Positions 1 through 64,000 of a DNA stretch of 64,000 nt are shown in pieces. Position numbers and translations under genes: made by a program. Each line of letters starts with the position of its first letter. Position 1 is the stretch's first letter. The notes below the pieces were generated by a model. It saw only the letters and a list, made by a program, of their open reading frames with translations, made no database searches and was not told where the DNA came from. This DNA is from an uncultured Candidatus Actinomarina sp. (GTDB taxonomy: Bacteria; Actinomycetota; Acidimicrobiia; Actinomarinales; Actinomarinaceae), in NCBI GenBank assembly GCA_902593795.1, contig CACJJR010000001.1:1-64000 (forward strand). The letters run 5' to 3'.

Positions 1-122
1 AGGAAGTCCTTGGAGATATGATGGGGGATGCTCCTGCATGCAATGAGTGTGGTCATATTACTATTAGGAATGGCTCATGTTACAAGTGCCTGAATTGTGG
101 CAATTCCTTAGGATGCAGTTAG
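1..122 (+). CDS. nrdJ: C-terminal end of vitamin B12-dependent ribonucleotide reductase (partial)
   Basis: The reading frame enters from the left edge (first full codon at position 3) and stops at TAG 120-122. The visible 39 residues contain the cysteine-rich tail typical of class II ribonucleoside-diphosphate reductases: CNECG, then RNGSCYKCLNCG and a terminal SLGCS. In this family the tail carries redox-active and zinc-type cysteines that re-reduce the active site; the enzyme makes deoxyribonucleotides with adenosylcobalamin. Only the end is present, so nothing can be said about the catalytic domain. It converges with the next gene, sharing 4 bp at the two stop codons. It is the left housekeeping flank of the polysaccharide region. 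Confidence 0.85.
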   Translation, partial: EVLGDMMGDAPACNECGHITIRNGSCYKCLNCGNSLGCS

Positions 123-817
123 GAAAAAAACCTATATCTCAGCGTGTTGTACAAATAACTAAAGCCGTCTGAAGTTTTAATTTTCTTCCCATCTGAATAT
201 GATCTGCCTTCATATTTTATTGGGTGCTCAATAATTAATTTATTGTGTTTTAAATACTTAGACAGAATTTCTATATCATAAGCAAAGCCTTTTTCAGAAA
301 ATTTATTTTCCTTAAAAAACTCTGTTGGCATCATCTTGTAACAAGATGCTATATCCGATATTTTGTACAAGTTTATAAGAGAAAAAAAGAAAGATAGAAA
401 TCTATTTGCTAGTTCAGTTCTGACATATATATTTTTTCTTGATTTATTACCATTAAATCTGGTACCTAAAATTAATACTTCTGGATTATTTTTAGCTAAA
501 TCAAACATCTCAACAATATCTGAAGGAAAATACTCTAAATCAGCATCATGAATAATCATATGCGTAGATGTAAGATGATTCTTTGCGTATTCAACAGCAG
601 CTCCTTTTCCCTTGCCAACTTTATTTCTAAGAACTTGAATATTGTCTACATTATGGGCAAGATTTTCTGCAATACTATATGAATTATCTGTGGAATTGTC
701 ATCAACAAGTATTATTTCCTTAAATATAGAAACTGAAATAAGTCTTTCAACTGAACTTTTTAAGTATTTTTTTTCATTAAAAAAAGGAACAATTACAGAA
801 AGGGTTAAGTTTTTCAT
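119..817 (-). CDS. GT2 glycosyltransferase (dolichyl/polyprenyl-phosphate mannosyltransferase-like)
   Basis: A 232-residue GT-A fold enzyme expected to move a sugar from a nucleotide donor to a polyprenyl phosphate or glycan acceptor on the cytoplasmic side. Visible motifs: VIVPFFNE (residues 8-15), DDNSTDNS (39-46), the GKGKG stretch near 68-72 that is common in DPM1-like enzymes, and the metal-binding DAD at 91-93. There is no C-terminal membrane segment, so it is the short, soluble form. The gene ends inside the last codons of nrdJ. A TATCAT box (825-830) lies 7 nt before the ATG, so the mRNA may be leaderless. Acceptor and donor sugar cannot be read from sequence. Confidence 0.85.
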   Translation of the reverse strand: MKNLTLSVIVPFFNEKKYLKSSVERLISVSIFKEIILVDDNSTDNSYSIAENLAHNVDNIQVLRNKVGKGKGAAVEYAKNHLTSTHMIIHDADLEYFPSDIVEMFDLAKNNPEVLILGTRFNGNKSRKNIYVRTELANRFLSFFFSLINLYKISDIASCYKMMPTEFFKENKFSEKGFAYDIEILSKYLKHNKLIIEHPIKYEGRSYSDGKKIKTSDGFSYLYNTLRYRFFS

Positions 818-824
818 TACTTAC

Positions 825-830
825 ATGATA
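825..830 (-). promoter_or_regulatory. -10-like TATCAT box 7 nt upstream of the GT2 start
   Basis: On the minus strand TATCAT is followed by 7 nt and then the ATG at 817. With a usual 6-7 nt distance from -10 to transcript start, the mRNA would begin at or next to the start codon. No -35 match was seen. The same geometry recurs at several genes in this window. Confidence 0.35.
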
Positions 831-861
831 AAACAAACTATTATGTAAATCATATATATCA

Positions 862-935
862 GGGCGCTTAGCTCAGTCCGGCAGAGCGCTTCCCTTACAA
901 GGAAGAAGTCACAGGTTCAAATCCTGTAGCGCCCA
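862..935 (+). tRNA. tRNA-Val (anticodon TAC)
   Basis: The 74-nt cloverleaf can be folded by eye: acceptor GGGCGCT (862-868) pairs with AGCGCCC (928-934); D-arm GCTC/GAGC; anticodon stem CTTCC/GGAAG around loop CTTACAA with anticodon TAC (valine, GTA codons); T-arm ACAGG/CCTGT around TTCAAAT. Discriminator A at 935; the CCA end is not encoded (CA follows, not CCA). It sits between two divergently transcribed glycosyltransferase genes at the left border of the sugar region. Confidence 0.95.
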
Positions 936-938
936 CAA

Positions 939-966
939 TTGTAGACAAATCTGAAAATGATATACT
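939..966 (+). promoter_or_regulatory. Candidate promoter upstream of the GT34-like gene
   Basis: TTGTAG (939-944), a 16-nt spacer, then TATACT (961-966), a good match to a sigma-70-type -10. Transcription would start near 973, giving a short leader with a GAGG Shine-Dalgarno-like site at 987-990 before ATG 997. It lies directly after tRNA-Val. Assigned by eye only. Confidence 0.4.
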
Positions 967-996
967 AAAGATGATTAATCTGATTTGAGGTAATTG

Positions 997-1875
997 ATGA
1001 GTAAAAAATTTTTAATGGTAACTTCGAATTTTGATAACTGGAAACAAGATTTCTTTATTAATAACATGTCAAAAAGAAACCAGGAATATGCAGATATTCA
1101 CAATTTTGAATATTTAGAGTTTTTAGATGTAGAACAAAAATATAGAGATCACCCTACATGGTTAAAATTTAAATTAATAAGTGACCTTTTAGATGATAAA
1201 ACGATTAAAGAAGGTGACACTGTTACTCAAATTGATGCAGATATGTGTATTGTTAAAAAAAATATTGAATATGTAACAAACAAATCATTTAGCTACGCCA
1301 TTGATTCTGCCAATACACACTGTATGGGTAATTTTTCATTGAAAATTAATGACTGGTCTAAAAACTTAATTAACTTGATACTTGATGATGATAGGTATAA
1401 AAGATTACAAAACCATATTACCGAACATGAGTATTTTGGATTTAAGAATAGTTTTGTAAAAGATTTCAGAGAACAAGCAAGCTGGTATTATTTAGCAGGA
1501 ATAAAGCGTCACTCGCAAAAATCATTTTGGAAATATCCAAATTATGGATGGCACTCCAATGTAACTGAATTTACTGAGTTTTCATTAGATGATTTGCATA
1601 ATAATGTTGAGATATTGCCTACAAAGTGGAATGTAACTGAAGTCAGGGGTGAGTCATTTTGTACTTTTTTAATAAATAAGTCAAAATACGATGAAACAAT
1701 AATAAGACATTTTGCCGGAGGTCAAAAATGGAGAACGGAGTGGTTTGAAAATGAGAAGCCAAATCGTTTAGAGCTTCTTGATGTAAATTTATTTATAAAA
1801 TCATTTGTTCCAAAATTGAAACCAAAGACAATAAAAAAGTTAAAATCTTTTGTGAAAAAAATTCTAAAGATTTAA
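997..1875 (+). CDS. GT34-like (GMA12/MNN10-type) glycosyltransferase
   Basis: A 292-residue protein with the layout of galactosyl/mannosyl transferases of the GMA12/MNN10 type: an early PTWLKFKLI segment, a DAD metal/nucleotide motif at about residues 80-82 preceded by TQI, and a late HFAGGQKW segment in which the His and Gly are typical of retaining GT34 enzymes. It should transfer a hexose to a growing polysaccharide in the cytoplasm. An in-frame TTG directly precedes the ATG; ATG 997 is chosen because GAGG lies 6 nt upstream. Its 3' end overlaps rfbG on the other strand by 12 bp. The family is read from motifs only, so sugar specificity is open. Confidence 0.6.
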   Translation: MSKKFLMVTSNFDNWKQDFFINNMSKRNQEYADIHNFEYLEFLDVEQKYRDHPTWLKFKLISDLLDDKTIKEGDTVTQIDADMCIVKKNIEYVTNKSFSYAIDSANTHCMGNFSLKINDWSKNLINLILDDDRYKRLQNHITEHEYFGFKNSFVKDFREQASWYYLAGIKRHSQKSFWKYPNYGWHSNVTEFTEFSLDDLHNNVEILPTKWNVTEVRGESFCTFLINKSKYDETIIRHFAGGQKWRTEWFENEKPNRLELLDVNLFIKSFVPKLKPKTIKKLKSFVKKILKI

Positions 1876-2895
1876 GTAGTCACCAACTTCATTTAATGAG
1901 TATTCTGGACTATTTTCTTTCTTGTGGTGCTTTTCCCACTGAACAATTAGCTGAATGATTCTTGGAATTTCTATTTTTGCCTTCCAACCTAGATCATTTT
2001 CAGCCTTAGAAGAATTTATCTTAAGTATTTCTACCTCTTTATATGGAGAGTTATTATTTACTAGAATATCTTCTTTGTAATCTGCATATTGTTTAAATAA
2101 CTCTGATATTTGAAAAACACTATATTTGTTATTTATTTCGGAGTTTAAATTAAATGTTTGTGATGTTTGCTTCATGTAACTATTTTCTGCAACAAGCAAA
2201 TATCCATAAAGAGAATCTAAAACATATTGCCAGGGTCTAACATGTTCTGGGTTTCTTAGTTCTATGGGCATATTGTTATTTATTGCATATATTAAATCAG
2301 TAAATAATCTATTGTTGGCTCTCTCCCCACCCCCAATTACATTTCCTGATCTTACTTTATTAAAATTTATGTTTTTGTAGTCTGGATGATTAATATATGA
2401 ATCAATAATTAGCTCTTTACTTACTTTTGAAGTGCTATAAAAATCAGTACCACCAAGTTCACTCCCTTCAACATTGTCTTTACTCGGATACTTATATACT
2501 TTATCTGTCGTAGCAATTACAAAAGTTGTATCTAATGAGCACTCTTTTATAGTTTCAATTAAGTTAATTGGGGCAATTACATTTGTTTTTACAGTTAGAG
2601 ATGGATTTCTGTAACCATCAATAACTAGGCTTTGTGCTGCAAAGTGAAATATTATATCAGGAGCGAAAGATTTTAAATTTTGTTTTAATTCAGGATTATC
2701 TTTTGAAAGATTTAGGAACAACTCTTTATCTATTAGCGAATCTAAAGAAGTTAGTTGATATACCCCTTCTCTCTTTTCAGAAGAAATACCAAATATTTGT
2801 GCATCTAGAGATTTTAACATTAATACAAGCCATGAACCCTTGAATCCAGTATGTCCTGTTATAAGTACTTTTTTATCTTTCCAAAAATTATTCAT
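1864..2895 (-). CDS. rfbG: CDP-glucose 4,6-dehydratase
   Basis: An NAD-dependent short-chain dehydrogenase/reductase that turns CDP-D-glucose into CDP-4-keto-6-deoxy-D-glucose. The N-terminus NNFWKDKKVLITGHTGFKG carries the GxxGxxG nucleotide loop and matches the family's characteristic start; ATTDKVY near 128-134 and YSTSK (Tyr153, Lys157) supply the catalytic Thr/Asp/Lys and Tyr/Lys; RPWQYVLD near 230 is also family-typical. ATG 2895 is preferred; an upstream in-frame ATG at 2913 would add six residues lying in rfbF. The gene overlaps rfbF by 8 bp, so the two are translated together and supply one pathway. Confidence 0.92.
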   Translation of the reverse strand: MNNFWKDKKVLITGHTGFKGSWLVLMLKSLDAQIFGISSEKREGVYQLTSLDSLIDKELFLNLSKDNPELKQNLKSFAPDIIFHFAAQSLVIDGYRNPSLTVKTNVIAPINLIETIKECSLDTTFVIATTDKVYKYPSKDNVEGSELGGTDFYSTSKVSKELIIDSYINHPDYKNINFNKVRSGNVIGGGERANNRLFTDLIYAINNNMPIELRNPEHVRPWQYVLDSLYGYLLVAENSYMKQTSQTFNLNSEINNKYSVFQISELFKQYADYKEDILVNNNSPYKEVEILKINSSKAENDLGWKAKIEIPRIIQLIVQWEKHHKKENSPEYSLNEVGDYLNL

Positions 2896-3637
2896 TAGTA
2901 AAATTAAACTCATTTTCTCTAAGCTCAGATTCTAAAATTTCTAATTCTCTAATTGTGTCAACGGGGCGAAAAAGACCGTGGTGTTTAAAAGCCGCCAACT
3001 CTCTTTTATTAGAGAGTTTTGTTAGAGGTTCTTTTTCAAATGCTTGGTTGTCGTTATCGATATACTCTTTTACTTGTTTATTTAAAATAAAAAAACCACC
3101 GTTTATCCAGCCTTCATTAGATTGATTTTTTTCATTAAATGCTACGACTTTTTCATTGTCTAGCTCTAAGCTTCCAAACCTTGCTGGAGGTCTTACTGCC
3201 GTTAGTGTCGCTAGAGGATTATATTTTTGGTGAAATTTACATAATTTATTTAAATCAACATTTGCTATTCCATCTCCATACGTTAAATGTGTTTGGTTAT
3301 CTTCCAAGTAATCTAAACCTTTTTTTATTCTTCCACCAGTTAGGGTATCGTTTCCTGTATCAATTATTTGTACATTTACATCGTTTCCAAATGAATAAAT
3401 TTGTTCTTCTTTTGATATCTGGATGCCATTGAGATTGAAATAATCATATATAATTTCTTTTTTATATCCAGCAAGTACATAAATCTTTTTAACATCAAAA
3501 GTTACATAGAAATTTATAATATGTACTAATAAAGGAACGCCATTGGCATTTATCATAGGTTTAGGTATGTCTTTAGTGTATTCCTTAAATCTTGTCCCGA
3601 GTCCACCGGCCAAAATCATTGCTGTTTCAATACCCAT
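2888..3637 (-). CDS. rfbF: Glucose-1-phosphate cytidylyltransferase
   Basis: Makes CDP-glucose from CTP and glucose-1-phosphate, the first committed step to CDP-linked 6-deoxy and 3,6-dideoxy sugars. The 249-residue protein shows the nucleotidyltransferase signature LAGGLGTRF (residues 9-17), the IPKPM lysine motif (24-28), TYGDG for the metal-binding Asp, and GGFF, all as in RfbF/DdhA. Full length for the family. First gene of an rfbF-rfbG operon with an 8-bp overlap. TAGAAT (minus strand, 3646-3651) lies 8 nt before the ATG. The next enzyme of the dideoxysugar route (RfbH, the PLP/iron-sulfur 3-dehydrase) was not found in the window. Confidence 0.93.
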   Translation of the reverse strand: MGIETAMILAGGLGTRFKEYTKDIPKPMINANGVPLLVHIINFYVTFDVKKIYVLAGYKKEIIYDYFNLNGIQISKEEQIYSFGNDVNVQIIDTGNDTLTGGRIKKGLDYLEDNQTHLTYGDGIANVDLNKLCKFHQKYNPLATLTAVRPPARFGSLELDNEKVVAFNEKNQSNEGWINGGFFILNKQVKEYIDNDNQAFEKEPLTKLSNKRELAAFKHHGLFRPVDTIRELEILESELRENEFNFTNE

Positions 3638-3774
3638 AATTAAATATTCTAACTATCAAAAAAAATATTTATAAGGTATAAACATATTAAATAAATTTTA
3701 ATCTATTGAATGCCAATCAGTACGATGCTAAGTTCTCATGTTGAAAACCCTTTGATAAAAAAATTTTAAAATTA

Positions 3775-4764
3775 CTAAATGGAAATTTCTGTTTTTTTAA
3801 TTGAATTTAAAAAAATTAAATAAGCTAGCATCACAATTGATGGAAAAAATTGTCTAGTTTCTATAAAAACGCCAAAGATAAAAACTGGAAAAATATTAAT
3901 AATTGTAGCAATAGATAGTAATTTTTCTTTACTTGAAAATTGTTTGTAGTTTCGAAATAAAAAGTAAAGAACTAAAATGACTGAAGTTAGTATTAAAGTA
4001 TTTGACACTGTTTCACCATTAAATAAAGTACCATAATTTAACATTGGTGTGACCCAATTTCCTCCTAAAAAATTATTATTCAAATCTTGTCCACCACCAG
4101 TCATGTCTGATTGCCTTATAAATAAAAACTTTCTACTTAAATACGTGTAAGCAGTCCCAAAAATTAAATTAAAAACTAGACCATAAAACAATTTATCTCT
4201 AAATAAATTATTTAGATTTCTATTTTTTTTCATAAAGATAATATAAATGAAGAATATAGCCATTATTAAAGCTGTTTCTCTATTAAATATATGAAAGAAA
4301 TTAATTACAAATAGATATTTAATATAGTGACTTTCCAAAATGATTAGTCCGTATAAAATAAAAAAAGTAATATCAATAAAATCCCAAACAAACAACCATT
4401 GATCTTGAGCAATAATAAATAGAGCATTAAAAACAATCAAAGAATTCAATATCTCAAATTTACTATTTGTTAGTAAAGATATGCATTTTGCAAACAAAAA
4501 ATTATTCAATAAGACAAAAATTAAAGCAAAAATTCTCATTGCCCACCATTTTGATAATCCTAATAAAGTCATAACTTTTAACATTGCGGGCCCCATTAAT
4601 CTACTTTGATTCACTCTCCAAGCTGGGGTTCTGTCTATAACATCATAAGAGCCTTGAATTAATTGAGTGTTATATAAATTTTCCCAATGAAAAACATGTA
4701 AAAAACCTATTGTGGCAAAGCTTATTAAAAATACCGTAAGCTTAGAAATTTTTATATTTAACAC
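3775..4764 (-). CDS. Polytopic membrane protein of unknown function, possibly GT-C-like
   Basis: A 329-residue protein made almost entirely of hydrophobic helices with a polar loop around residues 40-60 (RTPAWRVNQSRLMGP) facing one side of the membrane after the first helix. That layout (one helix, then a charged loop, then many helices) resembles GT-C membrane glycosyltransferases, but I see no convincing DD/ED/DE motif, so the function is not assigned. The start is GTG at 4764, supported by a promoter whose -10 is 6 nt upstream. It is monocistronic, between the CDP-sugar operon and a divergently transcribed methyltransferase gene. Confidence 0.6.
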   Translation of the reverse strand: MLNIKISKLTVFLISFATIGFLHVFHWENLYNTQLIQGSYDVIDRTPAWRVNQSRLMGPAMLKVMTLLGLSKWWAMRIFALIFVLLNNFLFAKCISLLTNSKFEILNSLIVFNALFIIAQDQWLFVWDFIDITFFILYGLIILESHYIKYLFVINFFHIFNRETALIMAIFFIYIIFMKKNRNLNNLFRDKLFYGLVFNLIFGTAYTYLSRKFLFIRQSDMTGGGQDLNNNFLGGNWVTPMLNYGTLFNGETVSNTLILTSVILVLYFLFRNYKQFSSKEKLLSIATIINIFPVFIFGVFIETRQFFPSIVMLAYLIFLNSIKKTEISI

Positions 4765-4770
4765 TTTTTA

Positions 4771-4799
4771 AGTATAAAAAATCAAATGGTTGAATTCAA
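4771..4799 (-). promoter_or_regulatory. Candidate promoter with leaderless GTG start
   Basis: Reading the minus strand: TTGAAT (4799-4794), a 17-nt spacer, TATACT (4776-4771), 6 nt, then GTG 4764. This is the best -35/-10 pair noted in the window, and it places the transcript start at or within one base of the start codon. Confidence 0.5.
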
Positions 4800-4840
4800 T
4801 TTATACAAGATAAATAAAACTTGTTAATATTAAAATACTT

Positions 4841-5494
4841 ATGCTTTCATTAATTTCAAAACTAACCTACTTGCACAACATCTTTAGTAAATTGATCATT
4901 TCCTTACCTGTTTTTTTCACTCATAACTTCTCAAAATATATGAACATTAAAAATGCTTTTTACAATCTCTCATTAGATCAAATAACTGGTGATTGTATAG
5001 AATTTGGAGTATTCACAGGATCTAGCTTCAAGCATGCTATAAGAGTAGACGCTAAGTTTAATAAAAAATCAAAATCATTATTTTATGGCTTAGATTCTTT
5101 TGAAGGCTTTCCTGATGATAGCCATCCTTACTTTAATCAAGAAAATTTTAAATCGAGTTATGAAAGAGCAAAAAAAATTGAAAAAAAGTTTAGTAATGCT
5201 CGAATAATAAAAGGATTCTTTTCAGATAGTCTCAATAATTCAGAAGTAAAAGATATTAAAAAAATAAAATTTGCGTATATAGATTGCGATTTATACACGT
5301 CAGCGATTGAACCTATAAAATTTTTAGAAAATAGACTTGTAATAGGGTCTTATTTAATGATCGACGATTTTGTAAACATTGATCGACATGGAAGGTCTAT
5401 CTCTGAGTTATTCTATAGTACTTTCAATGAAAAAAAAATGGTTTTTGTTAGTAGTTTCGGTGTATCTGGGGTTATTTATAGGTATGTAGGATAA
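4841..5494 (+). CDS. TylF/MycF-family sugar O-methyltransferase
   Basis: A 217-residue class I methyltransferase of the macrocin O-methyltransferase (TylF) family, which O-methylates sugar hydroxyls using S-adenosylmethionine and a divalent metal. Visible: CIEFGVFTGSS (SAM-binding loop, about residues 48-58), FYGLDSFEGFPDD (acidic loop), AYIDCDLYTS (metal-binding Asp cluster) and MIDDFVNI (second metal motif). The start has a hydrophobic stretch before the fold. It is followed after 4 nt by the GT-C gene at 5499, so both are likely co-transcribed and may modify the same residue of the polysaccharide. Confidence 0.85.
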   Translation: MLSLISKLTYLHNIFSKLIISLPVFFTHNFSKYMNIKNAFYNLSLDQITGDCIEFGVFTGSSFKHAIRVDAKFNKKSKSLFYGLDSFEGFPDDSHPYFNQENFKSSYERAKKIEKKFSNARIIKGFFSDSLNNSEVKDIKKIKFAYIDCDLYTSAIEPIKFLENRLVIGSYLMIDDFVNIDRHGRSISELFYSTFNEKKMVFVSSFGVSGVIYRYVG

Positions 5495-5498
5495 AGTT

Positions 5499-7304
5499 AT
5501 GAAAGTTGATTATAAAAATCGTATTCAAAATATTTTTATAATCTTTTTTTTAATTTCATATTTAATTATTCAATTCTTTGGATTAAATTATTTAAATGAT
5601 CAATCAAAGAATGAATTCTGTGAATCAGTAATTTCGGTAGAAAGTCTAACAACTAAAAATTCAAATGAAATTTATTTTGATTTTTTTAATGACAAAATTA
5701 CATACAGGACATTAGATATTTTTCCTGAAATCGAAAATATAAAATGTTTATCTTTTGAAAGTAACTCAAATAGTGAACGTGTAATCCTTACATCAAATAA
5801 TTTTTATAATTTAATATTAATACTTACTTTTCTTGGAAGTATTTTTTTATTTTCATTACTGAAATACAGAAATATATTTATTTTTACAACTTTCATCTAT
5901 CTGTGTTATTTAAATATAACTAAATTATTTTTTAAAGAATTTTTTTTAAATTATTATTTTTTATTAGCTGTATTTACTGTTTTTTTGTATTACTTAATTA
6001 TCAATAAAGATTCTGACAATGACTTAATGGATTATATTAGAATTTTTTATTTTTCTTTTTACTCTATTATTTTATTTTTCGATTATGAACTTTTTCAAAA
6101 GTTAATTATTTATCTAATTGCATTTTATTTAATTTTTTTAAGCTCAAAAAAATTAAATAGTAAGGAATTAATATTATTAAAACTTTTACCAATGATTTAT
6201 TATGGATTAAGAATTTTATCTGGTATTTTTTTAAATCTAAATGTCACCTGGCAGAGATTGTCGGCAAATACATATCAATCCAATGAAAGATACGCTGATG
6301 GATTTTATGGATTAAATGTATTAAATTGTAATGCTACAGGATGTGACGAACGAAATAATTATGGACCAATATGGGAATATTTATCTCTTGAGATGAACGT
6401 TGAAATTGTTTCAATAATCTTAGCTACTATTGTGATAATTCTGATGCTTCTAATTTACATAAAACTATTTAATATTTTACAAGTAGATAAATTTATTTTA
6501 CAGTTTCTATTTATCAGCCCTCCTATTGTGTTTGGCCTTGAAAGAGGACAATTTGATTTCCATTTTGTTTTAATCTCTCTGTATGCGCTTCTAATTTTTA
6601 AAAAAAATAAATTAATAGCTTATTTGCTAATTTGCTTTGCAATTCAAGTAAAGCTTTATCCAATTTTTTTATTTGCAGGAATAGTTTTTTATTTCTACAA
6701 AATGAAAGAAACTAAAAACCTGATTGAGTCATTAGTGCTTCTTTTAATAAATTCATCAGTCTTATTATTTTATTATTTTAGAGTGAACTTCAGTGAAAGG
6801 ATTCAAGATCAATCAGGAATATCACAAACTTATGGAATTCAAAGCCACGCGCAAAACTACAATGATTTCTTAAATGTCGATTTACTTATTGGGTATTTAG
6901 GCCAATTAATTATTATTTTATTACTTATTGGGTATTTTCTAAAAGTAAGACAAAACGAAAGCTTGAAAGAGCACAACTTTGTTTATCTAAGTTTTAGCAG
7001 TATGTTTATATTGAGTAGTCTTATAGGAAATATTGACTTCAGGCTAATAATATTTTGCATACCCCTTGTTTTTCTATTAGAGAATGGAATTAACTTTGTT
7101 TCAATCTCAGGATTATATTTAATTGCATCTTCTCCTTCGATGTATTTCAATGGTTTTCAAAATGTAAATCAAAATATTCTATTTACAATTATTGAAACTA
7201 TACCTGTTTTTATAAGCCATCTTTCTTTTTTAATAATGTTTAGCTACTTTATTTATGAATTTATTTTTTACTTTTTCAAGAATGATATGCTTGCAAATAA
7301 ATAG
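5499..7304 (+). CDS. GT-C membrane glycosyltransferase, GT87/DUF2029-like
   Basis: A 601-residue multi-spanning protein expected to transfer a sugar from a polyprenyl-phosphate donor on the outer face of the membrane. After the first helix comes an extracytoplasmic loop with two cysteines (near 40 and 83), then many helices. The segments FGLERGQFDFHFVLISL and IQVKLYPIFLF closely resemble the ERGN-D and K-YP signatures of GT87-type enzymes. Its N-terminal loop (ending PEIENIKCL) resembles that of the interrupted GT-C gene at 53379-55289. The 3' end overlaps the convergent GT2 gene by 37 bp. Donor and acceptor unknown. Confidence 0.7.
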   Translation: MKVDYKNRIQNIFIIFFLISYLIIQFFGLNYLNDQSKNEFCESVISVESLTTKNSNEIYFDFFNDKITYRTLDIFPEIENIKCLSFESNSNSERVILTSNNFYNLILILTFLGSIFLFSLLKYRNIFIFTTFIYLCYLNITKLFFKEFFLNYYFLLAVFTVFLYYLIINKDSDNDLMDYIRIFYFSFYSIILFFDYELFQKLIIYLIAFYLIFLSSKKLNSKELILLKLLPMIYYGLRILSGIFLNLNVTWQRLSANTYQSNERYADGFYGLNVLNCNATGCDERNNYGPIWEYLSLEMNVEIVSIILATIVIILMLLIYIKLFNILQVDKFILQFLFISPPIVFGLERGQFDFHFVLISLYALLIFKKNKLIAYLLICFAIQVKLYPIFLFAGIVFYFYKMKETKNLIESLVLLLINSSVLLFYYFRVNFSERIQDQSGISQTYGIQSHAQNYNDFLNVDLLIGYLGQLIIILLLIGYFLKVRQNESLKEHNFVYLSFSSMFILSSLIGNIDFRLIIFCIPLVFLLENGINFVSISGLYLIASSPSMYFNGFQNVNQNILFTIIETIPVFISHLSFLIMFSYFIYEFIFYFFKNDMLANK

Positions 7305-7978
7305 TTTAATGTAGAAAATGAAAGGATTAATTTTCCTTTAATAGAACCTCCTCCTTTTGCTAGATTGAAGGCTCTATTATAAAAAATTAAATTAAAAAGC
7401 TTTATTTTATAGTCTGCTTTTCTTGAGGATATCAAAAGTGCGAGATCTAGGTTGAAATCATCTGGCAATTTTTCTAAGTTTTTAACAAGTGATCTTGAAA
7501 ATATTTTTGGTTGGGCATTAATATCTTTAAAGTAAAATCCCGAAAATATAAATGTTATTATTGACATCATGCTTGTGAAAAACAAATCTAAAGTTTTTCT
7601 GTTTTCTCTTTTACCCATATATATATAATTATCTTTATCCTCACTTAGTAAAAATTTACTAATTAGACTTTGCACATCTGTTGCACTAATTTGAAGGTCT
7701 GCATGTGTCCAACATATATATTTATTATTAGTTTCTGAAATTCCATATTTAATTCCAAATCCATACCCTTTATTTTTAGGTACTTTAATTAAATTTAAAT
7801 TTTTTGAATTTGCTTTTGATATTTCATTTATTAAAACTTTTAGTGTATTGTCTGTAGATCCATTATCAATGAAGTGCACCATAATATTCTGATTTTCTAA
7901 AACAATTGTTTTCCATTGTTCGACCAGTGTCTTTACATTGCTGTCTTCGTTATAACACGGAATAAGTAAATCAATCAT
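7268..7978 (-). CDS. GT2 glycosyltransferase, GtrB/DPM1-like, last gene of the pentulose operon
   Basis: A 236-residue GT-A enzyme with LIPCYNED (residues 4-11), DNGSTDN (about 38-44), KGYGFGIKYG and HADLQIS, the last holding the Asp expected for metal/donor binding. It resembles polyprenyl-phosphate glycosyltransferases of the GtrB/DPM1 type but lacks C-terminal membrane helices; the GtrA-like domain encoded three genes upstream could complete such a system. It overlaps the nucleotidyltransferase gene by 8 bp and the convergent GT-C gene by 37 bp. It is clearly related to the GT2 at 16643, which also follows a nucleotidyltransferase. Inference: it uses the nucleotide sugar made by this operon. 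Confidence 0.8.
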   Translation of the reverse strand: MIDLLIPCYNEDSNVKTLVEQWKTIVLENQNIMVHFIDNGSTDNTLKVLINEISKANSKNLNLIKVPKNKGYGFGIKYGISETNNKYICWTHADLQISATDVQSLISKFLLSEDKDNYIYMGKRENRKTLDLFFTSMMSIITFIFSGFYFKDINAQPKIFSRSLVKNLEKLPDDFNLDLALLISSRKADYKIKLFNLIFYNRAFNLAKGGGSIKGKLILSFSTLNYLFASISFLKK

Positions 7979-8702
7979 CTCTCAAGCCTTCCGAATATGA
8001 AGCATACTCTTTTGGGGTACCAATAATATCAATTTCAGTCAAAAGGTTTTCTAAATTGTAGTTTTGATTGTGTAATATTTCAAACATAGTATCTATGTAA
8101 AGCTCATTATTTATAAACATCTTATTTTCTACCATTTGTTTATATATCTTATGAAATAAAGATTTATTTTTAAAATAAAAAGATCCAGCAATTAAGAATG
8201 AGTCATTAACTCTATCTGGTGTTTCCTTACAAAAGATATTCTTAACTTTTTTTTCACCAATTACCCATCCATAATTATTTGCATTTTCTTTATGTTCCTC
8301 TTTTGGATACGTTGTGAAGACTAAGCTATCAACTTTAGAATTCTTATTTAATATTATTTTGTTTTTAAATATTGCATCACATGAACCAACAAAAAAATCT
8401 TCCCCACTTGGAACCAAGTCTAAAGACTTTAAACAAGAAGTTGCTTGACCATTTGTAACCTCATCGAGTAATAATATGGTTTTATTTAAATTAAATTTCT
8501 CATAAAATTTTATAAATGTTTCATGCTCATAGACTTCTTTGTTGACTGTAAAAATCCACTTATCAGTATTTGGAAAATTATTAATAACTTTTTCAATTAT
8601 TGGTTTTCCATGTAGATCTATAAGAGGCTTTGGAATTTTATAGCCTTCATCTTTAAACCTCTGCCCTTTTCCAGACATAAGAACTATATTATTTTTTACC
8701 AT
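7971..8702 (-). CDS. Sugar-phosphate nucleotidyltransferase
   Basis: A 243-residue GT-A-type NTP transferase that should couple a sugar or polyol phosphate to CTP, GTP, UTP or dTTP. The N-terminal signature is LMSGKGQRF (residues 8-16) followed by KIPKPLID (22-29); the usual GG is replaced by SGKG. FFVGSCDAIF supplies the metal-binding Asp. It is shorter than hexose-1-phosphate enzymes such as RmlA and nearer to the compact enzymes used for unusual phosphates. It overlaps both neighbours (8 bp with the GT2, 7 bp with the 2H phosphoesterase), so it is locked into the operon that also encodes AraD- and RPE-like pentulose-5-phosphate epimerases. Substrate not determinable by reading. Confidence 0.8.
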   Translation of the reverse strand: MVKNNIVLMSGKGQRFKDEGYKIPKPLIDLHGKPIIEKVINNFPNTDKWIFTVNKEVYEHETFIKFYEKFNLNKTILLLDEVTNGQATSCLKSLDLVPSGEDFFVGSCDAIFKNKIILNKNSKVDSLVFTTYPKEEHKENANNYGWVIGEKKVKNIFCKETPDRVNDSFLIAGSFYFKNKSLFHKIYKQMVENKMFINNELYIDTMFEILHNQNYNLENLLTEIDIIGTPKEYASYSEGLRDD

Positions 8703-9292
8703 AATTTCTCTAAAACCTTCAAATCTTTACTTGTAATTTCCGCAATTACAAGGTCATGAAATTTTTCATTAATTTTATTACTTTTGCTTAAAAACTTATT
8801 TTTTTCTTTTATATCTAAATTATTTATGTTTGTAACGGTAAAGTGTGGAATTAAATTTTCACCAACAAATGGATAATTATATTTTTTAAAATCATTAATA
8901 AATTCGTTACTTAGATTTAAAAACTCACTCCCTTTAAATGGTTTAAATTTATTTAAAAGTTTAATCTGAAAAGTTTGAATTGGTTCTGGATTATCTATTA
9001 AATAAACCAATGTACTAAAATTTTTTTCCACATCATCTTCAAAAATGAACTGTCTATTTAGTTCATATGAATAATTTTTTAGCTCTTTTATTAAATTAAT
9101 ATTCTTCTTTATATTTTTTTCTAAGTTTTTGTAATCTCCATAAATTCCATGGAGAAGTGTCAAATGTGGAAAATCGTTTAAAAAATTTTGCTTATTTTCA
9201 AAAGATTTAAAATACTTCTTCATACTGTAAATTTCTTCAGCAGCTTTTTGGCCTGGAAGCAGAAATATTCCAATCTTTCTAAATTTCTGCAT
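8696..9292 (-). CDS. 2H-phosphoesterase superfamily protein (2'-5' RNA ligase-like)
   Basis: A 198-residue protein with the two short histidine motifs that define the 2H superfamily: HLTL at residues 43-46 and HFTV at 150-153, about 105 residues apart, one per half of the pseudo-symmetric fold. Members hydrolyse or form 2',3'-cyclic or related cyclic phosphodiesters. In this position, between a nucleotidyltransferase-phosphatase fusion and a sugar nucleotidyltransferase that it overlaps by 14 and 7 bp, an RNA role seems less likely than hydrolysis of a cyclic phosphate or phosphodiester in sugar activation. That role is inference; the fold call rests on the two motifs and their spacing. Confidence 0.7.
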   Translation of the reverse strand: MQKFRKIGIFLLPGQKAAEEIYSMKKYFKSFENKQNFLNDFPHLTLLHGIYGDYKNLEKNIKKNINLIKELKNYSYELNRQFIFEDDVEKNFSTLVYLIDNPEPIQTFQIKLLNKFKPFKGSEFLNLSNEFINDFKKYNYPFVGENLIPHFTVTNINNLDIKEKNKFLSKSNKINEKFHDLVIAEITSKDLKVLEKLW

Positions 9293-10703
9293 TAAAATTC
9301 TTCATTATTTTACTGAATGTTTTTCTATCTGTGTTTAACATATATTTACTATTTAACTCTATGAATTGAATTGGATAACCGTGGGGAACATTTATCAAAT
9401 GCCACTTAGTTATTGGGATTTCTAATGAAAATCCTACCATACATCTAACAACACCTTGGTGAGTAAAAAATACAGAATTTTTATTAATTGTTGAGAGTAA
9501 TTTTTCTATTCTCTCATATACCATGGTATTATTTTCACCCTCTGGAAACTTGAAATCATCATCTTTTTGAATTGAATCTGAAATATATTCGTATTGATTA
9601 ATCACTTCATCAAAAAAAAGTCCGTCGGCTTTTCCGTAATTAATTTCCTTTAGGTCCTCTGAGACATTAAAAGAGTTTATCTTAAGTTTATTTATTGTTT
9701 GAATGCATCTTGTAGATGGGGAAGAAAATATTTCAAAATTGGAAAAATCAAAATTTTTTAATTCTAAAGGTATATCTTGATTCTCAATAATATCTATTTC
9801 GTTTTCTGAGCCAAGAAACCTCCCATCATTTAAATTAGTTTTTAAATGTCTTATTAAAATAACCTTTTTAGATTTTTCTATATATTTATTTACAATTGAA
9901 TCAAAATCGTTTAAAAAATTGCCTACAAGTTCGACTATATCGAGTTTTTCTAATTCTTTATTTAACTTAAGATTATATAGTTTTGAAAAGATTTTATTAT
10001 ATTTGTCATAAAGCTCTTCATATTCATCCTTCCACACCTTCATAAAATCATCAAACTTAAATTTGATATTTTTATTTAAGTTGACTTTAAGAAGATTACT
10101 TATAGAGTTGTAAATTATATGATATGCAAATTCAATTGCATGTCTTTCATCTAGTTCATAGTAAGTCTTGACTTGTGCTAACTCACCATTTTGAGATTCA
10201 TATCTTCTGTAGGAGATTCTGTTTTTCGAAATATCTTCTATATATTCCTTTGTCCCCCTTCTAGAGCTGATAAAATCATTTAGCATTAATTTATGTACTG
10301 AGGAAATCTCACTTAATGAATATCCGGTAAAGTTCTCGGACCTTTCCCAATCAAAGCAGGTAAAAGGAGAATTTTCAACATGTTCTAAATGTAAATGATG
10401 ATCATAAATCATTAGATGCAATACTAAATTATTTTTATTATCAAATTTTAAAGGACCAAATGTATCATTTATAAATATTTGTTTCTCAATATCAAGCTCA
10501 TTTAAATCAATATTTGACAATGAGTTCTTTATTAAATCAATAATTCCAATATCAATTTTTTTTACAACAACTATTATGTCAATATCTGAAATTCTTTCTA
10601 AATCCATACTGTTGATAGAACCAACAATGGTTGAACTAACAATATCAGAATTTTTTTTTAAAACATTAAATATTGTTTTTATCAATAATTCTTCTTTTTT
10701 CAT
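9279..10703 (-). CDS. Fusion: Pol-beta-type nucleotidyltransferase domain plus histidine phosphatase domain
   Basis: A 474-residue two-domain protein. Residues 1-~270: a minimal nucleotidyltransferase, with GS at 28-29, then ten residues and DID at 40-42 (the GSx10DxD signature of the Pol-beta fold), followed by a helical segment. Residues ~279-474: a phosphoglycerate-mutase-like histidine phosphatase with LIRHLKT (catalytic RH 285-286), SSPSTRCIQT, EINYGKADG, FPEGEN and FTHQGVVR (second catalytic His 415). All phosphatase landmarks are present, so that half should be active. The gene overlaps the GtrA-RPE gene by 4 bp and the 2H gene by 14 bp. Likely job (inference): trimming or swapping phosphate on the pentulose intermediate of this operon. 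Confidence 0.8.
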   Translation of the reverse strand: MKKEELLIKTIFNVLKKNSDIVSSTIVGSINSMDLERISDIDIIVVVKKIDIGIIDLIKNSLSNIDLNELDIEKQIFINDTFGPLKFDNKNNLVLHLMIYDHHLHLEHVENSPFTCFDWERSENFTGYSLSEISSVHKLMLNDFISSRRGTKEYIEDISKNRISYRRYESQNGELAQVKTYYELDERHAIEFAYHIIYNSISNLLKVNLNKNIKFKFDDFMKVWKDEYEELYDKYNKIFSKLYNLKLNKELEKLDIVELVGNFLNDFDSIVNKYIEKSKKVILIRHLKTNLNDGRFLGSENEIDIIENQDIPLELKNFDFSNFEIFSSPSTRCIQTINKLKINSFNVSEDLKEINYGKADGLFFDEVINQYEYISDSIQKDDDFKFPEGENNTMVYERIEKLLSTINKNSVFFTHQGVVRCMVGFSLEIPITKWHLINVPHGYPIQFIELNSKYMLNTDRKTFSKIMKNFNAEI

Positions 10704-11755
10704 TGTTCAGAGTCTTGATATTTTTGTGAAGTCTGAAAATTTATAATCTGCTTCTTTGAGTCTTCATCATTCAGTATTGATGAGGCAGATACTACTTCCT
10801 GAACATTAAATTTTGAAGCAATTTTTGGTGTTATACCTCCGTCAAGTGTGATCTTGACATCATTTACTTGCTCAGAAATTTTTATTAATTTATTTATTAA
10901 ATCAGAATATTTATTTTGAAAAACTTGGCCAGAAAATCCAGCTTTACCAACACACAAAACCATAAAATTACTAAATAAATTCATTAATTTAGAAATTTGG
11001 GATTCTGACATTTGATTGTGCAAGACTACTCCAGGAATAAAATTCTTACTTAAAATAAGAGACGAAATTTTTTCAATATTAACATTTTCGTCATAGTGAA
11101 AAAATACTTCAGTATTTCTTGATTTTGGAAGTTGACTAATCCAAAAGTTTGGATTTTTTGACATTAAATGAATTTGTAATTTTTTCTGTGGCCATAATTC
11201 TCTTATTTTATTTAACATTTCAATATCAATTGAGATATTTTCAGAGTTGTAGGTCTCATCAATTAAATCTATATGTATAAAATCTGGAAAATTTTTTACT
11301 TTGTTAAATATTTCTAAAACGTTATTTGATTTATTTAGATGAATCGCTACACCTATTTTTTGATAATTTTTGAATGTATACCTTCTGTGTAAAAAATAAG
11401 CAATTAAAAAAAGAGCTCCAGAAATTTGAAACCGATTTTGAAAAAATTCTATATCAACAACATAACTAAATGTAAATTGAACAATACAGGAAAAAATAGA
11501 AATTACAGTGAAATAAAATAGGGAAATTTTTATTCTCTCTTTTGGTACCTTGAAATTAAAATTTACATTAAGAATATATGCAACAGCAATGCTTGCTGAA
11601 ATAGAAAATATATTTGAGAGCAAAAAATTAGTGTCAAAATATTTAATTAGATTAATTCGAATTATATTTTCAACCATTAAGCTTATAAAACCAATAATTG
11701 TGTAAAAAATTAAGAACCTTAGCTTATAAAATAATAAAATAACCCTATTGTCCAT
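10700..11755 (-). CDS. Fusion: GtrA-like membrane domain plus ribulose-phosphate 3-epimerase-like domain
   Basis: A 351-residue fusion. Residues 1-~128 are a complete GtrA-like domain: four hydrophobic helices (about 12-30, 44-65, 77-98, 108-124) closing with HRRYTF, the family's typical end. Residues ~133-345 are a TIM-barrel of the ribulose-5-phosphate 3-epimerase type: HIDLID (161-166), IHLMS (195-199), VGKAGFSGQVF (269-279, aligning with the phosphate-binding loop) and LDGGI (304-308). RPE interconverts D-ribulose-5-P and D-xylulose-5-P; GtrA proteins are thought to flip polyprenyl-linked sugars. The fusion would place the epimerase on the cytoplasmic face next to a lipid-sugar flippase. 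It overlaps the AraD-like gene by 11 bp and the next gene by 4 bp. Confidence 0.8.
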   Translation of the reverse strand: MDNRVILLFYKLRFLIFYTIIGFISLMVENIIRINLIKYFDTNFLLSNIFSISASIAVAYILNVNFNFKVPKERIKISLFYFTVISIFSCIVQFTFSYVVDIEFFQNRFQISGALFLIAYFLHRRYTFKNYQKIGVAIHLNKSNNVLEIFNKVKNFPDFIHIDLIDETYNSENISIDIEMLNKIRELWPQKKLQIHLMSKNPNFWISQLPKSRNTEVFFHYDENVNIEKISSLILSKNFIPGVVLHNQMSESQISKLMNLFSNFMVLCVGKAGFSGQVFQNKYSDLINKLIKISEQVNDVKITLDGGITPKIASKFNVQEVVSASSILNDEDSKKQIINFQTSQKYQDSEQ

Positions 11756-12446
11756 AATATTTATTTGGACCGTGTTTTCTATTAAAGTGTTTGCTTGATA
11801 TGAAATCTTCGATAGTTTCAGATGAAGGGTTCAGGTTTCTTGTAATAAAACACAACTCTGCCAGATATTCTATAATTTCAGCATTTTTTAATGCATCCTC
11901 TATTGTTTTTCCCCAAGAGAATACTCCGTGCCTTATAGACAAGATACCAGGAGTTTCTAACATTGAAATCCCTTTGCTTTTAATTGTCTCTATTATTTTT
12001 TTTCCAGTATTTAATTCATAATCATTAACCACTTCGTCCTTATCAAGCTGTTCGGTTACAAATATGCTATATTTAGAAAAATCAGAGTGTGTTGTTCCTA
12101 AATTTGGCACTTCTAAATTAGCTTGAGCAAAAGCAGTAGCATATTTTGAATGTGTGTGAACTACACCATTAATGTCTTTATCTGTATACAAAATCCTATG
12201 AGTTGGCTCATCTGAAGATGGATTCAAATCTCCATCTAATTTATTCCCTTCAAGATCCATTTGAACCATCTCTTTATGATTAGATTCTCTTAAGATAATC
12301 CCACTCGGCTTAATAACAAAGCCATTTAAAAATCTTGAACTTGCATTGCCAAAATTCTGTATGACTAAATGGGAATTTTGTAACTCTGAATTTACTTTAT
12401 AAACATTCCTCTTTGCATTATTTAATGAATCAGACATATATATCAT
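11745..12446 (-). CDS. L-ribulose-5-phosphate 4-epimerase-like class II aldolase family protein
   Basis: A 233-residue class II aldolase/AraD-family enzyme. The zinc site is visible: His97 and His99 in VVHTHS and His173 in IRHG; SSDEPTH (77-83) matches the AraD SSDxPTH segment, and the C-terminus HGPNKYYGQ is the AraD hallmark ending. Full length for AraD. The classical reaction is L-ribulose-5-P to D-xylulose-5-P. There are no arabinose-catabolic genes around it; instead it overlaps (11 bp) the GtrA-RPE fusion, so it probably supplies a pentulose phosphate for polysaccharide synthesis. Start uncertain: ATG 12446 or the fourth codon ATG 12437. Confidence 0.85.
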   Translation of the reverse strand: MIYMSDSLNNAKRNVYKVNSELQNSHLVIQNFGNASSRFLNGFVIKPSGIILRESNHKEMVQMDLEGNKLDGDLNPSSDEPTHRILYTDKDINGVVHTHSKYATAFAQANLEVPNLGTTHSDFSKYSIFVTEQLDKDEVVNDYELNTGKKIIETIKSKGISMLETPGILSIRHGVFSWGKTIEDALKNAEIIEYLAELCFITRNLNPSSETIEDFISSKHFNRKHGPNKYYGQ

Positions 12447-12509
12447 TTTAGATAAAGACTATAAAAAGTGCTTCTAAATAAAAGTTTTATGCAATTAAAT
12501 TAATTAATG

Positions 12510-13460
12510 TTAAATGTCTAGATTTAAAAAATATGTTTTTGCACTATTGAAAAAAGCTTCTTCATTATTAAGCTCATATTCAAAATTATCTGGAACCCAT
12601 AATGGGTCAAAATAAAAATCCAAAGGAAAAGATCCAAAATGCCATTTAGTAAACTTAACTAATTTTAATGAAACTAAAATATTTCCTAAAAATTCAAAAA
12701 ATTTAGAGTTAAAGCTTATATAACGAACTTTTTTTTCAATTTTTGTTCCTAGTGAATCAAGATGTTCTTTTAACGATTTTGGATTTGGTGCTCCAGCCGG
12801 CCAATTACCAGAGATTTTATTCATTCCAATATGTAATATCAATCTTGATAGGTCATTAACGTCAACAAATTGTATTATTTGTCTTCCTTTGTTTGGTAGT
12901 GGTATTGGAATGTTGTATTTAATAAGTTTGAAAAATATTTCAAAGATTCCTTTTCTACTCATTCCCATAATTGTCCTTGGTCTAATCACTGCATAATTGC
13001 TATCGTTTAAATACTTTGTTAAATTTATTTCTGTTTCAAGTTTTGTCTCTGCATAAGTATCAAGTGGATTAAATTTTGTCGATTGTTGGACTGGTATTTC
13101 AAAAGGCTTTCCATATATTCCACTAGAACTTACATAAACAAAAAAAACTGAATCTAAATTAGATATTTGTTTTATCAGATTTAATGATGAAACAATATTT
13201 GTTTCATATAAATCTTTTTTTTTGCCTTTAAATGGTAAAACAGTAGCTGTGTGAATTATTAAATCGAACTTATTTAAACTCTCTTTATTCTGTTCAAGAT
13301 AGTTGTTTATGGACATTACTTTATATTCAAAATTTTCATATTTTTTTTTAGGTGCACTTATGTCAAGTGCTGTAATTCTATGATTTGTTTTAGATAAAAT
13401 TTCACTTAGTCTTATTCCTAAAAAGCCTGAAGAACCAGTTAGTAATATTTTTAAATCCAT
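12510..13460 (-). CDS. NAD(P)-dependent epimerase/dehydratase (extended SDR)
   Basis: A 316-residue extended SDR: Rossmann loop LLTGSSGFLG (residues 6-15), YVSSSGIYG for the catalytic Ser, and YAETK for the Tyr-x3-Lys pair. The C-terminal substrate domain has IQFVDVNDLSRLI, as in nucleotide-sugar epimerases and reductases. It is the first gene of the minus-strand operon, 63 bp before the AraD-like gene, so it may act on the same activated sugar, for example reducing or epimerising a keto group. A TAGTAT box (13467-13472) lies 6 nt before the ATG. The exact reaction cannot be assigned. Confidence 0.8.
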   Translation of the reverse strand: MDLKILLTGSSGFLGIRLSEILSKTNHRITALDISAPKKKYENFEYKVMSINNYLEQNKESLNKFDLIIHTATVLPFKGKKKDLYETNIVSSLNLIKQISNLDSVFFVYVSSSGIYGKPFEIPVQQSTKFNPLDTYAETKLETEINLTKYLNDSNYAVIRPRTIMGMSRKGIFEIFFKLIKYNIPIPLPNKGRQIIQFVDVNDLSRLILHIGMNKISGNWPAGAPNPKSLKEHLDSLGTKIEKKVRYISFNSKFFEFLGNILVSLKLVKFTKWHFGSFPLDFYFDPLWVPDNFEYELNNEEAFFNSAKTYFLNLDI

Positions 13461-13466
13461 AGATAT

Positions 13467-13472
13467 ATACTA
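13467..13472 (-). promoter_or_regulatory. -10-like TAGTAT box at the head of the pentulose operon
   Basis: On the minus strand TAGTAT is followed by 6 nt and ATG 13460, a leaderless-type arrangement. The 87-bp gap 13461-13547 separates this operon from the divergent SDR gene at 13548, so both promoters must lie here. No clear -35 was seen. Confidence 0.35.
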
Positions 13473-13547
13473 AATCTTAATTTTTTTTAATTACGATATG
13501 GTAAATAAGGTTTATGATGAGAATTGTGGTATTACTTATAAAGATTT

Positions 13548-14264
13548 ATGAATGAGAACACGGAACCTAGCTTAAATATTTACCTCATTGGAGGAAATTC
13601 AGTTATAGGTAAATCTATTCTTAGAGGTGTCCTGAAAAAATATGAAAACTTTTCTTTAAAAATAACCTCGTTCGTAAGAAGTGAATTTCAAGAAAAGACA
13701 ATAGGAGAAAAAATTACTGTTAATAATTACCTTGAATGTTTAGACCACATAAATAGTAAGAGTTCCTGCAAAGAAGTTCCAAACATATATATCATTAGCT
13801 TTGGGGTATTGGTTGAAGAAAAAAACTCTGAAAATTTTCTAAACAATTTAAAATATCATTTGGATATTAATACATTCCAATCATTCGAAATATTTAAATT
13901 TTTATTAAAACTTGATAAAACAAAGGAAATTCATATTGTATCAAGTGTATTGGGAGACTTTATCAGACCTAGTCTTTATTCATACTCTTTTTCTAAAAAC
14001 TTACTTGAATTATTGATTAGTAATATTGACTTAAAGAAAAATTTAAAAAATAAATATTTTGTTTGGAAGCCAGCATTTGTAAATTCAAAGTTAAATAAAA
14101 ATAGATCTGCAAGTTTTATCAAAACTAACCCTGAAAAAATTACAAATCTAGTTTTAAATACCAATAAAAGCGGGAGTTACTATATTCCTAAATATGCGGT
14201 TTTCTTTACTTTAATAGCTAAATATACAACACCATTAATTAAATTTATAGATAAGAAAAACTAA
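13548..14264 (+). CDS. Short-chain dehydrogenase/reductase, DprE2-like
   Basis: A 238-residue classical-size SDR. The nucleotide loop is YLIGGNSVIG (residues 12-21); the catalytic Ser is in HIVSSVLG (132-133) and Tyr146/Lys150 form YSFSK. The GGNSxIG start and VSSVLGD segment recall DprE2-type reductases, which reduce a keto sugar on polyprenyl phosphate after an FAD oxidase. It converges with, and overlaps by 4 bp, a GMC flavoprotein oxidoreductase gene, so an oxidase/reductase pair that epimerises one sugar carbon is a reasonable hypothesis. The DprE2 comparison is by pattern only. A C-terminal hydrophobic stretch may touch the membrane. Confidence 0.7.
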   Translation: MNENTEPSLNIYLIGGNSVIGKSILRGVLKKYENFSLKITSFVRSEFQEKTIGEKITVNNYLECLDHINSKSSCKEVPNIYIISFGVLVEEKNSENFLNNLKYHLDINTFQSFEIFKFLLKLDKTKEIHIVSSVLGDFIRPSLYSYSFSKNLLELLISNIDLKKNLKNKYFVWKPAFVNSKLNKNRSASFIKTNPEKITNLVLNTNKSGSYYIPKYAVFFTLIAKYTTPLIKFIDKKN

Positions 14265-15865
14265 AAATTCTTTTTTAACCATTTATTCATAAGTATCTCA
14301 TTCAAAACCATAACTACTGCTTGTGGATTCCCCCATGGTGCATATGGCAAAAGTGACGCATCACAGATTTTAATTCTATTATCGTTTTTTAGCTCTCCTA
14401 ATTCGCCAATATCTTTACTTATATTTAATGGCATGGATCCAAAAACATGGACTGTTGTCATGGGAGATACTTTAGATTTAGGCCAAATATCATTAATATT
14501 TGTTGACTTAAGTAAATCTAAAAGGATATTAAATCCTTTTTCAATTTTTTTTCTATCTTTCTTTGATGTATAACAAAATGGAATTAATTTACCAAATATA
14601 TTCAAAAGCCTTCCATTAGAATTCTCTAAAACTGTACTACTAAAGTAACTTACTAATTTACCATCTATTGGCAAGTTGTTAGTTTTACCAAGAGATGCAA
14701 GCGTAGCTTTCACATATGGATAAGTTGAGACAGAATATCCAAATTTATAGATATAATCTGTTGTCCATGCTTGGTATGGTGGAAACAAATCCCCATCGTT
14801 CACAACGTCTTCATATTCCACTACTGCTCTGTTCATAGGATGAAAGTTAAAATATAATTTATCTTTGATTAATCCTGAGTTTTTTAAAATTTGTGGAGTT
14901 CCAATAGTGCCTGCAGAAAGTACTATGTTTTTGGCTTTGATTGAATTTTTTTTATTTTTAGAAGTAATGATGATTTCAATATAATCTATTTTAGGTAAAA
15001 TTTTTACTACCTTTGATTCAGTAAAAATATCAACACCTTTTTCCTCTGATTCTTTTAAATAAGTTACTTGCATACTCTTATGTTCTTCAGCTGGTTTATA
15101 GGATCTCCACCTAGGCACTTCCTCACAAACTAAGCCTTTATTTTCTGACCCTTCAAGCAATGCAGATTTTATATTATCTAAAGAACCTTGAGGTGATTTT
15201 TGGACAGATATTTTTTGCTCAACTATTTTTTCATAGTACTGCCATTCTTCTTCTTCTAGATTACATTTTTCTAAAAAAGAACTTCTGTAAGGTTCCGTCA
15301 ATTTAAAATATAATCCACTGTTGACTTCACTTCCACCTCCATACGTTTCTCCTTCTGTAAATAACATTGGTATATTTCCATAACAAAAATTTAGACCCTT
15401 CTTTTTGAATTGTTTCGTTGTTTGATCTAGTGAGTGGTGTTCTATTGCTCCAGGCAAGTATTTTGCACCAGACTCAATAAGAACGACACTTTTACCCTTT
15501 TCTAAAGACCTTAATGAAGCTATAGATCCTCCAGGTCCACTTCCAACAACTGCAATATCATAAATTTTATCTAAATCTGTATTCATTTCATTTTCTATTT
15601 TTTTAACAGTAGATTCATTTTCTGATTCAAAAACTAAAATTACAATACCCGTGAGGAATCTAAATAATATAAAGTTTTTATTTAAATTAATAAAGAAACT
15701 CGAAGAAGAAAACAAATTTAAAATTTTAAGATAAAAATACAAAATAAAACTCAATAAACCTGTACTGTTAATTCTTGAATATACACTTTTACATTTTTCT
15801 TCGTTATATTCATAATTTAAAAAATTTAATAATATATTAAGAGATTTATATTTGCTGTTTTTCAT
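14261..15865 (-). CDS. GMC-family FAD oxidoreductase
   Basis: A 534-residue flavoprotein. Residues 1-100 are an unusual N-terminal extension with two hydrophobic segments (about 36-56 and 64-80) that could anchor it to the membrane. The FAD Rossmann motif VVGSGPGGS is at 106-114, followed by the ribose-binding acidic end VVLIESGA; YGGGSEVNSG is the GMC signature region; the C-terminal part has MTTVHVFGSMPL and CDASLLPYAPWGNPQA, where His and Asn form the usual GMC active pair. It probably oxidises a sugar or polyol hydroxyl. Tail-to-tail with the SDR at 13548. TATAAT (15872-15877) is 6 nt before the ATG. Substrate unknown. Confidence 0.85.
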   Translation of the reverse strand: MKNSKYKSLNILLNFLNYEYNEEKCKSVYSRINSTGLLSFILYFYLKILNLFSSSSFFINLNKNFILFRFLTGIVILVFESENESTVKKIENEMNTDLDKIYDIAVVGSGPGGSIASLRSLEKGKSVVLIESGAKYLPGAIEHHSLDQTTKQFKKKGLNFCYGNIPMLFTEGETYGGGSEVNSGLYFKLTEPYRSSFLEKCNLEEEEWQYYEKIVEQKISVQKSPQGSLDNIKSALLEGSENKGLVCEEVPRWRSYKPAEEHKSMQVTYLKESEEKGVDIFTESKVVKILPKIDYIEIIITSKNKKNSIKAKNIVLSAGTIGTPQILKNSGLIKDKLYFNFHPMNRAVVEYEDVVNDGDLFPPYQAWTTDYIYKFGYSVSTYPYVKATLASLGKTNNLPIDGKLVSYFSSTVLENSNGRLLNIFGKLIPFCYTSKKDRKKIEKGFNILLDLLKSTNINDIWPKSKVSPMTTVHVFGSMPLNISKDIGELGELKNDNRIKICDASLLPYAPWGNPQAVVMVLNEILMNKWLKKNF

Positions 15866-15871
15866 TATTTA

Positions 15872-15877
15872 ATTATA
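15872..15877 (-). promoter_or_regulatory. -10 TATAAT box 6 nt before the GMC oxidoreductase start
   Basis: A perfect minus-strand TATAAT followed by 6 nt and ATG 15865, so the transcript would start at about the A of ATG. Weak -35; TTGTTT lies only 13 nt further upstream. Confidence 0.45.
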
Positions 15878-15974
15878 GACTATTGGGTATAAACAAGAAT
15901 TTGCATTCAAGTCTAATATTTTTAATTGTTGCTATCCTTTATACGTGATTGATATTAGAGTCTTGGGAGTTTAA

Positions 15975-16646
15975 ATGGATGCAATATTGCCTGCAGCTGG
16001 ATTAGCTTCTCGAATGAGAGGTTTGCCTAAATTCTTGCTACCAACTGGCAAAGATTATATTTCATTACTCGAAGTTCATATATCTAATTTATCAGATATA
16101 TGTGAAAGAATTTATCTTCCAACCAGGCCTGAATTAGCTCCAATAATTAAATCTTTAGATTTTAATTTTAGTAACACAGAAATACCCGAAATGGTAACCT
16201 CTACTATGTGTGAAACGGTAAACAATACTTTATCAATTTCAGAAGCTAATAATTTTATTTTAATTATGCCTGATACATTTTTTCTTGGCGAACAACCTTA
16301 CGAAATTTTAGATAGTAATACTGAATTTTGTAATCTTGCATGCTGGAAAATAAGAGACGAACAAAGAGGTAAACTCGGTGAAGTAAGATTTGACGAAAAT
16401 AAAAACGTTTTAGAAATGGTTGATAAAAAGCCTGATAATGGATTCGAGCATGCTTGGGGCGCCTTAACTTTTAATAGAAAACTTGAACAATATATTAATA
16501 ATCAAGACCCTCACATAGGATATGCAGTTAAAGAATCTGTTAACAATGGCGAAAAAGTATCAGTAAGTCTCATAGAAGGAAACTACTTTGATTGTGGAAC
16601 TCCTGAAGAGTACATAAAGTTGCTAAAAGAAACTTTATTGTCTTGA
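15975..16646 (+). CDS. Sugar-phosphate nucleotidyltransferase
   Basis: A 223-residue NTP transferase with ILPAAGLASRM (residues 4-14), LPKFLLP (Lys19) and LIMPDTFF for the metal Asp; GNYFDCGTPEEY near the end is typical of sugar nucleotidyltransferases. It should make an NDP-sugar for the GT2 gene that follows with a 4-nt TTGA overlap. A GGGAG Shine-Dalgarno-like site lies 5 nt before the ATG, so this gene has a conventional leader. Together with 7971-8702 it is the second compact nucleotidyltransferase in the window that is paired with a GT2. Substrate not recognised. Confidence 0.8.
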   Translation: MDAILPAAGLASRMRGLPKFLLPTGKDYISLLEVHISNLSDICERIYLPTRPELAPIIKSLDFNFSNTEIPEMVTSTMCETVNNTLSISEANNFILIMPDTFFLGEQPYEILDSNTEFCNLACWKIRDEQRGKLGEVRFDENKNVLEMVDKKPDNGFEHAWGALTFNRKLEQYINNQDPHIGYAVKESVNNGEKVSVSLIEGNYFDCGTPEEYIKLLKETLLS

Positions 16647-17350
16647 AAGATAATAATTTTCAGATTGTAGTTCCTTTTTACAATGATGAAGATAGTTTTG
16701 AAACCTTTGTAGAGATATTAAACAAAATGGAAACTGAAGATAATGCGTTTATCTTGCTTGATAATGGATCAGATACAAATGAAATAAAAAAAATTGCAGA
16801 AAATAAACGTAAAAATAATTGGACTTTTGTTCGTTCTGAAAAAAATCTTGGCTTTGGTGGAGGAATTAAATATGCTGCTGAATTTGTCGAGAAAGAATTT
16901 GTTGCGTGGATGCCGGGAAATTTAAAATTAAATCCATCAGATGTTTATGAAGTCATAGCTAAGCAAAAATTGGATGAAAAGTATTTATATATCAAATGCG
17001 CGCGTAAAAATCGTCCAAAAATTGATCACCTAAAAACTAGAATATTTGGAATTATTGCAAGTATATATTTTGGAAAAAAAATATTCGATGCCGGAGGCAC
17101 TCCCAATTTAATTCATAAAGATTTCTTTTCTATTGAAAAAGACTTTCCAAAAGATTTTTCATTTGATGTATTTGTTTACTATTACTGCCTGTTAAATAGC
17201 TTTAAAATTAAAAGGCCATCCATTAGCTATAAAACAAGAGTTCATGGAGAATCTCACTGGCAAAAAGGTTTGATTAGCGAAATTAAATTAACTTTTAATA
17301 TATTAAAGTACAAGAAACAATGGAAAGATATCTCAAAAATAAAAATTTAG
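16643..17350 (+). CDS. GT2-family glycosyltransferase with atypical metal motif
   Basis: A 235-residue GT-A protein: VVPFYNDED, LDNGSD, a GFGGGIKYA segment like the one in the GT2 at 7268, and HGESHW near the end. Where relatives have an Asp-containing ADLQ or DAD motif, this protein reads WMPGNLKL, so the metal-binding acid seems to be lost or moved. It starts with TTG at 16643 inside TTGA, overlapping the nucleotidyltransferase stop, so translation is coupled. Inference: it uses the product of that enzyme, or binds it without a metal. It ends 3 bp from the convergent FkbM gene. Confidence 0.75.
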   Translation: MKDNNFQIVVPFYNDEDSFETFVEILNKMETEDNAFILLDNGSDTNEIKKIAENKRKNNWTFVRSEKNLGFGGGIKYAAEFVEKEFVAWMPGNLKLNPSDVYEVIAKQKLDEKYLYIKCARKNRPKIDHLKTRIFGIIASIYFGKKIFDAGGTPNLIHKDFFSIEKDFPKDFSFDVFVYYYCLLNSFKIKRPSISYKTRVHGESHWQKGLISEIKLTFNILKYKKQWKDISKIKI

Positions 17351-17353
17351 TTT

Positions 17354-18085
17354 CTAGATATTAAATATTAATTTGATTAGTTTTTTGGGATAAAAAACTT
17401 TTTTTAAATTTAAGTAAAAATTAGAAATTACAATATTTTTAATTAAAAAATTCAATAACGGTTTTTTATAATTTATATTTGTTTGTTTAATGTAAAAAGC
17501 ATCTCCGTAGTGTTTGAAGCAATCAATATTGGTGAATATTCTGATAAAATTGTACTGCTTAAGGTATTTATCTAAATCTTTTACTAATGCATTGTTACTG
17601 TAAAGGTCTTTTGTATTAATTTCTGTGAAAATAAATTCGACATCATTTAATGAATCTCCAAACCCTTTTATAACTTCTAATTCATATCCCTGAACATCTA
17701 TCGTTAGAAAATTAAGAGTATCAATGCCCAAGCCATCAAATCGTTGAACAGTGATTTTTTCTCTTTCATTAAATTGAATATCCGGCTGAACTTTTAAGTG
17801 ATAACTAGGCTCAAGTATTGAAGAACTCTTTCCTTCATTTCCGTCCGATTTGAATAAAGTACTTGAATGATTTTCTGAACCGAGACCAATATTGAAGCAC
17901 TCAACATTTTTATAATTATTCATTTTTTTAACTAAGTTATTAAAAATTTCAATTTGGGGCTCAAATAAATATATTTTATTAGCATTAAACTTTAGATACT
18001 CGTCAACTTCTTGACCTAAATGAGCACCAACATGAATGATGCCATTTATTTCGTTTTTGAATTTTTCCAAAAATATTGAAATCAT
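17354..18085 (-). CDS. FkbM-family methyltransferase
   Basis: A 243-residue SAM-dependent methyltransferase of the FkbM type, usually O-methylating sugar hydroxyls. IIHVGAHLGQE is the SAM-binding loop, IYLFEPQ the acidic strand end, and FLTIDVQGYELEVIKGF the family's conserved TIDVQG/E segment. It shares a long patterned segment (SSSxLEPxxHL then PxIxFN) with the FkbM protein at 51589, so the two are close paralogs. The ATG at 18085 is preferred over the upstream TTG 18091 because TAATAT (18092-18097) lies 6 nt before it. Divergent from the GT10 gene, 48 bp away. Confidence 0.85.
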   Translation of the reverse strand: MISIFLEKFKNEINGIIHVGAHLGQEVDEYLKFNANKIYLFEPQIEIFNNLVKKMNNYKNVECFNIGLGSENHSSTLFKSDGNEGKSSSILEPSYHLKVQPDIQFNEREKITVQRFDGLGIDTLNFLTIDVQGYELEVIKGFGDSLNDVEFIFTEINTKDLYSNNALVKDLDKYLKQYNFIRIFTNIDCFKHYGDAFYIKQTNINYKKPLLNFLIKNIVISNFYLNLKKVFYPKKLIKLIFNI

Positions 18086-18091
18086 TATCAA

Positions 18092-18097
18092 ATATTA
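18092..18097 (-). promoter_or_regulatory. -10-like TAATAT box, FkbM side of the 18085/18134 divergent promoter
   Basis: Minus-strand TAATAT, 6 nt, then ATG 18085. The intergenic gap is only 48 bp and carries the facing box for the GT10 gene as well, so both promoters overlap in a very short space. Confidence 0.4.
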
Positions 18098-18121
18098 ATA
18101 CTTGAATAGAATAAAATTCGG

Positions 18122-18127
18122 TATGAT
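18122..18127 (+). promoter_or_regulatory. -10-like TATGAT box for the GT10 gene
   Basis: TATGAT then TATTTT then ATG 18134: a 6-nt gap, leaderless-type. A TTGAAT (18102-18107) lies 14 nt upstream of the box, closer than the usual 17. Confidence 0.4.
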
Positions 18128-18133
18128 TATTTT

Positions 18134-18979
18134 ATGAAGATAAGCTTTTTAGACTTTTGGCCAGGCTTTGAACCAAAAAATAACTTTTTTTACCACTCAA
18201 TTAAACAATTAGGCTTAAATTATAAAGTCGTAAGCCCAAGAAGAGCTGATATTATTTTTTTTAGTTGTTTTGGAAAAGAAAATTTAAAATATGACAATTG
18301 TAAAAAAATTTTATTCCTAGGTGAAAATCTTGATTTAAAGCAATACAACTTTGATTATTCAATTACACATCATTTATTAAATGAAAAAACGCCAAGCCAC
18401 TTTAGGCTTCCTTTATGGAAAACTTACATCGATTGGTTTAATGTTAAAACATATACGAATCCAAAATATTTAATTCCATTGAATTATATTGATCAACAAA
18501 ATGAATTTAATTTAGCTAATAAAAATAAATTTTGTACAATTGTTTACTCTTCTGAGTATGAATCAAGACATAAATATATTAACTTAATTTCTAAATATAA
18601 AAATATTGAAGTCTTTGGAAAAAATAAATTTAATAATTTTCTGGAGGAAGGTGAAAACACCAAAATGTCACATTTATCTTCATACAAATTCTCTTTAGCA
18701 ATGGAAAATCAAATTTCAGATGGTTACATTACCGAGAAACTTCTTCACGCCAAAATTTCTGGTAATATTCCAATATTTTATGGAGACTCCACTGTAAAAG
18801 ATGACTTTAACGAAAATTGTTTTATTTATATAAATGAGAATGATGATTTAGACTTAATTCATTTAATTGAAGAGCTAGATAAAAATGAATCAATGTACAA
18901 GAGTAAATTTAATGAACCTTTGTTTGTAGAAGAGCCAACAATTAACGATTTCTTAAACTATCTCGGTAATATAATCTAA
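18134..18979 (+). CDS. GT10 alpha-1,3/4-fucosyltransferase-like glycosyltransferase
   Basis: A 281-residue GT10 enzyme, which transfers L-fucose from GDP-fucose to a GlcNAc, glucose or related acceptor. The C-terminal GDP-binding signature is clear: YKFSLAMENQISDGYITEKL followed by AKISGNIPIFYGD and DFNENCFIY, as in bacterial FucT and alpha-(1,3)-FucTs. No heptad repeats are seen at the C-terminus, unlike Helicobacter enzymes. The gmd and fcl genes for GDP-L-fucose are 2-4 kb downstream, giving a complete supply and use route in this part of the locus. Upstream box suggests a leaderless mRNA. Confidence 0.88.
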   Translation: MKISFLDFWPGFEPKNNFFYHSIKQLGLNYKVVSPRRADIIFFSCFGKENLKYDNCKKILFLGENLDLKQYNFDYSITHHLLNEKTPSHFRLPLWKTYIDWFNVKTYTNPKYLIPLNYIDQQNEFNLANKNKFCTIVYSSEYESRHKYINLISKYKNIEVFGKNKFNNFLEEGENTKMSHLSSYKFSLAMENQISDGYITEKLLHAKISGNIPIFYGDSTVKDDFNENCFIYINENDDLDLIHLIEELDKNESMYKSKFNEPLFVEEPTINDFLNYLGNII

Positions 18980-18997
18980 TAAAATCAAAAGCCGTGT

Positions 18998-19786
18998 TTA
19001 TATCGAACTAAATTTATCTCTAAAAAAAGTAAAAGACTTTTCAGATTCTTCTATATTTGATAGAGAAACACTATCTTTTCTTTTTCTATGAAAATGATAA
19101 TGATCTTTAGAAAGAACTATTTCTTTTCCTGAATTTAACCATAAATAAGAAATTGCTAAAGCATCTGCAGCAAGAGGAATTTCTTTATTAAGATAATATT
19201 CATTCATAGTTTCTAAATAATCATTTTTTGAAGTAATAAAATTACCACAATTTAAGATCCAATATATATTTTTTTCAAGAGTAATACTTTTTTTATATTT
19301 GATTGAATCATAAATAATTTTTGAATTAATTATCAAATCCTTATCTGTAAGCCTTACTAAATTTTTATTAGGAAACATATAATACTCGTAGTTGTAGAAA
19401 AACTGTTTAAATATTGATGGATAGTATATTCTTTTATTATCAAAATTTTCCAAAACTTTAGTAAGGATAAAATCTATATTTTTTGCAGCTATGTTATCTG
19501 AATCTATTTGATAGACCATGTCATTTGAACATAAATTAATTGCATTATATTTATTATTGAAAGCTCCTAAATTGTCACTATTTTGGAATAATTTAAATTG
19601 AATACTGCTATTACTTTTTTTAAATTTATTTAGAATTTTTTCTATTTTTCTATTTTCAGCCACATTGCTGGAATCATCTGAAATAATGACCTCATTTATT
19701 ATTTCAGATTTTTCAATACTTCTCAAAAGTATTGATACATATTTACTAGATAAGTACGTTGGTATTGCTAAAGAGATTTTTTTCAT
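18998..19786 (-). CDS. GT2-family glycosyltransferase
   Basis: A 262-residue GT-A enzyme: LAIPTYLSSKYV at the start, ISDDSSN near 34-40, and YQIDSDN, whose DSD is the metal/donor motif at about 95. No membrane helices. It lies alone on the minus strand between two plus-strand transferase genes. TATAAT (minus strand, 19802-19807) lies 15 nt before the ATG, so a short leader is expected. Donor and acceptor cannot be inferred; neighbours point to a role in the fucosylated part of the glycan. Confidence 0.8.
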   Translation of the reverse strand: MKKISLAIPTYLSSKYVSILLRSIEKSEIINEVIISDDSSNVAENRKIEKILNKFKKSNSSIQFKLFQNSDNLGAFNNKYNAINLCSNDMVYQIDSDNIAAKNIDFILTKVLENFDNKRIYYPSIFKQFFYNYEYYMFPNKNLVRLTDKDLIINSKIIYDSIKYKKSITLEKNIYWILNCGNFITSKNDYLETMNEYYLNKEIPLAADALAISYLWLNSGKEIVLSKDHYHFHRKRKDSVSLSNIEESEKSFTFFRDKFSSI

Positions 19787-19861
19787 AGTTTCTGTTAATT
19801 CATTATAGAAAATTTAAAGTTTTTATAACAAAGTTTCTTTCCATATGTATATTGAATTTGT

Positions 19862-20794
19862 ATGAACTTTCTTTATTGTCTAGATGAAAATTACAATACA
19901 CAAGCAATAATGTCTTTATATACTCTAAATAATGTTATTGATGGAACCGTCAATATTTTTATTGCGCACAACAATATTGCATCTATTAAAAAACAGATCT
20001 CACAATTTAATTTAGATAAACTAAATATAAATTATTTGAATATTTCTAATGATATAGAATTACCAAATTTAAAAAATGAACATGTTACAGAAGCAACATA
20101 CTATAGAATTTTTGCTTTAAGTAAATTAAACGAAAGTTTAGACCATATTGTTTATATTGACTCTGATATTATTTTTAATAAAAACCCCTTACACAGCTTT
20201 AACAGTTTAAAAAATAAACTTTTCTCATCTGAATTTGAAATTTCTGCAAATACGATAGGAAAATACCAATCCGGGAACAAAGAGTTAGATAAATATTTTG
20301 ACTATTTAGAAATTAATGATAAATATTTTAATGCAGGAGTCATTATGTACGATTTAAGTAAATACAGGAAAAATAAGCTCGATCAAAAATTAAAATCACA
20401 TTTATTAAACTTTAATAAGGAAGCAAAGTATTGGGATCAAGATATCTTAAACGTTTATTTTAATGGACAATACTTAGAGCTTCCAGAAACTTTAAATAAT
20501 AATGTTGTTACTGAAAATGAAAATATCAACATTGAGGAGGAGCTAGAAAAAATCACTATGCACTTCGCTGGAAGAACCAAGCCCTGGCATGTTGAAGGAT
20601 TAAAATATCCCGTTGGATGCTATTTCCAAAAAATTTATCGAAGTATTTTTGATGATGAATATTTTATTAGTCCATACAACAAGAGAAGACATTTTAGAGA
20701 AATTAAAAATTTTTTAAGAGATAGAAAATCTTATTGTATTAATAACCAAATGACCTTTTTGATAAAAAGCACTTTTTTACTTTTTAAGTTATGA
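19862..20794 (+). CDS. GT8-family glycosyltransferase (LPS galactosyl/glucosyltransferase-like)
   Basis: A 310-residue retaining GT8 enzyme, related to LgtC/RfaJ. Visible: an opening strand FLYCLDENYN, EATYYRIFAL, the metal motif YIDSDII (Asp100, Asp102), YFNAGVIMYDL, KYWDQDILNVYF and MHFAGRTKPW; the last His and Lys bind the UDP phosphate in this family. UDP-galactose or UDP-glucose would be typical donors. The C-terminal ~50 residues are basic and hydrophobic, as in membrane-associated GT8 proteins. TATATT (19848-19853) ends 8 nt before the ATG. It overlaps gmd tail-to-tail by 6 bp. Confidence 0.88.
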   Translation: MNFLYCLDENYNTQAIMSLYTLNNVIDGTVNIFIAHNNIASIKKQISQFNLDKLNINYLNISNDIELPNLKNEHVTEATYYRIFALSKLNESLDHIVYIDSDIIFNKNPLHSFNSLKNKLFSSEFEISANTIGKYQSGNKELDKYFDYLEINDKYFNAGVIMYDLSKYRKNKLDQKLKSHLLNFNKEAKYWDQDILNVYFNGQYLELPETLNNNVVTENENINIEEELEKITMHFAGRTKPWHVEGLKYPVGCYFQKIYRSIFDDEYFISPYNKRRHFREIKNFLRDRKSYCINNQMTFLIKSTFLLFKL

Positions 20795-21820
20795 AGTTGG
20801 GTACTCCCAAGTAGGATTTAAAAGTTTATTTTTTACTAAAGTGAGCTCTTTTTCGGCTTCGTTTAAATCATTTTCAACCATCATTTTGACCAATCCATTA
20901 AAGTCAACTTCTGGTTTCCATCCAAGCTTTTCTTTAATCTTTTTAGGATTTCCAAGAAGATAATCAACTTCATTGGGCCTAAAGTACTTTTCAGATGTCA
21001 CAACAAAGTCTTTCCAATCTAAATCAACAATGTTAAATGCGACTTTTAAAAAATCTTCTACTGTGTATGTTTCTCCTGTAGCAACGACCCAATCATCTGG
21101 TGCGTCACTTTGCATCATCATCCACATGGCTTTTACATAATCTCCAGCAAAGCCCCAGTCTCTTGAGGCCTCAAGGTTTCCAAGCGTTAACTTCTCTTGT
21201 AAGCCAAAATGAATTCTTCCAATTGCTTTTGTTATTTTTCTTGTAACGAAAGTTTCACCCCTTCTTGGAGATTCATGATTAAATAAAATTCCATTTACTC
21301 CAAATATTCCATATGATTCTCTGTATACTTTATTTGTTTCGTGAGCAAATAATTTTGAAGATGCGTAAGGACTTTTTGGAATTAATGGTGATTCTTCGTC
21401 AAGGCTTGTTTCTTTATCTCCTCCATACATTTCAGAACTAGATGCTTGATAATATTTAATTTCTTTGTCTGAATTTCTAATTGATTCTAATAATGATAAA
21501 GGTCCCAAAACACTAGTTTGTGAAGTATAAAGCGGATTTTTAAACGATACAGCAACGTGTGATTGTGCACCTAAATTATAAACCTCGTCAGGCTGTACTT
21601 GAGTTACTAGATTTGACATAGAGGCGGGATCAAGTAAATCAGCATAGTGTAAATGAAGCATGCCTGTATTTATATTGTTAGATATTAAAGTATCAATTCT
21701 AGATGTATTGATAGAAGATGACCTACGAATCGTGCCGTGTACTTCATAACCTTTTTCAATTAATAATTCAGCCAAATAAGAACCATCTTGACCTGTAATT
21801 CCAGTTATAAGAGCTTTCAT
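20789..21820 (-). CDS. gmd: GDP-mannose 4,6-dehydratase
   Basis: Converts GDP-D-mannose to GDP-4-keto-6-deoxy-D-mannose, the first step to GDP-L-fucose, GDP-rhamnose or related sugars. The 343-residue protein is near-canonical: LITGITGQDGSYLAE at the NADP loop, GTIRRSSSINTSRID (NADP phosphate binding), YYQASSSEMYG for the catalytic Thr/Ser-Glu region, PYASSK for Tyr/Lys, FNHESPRRGETFVTRKI, and SRDWGFAGDYV. Its partner fcl lies about 1.1 kb upstream on the other strand. TATAAT (21828-21833) is 7 nt before the ATG, so it has its own promoter. Confidence 0.95.
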   Translation of the reverse strand: MKALITGITGQDGSYLAELLIEKGYEVHGTIRRSSSINTSRIDTLISNNINTGMLHLHYADLLDPASMSNLVTQVQPDEVYNLGAQSHVAVSFKNPLYTSQTSVLGPLSLLESIRNSDKEIKYYQASSSEMYGGDKETSLDEESPLIPKSPYASSKLFAHETNKVYRESYGIFGVNGILFNHESPRRGETFVTRKITKAIGRIHFGLQEKLTLGNLEASRDWGFAGDYVKAMWMMMQSDAPDDWVVATGETYTVEDFLKVAFNIVDLDWKDFVVTSEKYFRPNEVDYLLGNPKKIKEKLGWKPEVDFNGLVKMMVENDLNEAEKELTLVKNKLLNPTWEYPTS

Positions 21821-21827
21821 TTAGATA

Positions 21828-21833
21828 ATTATA
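21828..21833 (-). promoter_or_regulatory. -10 TATAAT box for gmd
   Basis: Minus-strand TATAAT, 7 nt, ATG 21820. Predicted transcript start is at or one base before the start codon; no Shine-Dalgarno could fit. Confidence 0.45.
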
Positions 21834-21848
21834 GTTAGGTATATTGGC

Positions 21849-22877
21849 TTAATTGATTTTTTTAAAATGAATTTGATATTTGTTTTTAAATCTATAGATT
21901 ATCCGGAAAAAACCATTTTTTGATTTTAAATATCTTTTATATAAACTTTTTCTATATTGAAATAGAGTGTTAAGAGTAGTATTTACTTGGACAGTTATTG
22001 CTTCTTCGGATTTATTTAAATCACTTTTCAAATAATCAGACCAATAATTAAAGTCAATTTTTTTGAAGTCATAAGATTTTAGATTATTTAAATAATTTCT
22101 TAACGTTTGAGCAGTAACATCATAAAAACTATCCACAAAAAGAATAGGGAGTTTATCAAAACTTTTAAATGCAATTCGGTTTTTTATAACAGGTATTGAT
22201 CCAGAATATAGAGCCTCCCATACTCTGTGGGTATCAATTCCATTACCTTCGGGACAAAGAACGAAGCTACTTGAGACAAGATTATTTTTATATTCTTCTA
22301 ATCCTATTTTATTAGTAACAACTTTAGCCCAGTCATATTTTTCAAAATAATTATTTAAATCATTTCTTTCACGAATATTGGTGTTTTTTTCAAAATTTAA
22401 ATAAATTAAATTTTCTTTGCTGTGGACGTATTCTTCTTGATTAATTAAAAATTCATCATTTTTGAAAACAAGATTCTTTGCATAGCCATTTGAAAGCCCC
22501 AAAGGTATTGCCACTAGGCTTTCATGGTAAAAATCTACATTAACTGATATCCATTTTGAAAATTGATTTGGCATTTTGTTAAATTTATATTTTGAAATTT
22601 TTTCATCAGTTTGGTTTGTTATGAGAGTTAAATTAGAAAGATTTAATTTTTTAATATGGCTGAACAAGATTTCTATAGAGTCGTTAATACAAAATACAAC
22701 GTAATTATCTTTTAAATTAATATCTTTTTTTTGGTAGCAAATATGTGAATCATTCTCGTATAGAATTTCATAATTAAAAATATTTAATTCTTCAAACTGT
22801 TTCTTCGTTACAACTTCAGAGAAAGTAAAATCTGCTAATCTTGCAAATTTATAGCTATTTATATAACTTAATTTCAA
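21849..22877 (-). CDS. Exostosin-like (GT47-type) glycosyltransferase
   Basis: A 342-residue protein whose second half carries the exostosin-type donor-binding segment: SSFVLCPEGNGIDTHRVWEAL followed by YSGSIPVI, very like bacterial and animal GT47/RXYLT1 C-terminal domains. The N-terminal half is divergent. It probably adds a sugar in the cytoplasm. Start is TTG 22877; a GGTG stretch about 6 nt upstream may act as ribosome site. It is divergent from fcl, with about 65 bp between. The family call rests on the C-terminal motif only. Confidence 0.6.
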   Translation of the reverse strand: MKLSYINSYKFARLADFTFSEVVTKKQFEELNIFNYEILYENDSHICYQKKDINLKDNYVVFCINDSIEILFSHIKKLNLSNLTLITNQTDEKISKYKFNKMPNQFSKWISVNVDFYHESLVAIPLGLSNGYAKNLVFKNDEFLINQEEYVHSKENLIYLNFEKNTNIRERNDLNNYFEKYDWAKVVTNKIGLEEYKNNLVSSSFVLCPEGNGIDTHRVWEALYSGSIPVIKNRIAFKSFDKLPILFVDSFYDVTAQTLRNYLNNLKSYDFKKIDFNYWSDYLKSDLNKSEEAITVQVNTTLNTLFQYRKSLYKRYLKSKNGFFRIIYRFKNKYQIHFKKIN

Positions 22878-22941
22878 TATATTATCACCGTTTAAAACTA
22901 TATTAATTTATTATATTAAAGTATTAGAAAAGGAAAATATA

Positions 22942-23862
22942 ATTAAAGTATTAATTTTTGGATCTAACGGTCTAGTTGGATCAAATCTAGTAAAAATTCT
23001 ATCAAATTCAAGAATAGTAACTCAGGTCATTCCTTCCAATCGTAAAGATACAAATCTTTTTTCTTTGAAAGAAACATTAAAAACTATAGAAGAAAGCATG
23101 CCTGATGTAATAGTAAACGCTGCAGCAAAAGTTGGTGGAATTATGGCTAATAATACTTATCGAACAGAATTTATATTAGATAACCTAAAAATAAATATTA
23201 ATATTCTCGAATCAATCATAAAGTACCCAGAGATTAGATTAATAAACTTGGGTAGTAGTTGTATATATCCTCTAGATGCTAAAAATCCAATAAGTGAAGA
23301 CAGTTTGATGAGTGGAAAGTTAGAACCTACTAACTCCCCATATGCGATGGCTAAAATTGCTGCAATTGAAATGGGCAATGCATTAAAAGTTCAATACGGT
23401 CATGAAATAATTAATTTAATGCCTACTAATTTATATGGTCCCAATGATAATTTTGATTTAAACAATAGTCACGTCATACCAGGTTTAATGCGACGATTTC
23501 ACAATGCTACTACTAATAATGATAGTCATATAGAGATATGGGGGACAGGGAAGCCATTGCGTGAATTTTTATACGTAGATGATCTTGCAAATGCAATTGA
23601 ATTTTTGATTAATAAAAATTGGAGTGAAGAATTAGTTAATATTGGAAGCGGTGATGAAGTTTCAATCAAAAATTTGGCAGAATTAATGAAAGATATCACT
23701 GATTTCAAAGGTGATATAAAATTTGATCCCTCTAAGCCTGATGGAAATCCAAGAAAATTGTTGAATTTAGAGAAAATGAATTCTTTAGGGTGGCAATCTT
23801 CAACAACTCTAGAAAATGGTTTAAATAAAACGTATGATTGGTTTATTAAAAATATTGCTTAA
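22942..23862 (+). CDS. fcl: GDP-L-fucose synthase, apparently starting at an ATT codon
   Basis: Epimerises and reduces GDP-4-keto-6-deoxy-mannose to GDP-L-fucose. LGSSCIYP, PYAMAK (Tyr/Lys), NLMPTNLYGPNDNFD and EFLYVDDLA are hallmark segments. The first in-frame ATG/GTG/TTG is TTG 23065, which would delete the Rossmann loop; but the open frame continues upstream through KVLIFGSNGLVG, the missing NADP-binding GxxGxxG. No standard start exists there. AGGA at 22931-22934 lies 7 nt before ATT 22942, so initiation at ATT (giving 306 residues, the family's usual size) is the best reading. ATA 22939 is an alternative. Overlaps the polymerase gene tail-to-tail by 4 bp. Confidence 0.85.
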   Translation: MKVLIFGSNGLVGSNLVKILSNSRIVTQVIPSNRKDTNLFSLKETLKTIEESMPDVIVNAAAKVGGIMANNTYRTEFILDNLKININILESIIKYPEIRLINLGSSCIYPLDAKNPISEDSLMSGKLEPTNSPYAMAKIAAIEMGNALKVQYGHEIINLMPTNLYGPNDNFDLNNSHVIPGLMRRFHNATTNNDSHIEIWGTGKPLREFLYVDDLANAIEFLINKNWSEELVNIGSGDEVSIKNLAELMKDITDFKGDIKFDPSKPDGNPRKLLNLEKMNSLGWQSSTTLENGLNKTYDWFIKNIA

Positions 23863-25223
23863 TTCTTTATAGATAAAAAAGTGCCGATAAAGAAATAATA
23901 ATTTAAAGGAAATTGAACACCCTCCATAGAAACATCAAAAAATGATGCAATAAGTAATGGGATAATAAAATTGAGAATTTTAAAGTTATTGTGTTTTTCT
24001 TTCCATTTTATTACAAAATAACTATGTAAATATAAAAATAGTCCTAGAAGTAATATTCCACCTCTTGCAAAAATATTGAAAAAATAATTGTGAATATTTT
24101 CATTCATGCCGTCAACGCCCATTCTTCCTGGCTCTTGAGGGTCAGTCATAACAGGTAAAATTTCATTATATCCATAGCCAAATAGGTTTTTATTTTCATC
24201 ACTCATGTCATCAAGTAAATCTTGCCAAATATCTAATCTCCAATTTAATGTTCCATCTGTTGACTTTAATACACCCTCATCAAAGTAAAGTGAGAATAGT
24301 ACGCCTACGTAATTTCTTCTTTCAATTAAGTCTTGTAAATTATTTTGTAAAACTTGTGTTTGTGAAATTTCCAATTCAGCATTCATAAGCGGGTTTGATT
24401 TTTCAAAATTTAAATTCCCGTAAATATTCAATGTGGACACAACAAAAATAAATACTCCAAATATTGCATACATAAAAGTTTTGAAAATATTGTCAATTAA
24501 TATTTTTCTATTAGAAAATAATTCCATTACGAAAAATAATGTAAGTGCAATAAAAGAGCCTCTGCTTAAATAAAGAAGTTGTGGTAAAAATAAAGGAATT
24601 ACTATAAAAATAAATATAAAATTCAATTTTTTATTTAAAAAATTATTGAAATAAAATACTAAAACTACAATTACCATCAAGATATCTGAAGCTTTTATGA
24701 ATTCGTATTTATCTGAATAATTCAAGAAAAAGTCTCCAATAAATTTTGGATACCTACTAGAACCAAATATATAAGTAATTGGTATTAGAATTGGTAAAAA
24801 TTTTTGAATTTTTATTACGTATTTATTATTGTGAGGAAAATTAAGTCCCAGAAAATAAAAAGAAGTCATAGCTATAAATGAACCTGCTTTAAAAGTGTAA
24901 GAATTTAATAAATCAGCTTTAGTAAAGATAAGTTGGAGAACAAAATATATAAAAATTAAAATAAAAATTAAATAATTATTGTTGAAATCTTCTTGATAAA
25001 ATTTCAAACAAATAAAAATAAGTAATAAATATCCCGTTAAAACAACAAATTCTCCAAGTCTAAATCCTAATATCTCTAGACCTACAAAAGACCGAGTAAA
25101 AACCATACTCAAAGATATTGAAATCAAAATTAATGGAGCTATTATATTTTTAATTTTTTGCATTAAGTTCAAATTTAATACAAATTTTATGAGTTTTAAA
25201 CACTCGTTAAAAGTTTTTATCAT
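23859..25223 (-). CDS. O-antigen ligase/polymerase-like (Wzy/WaaL) membrane protein
   Basis: A 454-residue protein with about ten hydrophobic helices, a large polar loop around residues 270-370 and, after it, the segment GMNENIHNYFFNIFARGGI, which matches the H-N-x-(F/Y)-L...G positions of the Wzy_C/O-antigen ligase family. Such proteins polymerise lipid-linked repeats or attach glycans on the outer face of the membrane. The first 20 residues are soluble, then LMQKIKNIIAPLILISI begins the first helix; an internal start is possible. It overlaps the GT2 gene upstream by 4 bp (25220-25223), so it is translated from a GT4-GT2-Wzy operon. Confidence 0.75.
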   Translation of the reverse strand: MIKTFNECLKLIKFVLNLNLMQKIKNIIAPLILISISLSMVFTRSFVGLEILGFRLGEFVVLTGYLLLIFICLKFYQEDFNNNYLIFILIFIYFVLQLIFTKADLLNSYTFKAGSFIAMTSFYFLGLNFPHNNKYVIKIQKFLPILIPITYIFGSSRYPKFIGDFFLNYSDKYEFIKASDILMVIVVLVFYFNNFLNKKLNFIFIFIVIPLFLPQLLYLSRGSFIALTLFFVMELFSNRKILIDNIFKTFMYAIFGVFIFVVSTLNIYGNLNFEKSNPLMNAELEISQTQVLQNNLQDLIERRNYVGVLFSLYFDEGVLKSTDGTLNWRLDIWQDLLDDMSDENKNLFGYGYNEILPVMTDPQEPGRMGVDGMNENIHNYFFNIFARGGILLLGLFLYLHSYFVIKWKEKHNNFKILNFIIPLLIASFFDVSMEGVQFPLNYYFFIGTFLSIKN

Positions 25224-25894
25224 TTTTTATTTAAAGCTTTTTTAAAGTAATGTTTCTGTTCATCTTTATTTATTGTTGAAATATTGTTGGAAGTATTAAG
25301 TTTATAAAGTGGTTTCTTAATTTCATAAATTTTTTCATTTTTTTGTGCTAAGTCTAAATAAAGCTTGAAATCTTGAGAATAATAAAAATCTTCTGAATAA
25401 TTTCCTATAGAATTTAATAGCAACTTTTCTATAGCAAGTGTTCCATGAATATAAGGATTTTTAAATTTCATTGTAATTTTTTTTGGAATCCAAGCACTTA
25501 AGCCCGGAATAATTTTATTGTTATTTAAATCAATTGCTCTGGCTGTACAAATTTTTATATCCTTCGTTTCAAGTATTTTTATTTGTTCATCAAATCTGTT
25601 TTTAAAACTTATATCATCAGAATCTTGTCTAAAGATATACTTTCCATTAGATTCTTCAATTAATTTATTAAGAGACTTCGTTAACCCAATATTTTTTTCA
25701 TTTACATAAAGCTTTACTCTAGAATCATTTACAAACTTAGTTATTTCTTCATAAGTATTATCAGTCGAACAATCATCAATTATTAAAAATTCAAAATCAT
25801 CAAATGTTTGATCTAGAATACTTTGAATTGCATTAGCTACATTATTTTCATCATTATAAACACTCATAATTACACTAATGGTTCTGACTACCAT
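25220..25894 (-). CDS. GT2-family glycosyltransferase
   Basis: A 224-residue GT-A enzyme: VIMSVYNDENNV, ILDQTFDDFEFLIIDDCSTD and FRQDSDDIS (metal motif DSDD near 90). Typical of the short GT2 enzymes that add one sugar to a lipid-linked oligosaccharide. It overlaps the GT4 gene (25888) by 7 bp and the Wzy-like gene by 4 bp, so the three are co-translated. The length is about 30-60 residues below larger GT2 enzymes, mostly through a short C-terminal region. Confidence 0.85.
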   Translation of the reverse strand: MVVRTISVIMSVYNDENNVANAIQSILDQTFDDFEFLIIDDCSTDNTYEEITKFVNDSRVKLYVNEKNIGLTKSLNKLIEESNGKYIFRQDSDDISFKNRFDEQIKILETKDIKICTARAIDLNNNKIIPGLSAWIPKKITMKFKNPYIHGTLAIEKLLLNSIGNYSEDFYYSQDFKLYLDLAQKNEKIYEIKKPLYKLNTSNNISTINKDEQKHYFKKALNKK

Positions 25895-27048
25895 TTCACT
25901 ATTTCTCTAAAACTGTTTAGGTAAATTTCTTTACTTAATGCTTTTTCAATATGAAGAAAATTTTCATTTGACTGACTTTCAACAAGTTCGCTATTTTGAA
26001 GCAAGCTAAACTTATCCAAAAGGTCCTTACTTGAATTTACTTCAAAAGAAAAGGGGTTGTCTTTAGGAAAAAATTCTTCAATTCCACCATTTCTTGGATA
26101 AACAGAATTTATACCAAGCATTGATGCTTCTGATAGTAGCGTTGGCTGTCCTTCATATAGTTTTGTGTTCGTTATGACAGAGTAAGAATTTTTTATTAAA
26201 TTTAAAACTTGTATATTTGATTGCTTTCCAAGAAAAATTATTTGATTGTTCTTGTTTTCTTTTTTAAAAGTTTCAAGGAGAGGGCCTTCACCAACAATTA
26301 ATAACTTTTTTTCATATTTATTTAAAAGATTGTATGTATCAATTAATGTGCGTATACCCTTCTCTTCGGATATTAGTCCTGCATAAATTATGTAGCTTTT
26401 TGTAGATAGATTTATGCTTTTTTGGTTATTATCATCACAGTTTATATTTAGCGGATTGTGCAAGATTTTTAAATTTTTAGAATCAAAACCATCATTAATT
26501 AGATACTGTTTTTGAAAGTTAGAAAGAGTTAAAACATTAGAATTTTTTAAAATTTTATAATATTTTTTGCAGTAAATTATCAATAACAATGACTTTATGT
26601 ATGAGTCTTTAAAATATTTGTTGAATAGGAAAGTATCTGTTTTGTGATACCCACAAGCACTACATAAACTATTTCCTTTTAAATGTGAGGTTTTAAAGAA
26701 AAATCTTCCACATTCATATCTATAATTGTGGAGTTTTATGACGAATTTTGTATTGTGTTTTTTTAATAACCTAAAAATACCAAGCGATGCTTTGAACCAA
26801 GTATTGTGAATGTACACTAGGTCTGGTTTAAAACTATTTAATTTATTTTTTAATAATTTATCAGATTGACTATTTTTATTAATTAAAAAATAAATAATTT
26901 GTTTAAAAATATTATCAATTTCATTATTAGAAAAAATTAATGCCTCGACATCATAGACTTTTTTTAGTGCGAGAATTTCATTGTCTACAGCTATATCTTC
27001 ACCACCGGTTATTCGATAACGCGTATGCACTAAGAGAATTTTTTTCAT
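25888..27048 (-). CDS. GT4-family glycosyltransferase
   Basis: A 386-residue GT-B enzyme. N-terminal half has a cysteine-rich patch (CGRFF, SLCSACGYHKTD) that is found in a subset of GT4 proteins and may bind metal. C-terminal donor domain: YAGLISEEKGIRTLIDTY, VGEGPLL, FLGKQSN, and the E-x7-E-type segment LLSEASMLGINSVYPRNGGIEEFF. ATG 27048 is chosen over the preceding TTG; a TACTCT box lies 7 nt upstream of it. First gene of a GT4-GT2-Wzy operon. Sugar unknown. Confidence 0.85.
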   Translation of the reverse strand: MKKILLVHTRYRITGGEDIAVDNEILALKKVYDVEALIFSNNEIDNIFKQIIYFLINKNSQSDKLLKNKLNSFKPDLVYIHNTWFKASLGIFRLLKKHNTKFVIKLHNYRYECGRFFFKTSHLKGNSLCSACGYHKTDTFLFNKYFKDSYIKSLLLIIYCKKYYKILKNSNVLTLSNFQKQYLINDGFDSKNLKILHNPLNINCDDNNQKSINLSTKSYIIYAGLISEEKGIRTLIDTYNLLNKYEKKLLIVGEGPLLETFKKENKNNQIIFLGKQSNIQVLNLIKNSYSVITNTKLYEGQPTLLSEASMLGINSVYPRNGGIEEFFPKDNPFSFEVNSSKDLLDKFSLLQNSELVESQSNENFLHIEKALSKEIYLNSFREIVKW

Positions 27049-27064
27049 CAATATCAGAGTAATG

Positions 27065-27088
27065 AGTTATATTTTTTAAAATATAACT
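27065..27088. terminator. Perfect 11-bp inverted repeat between the ABC exporter and GT4 genes
   Basis: AGTTATATTTT (27065-27075), 2-nt loop, AAAATATAACT (27078-27088). It lies in the 64-bp gap after the stop of the ABC gene and before the GT4 start, so it may be a terminator-like hairpin or a regulatory dyad. The stem is nearly all A-T, so its stability is low and the call is tentative. Confidence 0.35.
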
Positions 27089-27112
27089 GTTTTACACAAA
27101 AAAAAATATGTT

Positions 27113-28747
27113 CTACACATCATATACTTTTCTTTTATCTTCAATAATATCTATCTGTATATGCCTGTCTACTTTTTGGAAACTTGTTGGATCATGTGTT
27201 GAGTTTATAATTGTAATATCTTTTTGAGTAAGTATTTCTAAAATTAAAGATTTTGTATTTCGATCAAGATTAGAAGTTGATTCATCCAATAACAATATCT
27301 CAACATTTGATAATATTGCTCTAATAAAACCTACTTTTTGCATTTGTCCAGAGGATAAGGATGTATTTGAAACAATCCTATCAAGCAATTTATTATCAAT
27401 TAAATTGTCTAATTTAAAAAGTTCGCAAACTTTTAGAATCTTTTCATCCCCGATATCATGATTGTTGCCATAAAGTAAGTTCTCTCTTAAGGTTGTTGTA
27501 AGAATTAAAGGGTTGGGACCAATATATCCTAATTTATCCCTGGCTAATCTAATTGATCCGGATTGATGAACTAACATTCCAGAAATTAGTCCCAGTAAAG
27601 TACTTTTTCCTGAACCATTCTGGCCAGTAATTACGATATGAGAATTTTTTTCAATTTTAAGATTTAAATCATTAAATATCCAATCGTCGGAATTTCTGTA
27701 TTTAAAATCAACAGACTCGATATCTATATCTAGATTCTTTATTTTTGTAAATTTATAATCATGAAATAATTTACTTTCATTTTTAGCTAAAACAAATTTA
27801 AGTTCTTTCAAATGTATTTGTGAATTTAGCACTCTACCAAAAGACCCCGCAATACCACCCAATGATTGAAAAAGCCTGAGTGTTATTGCTATATAATCTA
27901 AGGTAATAAAGTCAAAATTTCCAAAGTAAATTATAAATACTGAGAAAGAAAATATCGTTATGAAGCTTGGAAAATCTGCACTTAATATGTTGTATATATG
28001 ATTTTTTAACTGTCCGTCTGCCACTTCACTTGAAGTATTAAAAAATTTATTTAGCTCATCATCGTCTTTTTTTAATATTTTTATTAAATAAATATTATCG
28101 ATGACTTTTTGGATTTCTTCATTTGATTTTTTTTCAAATAGAAAAGTTTTATGCATATAATTTTTAGAATTAATTATTAATCTTCTTATTGGGAAAATCA
28201 ATAGTAAAACTCCAACAAAAAAGGCACCAATTATTGTTGGATCTGTCAAAAGAAGATAAACAAAATATACACTTGCTTGTATTAAAAAGTTAAGAAAATT
28301 AGTTAAAGAAGAGTAAAAAAAAGCAACATGAGCAGTAATTTGGTTTATATAAAAATATGCATCTGCAGTAGAAAAATCTTTTTCTTTAAATATTTGAGAC
28401 ATTACTAATACTCTCAAGTTTCTTTCTACAGTCACTTCAAGTGTCTTGAGAAGATAAGTTTGATATAGTTTTGATGAAAACCTAATAACTATAACAACCG
28501 GTAATATGTAAATATTTGTATTGATAAATTCTACGACAAACTCTATTGTCTGAAAGGTTTCATACTCCCCTGTCAAAAACAATGTAAAAGTTAAAATAAT
28601 GATAATGTCCAGAAAAACGGTTAAGTTAGATGTGAGTATCGCTAAAAATATTGTAAGTTTTTTATTAGTAGTTCCAGTTTGTTTTGAAACATAAAGCACA
28701 TCATTAAAAATGATTTTTAATTGATCAATTCTTTTTTTCATTACCAA
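27113..28747 (-). CDS. ABC exporter (half-transporter), likely lipid-linked oligosaccharide flippase
   Basis: A 544-residue fused permease-ATPase. Residues ~30-310 form a six-helix exporter domain; the ATPase has Walker A GQNGSGKS (375-382), signature LSSGQ (464-468, Ser for the usual Gly), Walker B ILLLDE (484-489) and switch His518. At the Q-loop position the sequence reads YIGPNP, so the usual Gln is absent. Size and plan match MsbA/PglK-type transporters. As no Wzx was found in the window, it is the best candidate to flip the lipid-linked repeat unit; PglK does this for N-glycans in Campylobacter. It stands alone after a 150-bp divergent promoter region. Confidence 0.8.
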   Translation of the reverse strand: MVMKKRIDQLKIIFNDVLYVSKQTGTTNKKLTIFLAILTSNLTVFLDIIIILTFTLFLTGEYETFQTIEFVVEFINTNIYILPVVIVIRFSSKLYQTYLLKTLEVTVERNLRVLVMSQIFKEKDFSTADAYFYINQITAHVAFFYSSLTNFLNFLIQASVYFVYLLLTDPTIIGAFFVGVLLLIFPIRRLIINSKNYMHKTFLFEKKSNEEIQKVIDNIYLIKILKKDDDELNKFFNTSSEVADGQLKNHIYNILSADFPSFITIFSFSVFIIYFGNFDFITLDYIAITLRLFQSLGGIAGSFGRVLNSQIHLKELKFVLAKNESKLFHDYKFTKIKNLDIDIESVDFKYRNSDDWIFNDLNLKIEKNSHIVITGQNGSGKSTLLGLISGMLVHQSGSIRLARDKLGYIGPNPLILTTTLRENLLYGNNHDIGDEKILKVCELFKLDNLIDNKLLDRIVSNTSLSSGQMQKVGFIRAILSNVEILLLDESTSNLDRNTKSLILEILTQKDITIINSTHDPTSFQKVDRHIQIDIIEDKRKVYDV

Positions 28748-28832
28748 GTTTGATTATATTTAGGGAAATAAGCAATTTTGAAATTAATTTCAAAAAAAAA
28801 CTTAAGAATAGACATTATTTTTATTTGATACT

Positions 28833-28850
28833 ATTGAGGTAATCCTCAAT
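28833..28850. promoter_or_regulatory. Perfect 7-bp dyad in the divergent promoter region 28748-28898
   Basis: ATTGAGG (28833-28839), TAAT, CCTCAAT (28844-28850). It lies between the ABC exporter (minus) and an FkbM gene (plus), 49 bp before the FkbM start. The position suits an operator shared by both genes; a short hairpin is the other option. No regulator gene is present in the window. Confidence 0.35.
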
Positions 28851-28886
28851 ATATATTTAAATAATTAATTAATGATTTTTTCCTCG

Positions 28887-28892
28887 TAATAT
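28887..28892 (+). promoter_or_regulatory. -10-like TAATAT box for the FkbM gene at 28899
   Basis: TAATAT, 6 nt, ATG 28899: leaderless-type start. No Shine-Dalgarno upstream of the ATG (the sequence is ATATACATAT). Confidence 0.4.
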
Positions 28893-28898
28893 ACATAT

Positions 28899-29702
28899 AT
28901 GTTAAAAAAAATAATTGTTAAATTATTTGATTTATTAGATTATTCAATTATTAAAAAAAAGAAATTAACAAAAATAGATGTTGAAAGAAAACATTATAAG
29001 CATCAATTGGATAAGTTAAACTTTATTTTTTTAAACGAAAGAATTAAAAACACTCATAAAGTTTTTGAACTATCAGAAAATTCAAAATCTCAAATTTTTC
29101 AGGATCTCTTTGTTTTGAATGAACACAATTTTTTAAATAAAGGTTATTTTATTGAAATAGGAGCTGCAGATGGAAAATACTTATCCAATACCTATATGCT
29201 GGAAAAAGACTTTAATTGGAATGGTTTAATAGTAGAGCCAGCAAAAATGTGGGCTCAGGAAATAGTAAAAAATAGAAAGTGTGATATTTCGTTCGATTGT
29301 GTTTACAGTAAGTCAGGTTTATCAATTGAATTTAATGAAACTGAAAAACCAGAATTTTCTAAAATAAATTTTCACAACAATGATTCTCCTGATTATCACG
29401 AAGACTTAAGAATTAAAAATAATAAAATTTACAACTTAGAAACAATCTCAATAAATGATTTGTTTGAAAAATATAAAGTTCCAAAAAGTATTAATTATTT
29501 ATCAATCGACACAGAAGGATCCGAATTTGAAATATTGAATTCACTAGATTTCAATTCTTACGATATTTCAATTATTACTGTTGAGCATAACTTTACCCCT
29601 AATAGGGAAAAGATTAATTCTTTACTTACTAGAAAAGGGTTTAAACAAGTTTCGAGTGAATTTTCTAAATTTGATGATTGGTATGTAAGCAAAGAATTTT
29701 AG
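28899..29702 (+). CDS. FkbM-family methyltransferase
   Basis: A 267-residue SAM-dependent methyltransferase. After a basic N-terminal region of about 70 residues come SQIFQDLFVL, FIEIGAADGKYLSNT (SAM loop), GLIVEPA (acidic strand end) and YLSIDTEGSEFEIL, the family's conserved IDxEGxE segment, then ITVEHNF. This architecture belongs to the FkbM group often found in polysaccharide islands and is not close to the two other FkbM proteins here (17354, 51589). Ends 2 bp from the convergent GT4 gene. Confidence 0.85.
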   Translation: MLKKIIVKLFDLLDYSIIKKKKLTKIDVERKHYKHQLDKLNFIFLNERIKNTHKVFELSENSKSQIFQDLFVLNEHNFLNKGYFIEIGAADGKYLSNTYMLEKDFNWNGLIVEPAKMWAQEIVKNRKCDISFDCVYSKSGLSIEFNETEKPEFSKINFHNNDSPDYHEDLRIKNNKIYNLETISINDLFEKYKVPKSINYLSIDTEGSEFEILNSLDFNSYDISIITVEHNFTPNREKINSLLTRKGFKQVSSEFSKFDDWYVSKEF

Positions 29703-29704
29703 TT

Positions 29705-30643
29705 TTAAGTACCAAAGACCTCACTAAACATTTTATTAAAAGATTTAAAACCATTTGGTATAGTGAATTCATTTAATCTATCAAAAGCATATTCAACATC
29801 TGGTTTTGCAGATTCAAAATTGTTCATATCAAATAATGAATTTGGGCTAAGTATTTCTGGTGCAACTCCTACATTGGTGGATATAATTGGAGTTTTAGTC
29901 AGTGCTGACTCAAATACGGCCTGTGGGCCACCTTCAACTCTTGATGTAACAATATAAAGATCTAGACAGTTATACAATTCATTTAATTTACTATTTGTAA
30001 CCATTTCAAAGTAAGTAAAATTAATATCATTTTCTAGTAACTTTGAAATTACATACTGTCTTCTTTTTCCAGAAAGGAGGATGTGTAATTTTTCATTTTT
30101 TTCTTTAAGTGTTTTGACAATTTCTATAAATCTATCTGGCCCTTTTGAAAGTTTGGGTGATTTTAAATCTGAACCTTCTGTGTCCCGTTGAAAAGAGCCT
30201 ATAAGATATGAATCTATAGGAATATTGTATTTTTTTCTTAATTGATCTTTATTTTGAATTGGGTACCAAATTTCTGGATTTATCCAAAAAGGTATAGAGT
30301 AGATTTTTTTATCAGTATATTTTCTAACCTGATCATGAGTATTTTCAGAAATTACATGATAAGCATCGACAAATTGGTCTCTGAAATTAAATTTTTCTAT
30401 TTCGGATTTATTAAATTTTTCTTCATCAATATGATATACCGAGCATACAACTTTCCTTGATGAGTTTTTTTCTAGTTTTTTGTTATCCCATTTCCATGGG
30501 GCAATTATCCAAAGCATATTTGCTGATTTGTAAAACCGAGTAAAAGGATTATGATTTCTTATCCATTCATCTCTTAGTCTGTCAATTATCCACTTTTCAT
30601 TTGCTTTATTTATAAACAACTTAAGAGAATTTTCTTCTGTCAT
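29705..30643 (-). CDS. GT4-family glycosyltransferase
   Basis: A 312-residue GT-B protein with a short N-terminal domain (IIAPWKWDNKKL, CSVYHIDEEKF) and a full donor domain: GSFQRDTEGSDL, KGPDRFIEIVKTL, HILLSGKRRQYV, and the family's donor-site segment VEGGPQAVFESALTKTPIIS followed by TNVGVAPEIL. A TACTAT box (30652-30657) lies 8 nt before the ATG. The N-terminal half is shorter than in most GT4 enzymes but the frame is open and the start is clear. Confidence 0.82.
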   Translation of the reverse strand: MTEENSLKLFINKANEKWIIDRLRDEWIRNHNPFTRFYKSANMLWIIAPWKWDNKKLEKNSSRKVVCSVYHIDEEKFNKSEIEKFNFRDQFVDAYHVISENTHDQVRKYTDKKIYSIPFWINPEIWYPIQNKDQLRKKYNIPIDSYLIGSFQRDTEGSDLKSPKLSKGPDRFIEIVKTLKEKNEKLHILLSGKRRQYVISKLLENDINFTYFEMVTNSKLNELYNCLDLYIVTSRVEGGPQAVFESALTKTPIISTNVGVAPEILSPNSLFDMNNFESAKPDVEYAFDRLNEFTIPNGFKSFNKMFSEVFGT

Positions 30644-30704
30644 AGTTTTAGATAGTAATATATAAAACTTTGTATTTTGATAGTTAAATTTAAATTAATT
30701 TTTT

Positions 30705-33248
30705 TTACTTTAGCTTTATAAAGCTGCTTTTTTTAAATAACTTTTTTTGCTGTTTTTTTATACTATCAAAAAAGTTCCATGCTAAAACTAAAACAAAGTC
30801 GTAGTCATCCGGATTAATAGTGTCAGATTCAATAATTTTTATACCTGTTTCAGGTACATATAAATTATGTTTGAGATGGTTGTCATCAACAATATATTCA
30901 AAATGATCACTATTAATGCCGAAATAATTGAGAACTGTTGTTGCTTTTGCTGGAGCACCATAACCAATTATCTTTTTATTTTCAGATATTATTGAGTTAA
31001 TTTTTTTTAAAGAATTATGTTTTATACTCTCAATATCTTTGGCAAATTTATAGTAAGTTTCAATTTTGTCTAGCTTAAATTTCTTTTCTAATTCAATATA
31101 TTGCTTAATGCTTTTATGTTGTCTTTTATTTTTATTTTTAGTTGCATAAACCCTCAGCGACCCACCATGTGTGTCAACTTCCTTGACTTTGTATACCTTT
31201 AGTTCTGAACCCTCAAAAAAGTTTAGAATAGATAGTAAGCACCAATAATTAAAATGCTCGTGGTATATGTTATCAAAAGTTAAATCATTTATAGTTCTGA
31301 GTAAATATTGAATTTCAAAAATAAACTCTCCATCTTTTTTCAGTATCTTTTCAGTGTTGTTTAAAATTTCTTTTAATCCGTCACTATGTGCAAATACATT
31401 AAATGCAGTTACAATATCTGCTTTACCGTATTCATTGATAATTTTTTTAACTGTTTTTTGGCTAAAATATTCAGTTAACGTATTAAGACCTTTTGAATTT
31501 GCAATCTTTGAAATATTTTTAGCAGGCTCAATCCCAATTGCATTTATCCCAATATCTTTTAATGGTTTAAGGAAAATTCCATCATTACTTCCAATATCTA
31601 CTACCAAAGATTTCTTATTTAAATTACATTCAATTTTTAATTCTCTAGCAATTTCTTCAAAGTGATCTCTAAATTGTTTTGAAGTAGATGATTGATAAAC
31701 ATAATTATTAAACATTTTTTTTGATGGAACAGCAACGCTTAATTGTGAGTTTGAGCACTGTTTACAAAAATTGAGATCGAGTGGATATAAATCGTTTGTG
31801 TCATTTTTTGCTTTATTGAGGTTATTAGCCAGAGGTGATAAACCGAGAGATAAATAATGATTCAATCCTCCTCCGCAGACTCTGCAGGAAGTTTTATAAG
31901 AATTTAACAATAGATTGCCTAAATGTTGATCAACTAAGTCATATTTTAGTGTGTGAGTAGTACCATAATTTTGGTGCTTACGCTCACCATTAACTAAATT
32001 GAGAAACGTGGAGTCTTCTAAAAATATCATTGTATGAGCAACATAAGGTGGTATCGTTGATAATTCGCCTTCTTTAACTAACCTTGTTTCAACTACTGAA
32101 GATGGATCTAATAAATCTTTAGTCACGCTTATATATTTACCAGTAATAAGTAAACATTTCTGCGTTTGAACTGGATGGTAATGGTTTCCTCTAATAGACC
32201 CCTTAACAGATTCCACATAACCAATCATGTTTATATAGTCATCTATATAGAAATTCGATATTACTCCTCTACTATCAACAAAATTATCTTTACCCACTTC
32301 TAGTTCTTCATTATGTTTTTCTGTTATATCGTCTTTCCAGCTGTCATACATTAACTTAATTGAGTCTTTTATTTCATGTTGAAATGTGAATCCTGTCTGT
32401 AAAAGTTTTTTATTTGATAGTGTATAACCTTTATTTGGAACTGGATCAGAAGTTTTAATTAGAGTAAGCTTTTTATTTATATTTTTACATATTTCTGCAA
32501 CTTGTTTTACTGTGAGGTTCTCATTGACACAATTAAATATTTCATTAGTTATTTTTTCATTTTCACCAACAAATTCAAAACATCTAGCTACATCATAGAC
32601 AGACACAAGACTCTTAAATTGATCCCCATTAGAAAACAATTTTATTTCTCCATCATAAGATGAGATCTTTGAAAAAAGATTGGGCATTATATTCAGTCTG
32701 GTTGAATCATAAGACTTTCCATAAACAGAGCCAAGTCTTAAAATAACATAATTTTTATTTGATTGAATTAGATCGATTTCAGATTTTACCTTTCCTTTTG
32801 AATAATCTAAAACAGGTAAAGGTTTACGATTTTCAGAAATACTTTTTTCTACACTTTTCAAGCCTTCAAAAATGACATGTGTTGAAGGAAACACTATTTT
32901 AGTTTCTTTTGAAGATAGATTTATTATGTTTTTTGTTCCATCGATACCAACTTTTTTAATCAAACGATCTCTTTGTGGGTTCTTATCTTTAACAGTAGTT
33001 CCAACATCAGTAATTCCAGCTAAATGATAAATTATGTCTGCATCACAAATAGCAGTTTGTAAATTATTTTTCTCTGTAATATCAATTTGCTGAAACTTTA
33101 TACCCCATCTTTTTAACTGACTAACTCTCTCAGAATAAAAAACATTATCTAAAACCAATACATGGTAGTGATTAGTTTTGCCCGAGTAAATTTTTGCGAG
33201 CTCCATGCCTATATATCCAAGGCCACCAGTTATTACTACTTTTTTCAA
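30705..33248 (-). CDS. Three-domain fusion: SDR epimerase, cupin, and SAM C-methyltransferase
   Basis: An 847-residue protein joining three sugar-nucleotide activities. About 1-305: extended SDR with ITGGLGYIG, VFPSTHVIFEG and YSKGK (Tyr/Lys). About 315-435: single cupin with SRGVISNFY, IRGNHYHPVQTQKCLLITG (metal-type His pair) and IPPYVAHTM. About 450-847: TylC3/NovU-type C-methyltransferase with CRVCGG and CKQC zinc-type pairs, VVDIGSNDGIFLKPL (SAM loop), IYHEHFNYW (conserved catalytic region) and DTHGGSLRVY, then a Rossmann-like C-terminal part (GYGAPAKATTVL). These would epimerise/reduce and C-methylate a 4-keto-6-deoxy sugar, giving a branched sugar. Start is TTG 33248 with GGA 7 nt upstream. 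Confidence 0.85.
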   Translation of the reverse strand: MKKVVITGGLGYIGMELAKIYSGKTNHYHVLVLDNVFYSERVSQLKRWGIKFQQIDITEKNNLQTAICDADIIYHLAGITDVGTTVKDKNPQRDRLIKKVGIDGTKNIINLSSKETKIVFPSTHVIFEGLKSVEKSISENRKPLPVLDYSKGKVKSEIDLIQSNKNYVILRLGSVYGKSYDSTRLNIMPNLFSKISSYDGEIKLFSNGDQFKSLVSVYDVARCFEFVGENEKITNEIFNCVNENLTVKQVAEICKNINKKLTLIKTSDPVPNKGYTLSNKKLLQTGFTFQHEIKDSIKLMYDSWKDDITEKHNEELEVGKDNFVDSRGVISNFYIDDYINMIGYVESVKGSIRGNHYHPVQTQKCLLITGKYISVTKDLLDPSSVVETRLVKEGELSTIPPYVAHTMIFLEDSTFLNLVNGERKHQNYGTTHTLKYDLVDQHLGNLLLNSYKTSCRVCGGGLNHYLSLGLSPLANNLNKAKNDTNDLYPLDLNFCKQCSNSQLSVAVPSKKMFNNYVYQSSTSKQFRDHFEEIARELKIECNLNKKSLVVDIGSNDGIFLKPLKDIGINAIGIEPAKNISKIANSKGLNTLTEYFSQKTVKKIINEYGKADIVTAFNVFAHSDGLKEILNNTEKILKKDGEFIFEIQYLLRTINDLTFDNIYHEHFNYWCLLSILNFFEGSELKVYKVKEVDTHGGSLRVYATKNKNKRQHKSIKQYIELEKKFKLDKIETYYKFAKDIESIKHNSLKKINSIISENKKIIGYGAPAKATTVLNYFGINSDHFEYIVDDNHLKHNLYVPETGIKIIESDTINPDDYDFVLVLAWNFFDSIKKQQKKLFKKSSFIKLK

Positions 33249-33279
33249 GATTATTCCAATTTAATATAATCTTGTACTA

Positions 33280-34395
33280 TTAACTGCCAAATAATATTTT
33301 TTCTAGTTCTAAGTTAAATTTTGCTACATCAAAATTATCTATAAAATTATTGAAACTTTTTGAATCAAGCTGCACTTTTTGATAGTTATTTAGTATTTTA
33401 TTTAATTCATTTTCCCATTCAGTAACTAAATTAGACTGTACAAAATTAATTTTGTACTCCTTTATAAAATCTTCATCTCCGAAGAAGCCATTAGTTTTTG
33501 TTATCAATATAGGCGTGTTACAACTTAAAGATTGTAAAGCCACGCTTTGTCCTGATGGTTGATATGAATTTTTTATTGGAATGATAGTTAATTTAGACTT
33601 TGAATAAATATCCCTAAGTGACTCATCTGAAATTAGTTGATCAGACCAATTTCCTTTAATATACCTTACATTACTTGTATTAAAATTAAGTTTTTGATTA
33701 GTAATTACTGTGAAGTTAAGTTCTGGTAAATGCTGCGATAGCTTAATTAGAAAGTTGTAATCTCTCTTGCCATCATTTCCAATAAATAATACTCCTTCTT
33801 TTTTTTCATTTTTAGACTTAGACCAAAATTTAGTATCAACACAAAATGGTAAATATTCAAATTTTGATTCATACTTTGAGAATTTATTTTTTACGAATTG
33901 ATATTCTCCATAACCAAGAAAAATAAATTTATCAGCCGAATACAGAAATATTTTTTGATATATAAGATTAAATATTGATTTTAAAAAATTTGTAGATTGC
34001 TTTCCAAACAAACCCATCGTGATTACAAAATTTTCATTTCTTCTCTTTAAAACTTTATTTAAAAACAATACAGGAAGTAGAGATAAGAACAATGCATCTG
34101 ATGTATAAACTATTTTTTTAGAACTCTTTAATAATTTCATATTTTTTTTAGAGATAAGTTCAACAGAATAGCTAGGAAAATTTGTCAGCTTAACGATAAT
34201 CCTGTCATAAATGTGAATAAATTTTCTAAGTCCTTCTTTATTGGAGTGATCTTTATTAACCTCAAGAATTTCTGTGGTATATTTTTTTTTAAAAAAATTA
34301 AAACCATAAAAAAATTCTGAAGCTTTTACAGAATTTTCGTCTATTTTGCTTTTTCTACCTGGTCCAAAAATATATAATATTTGATTTTTATACAC
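33280..34395 (-). CDS. GT4-type glycosyltransferase
   Basis: A 371-residue GT-B protein; the N-terminal domain is divergent (FGPGRKSK at the start), the donor domain has VLFIGNDGKRDYNFLIKL, RYIKGNWSDQLIS, LTIIPIKNSYQPSGQSVALQ and CNTPILITKTNGF, matching the donor-site layout of GT4 enzymes. The start codon is GTG 34395, 6 nt after the stop of the upstream gene (34402-35256), with no clear ribosome site, so it likely depends on coupling. Specificity unknown. Confidence 0.75.
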   Translation of the reverse strand: MYKNQILYIFGPGRKSKIDENSVKASEFFYGFNFFKKKYTTEILEVNKDHSNKEGLRKFIHIYDRIIVKLTNFPSYSVELISKKNMKLLKSSKKIVYTSDALFLSLLPVLFLNKVLKRRNENFVITMGLFGKQSTNFLKSIFNLIYQKIFLYSADKFIFLGYGEYQFVKNKFSKYESKFEYLPFCVDTKFWSKSKNEKKEGVLFIGNDGKRDYNFLIKLSQHLPELNFTVITNQKLNFNTSNVRYIKGNWSDQLISDESLRDIYSKSKLTIIPIKNSYQPSGQSVALQSLSCNTPILITKTNGFFGDEDFIKEYKINFVQSNLVTEWENELNKILNNYQKVQLDSKSFNNFIDNFDVAKFNLELEKILFGS

Positions 34396-34401
34396 GATAT
34401 T

Positions 34402-35256
34402 CTAATCTACTTTAAATTGGTCTATTTTTGTGTAACTATTTAGAAAAAGTTTAAACTCCGAAAGATATCTTTCTTGTATTGCATCAAAATAATTCAATGG
34501 TGATCTTTTTACTTTTTCATTAAGCCCAAATAAGCTAAATCCAAAATGACTTTCATTTAAACTTTTTAACTTACTTTGAATAAATATAGGGTGATCTGAA
34601 ATTGATGATTCAAAGACATGTTTAGAGAACCTTTCATTTACCATTTTATACCATGCATCAAAAGCTACCTCAGGATCAGGCCCACCTCTATCACCGTAGT
34701 CACCAAACGTCCTTTGCCATGCACGTGCAAATCTTGCTCTATCCTCAGAAATGACTTCTTTAGTTTTAAAAGTAGAATCATAATTCCAAAATGGAATTTT
34801 TACTCTTGGTACATTTTTTTCATTTATATGTACACCGTTTACAGTCGGGTCGCAACCGTCACCTCCGCCATTAAACTTTACATTTTTATAACTTTTCTTA
34901 TTCAAAACCATACCCATTCGTGACTTTGTATGGAATCTAAATGGCGAAAAAAACTGAAATTTTCTCATAGATAAAGCTGGATAATCATTATATTTTTTCA
35001 TCAATGTATAAAGTAAATCAAAATCTTTCTCATGAATCATAGTATCTATGTCCATTTTTATTACCCAGTCACCACTAGCTTTGTTAAAACCGTCATCAAA
35101 CATTGGTCCAAAATCTGAAAACTCAAATTCCTTTTTAAAATTTTTACCAAGTATTATTACTTCATCTGCAAGCTTTTCGTAGCAAGCGATAGATTCTTTC
35201 CAAGGGTCCATTCTTTCTTCTGGTTCTGTGTATGAGGTGATTATCGATATTTTCAA
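34402..35256 (-). CDS. GT-A (GT2-like) glycosyltransferase
   Basis: A 284-residue protein that begins ISIITSYTEPEE and has FNKASGDWVIKMDIDTMI, where DID at about 72-74 fits a metal/donor motif; KFNGGGDGCDPTVNGVH and a DPEVAFDAWYKM segment follow. The layout is GT2-like but diverged; it could also be a member of a smaller, unnamed GT-A group. Start is TTG 35256; a strong GGAGGA ribosome-binding site lies 10 nt upstream (35267-35272), one of the few clear ones in this window. Likely in one transcript with the GT4 at 33280. Confidence 0.65.
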   Translation of the reverse strand: MKISIITSYTEPEERMDPWKESIACYEKLADEVIILGKNFKKEFEFSDFGPMFDDGFNKASGDWVIKMDIDTMIHEKDFDLLYTLMKKYNDYPALSMRKFQFFSPFRFHTKSRMGMVLNKKSYKNVKFNGGGDGCDPTVNGVHINEKNVPRVKIPFWNYDSTFKTKEVISEDRARFARAWQRTFGDYGDRGGPDPEVAFDAWYKMVNERFSKHVFESSISDHPIFIQSKLKSLNESHFGFSLFGLNEKVKRSPLNYFDAIQERYLSEFKLFLNSYTKIDQFKVD

Positions 35257-35295
35257 ACTAAAATTATCCTCCGAATCCTTCCAACCTTAATTTAA

Positions 35296-36426
35296 TTACA
35301 TAACTAAATTATTAATATCTTTTATCTCTTTTTTAACTAAATCATTTAAATTATATTTGTTATTGATTGTCTCAAGTGAGTTATTAACTAAATCATCATT
35401 ACGCGTTTGACTAATTTTATCCAAATGCATAATAGCTTCATTTAAAGATGTTATATTATTATCAAATAAAATTGAGTTATTGATGTTTAAAAACTCTAAA
35501 TGGTTTTTTATTTTGCTTGCTATAACAATACAGCCAGCAGACATGGCTTCTAGTACGCTTTTTGGATTGCCCTCGTACACAGAGCTAGATATATAGAATT
35601 TATAATTTTGAAGTTTCTCAACTAATGTTTCATTATTAACTATTCCAAGAAAATTAACAGTTACATTTAATTCTTCTGAGAGTTTTTTTAATTCATTCTT
35701 TAATGATCCTTCTCCATAAATATCTAATTCATAATTTGTTCCTTTAATTGATCTAATAATCAGCTCGTAATTTTTTTGATTTTCGATTCTCCCGACCGAA
35801 ACTATGGTATTTAATAAATTTTTATTTTTTGTTTGAATATTCTTTTTAGTATCAACCCAATTAGATCTAATCTTAATTTTTGAAGAATATTTCTCTGAAA
35901 AATTTTTTAATAAAAAATCCTTATCACAAAAACTAGTTACTGTATATAAATCACAATTATCTAAACTTTTCTTAGTTAGGTATTTAAAAAACAATTTTTT
36001 TAGTATATTTTTATTTTCATTAATAGAGAATTCAAACATGTCATAACCAGTTCTAATAATTAAAGGTATCTTAAGATTTTTTTTAAATAAATATGATACC
36101 CATGAACCTAAAAGCTGATTTTGAATAACCAACTCTGATTTATCTAATTTAACTTCTCTTAAAATTTTTTTAATAAAAAAAGATTTAATAAAATTTACAA
36201 TCTTGTAATTAGATTTTTTAATATATTTGTATATAGAAACTACTTCAATAAAATCTTTTTCAATGTGCTCAAAATCGTTATCTTCACCATATGAAAATAT
36301 TTTGAATTTGATTTTTTCATTTTCACTTTTTAGAGCTTCAAAATGTTTTATTTCTCTTGCTAATTGACCAGATTCACTCCAAGTTTTGAGAGAGTAGCCA
36401 TATGTAAGGAAATAAAGAATCTCCAT
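35296..36426 (-). CDS. GT4-family glycosyltransferase
   Basis: A 376-residue GT-B enzyme: SVGRIENQKNYELIIRSI, IYGEGSLKNELKKL, VNFLGIVNNETLVEKL, and the donor-site signature SVYEGNPKSVLEAMSAG followed by CIVIAS. All expected GT4 landmarks are present; N-terminal domain (SESGQLAREIKHFEAL) is of the common acceptor-binding type. A TAAAAT box lies 7 nt before the ATG. Divergent from the GT4 gene at 36560. Confidence 0.87.
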   Translation of the reverse strand: MEILYFLTYGYSLKTWSESGQLAREIKHFEALKSENEKIKFKIFSYGEDNDFEHIEKDFIEVVSIYKYIKKSNYKIVNFIKSFFIKKILREVKLDKSELVIQNQLLGSWVSYLFKKNLKIPLIIRTGYDMFEFSINENKNILKKLFFKYLTKKSLDNCDLYTVTSFCDKDFLLKNFSEKYSSKIKIRSNWVDTKKNIQTKNKNLLNTIVSVGRIENQKNYELIIRSIKGTNYELDIYGEGSLKNELKKLSEELNVTVNFLGIVNNETLVEKLQNYKFYISSSVYEGNPKSVLEAMSAGCIVIASKIKNHLEFLNINNSILFDNNITSLNEAIMHLDKISQTRNDDLVNNSLETINNKYNLNDLVKKEIKDINNLVM

Positions 36427-36437
36427 TTCTAATATTT

Positions 36438-36454
36438 TAACCTATATTAGGTTA
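36438..36454. promoter_or_regulatory. 7-bp dyad between divergent GT4 genes
   Basis: TAACCTA (36438-36444), TAT, TAGGTTA (36448-36454), within the 133-bp region between the GT4 genes at 36426 (minus) and 36560 (plus). Position and symmetry suit an operator; a chance AT-rich palindrome is possible. TATAAT at 36488-36493 downstream may be the -10 for the plus-strand gene, giving a leader of about 60 nt. Confidence 0.3.
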
Positions 36455-36559
36455 TGTAAAATGTATTTTATGATTTATAAAAATTTGTATAATTTTAAAA
36501 CTTTTCTTACCTTTCAGAGAATTGCTCTATTTGCTACTCTTATGGGAAATAGTTAAAGT

Positions 36560-37636
36560 ATGAAAATTGCCATAGGTTCAAAAATTGTACAAGGCCCTTG
36601 GGGTGGTGGTAATTTATTTACAGTTAGTCTTAAAAAATATTTACAAGAAAAACAAGTTAAGGTGTCACACAATCTAGTTGAGAAAGATATAGATATTATT
36701 TTATTAACAGAGCCTAGAATCGACTCATCTACATCTACCATAACTTTATTAGAAGCAAAACTATATAAGCGCTTTGTGAACAAAAATGTAAAGATAGTAC
36801 ACAGAATAAACGAGTGTGATGAAAGAAAAGGTACAAAATATGTCAATGAAAAAATGACTGATATAAGTAAATCAAGTGATTACACAGTTTTTGTGAGCTA
36901 CTGGTTAGAAAGTCTGTATATAAATTTTGGTTTACTAAAGAAGAATTCTAAAGTAATAATGTCTGGCTCCGACTTAACAATTTTCAATAATATAAACAAA
37001 GTAGTTTGGGATAAGTCTCCAAAACTAAAAATTACCACACATCACTGGGGCAATAATTGGAATAAAGGATTTGAATTATACTCTCTACTTGATAACTTAC
37101 TAGGCAAGCCAGACTTAAAAGAAAAGTTTAGTTTTACTTATATTGGAAACTTACCAAAAGATTTTAAATTTAAAAATTCGATACACAGACAACCACTTTT
37201 CGGTTCAGAGTTAGCTCAAGAGTTAAAAAAATTTGACTTATATATCACTGGATCTTTAAATGAACCTTCTGGTAATCATCAAATCGAAGCTTCATTATGT
37301 GGACTACCAGTTTTATATTTAAATAGTGGAGGAATTCCAGATTATCAAAAGGGATTTGGAACAGAAATTACAAATACAAATTTAGAAGAAAAAATAAATG
37401 AAATTTACAAAAATTACGACCATTATTATGAAAAAAACAAAATATTCCCATTTAATTCAGAAAGTATGTGTGCTGAATATTTCAAGTTGTTTCAAAATTT
37501 GTATGAGGAATCATCTACACGAAAAATTAAAATTTACCTTTATATTTATAAAATTTTGTTTAATTTAAAACTATTAATGCTTTACAAAAATACAATTGCA
37601 CAAATCTATTATCAAATCAATAAAGTTAAAGAATAG
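36560..37636 (+). CDS. GT4-type glycosyltransferase
   Basis: A 358-residue GT-B protein. It opens with IAIGSKIVQGPWGGGN, a glycine-rich loop typical of the acceptor domain, and has HHWGNNWNKGFELYSLL, FTYIGNLPKDF, LYITGSLNEPSGNHQIEASL and CGLPVLYLNSGGIPDYQ, i.e. a donor domain in which ExSGNHQIEA replaces the usual EGxPxxxLEA. The last ~45 residues are basic and hydrophobic and may touch the membrane. First gene of a plus-strand run leading to the asparagine synthase gene. Confidence 0.75.
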   Translation: MKIAIGSKIVQGPWGGGNLFTVSLKKYLQEKQVKVSHNLVEKDIDIILLTEPRIDSSTSTITLLEAKLYKRFVNKNVKIVHRINECDERKGTKYVNEKMTDISKSSDYTVFVSYWLESLYINFGLLKKNSKVIMSGSDLTIFNNINKVVWDKSPKLKITTHHWGNNWNKGFELYSLLDNLLGKPDLKEKFSFTYIGNLPKDFKFKNSIHRQPLFGSELAQELKKFDLYITGSLNEPSGNHQIEASLCGLPVLYLNSGGIPDYQKGFGTEITNTNLEEKINEIYKNYDHYYEKNKIFPFNSESMCAEYFKLFQNLYEESSTRKIKIYLYIYKILFNLKLLMLYKNTIAQIYYQINKVKE

Positions 37637-37705
37637 TTAAGTAAGTGTTTAAAAAAAATAAAATACTTTTCAATATTTTTTTACAATATAATCAATAATG
37701 TAACT

Positions 37706-39520
37706 ATGTGCGGATTTTTAGGTTCAATTACTTTTAATGAAATTTCTGATATTGATTTTGAAAAATACAATAAGCGTATTGAATGCAGAGGTCCAGATGA
37801 AAAAGTCGTTATTTGTAACAAAAATTTTGTAAATCCAAATTTATACCACAACTATACATTCAATAGACTTTCGATTATTGATTTAAGTAAAAATGCATCT
37901 CAGCCAATGCAGTCAAATGAATTTAATTCTCTAATCATGTTCAATGGTGAAATATATAACCATAAAGAGTTAAGAGCTTTTCTAGAACAAAAAGGAGTTA
38001 ATTTTAAATCATCTCATTCTGACACTGAAGCATTGTTACTTGGCTTATCTACGATAGGTATGGATTTCTTGAAAAAACTAAATGGGCAGTTTGCTATTTT
38101 TTTTCAAGATATAAATAAAAACGAATACTACTTGGTTAGAGACAGGTTTGGACAAAAGCCTTTATATTTTGCAAACAATTCTGAAGGGTTTTATTTTGGA
38201 TCTGATTTAATATCAGTGAAAAATTTATCAAATAATCACAAATTTAATGAGGATCAAATTAAAAATTTTATTAATTTTGGCTCATCAATAACACCTAGTT
38301 CTTTTTTTAGCAATGTTTTTTCTGTAAACCCAGGTGAATTTATAAAAATTTCTGTTTCAAAAGATAATTTTGAAATAAATAAATACAATTACTGGAATTT
38401 ATCAAGCTTTCTTGATGATAAAGAATTTATAGATGAAGAATTTATTGACATATTTGAAGACAGTGTCGAAAAACGATTAGAAAGCGATGTTCCTGTATCT
38501 AGTTTTTTATCAGGAGGCTTAGACTCTTCAGCCGTTATTAAAGCTTTAAACAAAAAAAAGAGAAGTATTAATACATTTTCAATGATTACTAAATCAAAAA
38601 TATTTAATGAAAGTGAATACATTAATCAAGTTGTCAAAAAATACAATACTAATCATACATATAGAGAAATTAGTGATGAATTAAGTTTTGAAAATATAAA
38701 GACAATTATTTCAAAATATGATGACATAATATATGATCCTTCACTTTTACCGACATATATTCTATCAAAAAATATTTCAGAGGATTACAAGGTTGCCTTG
38801 TCTGGGGACGGAGGCGATGAACTGTTATCTGGCTACGCGCATTACACTAACTTTCAAAATAAAAATAAATATCCTGATTATTTTATAGGTTTACTTTTTA
38901 AGCTATATCCTTCAATTTTTGGCACAGGAAATACTATTCTTAAAAAGTCTAATGACTGGAAGGAAGCATTTTCTTCTTATTATGAAGATAAAAAATTAAT
39001 GAGCCTATTAAGCATAAGAGATTTTTCAGATTTTAGAGACAAATATTTGCACGAAATGGATGAAAGTTGGAAGTCTCTAATGATTACCGATTATAATTTT
39101 TTTCTAAATGAAATGATGCTTAAAAAGATTGATAGATCTTCTATGCTGAATTCATTAGAAATTAGATCTCCTTTTTTAGATCATAGGCTTGCAGAATATG
39201 TAGTTAGTCATAATTATTTAGTTAAAGGTGATAACTTTTCTTCAAAAAAAATAATCAAGAATTACTTATCAGAGGATTTTGATAACAGCTTTATTGAGCG
39301 AACGAAAATGGGATTCTCTATAGATATTAAAAATATAGTATCAGTAAATCAGGAAGAAATAATAGAAACTATATTATTCTCTCCGTTAGAAAATTTTATA
39401 GATTTAAAAAACGTTAAGAGATTAAAATTTTTAAATTCGAGGATGAATGCATTACGATTATGGAAACTATATTCTATAAGCATGTTCCTAGAGAACAACA
39501 AAACTAAAAGTACTACTTAA
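37706..39520 (+). CDS. Asparagine synthase (glutamine-hydrolysing) family protein
   Basis: A 604-residue two-domain amidotransferase. The N-terminal glutaminase begins MCGFLG, with Cys2 as nucleophile, and shows RGPD, FNGEIYNH and DTEALL; the synthetase half has the PP-loop SFLSGGLDSSAV and LSGDGGDELLSGY. In polysaccharide loci, AsnB-like enzymes often amidate a sugar acid (as WbpS-type proteins do) rather than aspartate; the position among GT and Gmd-like genes suggests that. A TATAAT box (37687-37692) ends 13 nt before the ATG and no Shine-Dalgarno is seen. Which acid it amidates is unknown. Confidence 0.85.
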   Translation: MCGFLGSITFNEISDIDFEKYNKRIECRGPDEKVVICNKNFVNPNLYHNYTFNRLSIIDLSKNASQPMQSNEFNSLIMFNGEIYNHKELRAFLEQKGVNFKSSHSDTEALLLGLSTIGMDFLKKLNGQFAIFFQDINKNEYYLVRDRFGQKPLYFANNSEGFYFGSDLISVKNLSNNHKFNEDQIKNFINFGSSITPSSFFSNVFSVNPGEFIKISVSKDNFEINKYNYWNLSSFLDDKEFIDEEFIDIFEDSVEKRLESDVPVSSFLSGGLDSSAVIKALNKKKRSINTFSMITKSKIFNESEYINQVVKKYNTNHTYREISDELSFENIKTIISKYDDIIYDPSLLPTYILSKNISEDYKVALSGDGGDELLSGYAHYTNFQNKNKYPDYFIGLLFKLYPSIFGTGNTILKKSNDWKEAFSSYYEDKKLMSLLSIRDFSDFRDKYLHEMDESWKSLMITDYNFFLNEMMLKKIDRSSMLNSLEIRSPFLDHRLAEYVVSHNYLVKGDNFSSKKIIKNYLSEDFDNSFIERTKMGFSIDIKNIVSVNQEEIIETILFSPLENFIDLKNVKRLKFLNSRMNALRLWKLYSISMFLENNKTKSTT

Positions 39521-39577
39521 TTTAAATAAAAACTTTATACTCAACTAACATTATTACGTCATACAAAGGTAAATATT

Positions 39578-40540
39578 TTGAAAGTTGTCATAACTGGTGC
39601 ATCTGGACAAGATGGTATATTTTTAACAGATAAAATATTAAGAGAAACAAATGCAGAAGTTTATGCATGCACAAGGAAAAAAAATAATTTTGACTTTAAA
39701 AAACTTCAATATCTAAAAAATCAAGAAGATATGTCCAGAGTAAAAATAGTTGAATTAGATTATCTCAATTATGACGAAATTTACAACTTTTTAGCAGATG
39801 CTAAGCCAAATTTTTTGTATAACTTAATGGGTCCTAGTTCTGTAAAAAGTTTTATTGAAAATCCAATAAAAATGACAGATGAAACCCTAAATAGTTTCAA
39901 AAATATAACTAACGCTCTAATCAATACAAATAATTTTTGTAACTTTTATCAATCGTCTTCTTCGGAAATGTATGGGTATGATTCCGAAACTCCTTTTGAC
40001 GAAATTTCGGAGTTTAAACCAAATACACCATATGCAAAAGCTAAGTTAGAAATACATAATGAAACCTTAAAATTTATAGAAAAATACGATTGGAAAATAA
40101 TTTCAGGAATTATGTTTAATCATGAATCTGAATTCAGAACTTCAAATTTTTTAGTTATGAATCTTGTTGAAAACGCTATCAAAATAAAAAATAATAATAA
40201 TTTAAAACTATCTATTCCAAGTTTGGAAATCTCAAGAGATTGGACATATGCAAAAGAAACTTGTGAAGGTATATTCCAATTAATCGAAAATAATCATTCT
40301 GGGACGTTTGTGATTGGGTCAGGTGTTGCGATAAGTATTAAAGACATTTGTAAATATATTTTTGAAAAAGTGGATTTAAATTTTGAAGATTTTATAGATG
40401 TAAATCCTGCATCTATGAGAAGTGGCGAACCAATTCATGTTCAAAGTAATCCAAAAAAAATAAGAGACTCAATTGGCTGGTTTGCAAAACAAAGCATTTT
40501 TGACATAATTGATAAAATGTTCTTTTACAAAAATTTATAA
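39578..40540 (+). CDS. GDP-mannose 4,6-dehydratase-like extended SDR (divergent)
   Basis: A 320-residue SDR with the Gmd plan: VVITGASGQDGIFLT, NFYQSSSSEMYGYD, TPYAKAKLE (Tyr/Lys), IMFNHESEFRT and SRDWTYAKETCEG. Compared with the true Gmd at 20789 it lacks the RRSS NADP-phosphate stretch (here TRKKNN) and much sequence identity, so it may use another nucleotide sugar. Start is TTG 39578 with AAAGG 8 nt upstream. It follows the asparagine synthase gene by 57 bp. Plausible roles are 4,6-dehydration or 4-reduction; not assigned more closely. Confidence 0.75.
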   Translation: MKVVITGASGQDGIFLTDKILRETNAEVYACTRKKNNFDFKKLQYLKNQEDMSRVKIVELDYLNYDEIYNFLADAKPNFLYNLMGPSSVKSFIENPIKMTDETLNSFKNITNALINTNNFCNFYQSSSSEMYGYDSETPFDEISEFKPNTPYAKAKLEIHNETLKFIEKYDWKIISGIMFNHESEFRTSNFLVMNLVENAIKIKNNNNLKLSIPSLEISRDWTYAKETCEGIFQLIENNHSGTFVIGSGVAISIKDICKYIFEKVDLNFEDFIDVNPASMRSGEPIHVQSNPKKIRDSIGWFAKQSIFDIIDKMFFYKNL

Positions 40541-40542
40541 AT

Positions 40543-41136
40543 TTATCCTAGAGAATTTTCCCAAATTTTTATTTCATCATAATCAACCATTGTATAATCA
40601 GGAAAATACTCTATGTCCTTCAACTCTTTTATAACTTTATCAATTTCATTAATCCTGCCCCATCTTGATGGTGAGACCAAACATGATTTAAATTTTTTTA
40701 TAATTTCTAAATTTTGTTTTTCAATAGGAAGTTTGTTGAATGTATCAATCCACATCCAGTCAACTTTGTTTACCAAGTTTGAGGATGTCTTGATGTCTTC
40801 AAACTCTGAAAATCTCGTAGAAAGATACTGTCCTTTATCTTCATAGTTTTTAATTAAATAAGGAAATTCAATATCTAATAAGAAAAAGTTATCAATTTTA
40901 TTCCTTTTTAATGTTTCTATTACAATATCTTCTATTCCAGAATCCTTTATATTTGCCACAAGAATTTTATGACTATAATTCTGTAAAAATTTTTCAAACT
41001 CTGTGCTGCAATCAGAAGGTTCGTGACATAATACCAACTTATTATTCCTAATTCTTAGATCAAGCTCTATTCCGTAATTAGTTGGTATTTTGCTTAACTT
41101 TTCTTCTGTATTGACCTTATGAACTATATATTCCAC
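40543..41136 (-). CDS. Small glycerophosphodiester phosphodiesterase-like protein
   Basis: A 197-residue protein whose first 60 residues read like the start of a GDPD TIM barrel: EYIVHKVN, then NYGIELDLR (Glu and Asp metal pair) and LVLCHEPSD (second His). Later strands (ILVANIKDSG, FFLLDIEFPYL, DWMWIDTF, CLVSPSRW) also fit a short barrel, though the usual first HRG is HKV. It could hydrolyse a phosphodiester in a glycan or glycerol-phosphate decoration. The family is suggested, not certain; it is shorter than most GDPDs. Divergent from the GT-C gene at 41153 with only 16 bp between. Confidence 0.5.
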   Translation of the reverse strand: MEYIVHKVNTEEKLSKIPTNYGIELDLRIRNNKLVLCHEPSDCSTEFEKFLQNYSHKILVANIKDSGIEDIVIETLKRNKIDNFFLLDIEFPYLIKNYEDKGQYLSTRFSEFEDIKTSSNLVNKVDWMWIDTFNKLPIEKQNLEIIKKFKSCLVSPSRWGRINEIDKVIKELKDIEYFPDYTMVDYDEIKIWENSLG

Positions 41137-41152
41137 ACTACAATTTTACAAT

Positions 41153-42679
41153 ATGAGCGAAACTTTTCTTAAACTAAGAAAATTGAATGATATAAATCTA
41201 GAAAAATCTTTAATTTATATAAACTACTTTTCACTAATCGTATTAATTTATGTAATTTTTAGATTATTGTTCATTGCATTTTTCCAAAATAGCTACGAAC
41301 TATTATTTACAGATGAAAGAATAATTATCAATGATATATACAACGTATGGAATTTAGATAATGAGTTTGATAGATACGGTAATGTAGAAAATCAAACTTT
41401 GAAAAATGTTTTATTAGTAATAACTGAGATTGTATATGGAGGTGATCTTAGGTATGGAAGAATATGGTCAAATATCTTTATTTTTTTACTTGGACCTTTT
41501 TCACTAATAAACGACCAGGTGCTTATTACTGCTGTTAGGGTTTTTACAATTTTTATTTATTTTATTTCTATAAATTTACTTATAAATTTATTTTTAGATA
41601 AAAATTTAAAGTGGTTTTATTTACTACTGTTTTACTCCATACCAGGGGCATTTTATTTTAATATTGTCCCAAAACCAGATCCTTTTGTAATACTGTTCAT
41701 TGCTTTTGCTCTTTTATCAATAAAAAAAGAAAATTTTAATTGGGCATTATTTTTACTAGGTGTAGCAACCGGAGTAAAGGTAGTAGGAATATTTGCATTA
41801 GCTTTAGTTGTTATATATCTATTACTTACTAATAAAATTAAAGTTAAAATTTCTTCTTTCTTTAAAATTTTACTATTACCTTGGTGCGGTCTTATATTTG
41901 CAAATCCTATACTTTTAATTCCACCTTTAAATATTGGGTCTCTGCCAAATTTTTATAAAATATACTACAACTGGATAAACTCACAGTCCTTATACGGACA
42001 AGAAGAAAGATTTAATATTAACCATTTAACGCTTTGGTCAGACAGTATAAGCTTACAATTCTCATTTAATTTATTAAAAAGTTCTGTATTTACATTTTTT
42101 CTAATAATTATTGTTTTGTATGTTGCGTTGCAGCTAGTTAGAAATAAACAGTATTTGATTTTTACTCTCATAACTATCGGAGTAAGCCATCTATTTTTTA
42201 TTTTCTTGTCAGTTGAGAGACAATGGTTAATGTATTTAAATTTCTCATTTATTTTTATATTTATTGGTTTGATTTACTTTATAACTAACACCTCTAAAAG
42301 AAAACATTTATTAATAATCTTTTTGTTTTTTACGGTAATCCCAACTGGAATTTACAATTTAAATGACTCTTTTTCTACAAAAAATCTTGAGGACACGACT
42401 GATATACAAGATATTGAACTTGTAATAAATAAAATAAATACTCTCTACAAATCAAAATCTAATAGTTTCAATATCGTCTATTGGGATCCAAAATATGGCA
42501 TGGCAAGAAATAATGTCACTCATGTAGGAAGCTTCGGAATAAAAGAGCACTGGGAATTTAAAAACTTGAATGACACTTTACAAAAAAGTGATTTTTATAT
42601 AACTAAAGTAACAAAATTAAATAACGATTTTCTTTTTGATACTGCGGGAGAATATTTTATCTATTACAAAAATAATTAA
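41153..42679 (+). CDS. GT-C membrane glycosyltransferase-like protein (GT39/ArnT-type plan)
   Basis: A 508-residue polytopic protein. After the first helix (about 25-47) comes the loop ELLFTDERIIINDIYNVW, with the acidic residues expected in the first extracytoplasmic loop of GT-C enzymes, then about ten helices, FYFNIVPKPDPFVIL, ATGVKVVGIFA, and a C-terminal soluble domain of about 110 residues. This is the layout of PMT/ArnT-type transferases using polyprenyl-phosphate sugars on the outer face. Specific family not certain. Confidence 0.65.
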   Translation: MSETFLKLRKLNDINLEKSLIYINYFSLIVLIYVIFRLLFIAFFQNSYELLFTDERIIINDIYNVWNLDNEFDRYGNVENQTLKNVLLVITEIVYGGDLRYGRIWSNIFIFLLGPFSLINDQVLITAVRVFTIFIYFISINLLINLFLDKNLKWFYLLLFYSIPGAFYFNIVPKPDPFVILFIAFALLSIKKENFNWALFLLGVATGVKVVGIFALALVVIYLLLTNKIKVKISSFFKILLLPWCGLIFANPILLIPPLNIGSLPNFYKIYYNWINSQSLYGQEERFNINHLTLWSDSISLQFSFNLLKSSVFTFFLIIIVLYVALQLVRNKQYLIFTLITIGVSHLFFIFLSVERQWLMYLNFSFIFIFIGLIYFITNTSKRKHLLIIFLFFTVIPTGIYNLNDSFSTKNLEDTTDIQDIELVINKINTLYKSKSNSFNIVYWDPKYGMARNNVTHVGSFGIKEHWEFKNLNDTLQKSDFYITKVTKLNNDFLFDTAGEYFIYYKNN

Positions 42680-42699
42680 AAAAGTGTGTGTATTTGCTC

Positions 42700-43656
42700 T
42701 TAATTTTTAATAACTTTTGATTGATCTTTTGATAATATTCTCATCAAATTTTTTTTATTATTATAGAATTTACCAACAGGTATGTAGTCATCTATTTGAT
42801 AAGAGTGGACATCAACATATTGCTTGTTTATCATTGTGGGGTTTAGGTGTTCCTCTAAAAATAAATTTGAATGATAAAAATTTTCAAGCTTTTGCGACAT
42901 AAGTGCAGCTGAAATAGGAAAACCGCTAACACCAGAAGTTGCCAGATTTTTGGCATTTAATAGTATATTAAAATCCTCTTCAAAAGTTCCTGACTGAATA
43001 TAAAATCGTTTATCTTTTTTTAAATATTCTAAAACAGGATTGTTATGAATCTTCCCACAAACAACAATGACTTTTTCAAACTCTTTAGATATTTTTAAGA
43101 AGTAACCAAGTGGATTTTGAGTATAAAGACTGTGCCAATCTCCATTGAAAATATCACCTGTTCTTATATGTATAACTAAGGTGTTCTCTTCAATATGTAT
43201 GTCCTTCTTTATTGTTAGTTTTTTATAAAGATAGTTTTTATTAAAATCATGAATTTCGTCTATATATCTTATTTTTTCATTTTCTAAAATAGGAAAGTCA
43301 TTTTCTTCATTATTAAAATAATCATTTCTTTTATTGAAATTTGTTTCTGGTCTATTAAAGTAAAAAAATCTATATTTCTTTTTCAAAAAAGACAATCTTG
43401 AACTGTTTTTATCTTCGATAATTTTAAAATCTTGAAAATACGGATGCTCAATTGAGAAAAAGTTGTATTTATTAAATTTACAATAAAGTGCACCGAGAGA
43501 TAATTGCTGAACATGCGTAGCAAAAGCAACCATACTGGAATCACCAGTAAAGTGAGAAATTGTGAAGTTTGAAGTAGGTATGTATCTATTAATCATGAAA
43601 TAGATTCTTGGTTCGAACCTTCTAAGGTTACTTAAGTAGTTTTTAACCATTAACAA
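42700..43656 (-). CDS. GT11-like (alpha-1,2-fucosyltransferase-type) glycosyltransferase
   Basis: A 318-residue protein with TLVIHIRTGDIFNG, resembling the HxRRxD donor-binding motif of GT11 fucosyltransferases and related GT-B enzymes; KVIVVCGKIHNNPVLEYL and a late ATSGVSGFPISAALMS segment (the SxSxFxWWxAxL-like position) support that fold. Since GDP-fucose genes are in the locus, a second fucosyl linkage is plausible. The match is to motifs only, and other protein O-fucosyltransferase-like families share them. Start could be ATG 43656 or the third codon. Confidence 0.55.
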   Translation of the reverse strand: MLMVKNYLSNLRRFEPRIYFMINRYIPTSNFTISHFTGDSSMVAFATHVQQLSLGALYCKFNKYNFFSIEHPYFQDFKIIEDKNSSRLSFLKKKYRFFYFNRPETNFNKRNDYFNNEENDFPILENEKIRYIDEIHDFNKNYLYKKLTIKKDIHIEENTLVIHIRTGDIFNGDWHSLYTQNPLGYFLKISKEFEKVIVVCGKIHNNPVLEYLKKDKRFYIQSGTFEEDFNILLNAKNLATSGVSGFPISAALMSQKLENFYHSNLFLEEHLNPTMINKQYVDVHSYQIDDYIPVGKFYNNKKNLMRILSKDQSKVIKN

Positions 43657-43715
43657 ATTCTAATCGTTTGGTACTTTCAAATAGTAGAACCATTTAAACA
43701 ATTTTTAATCAAATA

Positions 43716-45089
43716 TCAAAAACTATAAAAATTTATTGGAAAATGTGACAAAAAAGTTTGAAAATTGTATATATAAATTACAAATAGAATTGTTAGTAAG
43801 AAATTGTATTTTTTTAAATCTGAATACTTTAATTTTTCAAATTCTATTGAAGCCATAAAAACAATTAGATGAAACATTTGAATTATATAAGTTGATTTAA
43901 TTGTGTCACCTGTACTAACAGGGTACGAAATAGCAAAGATTAGAAAGCCAAAAAAACTAAATAAAACTCCATAATTAATGTATTGAATTATTAAATTTTT
44001 TTTATTTTTTTTAAATGTTATGACATAATAAGTAAGAATTATTACCGTAGTTACAATCGATAATGAAACTGCATTAGATAAATAGTCTCCAATTAATGCC
44101 TGATTTCTTCCAACATCTAAAAATCTGGATGTAAATGAAAAATAGCCCCAATAATCCCCCCATAAATCTGTATATAAGATAGATATATATTGATTGTCCA
44201 AATAAGGTCTTATCGGTTTTGTAAATATATATGTTAATTGATCTAAATTTGGTATATAAAAGTTTAATGGTTGATTGTAGATTGAAAATTTTGTAGGTTC
44301 CATATTAAATGCAGTAAAACTTCCATTATTTCTATATAAATTAAAATAAAACCAACTTGATATACCAGCACCAATCAGTGCACTAAGAGACCATGTCTTA
44401 AAATATAATCTTTTAAATTTATTTCTTTTTGAAAATAGTAAAACTATTAGTGGCAGAAACAATAAAAAAGCCCATTGTCTACTCAACGCTAAACATCCAA
44501 TAATAAAACCTAAAGCCAGAACATTTTTATAATTAAATTCATAATTTGAATTGTCTAATTTTAAAATCCATAATATAAATAAGCTAAGAAAAAATAGTAT
44601 ATAGGGTTCACCTCTAATCATAGAGATTGTTCGGTAATTCACTGCAAGTAATGAAATCAATATAAAGTAGCTTGAATTAAGAAAATTACTTTGTTTAGTA
44701 AATTTTTTAAGTGTGTAAATATTTATAAAAATAGTTAAAAGATATAAAAAAGATTGAAATATTTGTGTAAAGTTTGCATAAATTGGCTGACATTCAGAAA
44801 TATAATTACTACTTTTAATTATATTTCTGCAAAAAACCTGGACTATTGAAGGGAAAAAATAGGCCAAAGGTGGATTAAAAAATTCCCTAGTTTCACTAGC
44901 ACTGGGAATGTTAAAGTCATAAGGTAGATATCTTGCTATGTGATCAACATACAAAAAATGTGCTTCAGCATCATATCCAAGGGAAGGGCTGTAGTGAAAA
45001 ATATTATAAATTAGAATATAAATTGTTGATAACATTAATAAATAAAAAATTGCATCAGAATACTTCAATTTTTTATTTAATAAAAACAT
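43716..45089 (-). CDS. GT-C-like polytopic membrane protein
   Basis: A 457-residue protein with about eleven helices. The first loop carries PSLGYDAEAHFLYVDHIARY and an ETREFFNPPLAY segment; the D-A-E-x-H part resembles the catalytic acidic motif of GT-C enzymes placed after helix 1. RQWAFLLFLPLI and a long loop around 255-305 follow. Expected to glycosylate a lipid-linked or exported glycan from a polyprenyl-phosphate donor. No closer family recognised. Divergent from the small-protein gene at 45196. Confidence 0.65.
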   Translation of the reverse strand: MFLLNKKLKYSDAIFYLLMLSTIYILIYNIFHYSPSLGYDAEAHFLYVDHIARYLPYDFNIPSASETREFFNPPLAYFFPSIVQVFCRNIIKSSNYISECQPIYANFTQIFQSFLYLLTIFINIYTLKKFTKQSNFLNSSYFILISLLAVNYRTISMIRGEPYILFFLSLFILWILKLDNSNYEFNYKNVLALGFIIGCLALSRQWAFLLFLPLIVLLFSKRNKFKRLYFKTWSLSALIGAGISSWFYFNLYRNNGSFTAFNMEPTKFSIYNQPLNFYIPNLDQLTYIFTKPIRPYLDNQYISILYTDLWGDYWGYFSFTSRFLDVGRNQALIGDYLSNAVSLSIVTTVIILTYYVITFKKNKKNLIIQYINYGVLFSFFGFLIFAISYPVSTGDTIKSTYIIQMFHLIVFMASIEFEKLKYSDLKKYNFLLTILFVIYIYNFQTFLSHFPINFYSF

Positions 45090-45183
45090 TTAACTTCTTT
45101 AATATCTTATAGTCAGTTTATTAATTTATGAAAGATTATATTTATCTATATTGCTTTTTTGCTAGAAATTTTTTTTTCTTACT

Positions 45184-45189
45184 TATAAT
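45184..45189 (+). promoter_or_regulatory. -10 TATAAT box for the small protein/Wzy pair
   Basis: TATAAT followed by 6 nt and ATG 45196, so the transcript is predicted to begin at the start codon. A TTGCTT (45151-45156) is too far upstream for a normal -35. Confidence 0.45.
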
Positions 45190-45195
45190 CAATGT

Positions 45196-45489
45196 ATGTA
45201 TTCAGTTGAGTGGTTATGTGGAGTGAAAAACTCACAACAAAGTTACAAAAATATTGATTTAAATGGAAACTTTATTTTTGAAAATGATCCAAACTTTACA
45301 GATATACAGCTTTGGGATAGACTCAACAGAACTCTTGTTGTAAATTCTTTTGATGAATGCGAACATTATGTTTTAGGAGGTTGGAGTTACACTCAAAACC
45401 TAAACATCGAACACTTTTCACAACTAGTAATTATTATTTTATTATCTTCGATGTTGGTGTTTAGAAGAAAGCACTTTTTCAAAAATTGA
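45196..45489 (+). CDS. Small membrane-anchored protein, partner of a Wzy-like polymerase (copy 1)
   Basis: A 97-residue protein I do not recognise from a named family. Residues 1-~68 form a compact domain with two conserved cysteines; residues ~76-92 are one hydrophobic helix, ending in a basic tail (RRKHFFKN). It is clearly homologous to the small protein at 58513: both share CG, then ID..NFIF..DPNFT.I.L.D, then NS..EC..YV.GGW, then a helix. Both are followed by a Wzy-like gene whose TTG start overlaps the TGA stop (TTGA). Predicted: tail-anchored, with the Cys domain on one side of the membrane, working with the polymerase. Function unknown. Confidence 0.8.
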   Translation: MYSVEWLCGVKNSQQSYKNIDLNGNFIFENDPNFTDIQLWDRLNRTLVVNSFDECEHYVLGGWSYTQNLNIEHFSQLVIIILLSSMLVFRRKHFFKN

Positions 45490-47045
45490 AAGTAAAATAT
45501 TTTAGAAATATATTACTCATAGTATTAATTACCATCGTGCCTTGGTTTAATTCAAATTTTTTCGATGAAGTGAAGCCAAATGAAAATACTATTTTTAATG
45601 ATACTTATTTTGAAATAAATCCTTGTAAGATTTCATTAGCTGAATTTATCTTTTTTGAAGAGAATCTGTCAAGATTTGAGTTTGTAAGTGATGTCTCTTC
45701 TCCAATTTATTGTTTTGGAAGAATATCTTCAGGAAATGAAGGTTCAACATTAAAGATTGGTAGTAACTTTTTAGTTAGTGCACTAATTATATTCTTCTTA
45801 TTAAGCACTCTAATTAGTAAAACCCCACTTTTAAATAAGCCTTTGGCTATAAATAATACCTATGTAAGTTCTCTTTTTTTCACCTCAATCTTTGTGATTG
45901 GGTTAATCCTTGCAGATAGTAAATATTACAATTCAACAATTTTTTATTTTTTAAATCAAAGTTTACTAATTAGTTTTGGATATTTAACTTTATTTATTTT
46001 TTTGATTTTAAATATCTTGGTTAATAATTATGAAATAAATAAAAGAGTATTAATTAACTATTTACCATTTTTATTTCTGTTTTCAGGATTAGTCTCAAAA
46101 AGCAATTTAAATATATGGTTGGTTATTTTTATTTATTTTGGGTTTCACCACATAAGAGAAAACAAAAAACCTCATTTTTTAAATATTTATTTATTTTTGA
46201 TTTTCTTTTGGGCAATTAATGCAAGTACAACTTTTGTTAAAATACCAACCACCTTTTTGGGATTTACAAGTACTTCTTACGATTTTTATAGTACGATTCT
46301 TTACTCAATATGTTTATATATTGCATTTTGTGGAGTAAAATTTCTCATAATTAATCAACTTAAATATTTTAAACTCTCAGAATTACTAAACAATTTTTAT
46401 ATCGTTATATTATGCAAACTTTTAATTCATTATCTTGCGAACCAATCTAACATTATAAAATTCATATTCGAATATCTGTTTGGAGAAATAAATACTAACA
46501 ATCTAAATTCGAATTCTTTTTTTGTTTTAAACAAAGAATTAATATTTCTAGTTTCAATTCTTTCTGTTTATCAATCTTTTATCAAAAAACATTTAAATAT
46601 TAAAACACTTGGAATTTTAATTTATTTTTTCTTAAATATTACAAACTACTTTAGTGAAATAAATAACAGTATTGATAACTACAAAGAATTCCTTATTTCC
46701 TATAACCCAACATTCTTAGAATTTATTATTGGTAGCGGGCCTTTAAATCTTAATCAATTTTTATCTGAAACCGGTTTTGATATAAATAATACAACAATTT
46801 CATCATTGAGCAGTATGATTATATTTTTTGGAATGTTAGGTTGTCTAATATTTTCAATTCTGTATATCTATTTCATAACTTCTAAAAAATATGGATTTTT
46901 TGAAAAATTTTTTGGTAGTTTATTGATTTTTAGCTTTTTAGAAGGTTCTGGTTTAAACAATATTTCATTCTTTGTAATATACTTAGTTCTTTTTTATATA
47001 ATGAAAGATAATTATTTATCGAAAAACTTTTTTTCTAATAATTAA
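45486..47045 (+). CDS. Wzy-like O-antigen/polysaccharide polymerase (copy 1)
   Basis: A 519-residue polytopic protein. After helix 1 comes an extracytoplasmic segment with two cysteines (CKISL and IYCFG), then about twelve helices. The C-terminal part FLEFIIGSGPLNLNQFL recalls the conserved G-G/P region after the large loop of Wzy proteins. It aligns with the 694-residue protein at 58809: both have NYxPxLFLF, xNLN and a similar helix order, but this copy is shorter. TTG start inside TTGA overlaps the small-protein stop, so the two are co-translated. Overlaps the next gene tail-to-tail by 30 bp. Polymerase role is inferred from plan and context. Confidence 0.65.
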   Translation: MKVKYFRNILLIVLITIVPWFNSNFFDEVKPNENTIFNDTYFEINPCKISLAEFIFFEENLSRFEFVSDVSSPIYCFGRISSGNEGSTLKIGSNFLVSALIIFFLLSTLISKTPLLNKPLAINNTYVSSLFFTSIFVIGLILADSKYYNSTIFYFLNQSLLISFGYLTLFIFLILNILVNNYEINKRVLINYLPFLFLFSGLVSKSNLNIWLVIFIYFGFHHIRENKKPHFLNIYLFLIFFWAINASTTFVKIPTTFLGFTSTSYDFYSTILYSICLYIAFCGVKFLIINQLKYFKLSELLNNFYIVILCKLLIHYLANQSNIIKFIFEYLFGEINTNNLNSNSFFVLNKELIFLVSILSVYQSFIKKHLNIKTLGILIYFFLNITNYFSEINNSIDNYKEFLISYNPTFLEFIIGSGPLNLNQFLSETGFDINNTTISSLSSMIIFFGMLGCLIFSILYIYFITSKKYGFFEKFFGSLLIFSFLEGSGLNNISFFVIYLVLFYIMKDNYLSKNFFSNN

Positions 47046-48695
47046 ATAAATACCTAGAACAATATTTAATAATATTATTGAATAGTTAAACAGATGGAAA
47101 TTTGGTTGTTTTTCAAAGTATTCAAAATTATCGTAAGAAATCAAATATGGGTTTAGGTCTCCTTTTTCAAAACAATAATCTTTTGAATAATCATATTCAA
47201 AATTAAAGTATTTAGTGTTCATCGTGCAAAAAATTGAATAAGAATTTAACTCGTTAATTTCGATGTTTAAATTGTCAGTGTAATTTTTAGGAAACCCGTA
47301 TACAAACATAAATAGAGGTAAAAATACAATTAACAAGAAGCTTCCTTTAATTTTATTACTTGAAATTTCAGCTATTAAGAAACTTACTCCAATAACAATT
47401 AAAAAAGAGTAATACAAAGGCTTTAGTGTGTCACCAATGCTTGGATCAAAGTTATTTTCTGGAAAACCAGTAATGATGTGGGTTGTAAGAATAAGAAATC
47501 CTATAAATGGAAGTGTAAAAAATTTTTTTCTATTTGTGTTAACTCTAAAAAAATATTTAATCAGCATAAGGTAAAAGAAAAATGAAATAAATAATGATGT
47601 TGTTTTTCTTAAATAACTGTTGTCTGTAATCTCTTGAACAAATATTGTTATTTGTTTTGTTTGTAAGTTTAATTTGGGTGGTTGCATTTCTTCAGAAACA
47701 CTATAGATTACAAAATCTCTTCTTCCTTTAAAAAAGTTCTGTGAATCGTCATCCCAATATAAATCAAAATAATCACCAAATGAATCTAATACTGTAATGT
47801 GAACTGCAGAAAAATTATGTCGATTTTTATAGGGAAGGTAAATGAGGGCTTTTGGATTAACTTTATATAATAAACTTAGACTGCCCTTATTATCATATTG
47901 AGCTTCTCTTTGTGAAATGCTTTCTATATCAAAAATATTTTTCTGATTTAATTGGCTATTTTCTTGAAACAATAAAACAAAGCAAACTAAAAGAGGGAAT
48001 AGAATTAAGAATATATTTTTTTTATCTCTTAACTGTAAAAATTTTGCAGTGTAATAAAGTATGAGCACAAAAATTGTCATTGCAAAAATTGAACCCTTTT
48101 GACTAAACAATATTAAAGACAATGATCCTGCTGCAAAGAGAGACCACTTATCGCGTGTTTGAAAAAATTTTTCTAAAAGAAAAAGTACCCATGGAAAAAG
48201 TGCAAAAGCTAAAATTTCTGGCTTAAAAACAATCCTTTGCGCAATGCTTATTGGCATAAAATTAATGAATAACAAAGCAATAATGATTTGGGATTTATTG
48301 TATTTAAATATTGAAAGAAGTTTCGCAATTCCAGCAGATCCAATTAAGAAAAAAATAAAGTTTACTTCTTGTATGCTTTTCCCTAAATAGACAAAAAAAT
48401 TATTGGAAGTTAAATTATAATTTTTAAAATAAAAATAAATAGATTGGATATCATAATAAGAGAATCCTTGTTCACTATCTGTATAGTCAATAATTCCTGC
48501 ATTATATTCTAAATATTTAAAGTACCTATTAAAGTCTGGGCTATCAGTAGTGTTGTAAAATAAAAAATTCATTTCTTTCACAAAAAAAAGTGAAAATATA
48601 TAAATTAATGTAGCAAAGGTATAAAATTTGTTTTGTTTTATATATGACAGAAGCATATGTCTATTATATGTGTTTGGATAATTGAACATTAACAT
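47016..48695 (-). CDS. Large polytopic membrane protein, possibly GT-C-type
   Basis: A 559-residue protein with about ten helices and long polar loops (about 45-105, 255-370, 475-530). NTTDSPDFNRYFKYLEY after helix 1 could be a GT-C acidic loop, and FKPEILAFALFPW is similar in place to the motif of such enzymes. The C-terminal loop has two cysteines (FCTMN, YCFEKG). No family recognised. Start uncertain: Met1, Met3 or Met14 could be used. It converges on the Wzy-like gene with a 30-bp overlap. Confidence 0.55.
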   Translation of the reverse strand: MLMFNYPNTYNRHMLLSYIKQNKFYTFATLIYIFSLFFVKEMNFLFYNTTDSPDFNRYFKYLEYNAGIIDYTDSEQGFSYYDIQSIYFYFKNYNLTSNNFFVYLGKSIQEVNFIFFLIGSAGIAKLLSIFKYNKSQIIIALLFINFMPISIAQRIVFKPEILAFALFPWVLFLLEKFFQTRDKWSLFAAGSLSLILFSQKGSIFAMTIFVLILYYTAKFLQLRDKKNIFLILFPLLVCFVLLFQENSQLNQKNIFDIESISQREAQYDNKGSLSLLYKVNPKALIYLPYKNRHNFSAVHITVLDSFGDYFDLYWDDDSQNFFKGRRDFVIYSVSEEMQPPKLNLQTKQITIFVQEITDNSYLRKTTSLFISFFFYLMLIKYFFRVNTNRKKFFTLPFIGFLILTTHIITGFPENNFDPSIGDTLKPLYYSFLIVIGVSFLIAEISSNKIKGSFLLIVFLPLFMFVYGFPKNYTDNLNIEINELNSYSIFCTMNTKYFNFEYDYSKDYCFEKGDLNPYLISYDNFEYFEKQPNFHLFNYSIILLNIVLGIYLIIRKKVFR

Positions 48696-48715
48696 TTTAT
48701 ATTAATATGAGAAAA

Positions 48716-49414
48716 TTATCTTAATTCTGATTTATATGTTTTATCTTGTGAACCTTGTTTGAAGATAGGAGGATAAAACCAACGGACTTTAAAATCTAAC
48801 TCATACATTTTGTAAGCCATTTCCCAGTCATATGGAAGAGTAAATTTTTTCATTGCTTCATAAAGTAAACCTGCCGATTCCTTTTTTATAACGTAAGCTT
48901 CTGCACAATTGCTTGCTGGATGAGACGGCTTTAAATACTTTAAATTAAAAAAGTCTTTTTTTGTTTTAGATTTTATAAAATCTTTACCCGATCCTCTACC
49001 TAAAAATACTATGTCCCAATCTGTTTTGCTAAATTTTTTAATAACACTATTTAAGTTCTTTTTTATTGGTTTTAAATTAATAACATCATCTTCAAGAATT
49101 AATCCATATTCTTTATCTGAATGAGATATATTATGTAAAGATTTTAGATGCTTGAAATAACACGAAATCTCAGCGTCAGAAAGAACCCTGTATTTCTCAT
49201 CATAAATTTTCCATAGTTTAGTAATTTTTCCTAAAAATTGGTTTTCGTCTTTTATATACTCATATTCTTCAGGAGCAGTATTCAAAACTTCTCTGTCGTA
49301 ATCCAATACATAATTAATTTCTAATTTTTCATCTCTAAATAGCTTATCAATAAATTCTTTCCTATCAGAAAGTTTTGAATAGTGAATAACTTGTATTAAG
49401 AGATTAGAAATCAA
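48716..49414 (-). CDS. GT25-family glycosyltransferase
   Basis: A 232-residue LPS-type GT25 enzyme. Landmarks: VIHYSKLSDRKEFIDKLF, SDAEISCYFKHLKSLHNI (the family's A-x-S-H/CY segment), YGLILEDDVI (acidic donor motif EDD near 103), WDIVFLGRGSG, NCAEAYVIKKESAG and a late YDWEMAY. This family transfers galactose, glucose or N-acetylhexosamine to outer-core or polysaccharide acceptors. The protein is within normal size. Lies 20 bp after the membrane protein gene at 47016-48695, probably in the same transcript or with its own promoter. Confidence 0.87.
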   Translation of the reverse strand: MISNLLIQVIHYSKLSDRKEFIDKLFRDEKLEINYVLDYDREVLNTAPEEYEYIKDENQFLGKITKLWKIYDEKYRVLSDAEISCYFKHLKSLHNISHSDKEYGLILEDDVINLKPIKKNLNSVIKKFSKTDWDIVFLGRGSGKDFIKSKTKKDFFNLKYLKPSHPASNCAEAYVIKKESAGLLYEAMKKFTLPYDWEMAYKMYELDFKVRWFYPPIFKQGSQDKTYKSELR

Positions 49415-49540
49415 AATATACCTTTATGTTTTAGAAACATAAGTTTGATTCTATGGTTAATAAATATTTATTTTTTACAAATAATTTTAAATCTAAAATA
49501 ATACATCAACTCTTTATTTTTGACATGTTATTTCTAGAAT

Positions 49541-51502
49541 TTAGTTTTTTTTATTAATTATCTCAACTATCTGGTCTCCAACTAATTTTGCACCGGTTTT
49601 TGTTAGGTGTTCAGTGTCATAGTAAAAAATTGATCCATCAAAAGCTCCTACACACTCTAAGGAAATAAAAGAATCACAGAATATTTCCTTTGGGTAAACT
49701 TTGTAAATATTTTCACTATTTAAACTATCGTAAATTTGATAGGTTAGTTTTATCTCTTTACTTTCTGTGAAGTATTCGACTGGCATTGAAACATTATCAT
49801 AAAAATCTAATTCCTTTTGAATAAACTGTTCTGGGATACTGAATGGGTGCTGTGGGACAGGGTAGATTAATATCAATTTATTATTATTCTGCAGGAATAT
49901 ATCTACTGTTGTTTCAAAATATTTTCTAAATTCAACCTCACCATGTTTTTTTATCTCCAACTCAGTATTAATAAAATAAATTACAGTTGAATTATTTATA
50001 TTTTTTAAATAACTGTTGAAACTTAGTAGATCATAACCACGTTCTTCACATTCTTTTGAAGCATTCATATTTTCAATATATTTAATACAGCCTGTTATGT
50101 CGAAATAATTGTATTGCTTTAAATCATTTGAAGTTGATAAAAACAAACTTAATACACCTGCATGAGAATCACCAAAATTATAAACTGAATTGTTTGAATT
50201 TCTATCAAATTCACAAATTCGTTCAATTTTTTTTCTTTCCCAGCAACTCTCGCCTTGGAGACTTAGGCTATTTGTGCGATTGTCTTGATATTGTAAAATA
50301 TCTTCTGACTGATCGCTATATCTAAACTTGTAACCATCATTACTTAAACCAATAGCCGCTATTGCTAGAATTAAAATTAAAGGTAAAAGAAGGGTGTTTG
50401 CTTTAGTTGATTTATTTAAAAATTTTTTCTCTACATATTTGTAATTTAAATTTGTGATTACAAATAAAAGTAATACATAGTAAGGCAAGTATTTTTGAAA
50501 AATTAATTCTGAAAAATAATTTGGGTTCTTTATGTTGCCTAATAAAAGTGTTTGTTTATTTGAATATATTCTTCCAAAAGCAAAGATTGGCTGATGAAGT
50601 AAATAGAGTGAAAAAGAAGTCAATCCAAGATTGTAAATTATTTTATTCTTTGAAAATCTTTCTATTAAAGAATTTTTATTATTTGAAAATATTATGAGCG
50701 CTGTACCAAGTGTTATTAATATTCTTGGTTCTATCTCCAATATATATTCATCATCAAATTTAAAATAACAATAGAAAATTATTAAAAATCCAATAAAATC
50801 TATGTATTTAATTCTTAGATTTTGACTAACTATACAAAGTATTACACCGGCAACAAGTTGCCATGCCCTAAAATGCAATAAATAAAATTTTACAAAAGAT
50901 GAACCTACATTTATATACAATGAAATAGTGAAAATTAATATAAAAAAAATAATTATCTTATCTTTAAAAAATTTGTACAAAATTAAAGACATAATCGGAA
51001 AGATAAGATAAAACTGTTCCTCAATACCTAAGCTCCATGTATGAAGAAAGGGCATTAAATCAGCTGGTTCAGAGTTATAAAAATCTAACTTTGAAAAGTA
51101 GACATTCGATAAGAAAAATAGTGTATAAATTATTGAGTTTAAATACTCTATTGTTGGTCTTGGCAGCAATAAAAAATATGCAAATGGAATTGTAATCACA
51201 ACTGTTGAAAGTACAGCAGGTAGAATTCTTCTTACTCTTCTTATGTAAAAACTTTTAAGTGAGAATTTATCTTGATTAAGATCTGAAAAAATAATATTTG
51301 AAATTAAATATCCAGAAATCACAAAAAAAATATCTACTCCTAAATATCCTCCTCCAAAGTATCTAATATCTAAGTGATAAAGAACAACTCCAACAACAGC
51401 AACAGCTCTGAGGCTATTTATATCATTTCTAAAATTAATTCTCTCAATTTTTTTTATGCTTAGAAGATTTTTTATAAAGTTAGTTAATTTGAGAATTTGC
51501 AT
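49541..51502 (-). CDS. OafA/YrhL-type O-acyltransferase with C-terminal SGNH domain
   Basis: A 653-residue protein. Residues ~25-370 are an acyltransferase-3 domain: NDINSLRAVAVVGVVLYHLD (catalytic His), GGYLGVDIFFVISGYLI and FYIRRVRRILPA, then HTWSLGIEEQFYL. Residues ~420-650 are an SGNH hydrolase-type domain with NFGDSHAG and, near the end, DTEHLTKTGA (Asp-His). Together they acetylate sugars on the outer face: the membrane part passes the acetyl group and the SGNH domain transfers it. Full length for the family. Decorates the polysaccharide; which sugar is not known. Confidence 0.92.
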   Translation of the reverse strand: MQILKLTNFIKNLLSIKKIERINFRNDINSLRAVAVVGVVLYHLDIRYFGGGYLGVDIFFVISGYLISNIIFSDLNQDKFSLKSFYIRRVRRILPAVLSTVVITIPFAYFLLLPRPTIEYLNSIIYTLFFLSNVYFSKLDFYNSEPADLMPFLHTWSLGIEEQFYLIFPIMSLILYKFFKDKIIIFFILIFTISLYINVGSSFVKFYLLHFRAWQLVAGVILCIVSQNLRIKYIDFIGFLIIFYCYFKFDDEYILEIEPRILITLGTALIIFSNNKNSLIERFSKNKIIYNLGLTSFSLYLLHQPIFAFGRIYSNKQTLLLGNIKNPNYFSELIFQKYLPYYVLLLFVITNLNYKYVEKKFLNKSTKANTLLLPLILILAIAAIGLSNDGYKFRYSDQSEDILQYQDNRTNSLSLQGESCWERKKIERICEFDRNSNNSVYNFGDSHAGVLSLFLSTSNDLKQYNYFDITGCIKYIENMNASKECEERGYDLLSFNSYLKNINNSTVIYFINTELEIKKHGEVEFRKYFETTVDIFLQNNNKLILIYPVPQHPFSIPEQFIQKELDFYDNVSMPVEYFTESKEIKLTYQIYDSLNSENIYKVYPKEIFCDSFISLECVGAFDGSIFYYDTEHLTKTGAKLVGDQIVEIINKKN

Positions 51503-51588
51503 GTTATAAGCTTAATAAAAATACTAAAAATATTTTCTATAAATTAAGAGGATTCCAAAATTTCGAGCAAGTGATACTTTAGCAAGAA

Positions 51589-52329
51589 TTAAGTATTTTT
51601 AGTATTATCTACAAACGATTTGTTTTTAAATAATACATTACCGCCATCTTCCCATCTGATATCTTCAAAATGAACCGTAAAACCGTTTTCAATCATAAAA
51701 TTTTTGTAATCTTTGTAAAGTATCTGGTTCTCATAATTTTCTAAAACCGAAACTTCTGAGTAAATAAATTCTATTTTAGATAGATTGGTGCTCGCCATTA
51801 ACACATCGGGCTCAACACCTTGTAAATCTAACCACAGTAAATTAATTGATGTAATTTCATTCATTTTTAAGAAAGTATCCAATTTAACAACCTCAACAGT
51901 TTCTTTATCATTGAACTTAATACCAGGATGTATTTCAAGATGTAATTTAGGCTCAAGAAGTGATGAAGATCCCCATGGTTGATCTTCATTTTCAGCTAAA
52001 TTTAAATCTAATTTTCCATCGATGTCAGAAAAGGCTAATTTAAATAGTTTAATATTTTCAAATTGTTTTACTTTTTTAGAAGTTACTTCATATAAGCTTG
52101 ACATTGGTTCAAGAGAGTATATTTTTGATTTTGGGAAGTTTTCACCAAAAAAGACGGTATCGTTGCCATTAGCTGCACCAGCTTCAACAATTACTGAATT
52201 TTTTTCTAAATTTTTTAATAAAAAAATATCAATATCTACTGGAAAATTAAGGTTTTTTTGTACATATTTTTTTAGGAAAATATACAAATTAATGTTATTT
52301 TTATATACAAAATTTTTTATTTTATCCAT
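51589..52329 (-). CDS. FkbM-family methyltransferase
   Basis: A 246-residue SAM-dependent methyltransferase. VIVEAGAANGNDT is the SAM loop, IYSLEPMSSLYE the acidic strand end, and LLWLDLQGVEPDVLM the conserved LDLQG segment. It shares SSSxLEPxxHL and PxIxFNxxE with the FkbM protein at 17354, so the pair probably arose by duplication or parallel acquisition. It is not in an obvious operon: 134 bp separate it from the SDR gene at 52463. Confidence 0.85.
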   Translation of the reverse strand: MDKIKNFVYKNNINLYIFLKKYVQKNLNFPVDIDIFLLKNLEKNSVIVEAGAANGNDTVFFGENFPKSKIYSLEPMSSLYEVTSKKVKQFENIKLFKLAFSDIDGKLDLNLAENEDQPWGSSSLLEPKLHLEIHPGIKFNDKETVEVVKLDTFLKMNEITSINLLWLDLQGVEPDVLMASTNLSKIEFIYSEVSVLENYENQILYKDYKNFMIENGFTVHFEDIRWEDGGNVLFKNKSFVDNTKNT

Positions 52330-52462
52330 ATAAATTTATGAGGCAGGATTAAACTGCTAACTCCCTATTTTTGATTATTGCAAACTTTAACCTTTATTAT
52401 TCTACCTCATTCAGTTTAAACATACTCTTGCTGCACAAAGTCAAAATGTGCAAAGAAATTAG

Positions 52463-53314
52463 CTATTTGTTTATAATTTTTGCCAGGTATGAAGAAAGTT
52501 CATATTTGATAAATTCATTATTGTTGAGAAGAGTTTTATATTGAGTATCGTTGCCAACATACTTTCTGGCAACTTGATTAGATTTAAAATTTTCCACAAT
52601 ATCTTTTTCTTCAAGATTTAAACAATTAGCAACCTGTAAGCTAAAGTCTTTTAATGAAATACTTACATCTACTGCATCAAAAAAATATTGTAATCCTTTT
52701 TTCGAGTCAAAGAGTAAATCAATAACTACATAAACTAAATGATCTAAAAAACAAATAGAGTGCGTATCATCCGTTTCGCTCTCTATTATTATTTTATTAA
52801 ATTCAATACCTTGAGTTATTAATGAAATAAAATTACTCTTTGGTGGCTGAGAACTGATTGGACCAAGCAATGAAAATATGCGTGAGATAACTAATGTAAA
52901 ATTATACTGATTAGATAGCTCAGTAAATTGTTTCTCCTCTTTCTTCTTTTGCTCTTTATATATTGAATAAATTTCTGAATCTTTATGATTTTCTATATTT
53001 ACTAATCCAGATGAAGGGTAATACAAACTTTGTATATTATTATTCTTGATAAATTCTATAGTATCCTTCAACAAAGCATCAAGTTTTTGCTGATAGCTTT
53101 CAGGGGTTTTGATTTTATTTGATTGTGGAAGTACAAAAGCATTATGTATTAAATGAATGTCATTATCTATTGTATTTATTTTTTTCCAATCATTTTGAGA
53201 TGAAATAGTAATAATTTTTTTATTGGTATTATATTTATTTTTTAAAATTCTTATAAAATTTTGTGATAACCAACCAGATGAACCGGTAATTACAATTGTT
53301 TCTTTTTTACTCAC
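52463..53314 (-). CDS. NAD-dependent epimerase/dehydratase (extended SDR)
   Basis: A 283-residue SDR with VITGSSGWLSQNFI at the nucleotide loop and YYPSSGLVN for the catalytic serine; the Tyr/Lys pair is YSIYKEQKK. The C-terminal substrate part is short and divergent, with SICFLDHLVYVVIDLL where epimerases have a DVxDxA motif. Likely acts on a nucleotide sugar, as a reductase or epimerase. Together with 12510 and 39578 it is one of several SDRs in the locus whose substrates are unassigned. Confidence 0.75.
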   Translation of the reverse strand: MSKKETIVITGSSGWLSQNFIRILKNKYNTNKKIITISSQNDWKKINTIDNDIHLIHNAFVLPQSNKIKTPESYQQKLDALLKDTIEFIKNNNIQSLYYPSSGLVNIENHKDSEIYSIYKEQKKKEEKQFTELSNQYNFTLVISRIFSLLGPISSQPPKSNFISLITQGIEFNKIIIESETDDTHSICFLDHLVYVVIDLLFDSKKGLQYFFDAVDVSISLKDFSLQVANCLNLEEKDIVENFKSNQVARKYVGNDTQYKTLLNNNEFIKYELSSYLAKIINK

Positions 53315-53378
53315 TTTAATGTGAATTATATATAGCTAATAAAGATTATATATTTTTTATATTATGAGTTTGAAAAAA

Positions 53379-55289
53379 CTAATCTTTTATAAATATTGGA
53401 ATAGAATTATTGTTCCTAATGGGATACTCAACTCTACTATAGTCGTAAATAACTTCACAAAATGAATACAACTCTTCGTTGCAAAGAATTATATCTGGCT
53501 CTTTTAACATTAACTCGTTAAATATCTCTTCCTTTGTTGTGTTTTCTGGGTTGTCAAATAGGTTTACTTCGTTCAAAAACATTAAAACTGGATGGTTAAC
53601 ATATGAAAGGTTTGGAACGTCTAAATAAAATAAGATCAGGTGGTGATCTAATGCAAGAACCTTTGAATTAGTATCAACATCATAATTTACCTGTAAATCT
53701 TTTGCGATTTGCTGAAGTAAATACTCCTCTTCTATAATTTCAAAGTTTTGTATATTTTCTGACGATTTTTCATAAGAGGAGTGGAAAATAGAAAGGCTTG
53801 CTATAACAACAAGAGGTAGTAGGAATTTTGCTACTATATTTTCTTGTATATTGATAATGTATAAACAGAATAAATAAATCAGGAAGTTATATCTTCCTGG
53901 TGCCTGACCAACGATAAATAGATGTATCAGCCCTCCAACAAAAAAATAAGGAAGTGACGACAAAGCATTTGGTAAAGAATCTTTTCTAAAACTATTTAAA
54001 GATAGGTACACAATGAAACCTGCAATAAAAAGTGCTACCCCTGAAAGAAAGAGGTTGTAACTGTAAAGTCCTTTAAATGGGTCGATAAACCCATTTAAAA
54101 AATTAGATACCCTTTCTCCAAATGAAATACTGGTATAACCTAATGGAATTTGTATGTTGGCAGTAAGGTAGACCCTTAGTAAGTCATTAATAAAGTAAAT
54201 CAAGAGAAAAAATAAATGAGGTATTGAAAACCCAGTAAAAAATCGAGTTAATTGGTTTTTATATTTTGAATAAATATAAAAAGTAGCAGCTATAAAAAAC
54301 AGAACTGTTCCATGATTGGTGAGGGTTGCTAGGGAGAAAAGAATTCCTAGAAAAAGAAAGTTTGTATTTTGTTTTTTTTCTAATAGGTAAATGGCTAGAG
54401 CAATAGGTAGTAAAGAAAAGAGTTCTGAAACTCAGGTAGCACCATAATATTCAATAGACAAAATGGAGGTGTAAACCAACAGTGCAGCAATTATATTTGC
54501 TTTCTTTCCTTTTTGCTTTAGAGTGCTGAACATAAGAATTGTTAAAACTAATAAAGGAATGTCTTGTAAAAATTTCACAATTCGATAATCGCCGTTGCTT
54601 AAAAGATCAATAACACTGTAAATATACATAAGTAGTACACCTTTGGTTTCATATTGAGACTCATAAGGTAAATTCCCTCTATTGATATCTTGACCCATAC
54701 TGAGGTATGCTGAAATGTCCCAGGAGATAATTTCTTTACTTAAATAAACCTGTTGAAGAAAAAAAGAAAACAGTAAGACACCTAACAAAACAAAATTCAT
54801 ATTGACTTTTTCTATAATTTCTAGATCTGTAATTAGAGGTACCAAAAAGATGCCAGCTAGGATAAAGATCTCAGCAATAGAATTTTCTGCAACCAAGAAT
54901 ATATATAGATTTAAAGTTACTAAAAAGAATAAAAGTAGAGAGAGTCTCTCTTTTCTAAAAAAGTAAAAAATAAAATTTATGAGAGAGAGGACTACTAATG
55001 CATAAGAGTAAATTACTTTATTCTGAGCAAGAGCAATAGAAGTAACTCCCTTATTAATAGAAGCTCCATAAATGGTATTAAGACATTGAATATTTTCAAA
55101 CTCAGGAATAAGTGGAATATCAACAAAAGAGATTATTAGTGATTCTGAATTAAGAAGCGTGGTATCAATTTTTTCAACAACAGAACAGGTATTAACTTTT
55201 GATAAAGAATTTTTTGAAATAGCATTATTAAGAAGAAAAACCTGAAAAAATAAAGTAAGTAAGAAAACTAAAAATAATACTTTCTTCAC
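53379..55289 (-). pseudogene. GT-C-type membrane glycosyltransferase gene interrupted by one in-frame TGA
   Basis: Two open stretches (55289-54432 and 54203-53379) lie in the same frame, and the sequence between them is also open: only one TGA (54434-54432, minus strand) interrupts a frame of about 636 codons. Upstream it ends EYYGAT; downstream it continues VSELFSLLPIALAIYLL, LATLTNHGTVLFFI and on to INDLLRVYLT with no break. The whole is a GT-C-like protein with an extracytoplasmic loop after helix 1 (WDISAYLSMGQDINRG, acidic motif) and a C-terminal soluble domain. Its first loop (two Cys, PEFENIQCL) resembles the GT-C at 5499. Either a recent nonsense mutation, sequencing error, or readthrough; TGA is a normal stop elsewhere here. 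Confidence 0.8.
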
Positions 55290-55415
55290 ATTTTGATATT
55301 ACACAGTTGTTATAAAGGACAAAAGCAAAAATCTCGAGTTTATTTAGTTTTAGGTATGTCTATGAGACAGTTTTGTAATTTAAGAATGCTAGTAAGAAAA
55401 AACTCTTGTAGCGAC

Positions 55416-55491
55416 TGGTGGCCAGAGGCAGAATCGAACTGCCGACCCCTTGTTTTTCAGACAAGTGCTCTACCGACTGAGCTATCTGGCC
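55416..55491 (-). tRNA. tRNA-Phe (anticodon GAA)
   Basis: Minus-strand cloverleaf: acceptor GGCCAGA/TCTGGCC, D-arm GCTC/GAGC, anticodon stem CTTGT/ACAAG around CTGAAAA (anticodon GAA), T-arm with GTTCGATTC, discriminator A, and an encoded CCA (55416-55418). It is the only tRNA here with encoded CCA. It lies 5 bp from tRNA-Asp, so the two are one transcription unit. Confidence 0.95.
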
Positions 55492-55496
55492 AAAAG

Positions 55497-55571
55497 CGGG
55501 GACGACGGGATTCGAACCCGCGACCTCCTGCGTGACAGGCAGGCGTGAACTCCAGACTTCACCACGCCCCC
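55497..55571 (-). tRNA. tRNA-Asp (anticodon GTC)
   Basis: Minus-strand cloverleaf: acceptor GGGGGCG/CGTCCCC with one G-U pair, anticodon stem CCTGC/GCAGG around CTGTCAC (anticodon GTC), T-arm CGCGGGTTCGAATCCCG, discriminator G, CCA not encoded. Directly upstream of tRNA-Phe. The 127 bp from 55572 to the sugar-phosphate transferase gene hold AT-rich sequence with the promoters for both directions. Confidence 0.95.
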
Positions 55572-55698
55572 AAGTATTCAAAGTATAATTATAAATATTA
55601 ATTATGTATTTTCTTTTTTTGACAGATTAAAAAATTAAACAACAATATATAAAAATTTGTTTATATAACAAAATATTTAATTACAATTATGTCAAATA

Positions 55699-57135
55699 AT
55701 GAAAATATACAACTTATCAAAATACTTTTTACGATTTTTAGTTTTACAGACAACTATTACTGCTATAACCATTTGGTATTTTGATAATTATTTAATTGGT
55801 GATTATGCTGATGGATTTGTAAAAATTAAGGATAACCTTTTTGAAGATCGTAATAGGTTCTATCCTTTTGTAACAAACGATTTCATAAAAATTGATATAT
55901 ATTTAGCATTCTTCGTTTTTATATTTTTAATTATTCTCTATTTATCAAAGTATTATTCGTATGTAAATGATTTATCGTTTACGGTTAATAAAAATATTTT
56001 AGATGATTATATTCCAATTTATTTGATCTGGACTGCAAGTTTTCTAAGTTTTCTTCAACTATTCAGATTTGATGAAGTATCGAGATTTCACACTATTGTG
56101 TTAACTTTTATTGTTCCATTTATATTGGTAATCTTTAGAAACAGCGAGTTTGTTTCAAGTATTCTTGGGAGAAATCCTACAAAGGAAAATTTTATATGCT
56201 TTAATCTAAAGACTGATTCAGTTTTTAGAGAATTAAGAATTCTAACTTTCAGAAATGAGCTAGCGAATTTTACAAGTGAAATTGAAGACTTTAGTTTTTA
56301 TAAAAATACCATCGAAGGCTTTAATAAGGAAAACGAAATTAACATCTTGGTATTTGATTTTTCTGATTTAGAATTCATACCTGATGATTTTATAAAATAT
56401 TTAATTAATTTGAATAAGAAAATCTTAATTATTTCGAACCCTCAATTAACTTTTAGTACAAATTTAGTTTTTAGAACAAAGCGAATTTCAAATAAAAGTA
56501 TTTTTTACTTAAATAATGACATCCAATATGGATCTAATTATATTGCAAAAAGACTTCTGGATATTTTCTGCTTGATATTCTTCTCAATTATCTATTTACC
56601 AATTGCTATAGTTGCTTATTTTTATATCTCTATTTCTGATGGTAGGCCAGCATTAATCAAGCAGACTAGAGTTGGCTTGCACGGAAAAAATTTCAAAATG
56701 TATAAATTTAGAACTATGAAGACTGATTCTCACCTTGAAAGAAAAGGCCTTGAGGAACTAAATACTAATACTGGTCCACTTTTTAAAATTAAAAATGATC
56801 CAAGAATATTTAAAGGTGGTAATTTTTTAAGAAAATATAGCATTGATGAGATACCACAGCTATTAAATGTGTTAAAAGGAGAGATGTCAGTAGTGGGGCC
56901 TAGGCCTCTTTTTCCAGAAGATAATAAGCATTATGATGAAAATTACATCAGAAGACTAAACGTAATGCCAGGAATAACTGGTTTACTCCAGATTAATGAA
57001 CGTAATACAGGTGATTTTAAAATATGGTTTAAATATGATTTAGAATATATTGAAAATTGGAATTTGTTTTTAGACTTAAAAATTATATTATTGACTCCAA
57101 TTTCTATATTTAAATCAAAGGCAAGTGGAATTTAG
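55699..57135 (+). CDS. Polyprenyl-phosphate sugar-1-phosphate transferase (initiating enzyme, WbaP/WcaJ type)
   Basis: A 478-residue membrane enzyme that puts the first sugar phosphate on undecaprenyl phosphate. N-terminal half has several helices and a cytoplasmic domain; the last ~200 residues are the bacterial sugar transferase domain: KRLLDIFCLIFFSIIYLPIA, IKQTRVGLHGKNFKMYKFRT, NDPRIFKGGNFLRKYSIDE, IPQLLNVLKGEMSVVGPRPL and MPGITGLLQI. Full length for polyisoprenyl-phosphate hexose-1-phosphate transferases. It is framed by tRNA genes on the opposite strand (Asp upstream, Lys 7 bp after its stop). Only one initiating enzyme is present, so the locus likely makes one main polymer. Confidence 0.93.
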   Translation: MKIYNLSKYFLRFLVLQTTITAITIWYFDNYLIGDYADGFVKIKDNLFEDRNRFYPFVTNDFIKIDIYLAFFVFIFLIILYLSKYYSYVNDLSFTVNKNILDDYIPIYLIWTASFLSFLQLFRFDEVSRFHTIVLTFIVPFILVIFRNSEFVSSILGRNPTKENFICFNLKTDSVFRELRILTFRNELANFTSEIEDFSFYKNTIEGFNKENEINILVFDFSDLEFIPDDFIKYLINLNKKILIISNPQLTFSTNLVFRTKRISNKSIFYLNNDIQYGSNYIAKRLLDIFCLIFFSIIYLPIAIVAYFYISISDGRPALIKQTRVGLHGKNFKMYKFRTMKTDSHLERKGLEELNTNTGPLFKIKNDPRIFKGGNFLRKYSIDEIPQLLNVLKGEMSVVGPRPLFPEDNKHYDENYIRRLNVMPGITGLLQINERNTGDFKIWFKYDLEYIENWNLFLDLKIILLTPISIFKSKASGI

Positions 57136-57142
57136 CTTTTAG

Positions 57143-57215
57143 TGGGTCGGGTGGGAATCGAACCCACGACCTTGAGCTTAAAAGGCTCCTGCTCTGCCGA
57201 TTGAGCTACCGACCC
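57143..57215 (-). tRNA. tRNA-Lys (anticodon TTT)
   Basis: Minus-strand cloverleaf: acceptor GGGTCGG/CCGACCC, D-arm GCTC/GAGC, loop CTTTTAA with anticodon TTT, T-arm GTGGGTTCGATTCCCAC, discriminator A, CCA not encoded. The first pair of the anticodon stem is a G-A mismatch. It begins 7 bp after the initiating transferase gene, on the opposite strand. Confidence 0.94.
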
Positions 57216-57274
57216 AGTTAATCAATAACAAGAAACATTATAAACATTTCATTTCTATATAAGGAATGTAAAGC

Positions 57275-57586
57275 TTATTCTTCCTCTGTAGAAATAAAAT
57301 CTGTTTGTGTAGAAAACTTATTTTTTGTTTCACTTATTAAACTTTTGAGTTCCGTATTTATATCGCTAACAATCTCTTTTGTTTCTTTTTTTATCACTTC
57401 ATCTGTTACGGTAGATTCGACTGTTTGAATTATATTATTAATTAATTGAGAAGTATTTTCAATTGTATTTTTAAAGGTATCCTTTAAATCTTCAACTAAA
57501 TCTTCTTCGTCAATACGAGATTTAATTTTTTTTGCAACATTTGAAATATCATTTGATATTTCAACCCATTTTTGTTCATCATTCAT
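57275..57586 (-). CDS. Small acidic coiled-coil protein of unknown function
   Basis: A 103-residue hydrophilic protein with a heptad-like pattern over most of its length (VAKKIKSRIDEED, LKDTFKNTIENTSQLINNII, ETKEIVSDINTELKSLISET), so a helical coiled coil is likely. No cysteine, signal peptide or membrane segment. It lies directly after the MpaB/DUF2236 gene (57604), 17 bp away on the same strand, so they are probably co-transcribed. I do not recognise a family; the context is not obviously part of the sugar pathway. Confidence 0.65.
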   Translation of the reverse strand: MNDEQKWVEISNDISNVAKKIKSRIDEEDLVEDLKDTFKNTIENTSQLINNIIQTVESTVTDEVIKKETKEIVSDINTELKSLISETKNKFSTQTDFISTEEE

Positions 57587-57603
57587 ATTGCTTATTATAT
57601 TGC

Positions 57604-58446
57604 TTAGTAGTTTGCTTTGTCACTAAATCTCAAGTTAGGAGATTTAGTTATTCTTTGCTTTGCCCAACGAGCAGGAGCGATAAGTCGAAAAAATGGGGGC
57701 AAAAAAGGTCTTGTAATTTTAAGTAATAAAAGATTGAAGTTAACTAAGACATTTTTGTATTTTGAACTTCTAATTCCATAAATTTCTTTAAATTCTTTTG
57801 GTAAGGTATTAAATGCTGTAAACGCAATAAAAGGCCAAATTGGTTTGATATGTTTGGGTACTGGTCCTCCTCCAATAATTTCATAAACATCCATTGCAAC
57901 ATCTGTCTTTACTAAATAATTATTTTCTTGTGATTTTTCAGTTACCCACTGTTTCAATTCATCATGAGTTTTTGGAATTTGATTTCTGTCAACTAAAACT
58001 AATTCGGCTGCGAAGCAATTTTCTTCATGGTATTTATTTTTTTCTCTTTCTGTTAACTTTCCTACTGTTTTTTCATAAAAATAAATTGATGAGATCTGCA
58101 AACATGCATGCACCCACAAAAGTTGCTCATGATCTAAGGCATCATAGTATCCACCAGTTATTTCATCTTCTCCTTTAATTACCTCATGTAACTTATTAAT
58201 TCTGTGAGCGCTTTCATCAGCTTCAGCTTTGGTTCCAAATGTTACGGAATTTTGAAGTGAAAGTGTTCTGATTAATCTTTTCCAAGGATCTCTTTGATAA
58301 AAGGAAGTCTGCCTTGCTCCTGCTGCAATTAAAGGGTGGGCTGCATGCATTAAAAGAGCTCTTGCCCCACCAAATAATACTGTGATCTCTTTATTTACTT
58401 TCCACATCATAGATTTAGGGCCAAAATATCCAGGGTCTCCGCGCAT
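57604..58446 (-). CDS. MpaB/DUF2236-family protein (putative oxygenase)
   Basis: A 280-residue protein of the DUF2236 (oxygenase MpaB/latex-clearing-protein-related) family. Landmarks: DPGYFGPKSMMWKVNKE near the start, GGARALLMHAAHPLIAAGA, FYQRDPWKRLIRTL, DHEQLLWVHACL (His pair expected for heme) and PLPPFFRLIAPARWAKQR-like end. Some family members bind heme b and oxidise lipids or polymers, others have no known role. The family is rich in actinobacteria, which is the main taxonomic hint in this window. It interrupts the run of sugar genes, between tRNA-Lys and the second small protein/Wzy pair. Confidence 0.85.
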   Translation of the reverse strand: MRGDPGYFGPKSMMWKVNKEITVLFGGARALLMHAAHPLIAAGARQTSFYQRDPWKRLIRTLSLQNSVTFGTKAEADESAHRINKLHEVIKGEDEITGGYYDALDHEQLLWVHACLQISSIYFYEKTVGKLTEREKNKYHEENCFAAELVLVDRNQIPKTHDELKQWVTEKSQENNYLVKTDVAMDVYEIIGGGPVPKHIKPIWPFIAFTAFNTLPKEFKEIYGIRSSKYKNVLVNFNLLLLKITRPFLPPFFRLIAPARWAKQRITKSPNLRFSDKANY

Positions 58447-58512
58447 ATTTATATTTTAAACTGTTTAAAAGGTATAGCTAATTGAGTAAGTGTGAATATA
58501 ATTGGATTTCAT

Positions 58513-58812
58513 ATGAAAAGACAAATTGAATTAATTTGTGGTGCTTCAGAGTCAACTCCTGACTTTGAAGCAATTGATAACAGTTCGAATTTTATTTTTA
58601 CTCCAGATCCTAATTTTACTCCAATAAGACTCTTTGACTTAGATGGTAATGTAGTCTTTCTTAATTCGTGGATTGAATGTGCTTATTACGTAAGAGGTGG
58701 TTGGACTGATAATATATCAGATTTTTTTAATGGTGAGAAATTTTTATTTTTTTTAATCGCTGGACTGTTTATTGCTTTTAATTTATTCAAAGACAAGGTG
58801 TTCTCTCGTTGA
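58513..58812 (+). CDS. Small membrane-anchored protein, partner of a Wzy-like polymerase (copy 2)
   Basis: A 99-residue protein homologous to the one at 45196. Shared pattern: ICGAS at 8-12, ID..NFIF..DPNFT.I.L.D at about 21-43, then NSWIECAYYVRGGW; a single helix (about 80-94) and a basic tail (KDKVFSR) follow. The earlier in-frame GTG (58492) would add seven residues; ATG 58513 is preferred because it matches the length of copy 1 and has GGA 6 nt upstream. The next gene starts with TTG in TTGA at its stop. No known family recognised; inferred to assist or regulate the polymerase. Confidence 0.8.
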   Translation: MKRQIELICGASESTPDFEAIDNSSNFIFTPDPNFTPIRLFDLDGNVVFLNSWIECAYYVRGGWTDNISDFFNGEKFLFFLIAGLFIAFNLFKDKVFSR

Positions 58813-60893
58813 ATAAATTAAATAGCATTAATATATTTTGGAAAATTTTAATAATATTTGTAGCTTTAATCCTGATATTTGGATATTTTAGTAATAGTGA
58901 ATTAGAACCATACGCTTCAAAATCAGTTGATGGTTTTTCAGATTGGCTTAATTACTACCGTGAACTCAAATGCGAATTCTCTTTGTTTGAAATCACAAAG
59001 TCATATATATTTGAACATGAAATTACACTTAGAAATGAACCAAGTGGTGATATAGAGTGTTTTGGAAAAAATTTTTATATTGACTATATACGTGAACAAA
59101 AAGTAGAAGATGGCTTTGATAAATTTTCACCTAGCAAAGTTATTTTAAGAATCTCAACAAACTTACATTTAGACTTAATTTTCCAATCAGCAATTTGGTT
59201 AATTATTTTTTCATTTATACCAAAAAACAAATCAAATGAATTTAAGATAAACAGATGGACAATCTTTTTGTCTTTAGCTTTGCTGTATTTACATACATAT
59301 GGCGAAAAAGAATTTTATAAAACCTTAAGCCGTGATTTTTCTCATTTATTCTTTTTTAGAGAATATAACAACTCATTAGTATTCAGTAATTACTACCTTT
59401 ACACATATTTACTTTCAATCTTCATAATGTTTTATTTTTTAAAAAATATTCTTGAATCGAGAGCTTATAATTTAGTAAATTATTTCCCATATTTATTTTT
59501 ATTTTACGGTACTTTTGCCTCTCTAAATTTAAACTTCTTTGTAATTGTATTAAGTTTTTTAGGTATCAATAAACTTTTGGTAAGTAAGCCTAACTTTAAG
59601 TTTTCTATTTTTTATTTATTCTTTTTTATAATTTGGATGTTTAATTTGGAAAATATCGATTCAAATTTTGATGTTGATAAAATTAGAGGGTTTGCAAATA
59701 CATCACAAACTTATTTTTCTTTAATATTCTGGAGTTTAGTTTTTTATCTTGTTGCAATAGGTACGTATTATCTTGTTGAAATTTCTATAGATAGTATTGA
59801 TCTTAAATTGATAACAAATAATTTATTGATTACTTCATCTTTTTTAATTTTTTTTGGAATCTTATCTTCTCTAAATCAAGTATTTAATTTTTTAAGTTTC
59901 TATGTCTTCGGTTTAAACAAAACTGGAATGAACTCAATTACAGGAGTTGAAGGAAATGCTTGGAGAGGATTAGCTCCGAGCGCTGAAGGCATTGGTGAGT
60001 TTTATGCTTTTGTTATCTTGTTTTCAGTTATTTCGTTTATAGTTTCTAATTTTGATTTTAAAACTCACCATTACATAATGATTTTTATAACTCTATATGG
60101 CCTTTATAGGGCCAACAATGCTGCTGCAATAATTTCATTAACAATTCTTTTGATTATTACGATTATTCACAAAAATATATTAGATAAGAAGCTAAAAACA
60201 CTAGTTTATTTAATATTAATTGCAATATTGTTAATAGGAGCTTATTCCTTACTTAATAATTATTCTTTTGAGTTTCTTAGTGGAGCTATTATGTATGAAT
60301 CAGTACAAGCTTCCAATATTGATTATGAATTTAATCTAAATCAATATAACCTATCAGCCGCAGAAGAAGCAAACTATGCTTTTCTGTTAAACTTGCCAAA
60401 AGATCAAACAAACTTTTCTTCCTCTTTACAGTATTTGCTAAATTCTTATACATATGGAAATAAGATTCAAAATATACCAAGCGTTCTTTCATCAATAAGT
60501 GCCGCATCTTACTTTATTAATCGATCAGAAAAGTGGGGTATTTTTATTTCAAAATATAATCCTGATGTATATGAATTGCTTTTTGGCTATGGACCTAATC
60601 AATTCCCTGAATATTTTTTAGGACACAACAACATTTACCAAGATGGCCTTATTCTTCCACATTCTTCTATTCTCAGCTATTTATTATTCTTTGGAATAAT
60701 AGGCTTAGGAGTTTTGTTTGTAGTGGTTGGTAAATTTATTTTAGTTAACAAAGATAATTTTTATGGAATTATACTTTTAATGTTTTTTTTAATAAATTTT
60801 ATTAAAAGTGATTCACTTATATATTTTCCAAACCTTGTTTTAATTTCTATTTTATTTAATTTAATTAGATTCAGATTAATTTCTAAGGACTGA
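58809..60893 (+). CDS. Wzy-like polysaccharide polymerase (copy 2)
   Basis: A 694-residue polytopic protein, related to 45486-47045. After helix 1 it has an extracytoplasmic loop with two cysteines (KCEFSLFEI and IECFGKNF), then about thirteen helices; a large loop near 480-590 is followed by YELLFGYGPNQFPEYFLGHNN and LILPHSSILSYLLFFGIIGLG, which match the conserved end of Wzy/O-antigen polymerases (H-x-x-x-L, GxxG). It is longer than copy 1, chiefly in the loop. TTG start overlaps the small-protein stop by 4 nt. As it lies next to the initiating transferase it is probably the main polymerase. Confidence 0.75.
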   Translation: MNKLNSINIFWKILIIFVALILIFGYFSNSELEPYASKSVDGFSDWLNYYRELKCEFSLFEITKSYIFEHEITLRNEPSGDIECFGKNFYIDYIREQKVEDGFDKFSPSKVILRISTNLHLDLIFQSAIWLIIFSFIPKNKSNEFKINRWTIFLSLALLYLHTYGEKEFYKTLSRDFSHLFFFREYNNSLVFSNYYLYTYLLSIFIMFYFLKNILESRAYNLVNYFPYLFLFYGTFASLNLNFFVIVLSFLGINKLLVSKPNFKFSIFYLFFFIIWMFNLENIDSNFDVDKIRGFANTSQTYFSLIFWSLVFYLVAIGTYYLVEISIDSIDLKLITNNLLITSSFLIFFGILSSLNQVFNFLSFYVFGLNKTGMNSITGVEGNAWRGLAPSAEGIGEFYAFVILFSVISFIVSNFDFKTHHYIMIFITLYGLYRANNAAAIISLTILLIITIIHKNILDKKLKTLVYLILIAILLIGAYSLLNNYSFEFLSGAIMYESVQASNIDYEFNLNQYNLSAAEEANYAFLLNLPKDQTNFSSSLQYLLNSYTYGNKIQNIPSVLSSISAASYFINRSEKWGIFISKYNPDVYELLFGYGPNQFPEYFLGHNNIYQDGLILPHSSILSYLLFFGIIGLGVLFVVVGKFILVNKDNFYGIILLMFFLINFIKSDSLIYFPNLVLISILFNLIRFRLISKD

Positions 60894-60897
60894 AGAT

Positions 60898-62049
60898 ATG
60901 AATAAAAATCTTCATTATATTACCTTTCAATCATTTCCAATGTTTAGTGCAAATACAATAGTCACAATGAAAATGTTGAAATATTTTAAAAAAAAGGAGT
61001 ACGATGTTTCTCTAATTTTTCCTGGAAGAAATAAAGTTAAATCCTCAGAGGAAGAAATTCTAAAATTTTATGGAGTATCTGAGAAAATTAATATATACAG
61101 AACAAATTACTTACTTCCTTTTGGAAAAATTAATTTTTTTAATAAATCTAGTTTTAGAATAAGTCATTTTTTATGGTCAGTTTTCATTTGGTTAAAATAT
61201 AAATTTAATAATGTAGATTACAAAAATACTATTTTGCTTACAAGGTCAAGCTGGGTGCTTTATTTTTTTTCATTTAGTAAATATAAAATAGTTTTTGAAT
61301 GTCATAAATTTTCAAAGCTAACTAAATACATTTTAAAACTTTTAAGGAAAAAGTATAATTGCGGTTACACTTTTTCAAATGAATTATTAAAAAATTGTTT
61401 TGAACTAAGCAAGATACAAGAAAATAATACAATAATTGCTCCGTCAGCTTATGATGAGGACGAATTTAATAAAAAGGAACATATCAAAAATGAGAATGAA
61501 GTTATATTTGTTGGAAGATTTACACGATTTAATAAAGACAGAAACTTAGATTTTCTCATCGAAGCTTTTAGCAAAGAAGAACTCCAGACTTATAAACTTA
61601 AATTAATTGGTGGTCCAAAAAAAATAGCTGAGCAGTTGAGAAGTACAATAGAAGAAAAAAATGTAAACAACATTACTGTATTAGATTATATGCCACAAGC
61701 TCAGTTGATTCAAACACTATCAAAAAGTGAAATCGGTATTTTAATTAATTCAGCAGGAGACAGACACTCAAGAATGCATACATCACCCGTTAAATATTTT
61801 GAATATATAAGGGCTGGTCTTAAAGTTTTGGCAATTGACTTTGAATCACATAGAGCTTTACCTTACTCTAAACAAATTTTTTATTTTGATGAAGGAAATT
61901 TAACCAGTTTTATAAATGGATTGTCAACATTAAGTAAAAAAAATTCAATGAAATATTCAAATATCAACAAATATTCGTATGACAGCAAAGTTAATTCAAT
62001 AGATAATTTATTTGCACGCCTGGAGGGACTCGAACCCCCAACCCTCTGA
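60898..62049 (+). CDS. GT4-family glycosyltransferase ending inside tRNA-Arg (antisense)
   Basis: A 383-residue GT-B enzyme: ITFQSFPMFSANTIVTMKML at the start, VIFVGRFTRFNKDRNLDFLI, KLIGGPKKIAEQL, VLDYMPQAQLIQTL, and SRMHTSPVKYFEYIRAGLKV, which replaces the usual EGFG-x-LEA donor motif with a PxKxFEY one, as in several GT4 groups. The last ten residues (ARLEGLEPPTL) are translated from the complement of the tRNA-Arg gene; the stop lies within it. ATG 60898 follows the polymerase stop by 4 nt, so both share a transcript. Confidence 0.82.
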   Translation: MNKNLHYITFQSFPMFSANTIVTMKMLKYFKKKEYDVSLIFPGRNKVKSSEEEILKFYGVSEKINIYRTNYLLPFGKINFFNKSSFRISHFLWSVFIWLKYKFNNVDYKNTILLTRSSWVLYFFSFSKYKIVFECHKFSKLTKYILKLLRKKYNCGYTFSNELLKNCFELSKIQENNTIIAPSAYDEDEFNKKEHIKNENEVIFVGRFTRFNKDRNLDFLIEAFSKEELQTYKLKLIGGPKKIAEQLRSTIEEKNVNNITVLDYMPQAQLIQTLSKSEIGILINSAGDRHSRMHTSPVKYFEYIRAGLKVLAIDFESHRALPYSKQIFYFDEGNLTSFINGLSTLSKKNSMKYSNINKYSYDSKVNSIDNLFARLEGLEPPTL

Positions 62050-62088
62050 TCCGAAGTCAGATGCTCTATCCAGTTGAGCCACAGGCGC
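62015..62088 (-). tRNA. tRNA-Arg (anticodon TCG)
   Basis: Minus-strand cloverleaf: acceptor GCGCCTG/CAGGCGT (one G-U), D-arm GCTC/GAGC, anticodon stem TCTGA/TCAGA around CTTCGGA (anticodon TCG), T-arm GGGGGTTCGAGTCCCTC, discriminator G, CCA not encoded. Overlapped over about 35 bp by the 3' end of the GT4 gene on the plus strand. The argS gene for the matching synthetase begins about 0.8 kb away. Confidence 0.95.
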
Positions 62089-62120
62089 AAGATTTTCTTC
62101 TAATCTAAACTTAATACTTA

Positions 62121-62126
62121 TATAAT
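62121..62126 (+). promoter_or_regulatory. -10 TATAAT box for the GT26 gene
   Basis: TATAAT, 10 nt, ATG 62137; transcript start predicted about 4 nt before the ATG. The gap from tRNA-Arg (62088) is 48 bp. Confidence 0.4.
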
Positions 62127-62136
62127 AGTTAAAATA

Positions 62137-62871
62137 ATGAAAACTACTAAGGTACTTCAGACATACATTAGCGAGACAGATATAAGTGAAGTCTCAGATA
62201 AGTTGAATACTTCAACTGGAATTCAAGTAGCTATATGTAATGCAAACACTTTGGTTAGAAGCTCCAGAGACTCGGAAATTAGAAATTTAATCAATAACTT
62301 TACAATCAAGACGCCTGACGGATTTCCAGTGGCAAAAGCTCTTTCCTTCCTAACTAAAGAAAAATTTTCAAGAGTTGATGGCTACAAAGTATTTCTACAA
62401 ACAATTGAAGACGGTCTAGATAAAGCAAAAAAACATTATTTCTTTGGGAATAGTGAAGCAATAACTTCATTGATGATTGGTAAATTAAACAATCTCTATC
62501 CAGAGATAAAAATAACTGGTTACCTTTGTCCAGAGTTTATAAGTAGTGATGAACTTGTTGCAAAATACAAAGATGAGATTGAGGCTATTGATGCAGATAT
62601 TGTGTGGGTTTCACTTGGATTTCCAAAACAAGAAATATTCATCAATAATATATGCAATGAAGTTGAAACCTCTGCCAACTTTGTTGGAGTTGGAGCAGTC
62701 TTTGAATGGGTTGCCGGCACAAAAAAGAAAGCGCCTGAGTGGTTAGCCAACCTAGGATTAGAGTGGTTGTTGAGATTAACCCAGGATCCAAGAAGACTGT
62801 ATAAAAGATATTTAGTAGACAATACATTCTTTATACTTTACTTTTTGAGACAAGTGTTCTTTCGTAGATAA
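62137..62871 (+). CDS. GT26-family (WecG/TagA/CpsF) glycosyltransferase
   Basis: A 244-residue enzyme of the WecG/TagA/CpsF family, which adds the second sugar (ManNAcA, ManNAc or glucose, depending on member) to an undecaprenyl-linked sugar. Visible: CNANTLVRSSRD, TPDGFPVAKAL (conserved Asp region), YFFGNSEA, DIVWVSLGFPKQEIFI and GVGAVFEWVAGTKKKAPEWLANLGLEWLLRL, the family's signature end, with DPRRLYKRY. Full length. It lies after tRNA-Arg and before argS and, with the initiating transferase, probably makes the first disaccharide on the lipid carrier. Confidence 0.93.
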   Translation: MKTTKVLQTYISETDISEVSDKLNTSTGIQVAICNANTLVRSSRDSEIRNLINNFTIKTPDGFPVAKALSFLTKEKFSRVDGYKVFLQTIEDGLDKAKKHYFFGNSEAITSLMIGKLNNLYPEIKITGYLCPEFISSDELVAKYKDEIEAIDADIVWVSLGFPKQEIFINNICNEVETSANFVGVGAVFEWVAGTKKKAPEWLANLGLEWLLRLTQDPRRLYKRYLVDNTFFILYFLRQVFFRR

Positions 62872-62903
62872 ACAGTAAAATAAAGATTAGAAAATTAAGC
62901 TAA

Positions 62904-64000
62904 ATGAACAATGTTTTTAATAATTTAACTGACTCTCTATCCGCAGAGTTTAAAAATTTTGACTTAGATGAAGTCGTACATTTTAGTCTTTCAAAACTAA
63001 CTGATTACGACTTGCAAATTAATAATTTAGTTAAATACAATAAAGCAAGATACTTCAATGAATTACAAGAAAATATAATAAAAAAAATTAATTCATCAGA
63101 AATTTTTCAAACTGTTGATGAATCTAACCTAGGGTTTCTTAATTTAAGTCTTAATCATAATTTTCTTATGAAACAAATAACTAATACTCAAAATGATTTT
63201 AAACACAATAAAAGTCATAAAATAATTTTTGACTATGGTGGTCCCAACATAGGTAAGCCCCTACATGTAGGACATATGCGCACTCTAAATATAGGTCGAA
63301 GTTTATATAATATTCACTCATTTATTGGAAACGAAGTAATAAGTGATATTCACCTTGGAGATTGGGGGATGCCTATAGCTCAGATAATTACATACTTAGA
63401 AAGTAAAAATATAGATATAAAAATTTTAGATTCAAGTCAACTAGAAATAATTTATCCAAAAGCAAGTGAGATGTATAAAAATAATTTAGAATTCAGGGAT
63501 CGTGCACAAGTAATAAATAAACTTTTAAATAATAATGATAAAAATCTTTTACAAATATGGGAATCAATTAAGAAAATTTCTATTGCAAGCCTTGAGGAAA
63601 ATTTTAAAATACTGAATCATAATTTTGATTACTGGCTTGGTGAAAGTGATGTTAATGATTTAATACCAGGTATGATTGAAGATCTAATTAAAAATAATAA
63701 AGTTGTAGATGACGAAGGTGCGTTAATAAGTGTTGAAGATACAGACCCAAAAATTTTAATAACAAAATCAGACGGCTCATATTTATATATAACGACTGAT
63801 CTTGCAACTATTTTGTATAGGCAAAATAATATAGGTTATGATAAAACACTATATATTGTTGATAATCGTCAATCACTCCACTTTAAACAACTGTTTAGCT
63901 CACTAAAATTTTTTAACTTTAATGACTTAGATCATGAACATATAGCATATGGAACATTAAACGATAGTAAAGGGAATCCTTTTAAGACTAGGGATGGGGG
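62904..64000 (+). CDS. argS: Arginyl-tRNA synthetase (partial, N-terminal part)
   Basis: Charges tRNA-Arg with arginine. The frame opens at ATG 62904 and runs past the right edge without a stop (365 codons visible). An N-terminal domain of about 105 residues (Add-1 type) leads to the class I signature DYGGPNIGKPLHVGHMRT (HVGH is the HIGH box), then DIHLGDWGMPIAQI, all as in ArgS; YLYITTDLATILYR and GYDKTLYIVDNRQSLHF follow. The segment DYGGPNIGKPL replaces the common SSPNIAKPL. The KMSK-like region would be beyond the window. Right housekeeping flank of the locus. Confidence 0.93.
   Translation, partial: MNNVFNNLTDSLSAEFKNFDLDEVVHFSLSKLTDYDLQINNLVKYNKARYFNELQENIIKKINSSEIFQTVDESNLGFLNLSLNHNFLMKQITNTQNDFKHNKSHKIIFDYGGPNIGKPLHVGHMRTLNIGRSLYNIHSFIGNEVISDIHLGDWGMPIAQIITYLESKNIDIKILDSSQLEIIYPKASEMYKNNLEFRDRAQVINKLLNNNDKNLLQIWESIKKISIASLEENFKILNHNFDYWLGESDVNDLIPGMIEDLIKNNKVVDDEGALISVEDTDPKILITKSDGSYLYITTDLATILYRQNNIGYDKTLYIVDNRQSLHFKQLFSSLKFFNFNDLDHEHIAYGTLNDSKGNPFKTRDG

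Follow-up and report, generated by a model that had tools for sequence, protein, structure and literature searches.

The window analysed here is a stretch of 64,000 nucleotides of an uncultured Candidatus Actinomarina sp., whose genome assembly comprises 1.07 Mb (~89% complete). Seven minus-strand open reading frames, all intact and with ATG start codons, follow each other in this window. The first in transcriptional order encodes a short-chain dehydrogenase/reductase (SDR) of the NAD-dependent epimerase/dehydratase family (12510..13460; PF01370, 2e-22). It is followed by an AraD-type L-ribulose-5-phosphate 4-epimerase (11745..12446; PF00596, 2e-34; NCBIfam PRK08193, AraD subfamily, 2.9e-73) and by a fusion protein (10700..11755) of a GtrA membrane domain (~11372-11704; PF04138, 3.7e-9) and a ribulose-phosphate 3-epimerase (RPE)-like domain (~10778-11299; PF00834, Ribul_P_3_epim, 2.8e-23). 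The next frame (9279..10703) is another fusion, combining a Pol-beta-type nucleotidyltransferase (~9879-10703; assigned through PF01909 of its relatives) with a histidine phosphatase (~9384-9863; His_Phos_1, 9e-18). The remaining three encode a cyclic phosphodiesterase-like 2H phosphoesterase (8696..9292; motifs, PF13563 of relatives and AF2 fold), a nucleotidyltransferase of the NTP_transferase fold (7971..8702; PF00483, 1.4e-9) and a small GT2 glycosyltransferase, similar to DPM synthase in size and motif (7268..7978; PF00535, 1e-16). A gap of 63 bp separates the SDR and AraD genes, and the five following junctions are overlaps of 11, 4, 14, 7 and 8 bp. The positions of the seven frames and the 4-14 bp overlaps among the last six had been given in a preliminary description of this DNA, and both are confirmed. 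Its family assignments agree with Pfam and NCBIfam, the two weak ones (nucleotidyltransferase half and 2H protein) by way of relatives.

The conserved unit consists of the six genes from AraD to GT2 plus an unannotated family of ~197 aa. In other operons this family follows GT2; the copy in the window is found 28 kb away (40543..41136, minus strand) and is 36-45% identical to eight operon-borne homologues. Its HRxN...ExD...H pattern is phosphodiesterase-like by motif alone, and the family has no match in Pfam, the PDB or to UgpQ. It was considered as a glycerophosphodiester phosphodiesterase (GDPD), an identity for which the motif is the sole indication.

With the nucleotidyltransferase-phosphatase fusion as query, 14 further loci are recovered from three phyla, namely from SAR11, other Alphaproteobacteria, Marinimicrobia and Verrucomicrobia. 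Ten of them (L018-L027; Pelagibacteraceae/SAR11, other Alphaproteobacteria, Marinimicrobia, Verrucomicrobia) derive from a scan with one genome per species, and later searches added three loci of the SAR11 family and one of Verrucomicrobia. L027 is nearly identical to L026 and is therefore not an independent locus. The hosts are unrelated, mainly marine bacteria, their operon proteins share ~30-45% identity between loci, and mostly a single gene order is kept. The co-occurrence of the gene families, which the preliminary description had proposed as a check, thus extends well beyond the window, and such recurrence shows that the operon is not a chance assembly.

The order AraD, GtrA-RPE, nucleotidyltransferase-phosphatase, 2H, nucleotidyltransferase, GT2 and ~197-aa family is unbroken in eight loci (L019, L022, L023, L025, L026, L044, L045 and L046). 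L020 (Marinimicrobia) has the last two genes shifted ahead of AraD. The three Verrucomicrobial operons L018, L021 and L053 lack AraD, with insertions in L018 and L021, and L024 and L027 are truncated where their contigs end. The Verrucomicrobial operon of L018 contains an inserted gene for a 23S rRNA intervening-sequence-type protein (L018:11266-12036). In L020, a second cyclic phosphodiesterase gene (CPDase, PF07823; L020:5157-5687) overlaps the GT2 gene at its start.

Occurrence within each lineage is sparse. Counting the query genomes, the fusion is present in six of 297 sampled genomes of the SAR11 family, three of 288 of the Verrucomicrobial class and one of 199 of the Marinimicrobial phylum. 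No full-length fusion occurs in 41 other genomes of the order to which the window genome belongs, no full-length counterpart of its nucleotidyltransferase half in 394 other genomes of the class, and no second full-length match among 346 genomes of the phylum. This patchy spread, combined with the ~30-45% identity, suggests old lateral transfer of the operon. Nothing that would indicate a viral origin came from three scans of viral_contigs (2H protein, nucleotidyltransferase fusion, GtrA-RPE) or from querying phages with the fusion, and neither the nucleotidyltransferase fusion nor the GtrA-RPE fusion was found in plasmids.

The SDR gene has no consistent operon-linked orthologue at the other loci. 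It was considered as a seventh core gene and rejected on this lack of conservation; it is therefore probably a neighbour outside the core unit, and its earlier listing as an operon member is not borne out. This bears on a pathway in which the pentulose-5-phosphate would be reduced to a pentitol-5-phosphate by the adjacent SDR and converted to a CDP-pentitol, as in CDP-ribitol synthesis. Such a pathway appears very improbable: the SDR is suitably placed 63 bp upstream, and the CDP-ribitol and CDP-6-glucitol pathways do begin at ketose phosphates, but no dedicated reductase is conserved at the other loci, GT2 and GtrA are ill-suited to polyol-phosphate transfer, and the operon enzyme has the PF00483 fold and not the PF01128 type used in those pathways. 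The preliminary description had outlined a route from the pentose-phosphate pool to a lipid-linked pentulose or pentitol. The pentitol variant, which needs a reductase, is not supported because the SDR is not conserved. The outlined pathway is thus supported in part: entry at a pentulose phosphate has strong support, and the loci bear out a conserved route of several genes, with an intact AraD, an RPE-type epimerase, two nucleotidyltransferases, a phosphatase, GT2 and GtrA.

Beside the operon, a further SDR gene with weak similarity to DprE2 (2e-4) and a GMC oxidoreductase gene are convergent with a 4-bp overlap (13548-15865). Neither has a homologue at the 13 other loci tested. The pair would suit a quite improbable alternative, in which AraD and RPE merely feed an aldopentose product such as lipid-linked arabinose, with the keto-sugar as an intermediate; a GtrA protein is also used by polyprenyl-phosphoarabinose systems. 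The absence of both neighbours from those 13 loci speaks against it, as does the composition of the conserved set, which contains no aldose-ketose isomerase, no UbiA-type (PRPP) transferase and no DprE1-type oxidase. Genes of the decaprenyl-phosphoarabinose (DprE) pathway are absent from the conserved set, and the weakly DprE2-like SDR is located outside the unit only.

AraD is predicted to be an intact L-ribulose-5-phosphate 4-epimerase. The best PDB match of its profile is E. coli AraD (1jdi, 1e-75), and H97, H99, H173, D122 and Y230/Y231, which align to the zinc histidines, the catalytic Asp and the C-terminal Tyr of 1jdi, are invariant in eight sequences. The protein corresponds to E. coli AraD in sequence, length and catalytic residues, but is encoded among polysaccharide genes instead of arabinose catabolism genes, and would be expected to run from D-xylulose-5-phosphate to L-ribulose-5-phosphate. 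Among the 297 sampled genomes of the SAR11 family, the six with the fusion, and no others, have an AraD at E<1e-100; two further genomes have a weaker AraD relative. In each of the 11 loci outside Verrucomicrobia, AraD lies ahead of GtrA-RPE. Both Verrucomicrobial hosts of AraD-less operons from the first scan possess AraD elsewhere, beside an FGGY-family kinase, which suggests that arabinose catabolism can supply L-ribulose-5-phosphate in these two. In the assembly of G911, which carries the operon, no full AraD was found, nor does any lie immediately ahead of GtrA-RPE; this exception speaks against the pathway favoured below.

The GtrA-RPE fusion is present in every locus found. Its RPE domain belongs to the same TIM-barrel family as ribulose-phosphate 3-epimerase (rpe) and shares the metal ligands and the catalytic Asp pair (H161, D163, H196, D305; all invariant) as well as the phosphate loop. 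Loss of catalytic residues in AraD or the RPE-like part, named in the preliminary description as evidence that would speak against the pathway, is thus observed in neither enzyme. The substrate loops, in contrast, are replaced: the canonical PSIL strand and the MDGxFVPN loop are absent in 14 of 14 operon RPEs when compared with 11 canonical-type RPEs of the host genomes. In a tree of these 14 operon domains and 11 host enzymes the operon RPEs form a clade of their own (support 1.00), with a mean identity of ~23% to the canonical host enzymes and 43% among themselves. The window domain scores below the NCBIfam rpe cutoff (86 vs 213). A separate RPE-family gene is present in 13 of the 14 host genomes. 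The one of the window genome (G000:C2:212749-213327, L028) is divergent (115 bits to PF00834) and reads LHVDITDGHFADN at the usual place of the VMDGHFVPN signature, with a DGHF-type loop kept; it was left out of the tree.

Because nearly all hosts possess another RPE gene and the operon domains form a separate clade without canonical loops, the operon domain probably acts on a pentulose phosphate other than plain D-ribulose- or D-xylulose-5-phosphate. The AraD part of the earlier proposal, that AraD and RPE interconvert L-ribulose-, D-xylulose- and D-ribulose-5-phosphate, stands with an intact AraD; its plain D-ribulose/D-xylulose-5-phosphate epimerase probably does not. The most economical and best-fitting reading of the RPE step would be a C3 epimerisation of L-ribulose-5-phosphate to L-xylulose-5-phosphate after AraD, and from this we infer the L rather than the D series. 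For the D series, the RPE domain would supply D-xylulose-5-phosphate or D-ribulose-5-phosphate at the membrane, a D-pentulose would be activated, and AraD would represent a side branch. The three Verrucomicrobial operons without AraD, one of them in a host whose genome shows no full AraD, agree with such a scheme, as do the retained metal ligands and phosphate loop, and the known marine example is D-xylulose. We nevertheless regard the D series as unlikely, with another RPE-family gene already serving central metabolism in nearly all hosts, AraD placed ahead of GtrA-RPE in 11 of 11 non-Verrucomicrobial loci, and the canonical loops lost.

The nucleotidyltransferase-phosphatase fusion comprises 474 aa. 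PF01909 is detected in seven of ten members (weakly in the window protein) and PF00300 in all ten. Invariant residues are G28, S29, D40, D42 and D101 in the nucleotidyltransferase half (G-S, D-x-D and a third D) and R285, H286, R332, E353 and H415 in the phosphatase half. In the AF2 model of the fusion (pLDDT 90) the phosphatase half resembles CobC/PGAM folds, and the Foldseek matches listed for the fusion concern this half only. The 198-aa 2H protein of the window has no Pfam match; PF13563 is found in seven of eight relatives, and the motifs H43-x-T/S and H150-x-T are conserved in eight of eight sequences. Its AF2 model (pLDDT 78) is nearest to YjcG, the Arabidopsis Appr>p cyclic phosphodiesterase 1jh6 and E. 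coli LigT, and the protein accordingly belongs to the 2H phosphoesterase superfamily. In the second nucleotidyltransferase the GxGxRF, KP, C-D and N-E-x-Y-x-D motifs are conserved; the nearest PDB structure is 4evw, in which no substrate is named. Enzymes of the NTP_transferase fold mostly use sugar-1-phosphates, which speaks against a route to a pentulose donor.

A further point against such a route is that no kinase or mutase in the gene set accounts for the change from a 5-phosphate to anomeric activation, and we speculate that the Pol-beta nucleotidyltransferase and the cyclic phosphodiesterase may stand in for one. In a specific form of this idea, the pentulose-5-phosphate would receive a nucleotide at its anomeric hydroxyl from the nucleotidyltransferase half, the 2H protein would resolve an intermediate, either cyclic or a diester, and leave the anomeric phosphate, removal of the 5-phosphate would fall to the phosphatase half, and the second nucleotidyltransferase would make an NDP-pentulose for a lipid-linked L-xylulose donor. 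Such a kinase- and mutase-free activation of a ketose at its anomeric carbon would be new, and we consider it doubtful in this particular form.

The GT2 protein is 34-43% identical to eight relatives, with a conserved W-x-H-x-D-x-Q motif; it is a small protein in which no membrane domain is evident. GT2 and a GtrA membrane protein occur together, as in GtrAB-type lipid-linked sugar systems. Four loci (L018, L021, L025 and L045) contain an extra stand-alone GtrA gene ahead of GT2, and in L021 a PMT_2 GT-C gene overlaps the start of GtrA-RPE. In the window, a plus-strand gene for a GT87-like membrane glycosyltransferase (5499-7304) is convergent with the operon GT2 gene, with an overlap of 37 bp. 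Together, GT2, GtrA and the nearby GT-C-like genes suggest a lipid-linked (polyprenyl-phosphate sugar) donor. The operon shares these components with GtrAB(C)-type O-antigen modification and the ArnC-style supply of polyprenyl-phosphate sugars, but additionally encodes epimerases of its own for pentulose phosphates along with two nucleotidyltransferases, a phosphatase and a cyclic phosphodiesterase, and has GtrA fused to an epimerase. A second nucleotidyltransferase and GT2 gene pair with a 4-bp overlap is located at 15975-17350 on the plus strand, in a layout resembling 7268-8702.

Xylulose occurs only rarely in glycans. The capsule of the deep-sea bacterium Devosia submarina contains D-xylulose, and xylulose is also known from E. 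coli O95, Y. enterocolitica O:10 and C. jejuni RM1221 (PMC8707391). The side chain of Y. enterocolitica O:10 is L-xylulose, and the genes listed for its published 11-gene cluster serve D-rhamnose, transport and methylation or encode glycosyltransferases, with no entry for a xylulose donor (PMC11380512). A surface glycan with L-xylulofuranose is possibly a product class common to this system and the operon. CDP-6-fructose provides a precedent for a ketose phosphate as substrate of a nucleotidyltransferase (PMC10918830). Both the operon and the CDP-6-D-fructose/CDP-6-D-glucitol pathway of Campylobacter jejuni contain a nucleotidyltransferase, the latter activating a ketose phosphate for the capsule; the C. 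jejuni pathway differs in its PF01128-type enzyme, its reductase, the activation at the far carbon and the lack of a GT2/GtrA module (PMC10918830). The open-access literature yielded no donor or donor pathway for glycosidically linked pentuloses, and no relevant pathway for GtrA with RPE or for CDP-ribulose. The operon is thus real and conserved and apparently undescribed, the last provisionally, as the search covered open-access papers.

We favour, with modest confidence, a dedicated and horizontally mobile operon for a lipid-linked pentulose donor of a surface glycan. AraD would convert D-xylulose-5-phosphate to L-ribulose-5-phosphate, and the RPE-like domain would epimerise a pentulose-5-phosphate at C3, most simply L-ribulose-5-phosphate to L-xylulose-5-phosphate. 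The nucleotidyltransferase-phosphatase fusion, the 2H cyclic phosphodiesterase and the NTP_transferase-fold enzyme would then produce a nucleotide-activated pentulose with its 5-phosphate removed. GT2 would transfer the sugar onto polyprenyl phosphate, GtrA would help to flip the lipid-linked sugar, and a GT-C enzyme would attach it on the outside. Gene set, order, recurrence, catalytic residues and folds are read directly from the loci and models; every substrate, the sequence of the steps and the lipid carrier are inferred, as are the product and the chemistry.

A compact set of six to seven genes that recurs across phyla is a concrete candidate for a pentulose donor pathway, and includes a relative of RPE with a perhaps new substrate and an as yet unassigned nucleotidyltransferase-phosphatase fusion. 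If the assignment is correct, it would explain part of the surface-glycan variability in abundant, streamlined ocean bacteria.

Follow-up and report, generated by a model that had tools for sequence, protein, structure and literature searches.

Wzx/Wzy-type assembly is a main route by which bacteria make their surface polysaccharides; its polymerase, Wzy, has Wzz as its known dedicated partner. In Shigella, cysteines in the N-terminal part of Wzy modulate its interaction with the co-polymerase (PMC12004945), and among GT-C enzymes EmbC carries a C-terminal carbohydrate-binding module (CBM; PMC3044687). For Ca. Actinomarinales, the passages of the literature devoted to fGI1 present it as a tRNA-rich envelope-polysaccharide glycotype island (PMC7771536), and those same passages contain no description of the domain or module reported below. 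The window analysed here, a stretch of 64,000 nucleotides, covers the envelope-glycan island of its Candidatus Actinomarina genome, and the related named records belong to uncultured Candidatus Actinomarina / OCS155. It resembles fGI1, as portrayed in those passages, in its lineage and as a tRNA-rich envelope-polysaccharide island, and appears to show features of fGI1, an identification made by resemblance and without coordinate alignment to the paper. Two adjoining membrane-protein ORFs on the minus strand beside tRNA-Phe/Asp (53379-54203 and 54432-55289) look like fragments of one disrupted gene or a cassette remnant.

Two modules with the same plan, a small gene followed by a Wzy-like gene, lie on the plus strand of the window. 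Copy 1 (45196-47045) consists of a 97-residue protein (45196-45489) with a predicted extracytoplasmic two-cysteine domain, a C-terminal TM helix and a basic tail, followed by a Wzy-like membrane protein of 519 residues (45486-47045). In copy 2 (58513-60893), a 99-residue protein of the same architecture (58513-58812) precedes a Wzy-like polymerase of 694 residues (58809-60893), in which all conserved motifs, a two-cysteine first loop and a large loop at residues ~484-620 are present. The 99 residues are counted from an ATG; an alternative GTG start lies at 58492 in the open frame. In both copies the polymerase begins with a TTG (45486 and 58809) inside a TTGA overlap that also contains the TGA stop of the small gene (45486-45489 and 58809-58812, plus strand). 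This layout had been described in the first-pass annotation, and the ORFs proved to be real. The small proteins share 38% identity over 93 residues (E=3e-20), and the proposed relationship between the two polymerases was borne out over ~200 residues (E=2e-10) and along an additional C-terminal stretch. Furthermore, the sequence motif ascribed to the small proteins is present, with C9, G10, D32, E55, C56 and Y59, numbered as in copy 2, invariant in 34 homologues, and the two-cysteine loop ascribed to the polymerases corresponds to C55 and C84, invariant in 22 polymerases. The small domain is present in exactly two strong copies in the window's own genome, namely those of these modules.

To ask how general the pairing is, we turned to 41-42 congeneric genomes, which are incomplete (the window's own genome is 89% complete). 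Stand-alone small genes number 23, in 21 of these genomes, and a Wzy-like gene lies directly 3' of every one of them. Conversely, a profile search recovered 23 close polymerases, every one accompanied by the small gene; the G035 member is split over two contig ends. The partnership between small protein and Wzy is therefore well supported, although distant Wzy-like proteins in four genomes occur without a small gene. The earlier claim that the partnership is obligatory holds for all 23 small genes and all 23 close polymerases, yet it is incomplete, as the domain is also found on non-Wzy proteins. The TTGA overlap is not universal either; the spacing between small gene and Wzy gene in the 23 modules lies between -14 and +8 nt, except for a single module at +56. 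The trees of the small proteins and the polymerases largely agree and have their main groups in common, which would indicate that the pair moves as a unit rather than that the two proteins are in contact, since physical linkage alone would give the same result. Pairs of small gene and Wzy gene were also seen on two contigs filed as Flavobacteriia MAGs (L036 and L042); their neighbours are similar to genes of the window, and the contigs are possibly misbinned.

The first-pass annotation had taken co-duplication of the two genes as an argument for their partnership. The trees do not bear this out: the two copies are ancient paralogues in two old clades, and a recent tandem duplication is rejected. 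Copy 2 belongs to clade A, with 12 members, 11 of which are arranged as PGT - MPAB (opposite strand) - small - Wzy, in most cases with GT1 - WecG next after Wzy. In the window, the conserved neighbours of the copy 2 module are the initiating enzyme, a polyprenyl-phosphate sugar-1-phosphate transferase (55699-57135, plus strand), the adjoining marker gene of the MPAB/Lcp-type oxygenase family (57604-58446, minus strand) and, downstream on the plus strand, a Group 1 glycosyltransferase (60898-62049) and a WecG/TagA/CpsF glycosyltransferase (62137-62871). Copy 1 falls in the second clade (clade B), where it pairs with a further module of G034, and only this genome and the window's own contain both module types. 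The copy 1 polymerase and its G034 counterpart, whose partner small proteins are 50% identical, have intact ORFs and are without the WRG..SAE.IGEF, NN.AA and PHSS blocks conserved in other members. Because these blocks are missing, the activity of the copy 1 polymerase appears doubtful.

In order to place the small protein relative to the membrane, we considered its charge pattern and its predicted structure. All 22 small proteins have an acidic domain and a basic tail behind the TM helix, and for this reason an N-out/C-in topology is predicted and well supported; a signal-like leader in L045, a fusion protein described below, is consistent with it. The earlier label "tail-anchored" is probably wrong, as this charge pattern predicts the opposite arrangement. 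An AF2 model of the copy 2 small protein is compact and confident (pLDDT 91, pTM 0.71), with one TM helix and a domain of ~70 residues modelled as two helices, a beta-hairpin and a further helix. A disulphide between the invariant cysteines of the C9/C56 type is plausible and probably forms. A search for VKOR in the window's own 89% complete genome did not find it. For the copy 2 polymerase, the AF2 model (pLDDT 84, pTM 0.87) has ~14 long helices and a long loop region at ~484-620, in keeping with the 10-14 helices and large extracytoplasmic loop of the Wzy family. A Foldseek comparison of this polymerase with the PDB gave no relevant match (best E=0.89). Sequence and fold searches of the PDB with the small domain found no relative and no match to a known CBM fold; ribosomal L24e-like matches (E>2) were set aside.

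The polymerases share with the Wzy/O-antigen polymerase-ligase family (Wzy_C, PF04932) a polytopic build and a large loop ahead of the last helices. They differ from it in that the small-partnered members fall below the curated cut-off, have no match to a PDB fold and are each accompanied by a dedicated small subunit, and in that the copy 1 polymerase is without the conserved motif block. The window polymerases have no Pfam match to Wzy_C at E<=10, and matches were obtained for four of 22 homologues, the best at 4.4e-6 and 27 bits against a cut-off of 31.7. In contrast, the distant Wzy-like relatives in four genomes lie above the Pfam cut-off, and Wzy_C is present in 34 of 41 genomes. The assignment of the small-partnered polymerases to Wzy is based on profile hits and motifs, and their polymerase activity is putative. 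The window itself contains a further Wzy_C-family gene (23859-25223, minus strand; 45.6 bits, above the Pfam cut-off) with no small-domain partner upstream.

With the Wzz co-polymerases (PF02706) the small protein would have in common that it is an extracytoplasmic membrane partner of Wzy. The first reading had set it apart from Wzz-type regulators, and rightly so: it has one TM helix where Wzz has two, its domain spans ~70 residues, it has no match to PF02706 or any other sequence match to Wzz, and Wzz was found in none of the 41 genomes. Searches of Pfam, NCBIfam and PHROGs gave no assignment, and none of the IMG/VR and phage records searched contained the domain. Across 395 genomes of the class, strong homologues occur only in this genus, and outside it there were only weak partial matches (E 0.007-0.012); matches to ORFs of 194 and 374 residues were judged to be due to chance. 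No Wzy partner of this type was found in the open-access literature, subscription papers lying outside the scope of that search.

The view of the small protein as a dedicated Wzy accessory turned out to be too narrow, because three families of unrelated membrane proteins, among them a GT-C/PMT_2-like one, also carry the domain as a fusion. It forms the N-terminus of a membrane family of 564-604 residues (L046-L048) and also that of L045 (605 residues; ORF 6606-8423), where a signal-peptide/lipobox-like leader precedes it; L045 and L046-L048 share nothing else, and the membrane protein part of L045 is unrelated to the others. In a GT-C-like family (L049-L055), the domain sits at the C-terminus, ahead of the last TM helix. 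Within this family, L056 passes the cut-off of Pfam PMT_2 (PF13231; 7.1e-8), and other members give weaker matches below it. The window contains an orthologue that is convergent with copy 1 (47016-48695, minus strand) and has lost the domain; it gave no PMT_2 match in the Pfam search and is homologous to L056. In the seven genomes of this family that have no small gene, the GT-C-fused domain is intact throughout, with 59-81 bits in six copies, the seventh (G018) being a contig-end fragment outside that set. Where a small gene and the GT-C gene occur together, in 12 genomes, the fused domain is in every case absent or decayed (<=21 bits). In this genus, the domain is carried either by the GT-C enzyme or as a separate subunit beside Wzy, and the two states are mutually exclusive. 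The exact probability of the 7 versus 12 split is 1/50,388, uncorrected. The number of independent events behind this exclusivity is probably small: no fewer than three changes are required on a neighbour-gene tree, although its well-supported branches allow one.

Beyond these fusions, similarity over a core of ~40 residues extends to parts of a PG_binding/DUF3048 protein, which is secreted and also found in the window's own genome (hhalign probability 93%), and to repeats in Thr-rich surface proteins (hhalign probability 94%), both values being optimistic because the segments were chosen from search hits; a relationship to either group is only probable. The protein of the own genome (L118; ORF 9967-11712 on C2) and its orthologues are secreted proteins of the PG_binding_1 plus DUF3048 type with a probable divergent domain core, the Pfam domains having been assigned on the orthologue L058. 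The Thr-rich proteins L126-L129 (from G028, G024, G040 and G034) are large, with Thr-rich linkers and two copies of CNDEDFKPYTLYDSDGNANTV..C.NEQDAL..GY, and L126 has an IF2_N N-terminus ahead of a TM helix.

To rationalise these observations, we tentatively favour, at somewhat less than an even chance, a recognition or docking module that binds the nascent glycan or the acceptor, in trans to Wzy and in cis to the GT-C enzyme. The small protein would be a lineage-specific accessory subunit, its compact extracytoplasmic domain anchored N-out by the C-terminal TM helix, and would be made by coupled translation just before the Wzy-like polymerase. It would probably pack against the N-terminal helix and the two-cysteine first outer loop of the polymerase, a loop put forward as a docking site purely by analogy, and may hold or recognise the nascent glycan or acceptor during polymerisation as a small binding module; other surface-glycan membrane enzymes would receive the same domain in cis. 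We infer the contact with the polymerase, the disulphide and the glycan binding alike. The CBM of the EmbC-type GT-C arabinosyltransferase (PMC3044687) is likewise an accessory extracytoplasmic domain on a GT-C-type envelope glycosyltransferase, but it differs in size and has no fold or sequence match to the small domain, which also exists as a separate, Wzy-linked protein and whose sugar binding is putative. The support that this analogy may lend to glycan binding is weak, because no solved fold resembles the domain. The main rival is a protein-docking adaptor, which would bind a partner protein or scaffold shared by all and so gather Wzy, GT-C enzymes and wall proteins in a single complex for envelope assembly, with no sugar contact. 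A small, TM-linked domain shared by a number of unrelated enzymes, and probably also by secreted wall proteins, would suit such an adaptor; we nevertheless consider it rather unlikely, given that the analysis turned up no common partner and that it does not obviously predict the exclusivity between GT-C and stand-alone forms.

Of the roles proposed at first pass, an acceptor-recognition subunit comes close to the recognition or docking module, and we prefer the latter to a pure chain-length regulator or a Wzy chaperone because the domain is present on non-Wzy enzymes. Chain-length control keeps a place among the candidates because the genus has no Wzz (0/41 genomes, with Wzy_C in 34), and the strict pairing with Wzy would suit a protein that determines the chain length of the product as a co-polymerase or processivity factor; with a single TM helix, a ~70-residue domain unlike Wzz and fusions to GT-C and other membrane proteins, such a substitute is distinctly unlikely. 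It is more improbable still that the small protein serves mainly, in trans, the GT-C orthologue that has lost its own domain, its adjacency to Wzy being a matter of cassette organisation. The GT-C copy does lose its domain exactly where the small gene is present, and copy-1-type modules are often convergent with that GT-C gene, but all small genes overlap or abut Wzy and none GT-C, and nine of the 21 genomes with a small gene are without such a GT-C gene (these genomes being incomplete). An assembly chaperone that merely aids insertion or stability of the polymerase would be consistent with translation immediately ahead of Wzy, with overlap in most cases; permanent fusions and domain-level conservation fit a functional domain better, making a chaperone highly improbable. 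Against the recognition module itself stand the copy 1 small protein, intact though its partner polymerase lost the conserved block, the few evolutionary events from which the GT-C/stand-alone exclusivity may stem, and the distant Wzy-like proteins in four genomes that manage without a small gene.

Wzy-dependent assembly is already known, and we rate the undescribed accessory domain as what is new here. A bolder proposal, which we regard as possible but doubtful, is that it represents a new class of polymerase co-factor, a portable extracytoplasmic domain that controls surface-glycan polymerisation in a lineage without Wzz and that, with the exchange of glycotypes, passes between a GT-C enzyme (in cis) and a separate subunit of Wzy (in trans). 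In this marine lineage, which is abundant and streamlined and has no Wzz, Wzy is paired with a different obligate gene partner, whose undescribed domain is met again on other glycan enzymes. The module offers a testable handle on acceptor choice or length control by the polymerase, and on the rebuilding of glycotype islands from interchangeable parts.
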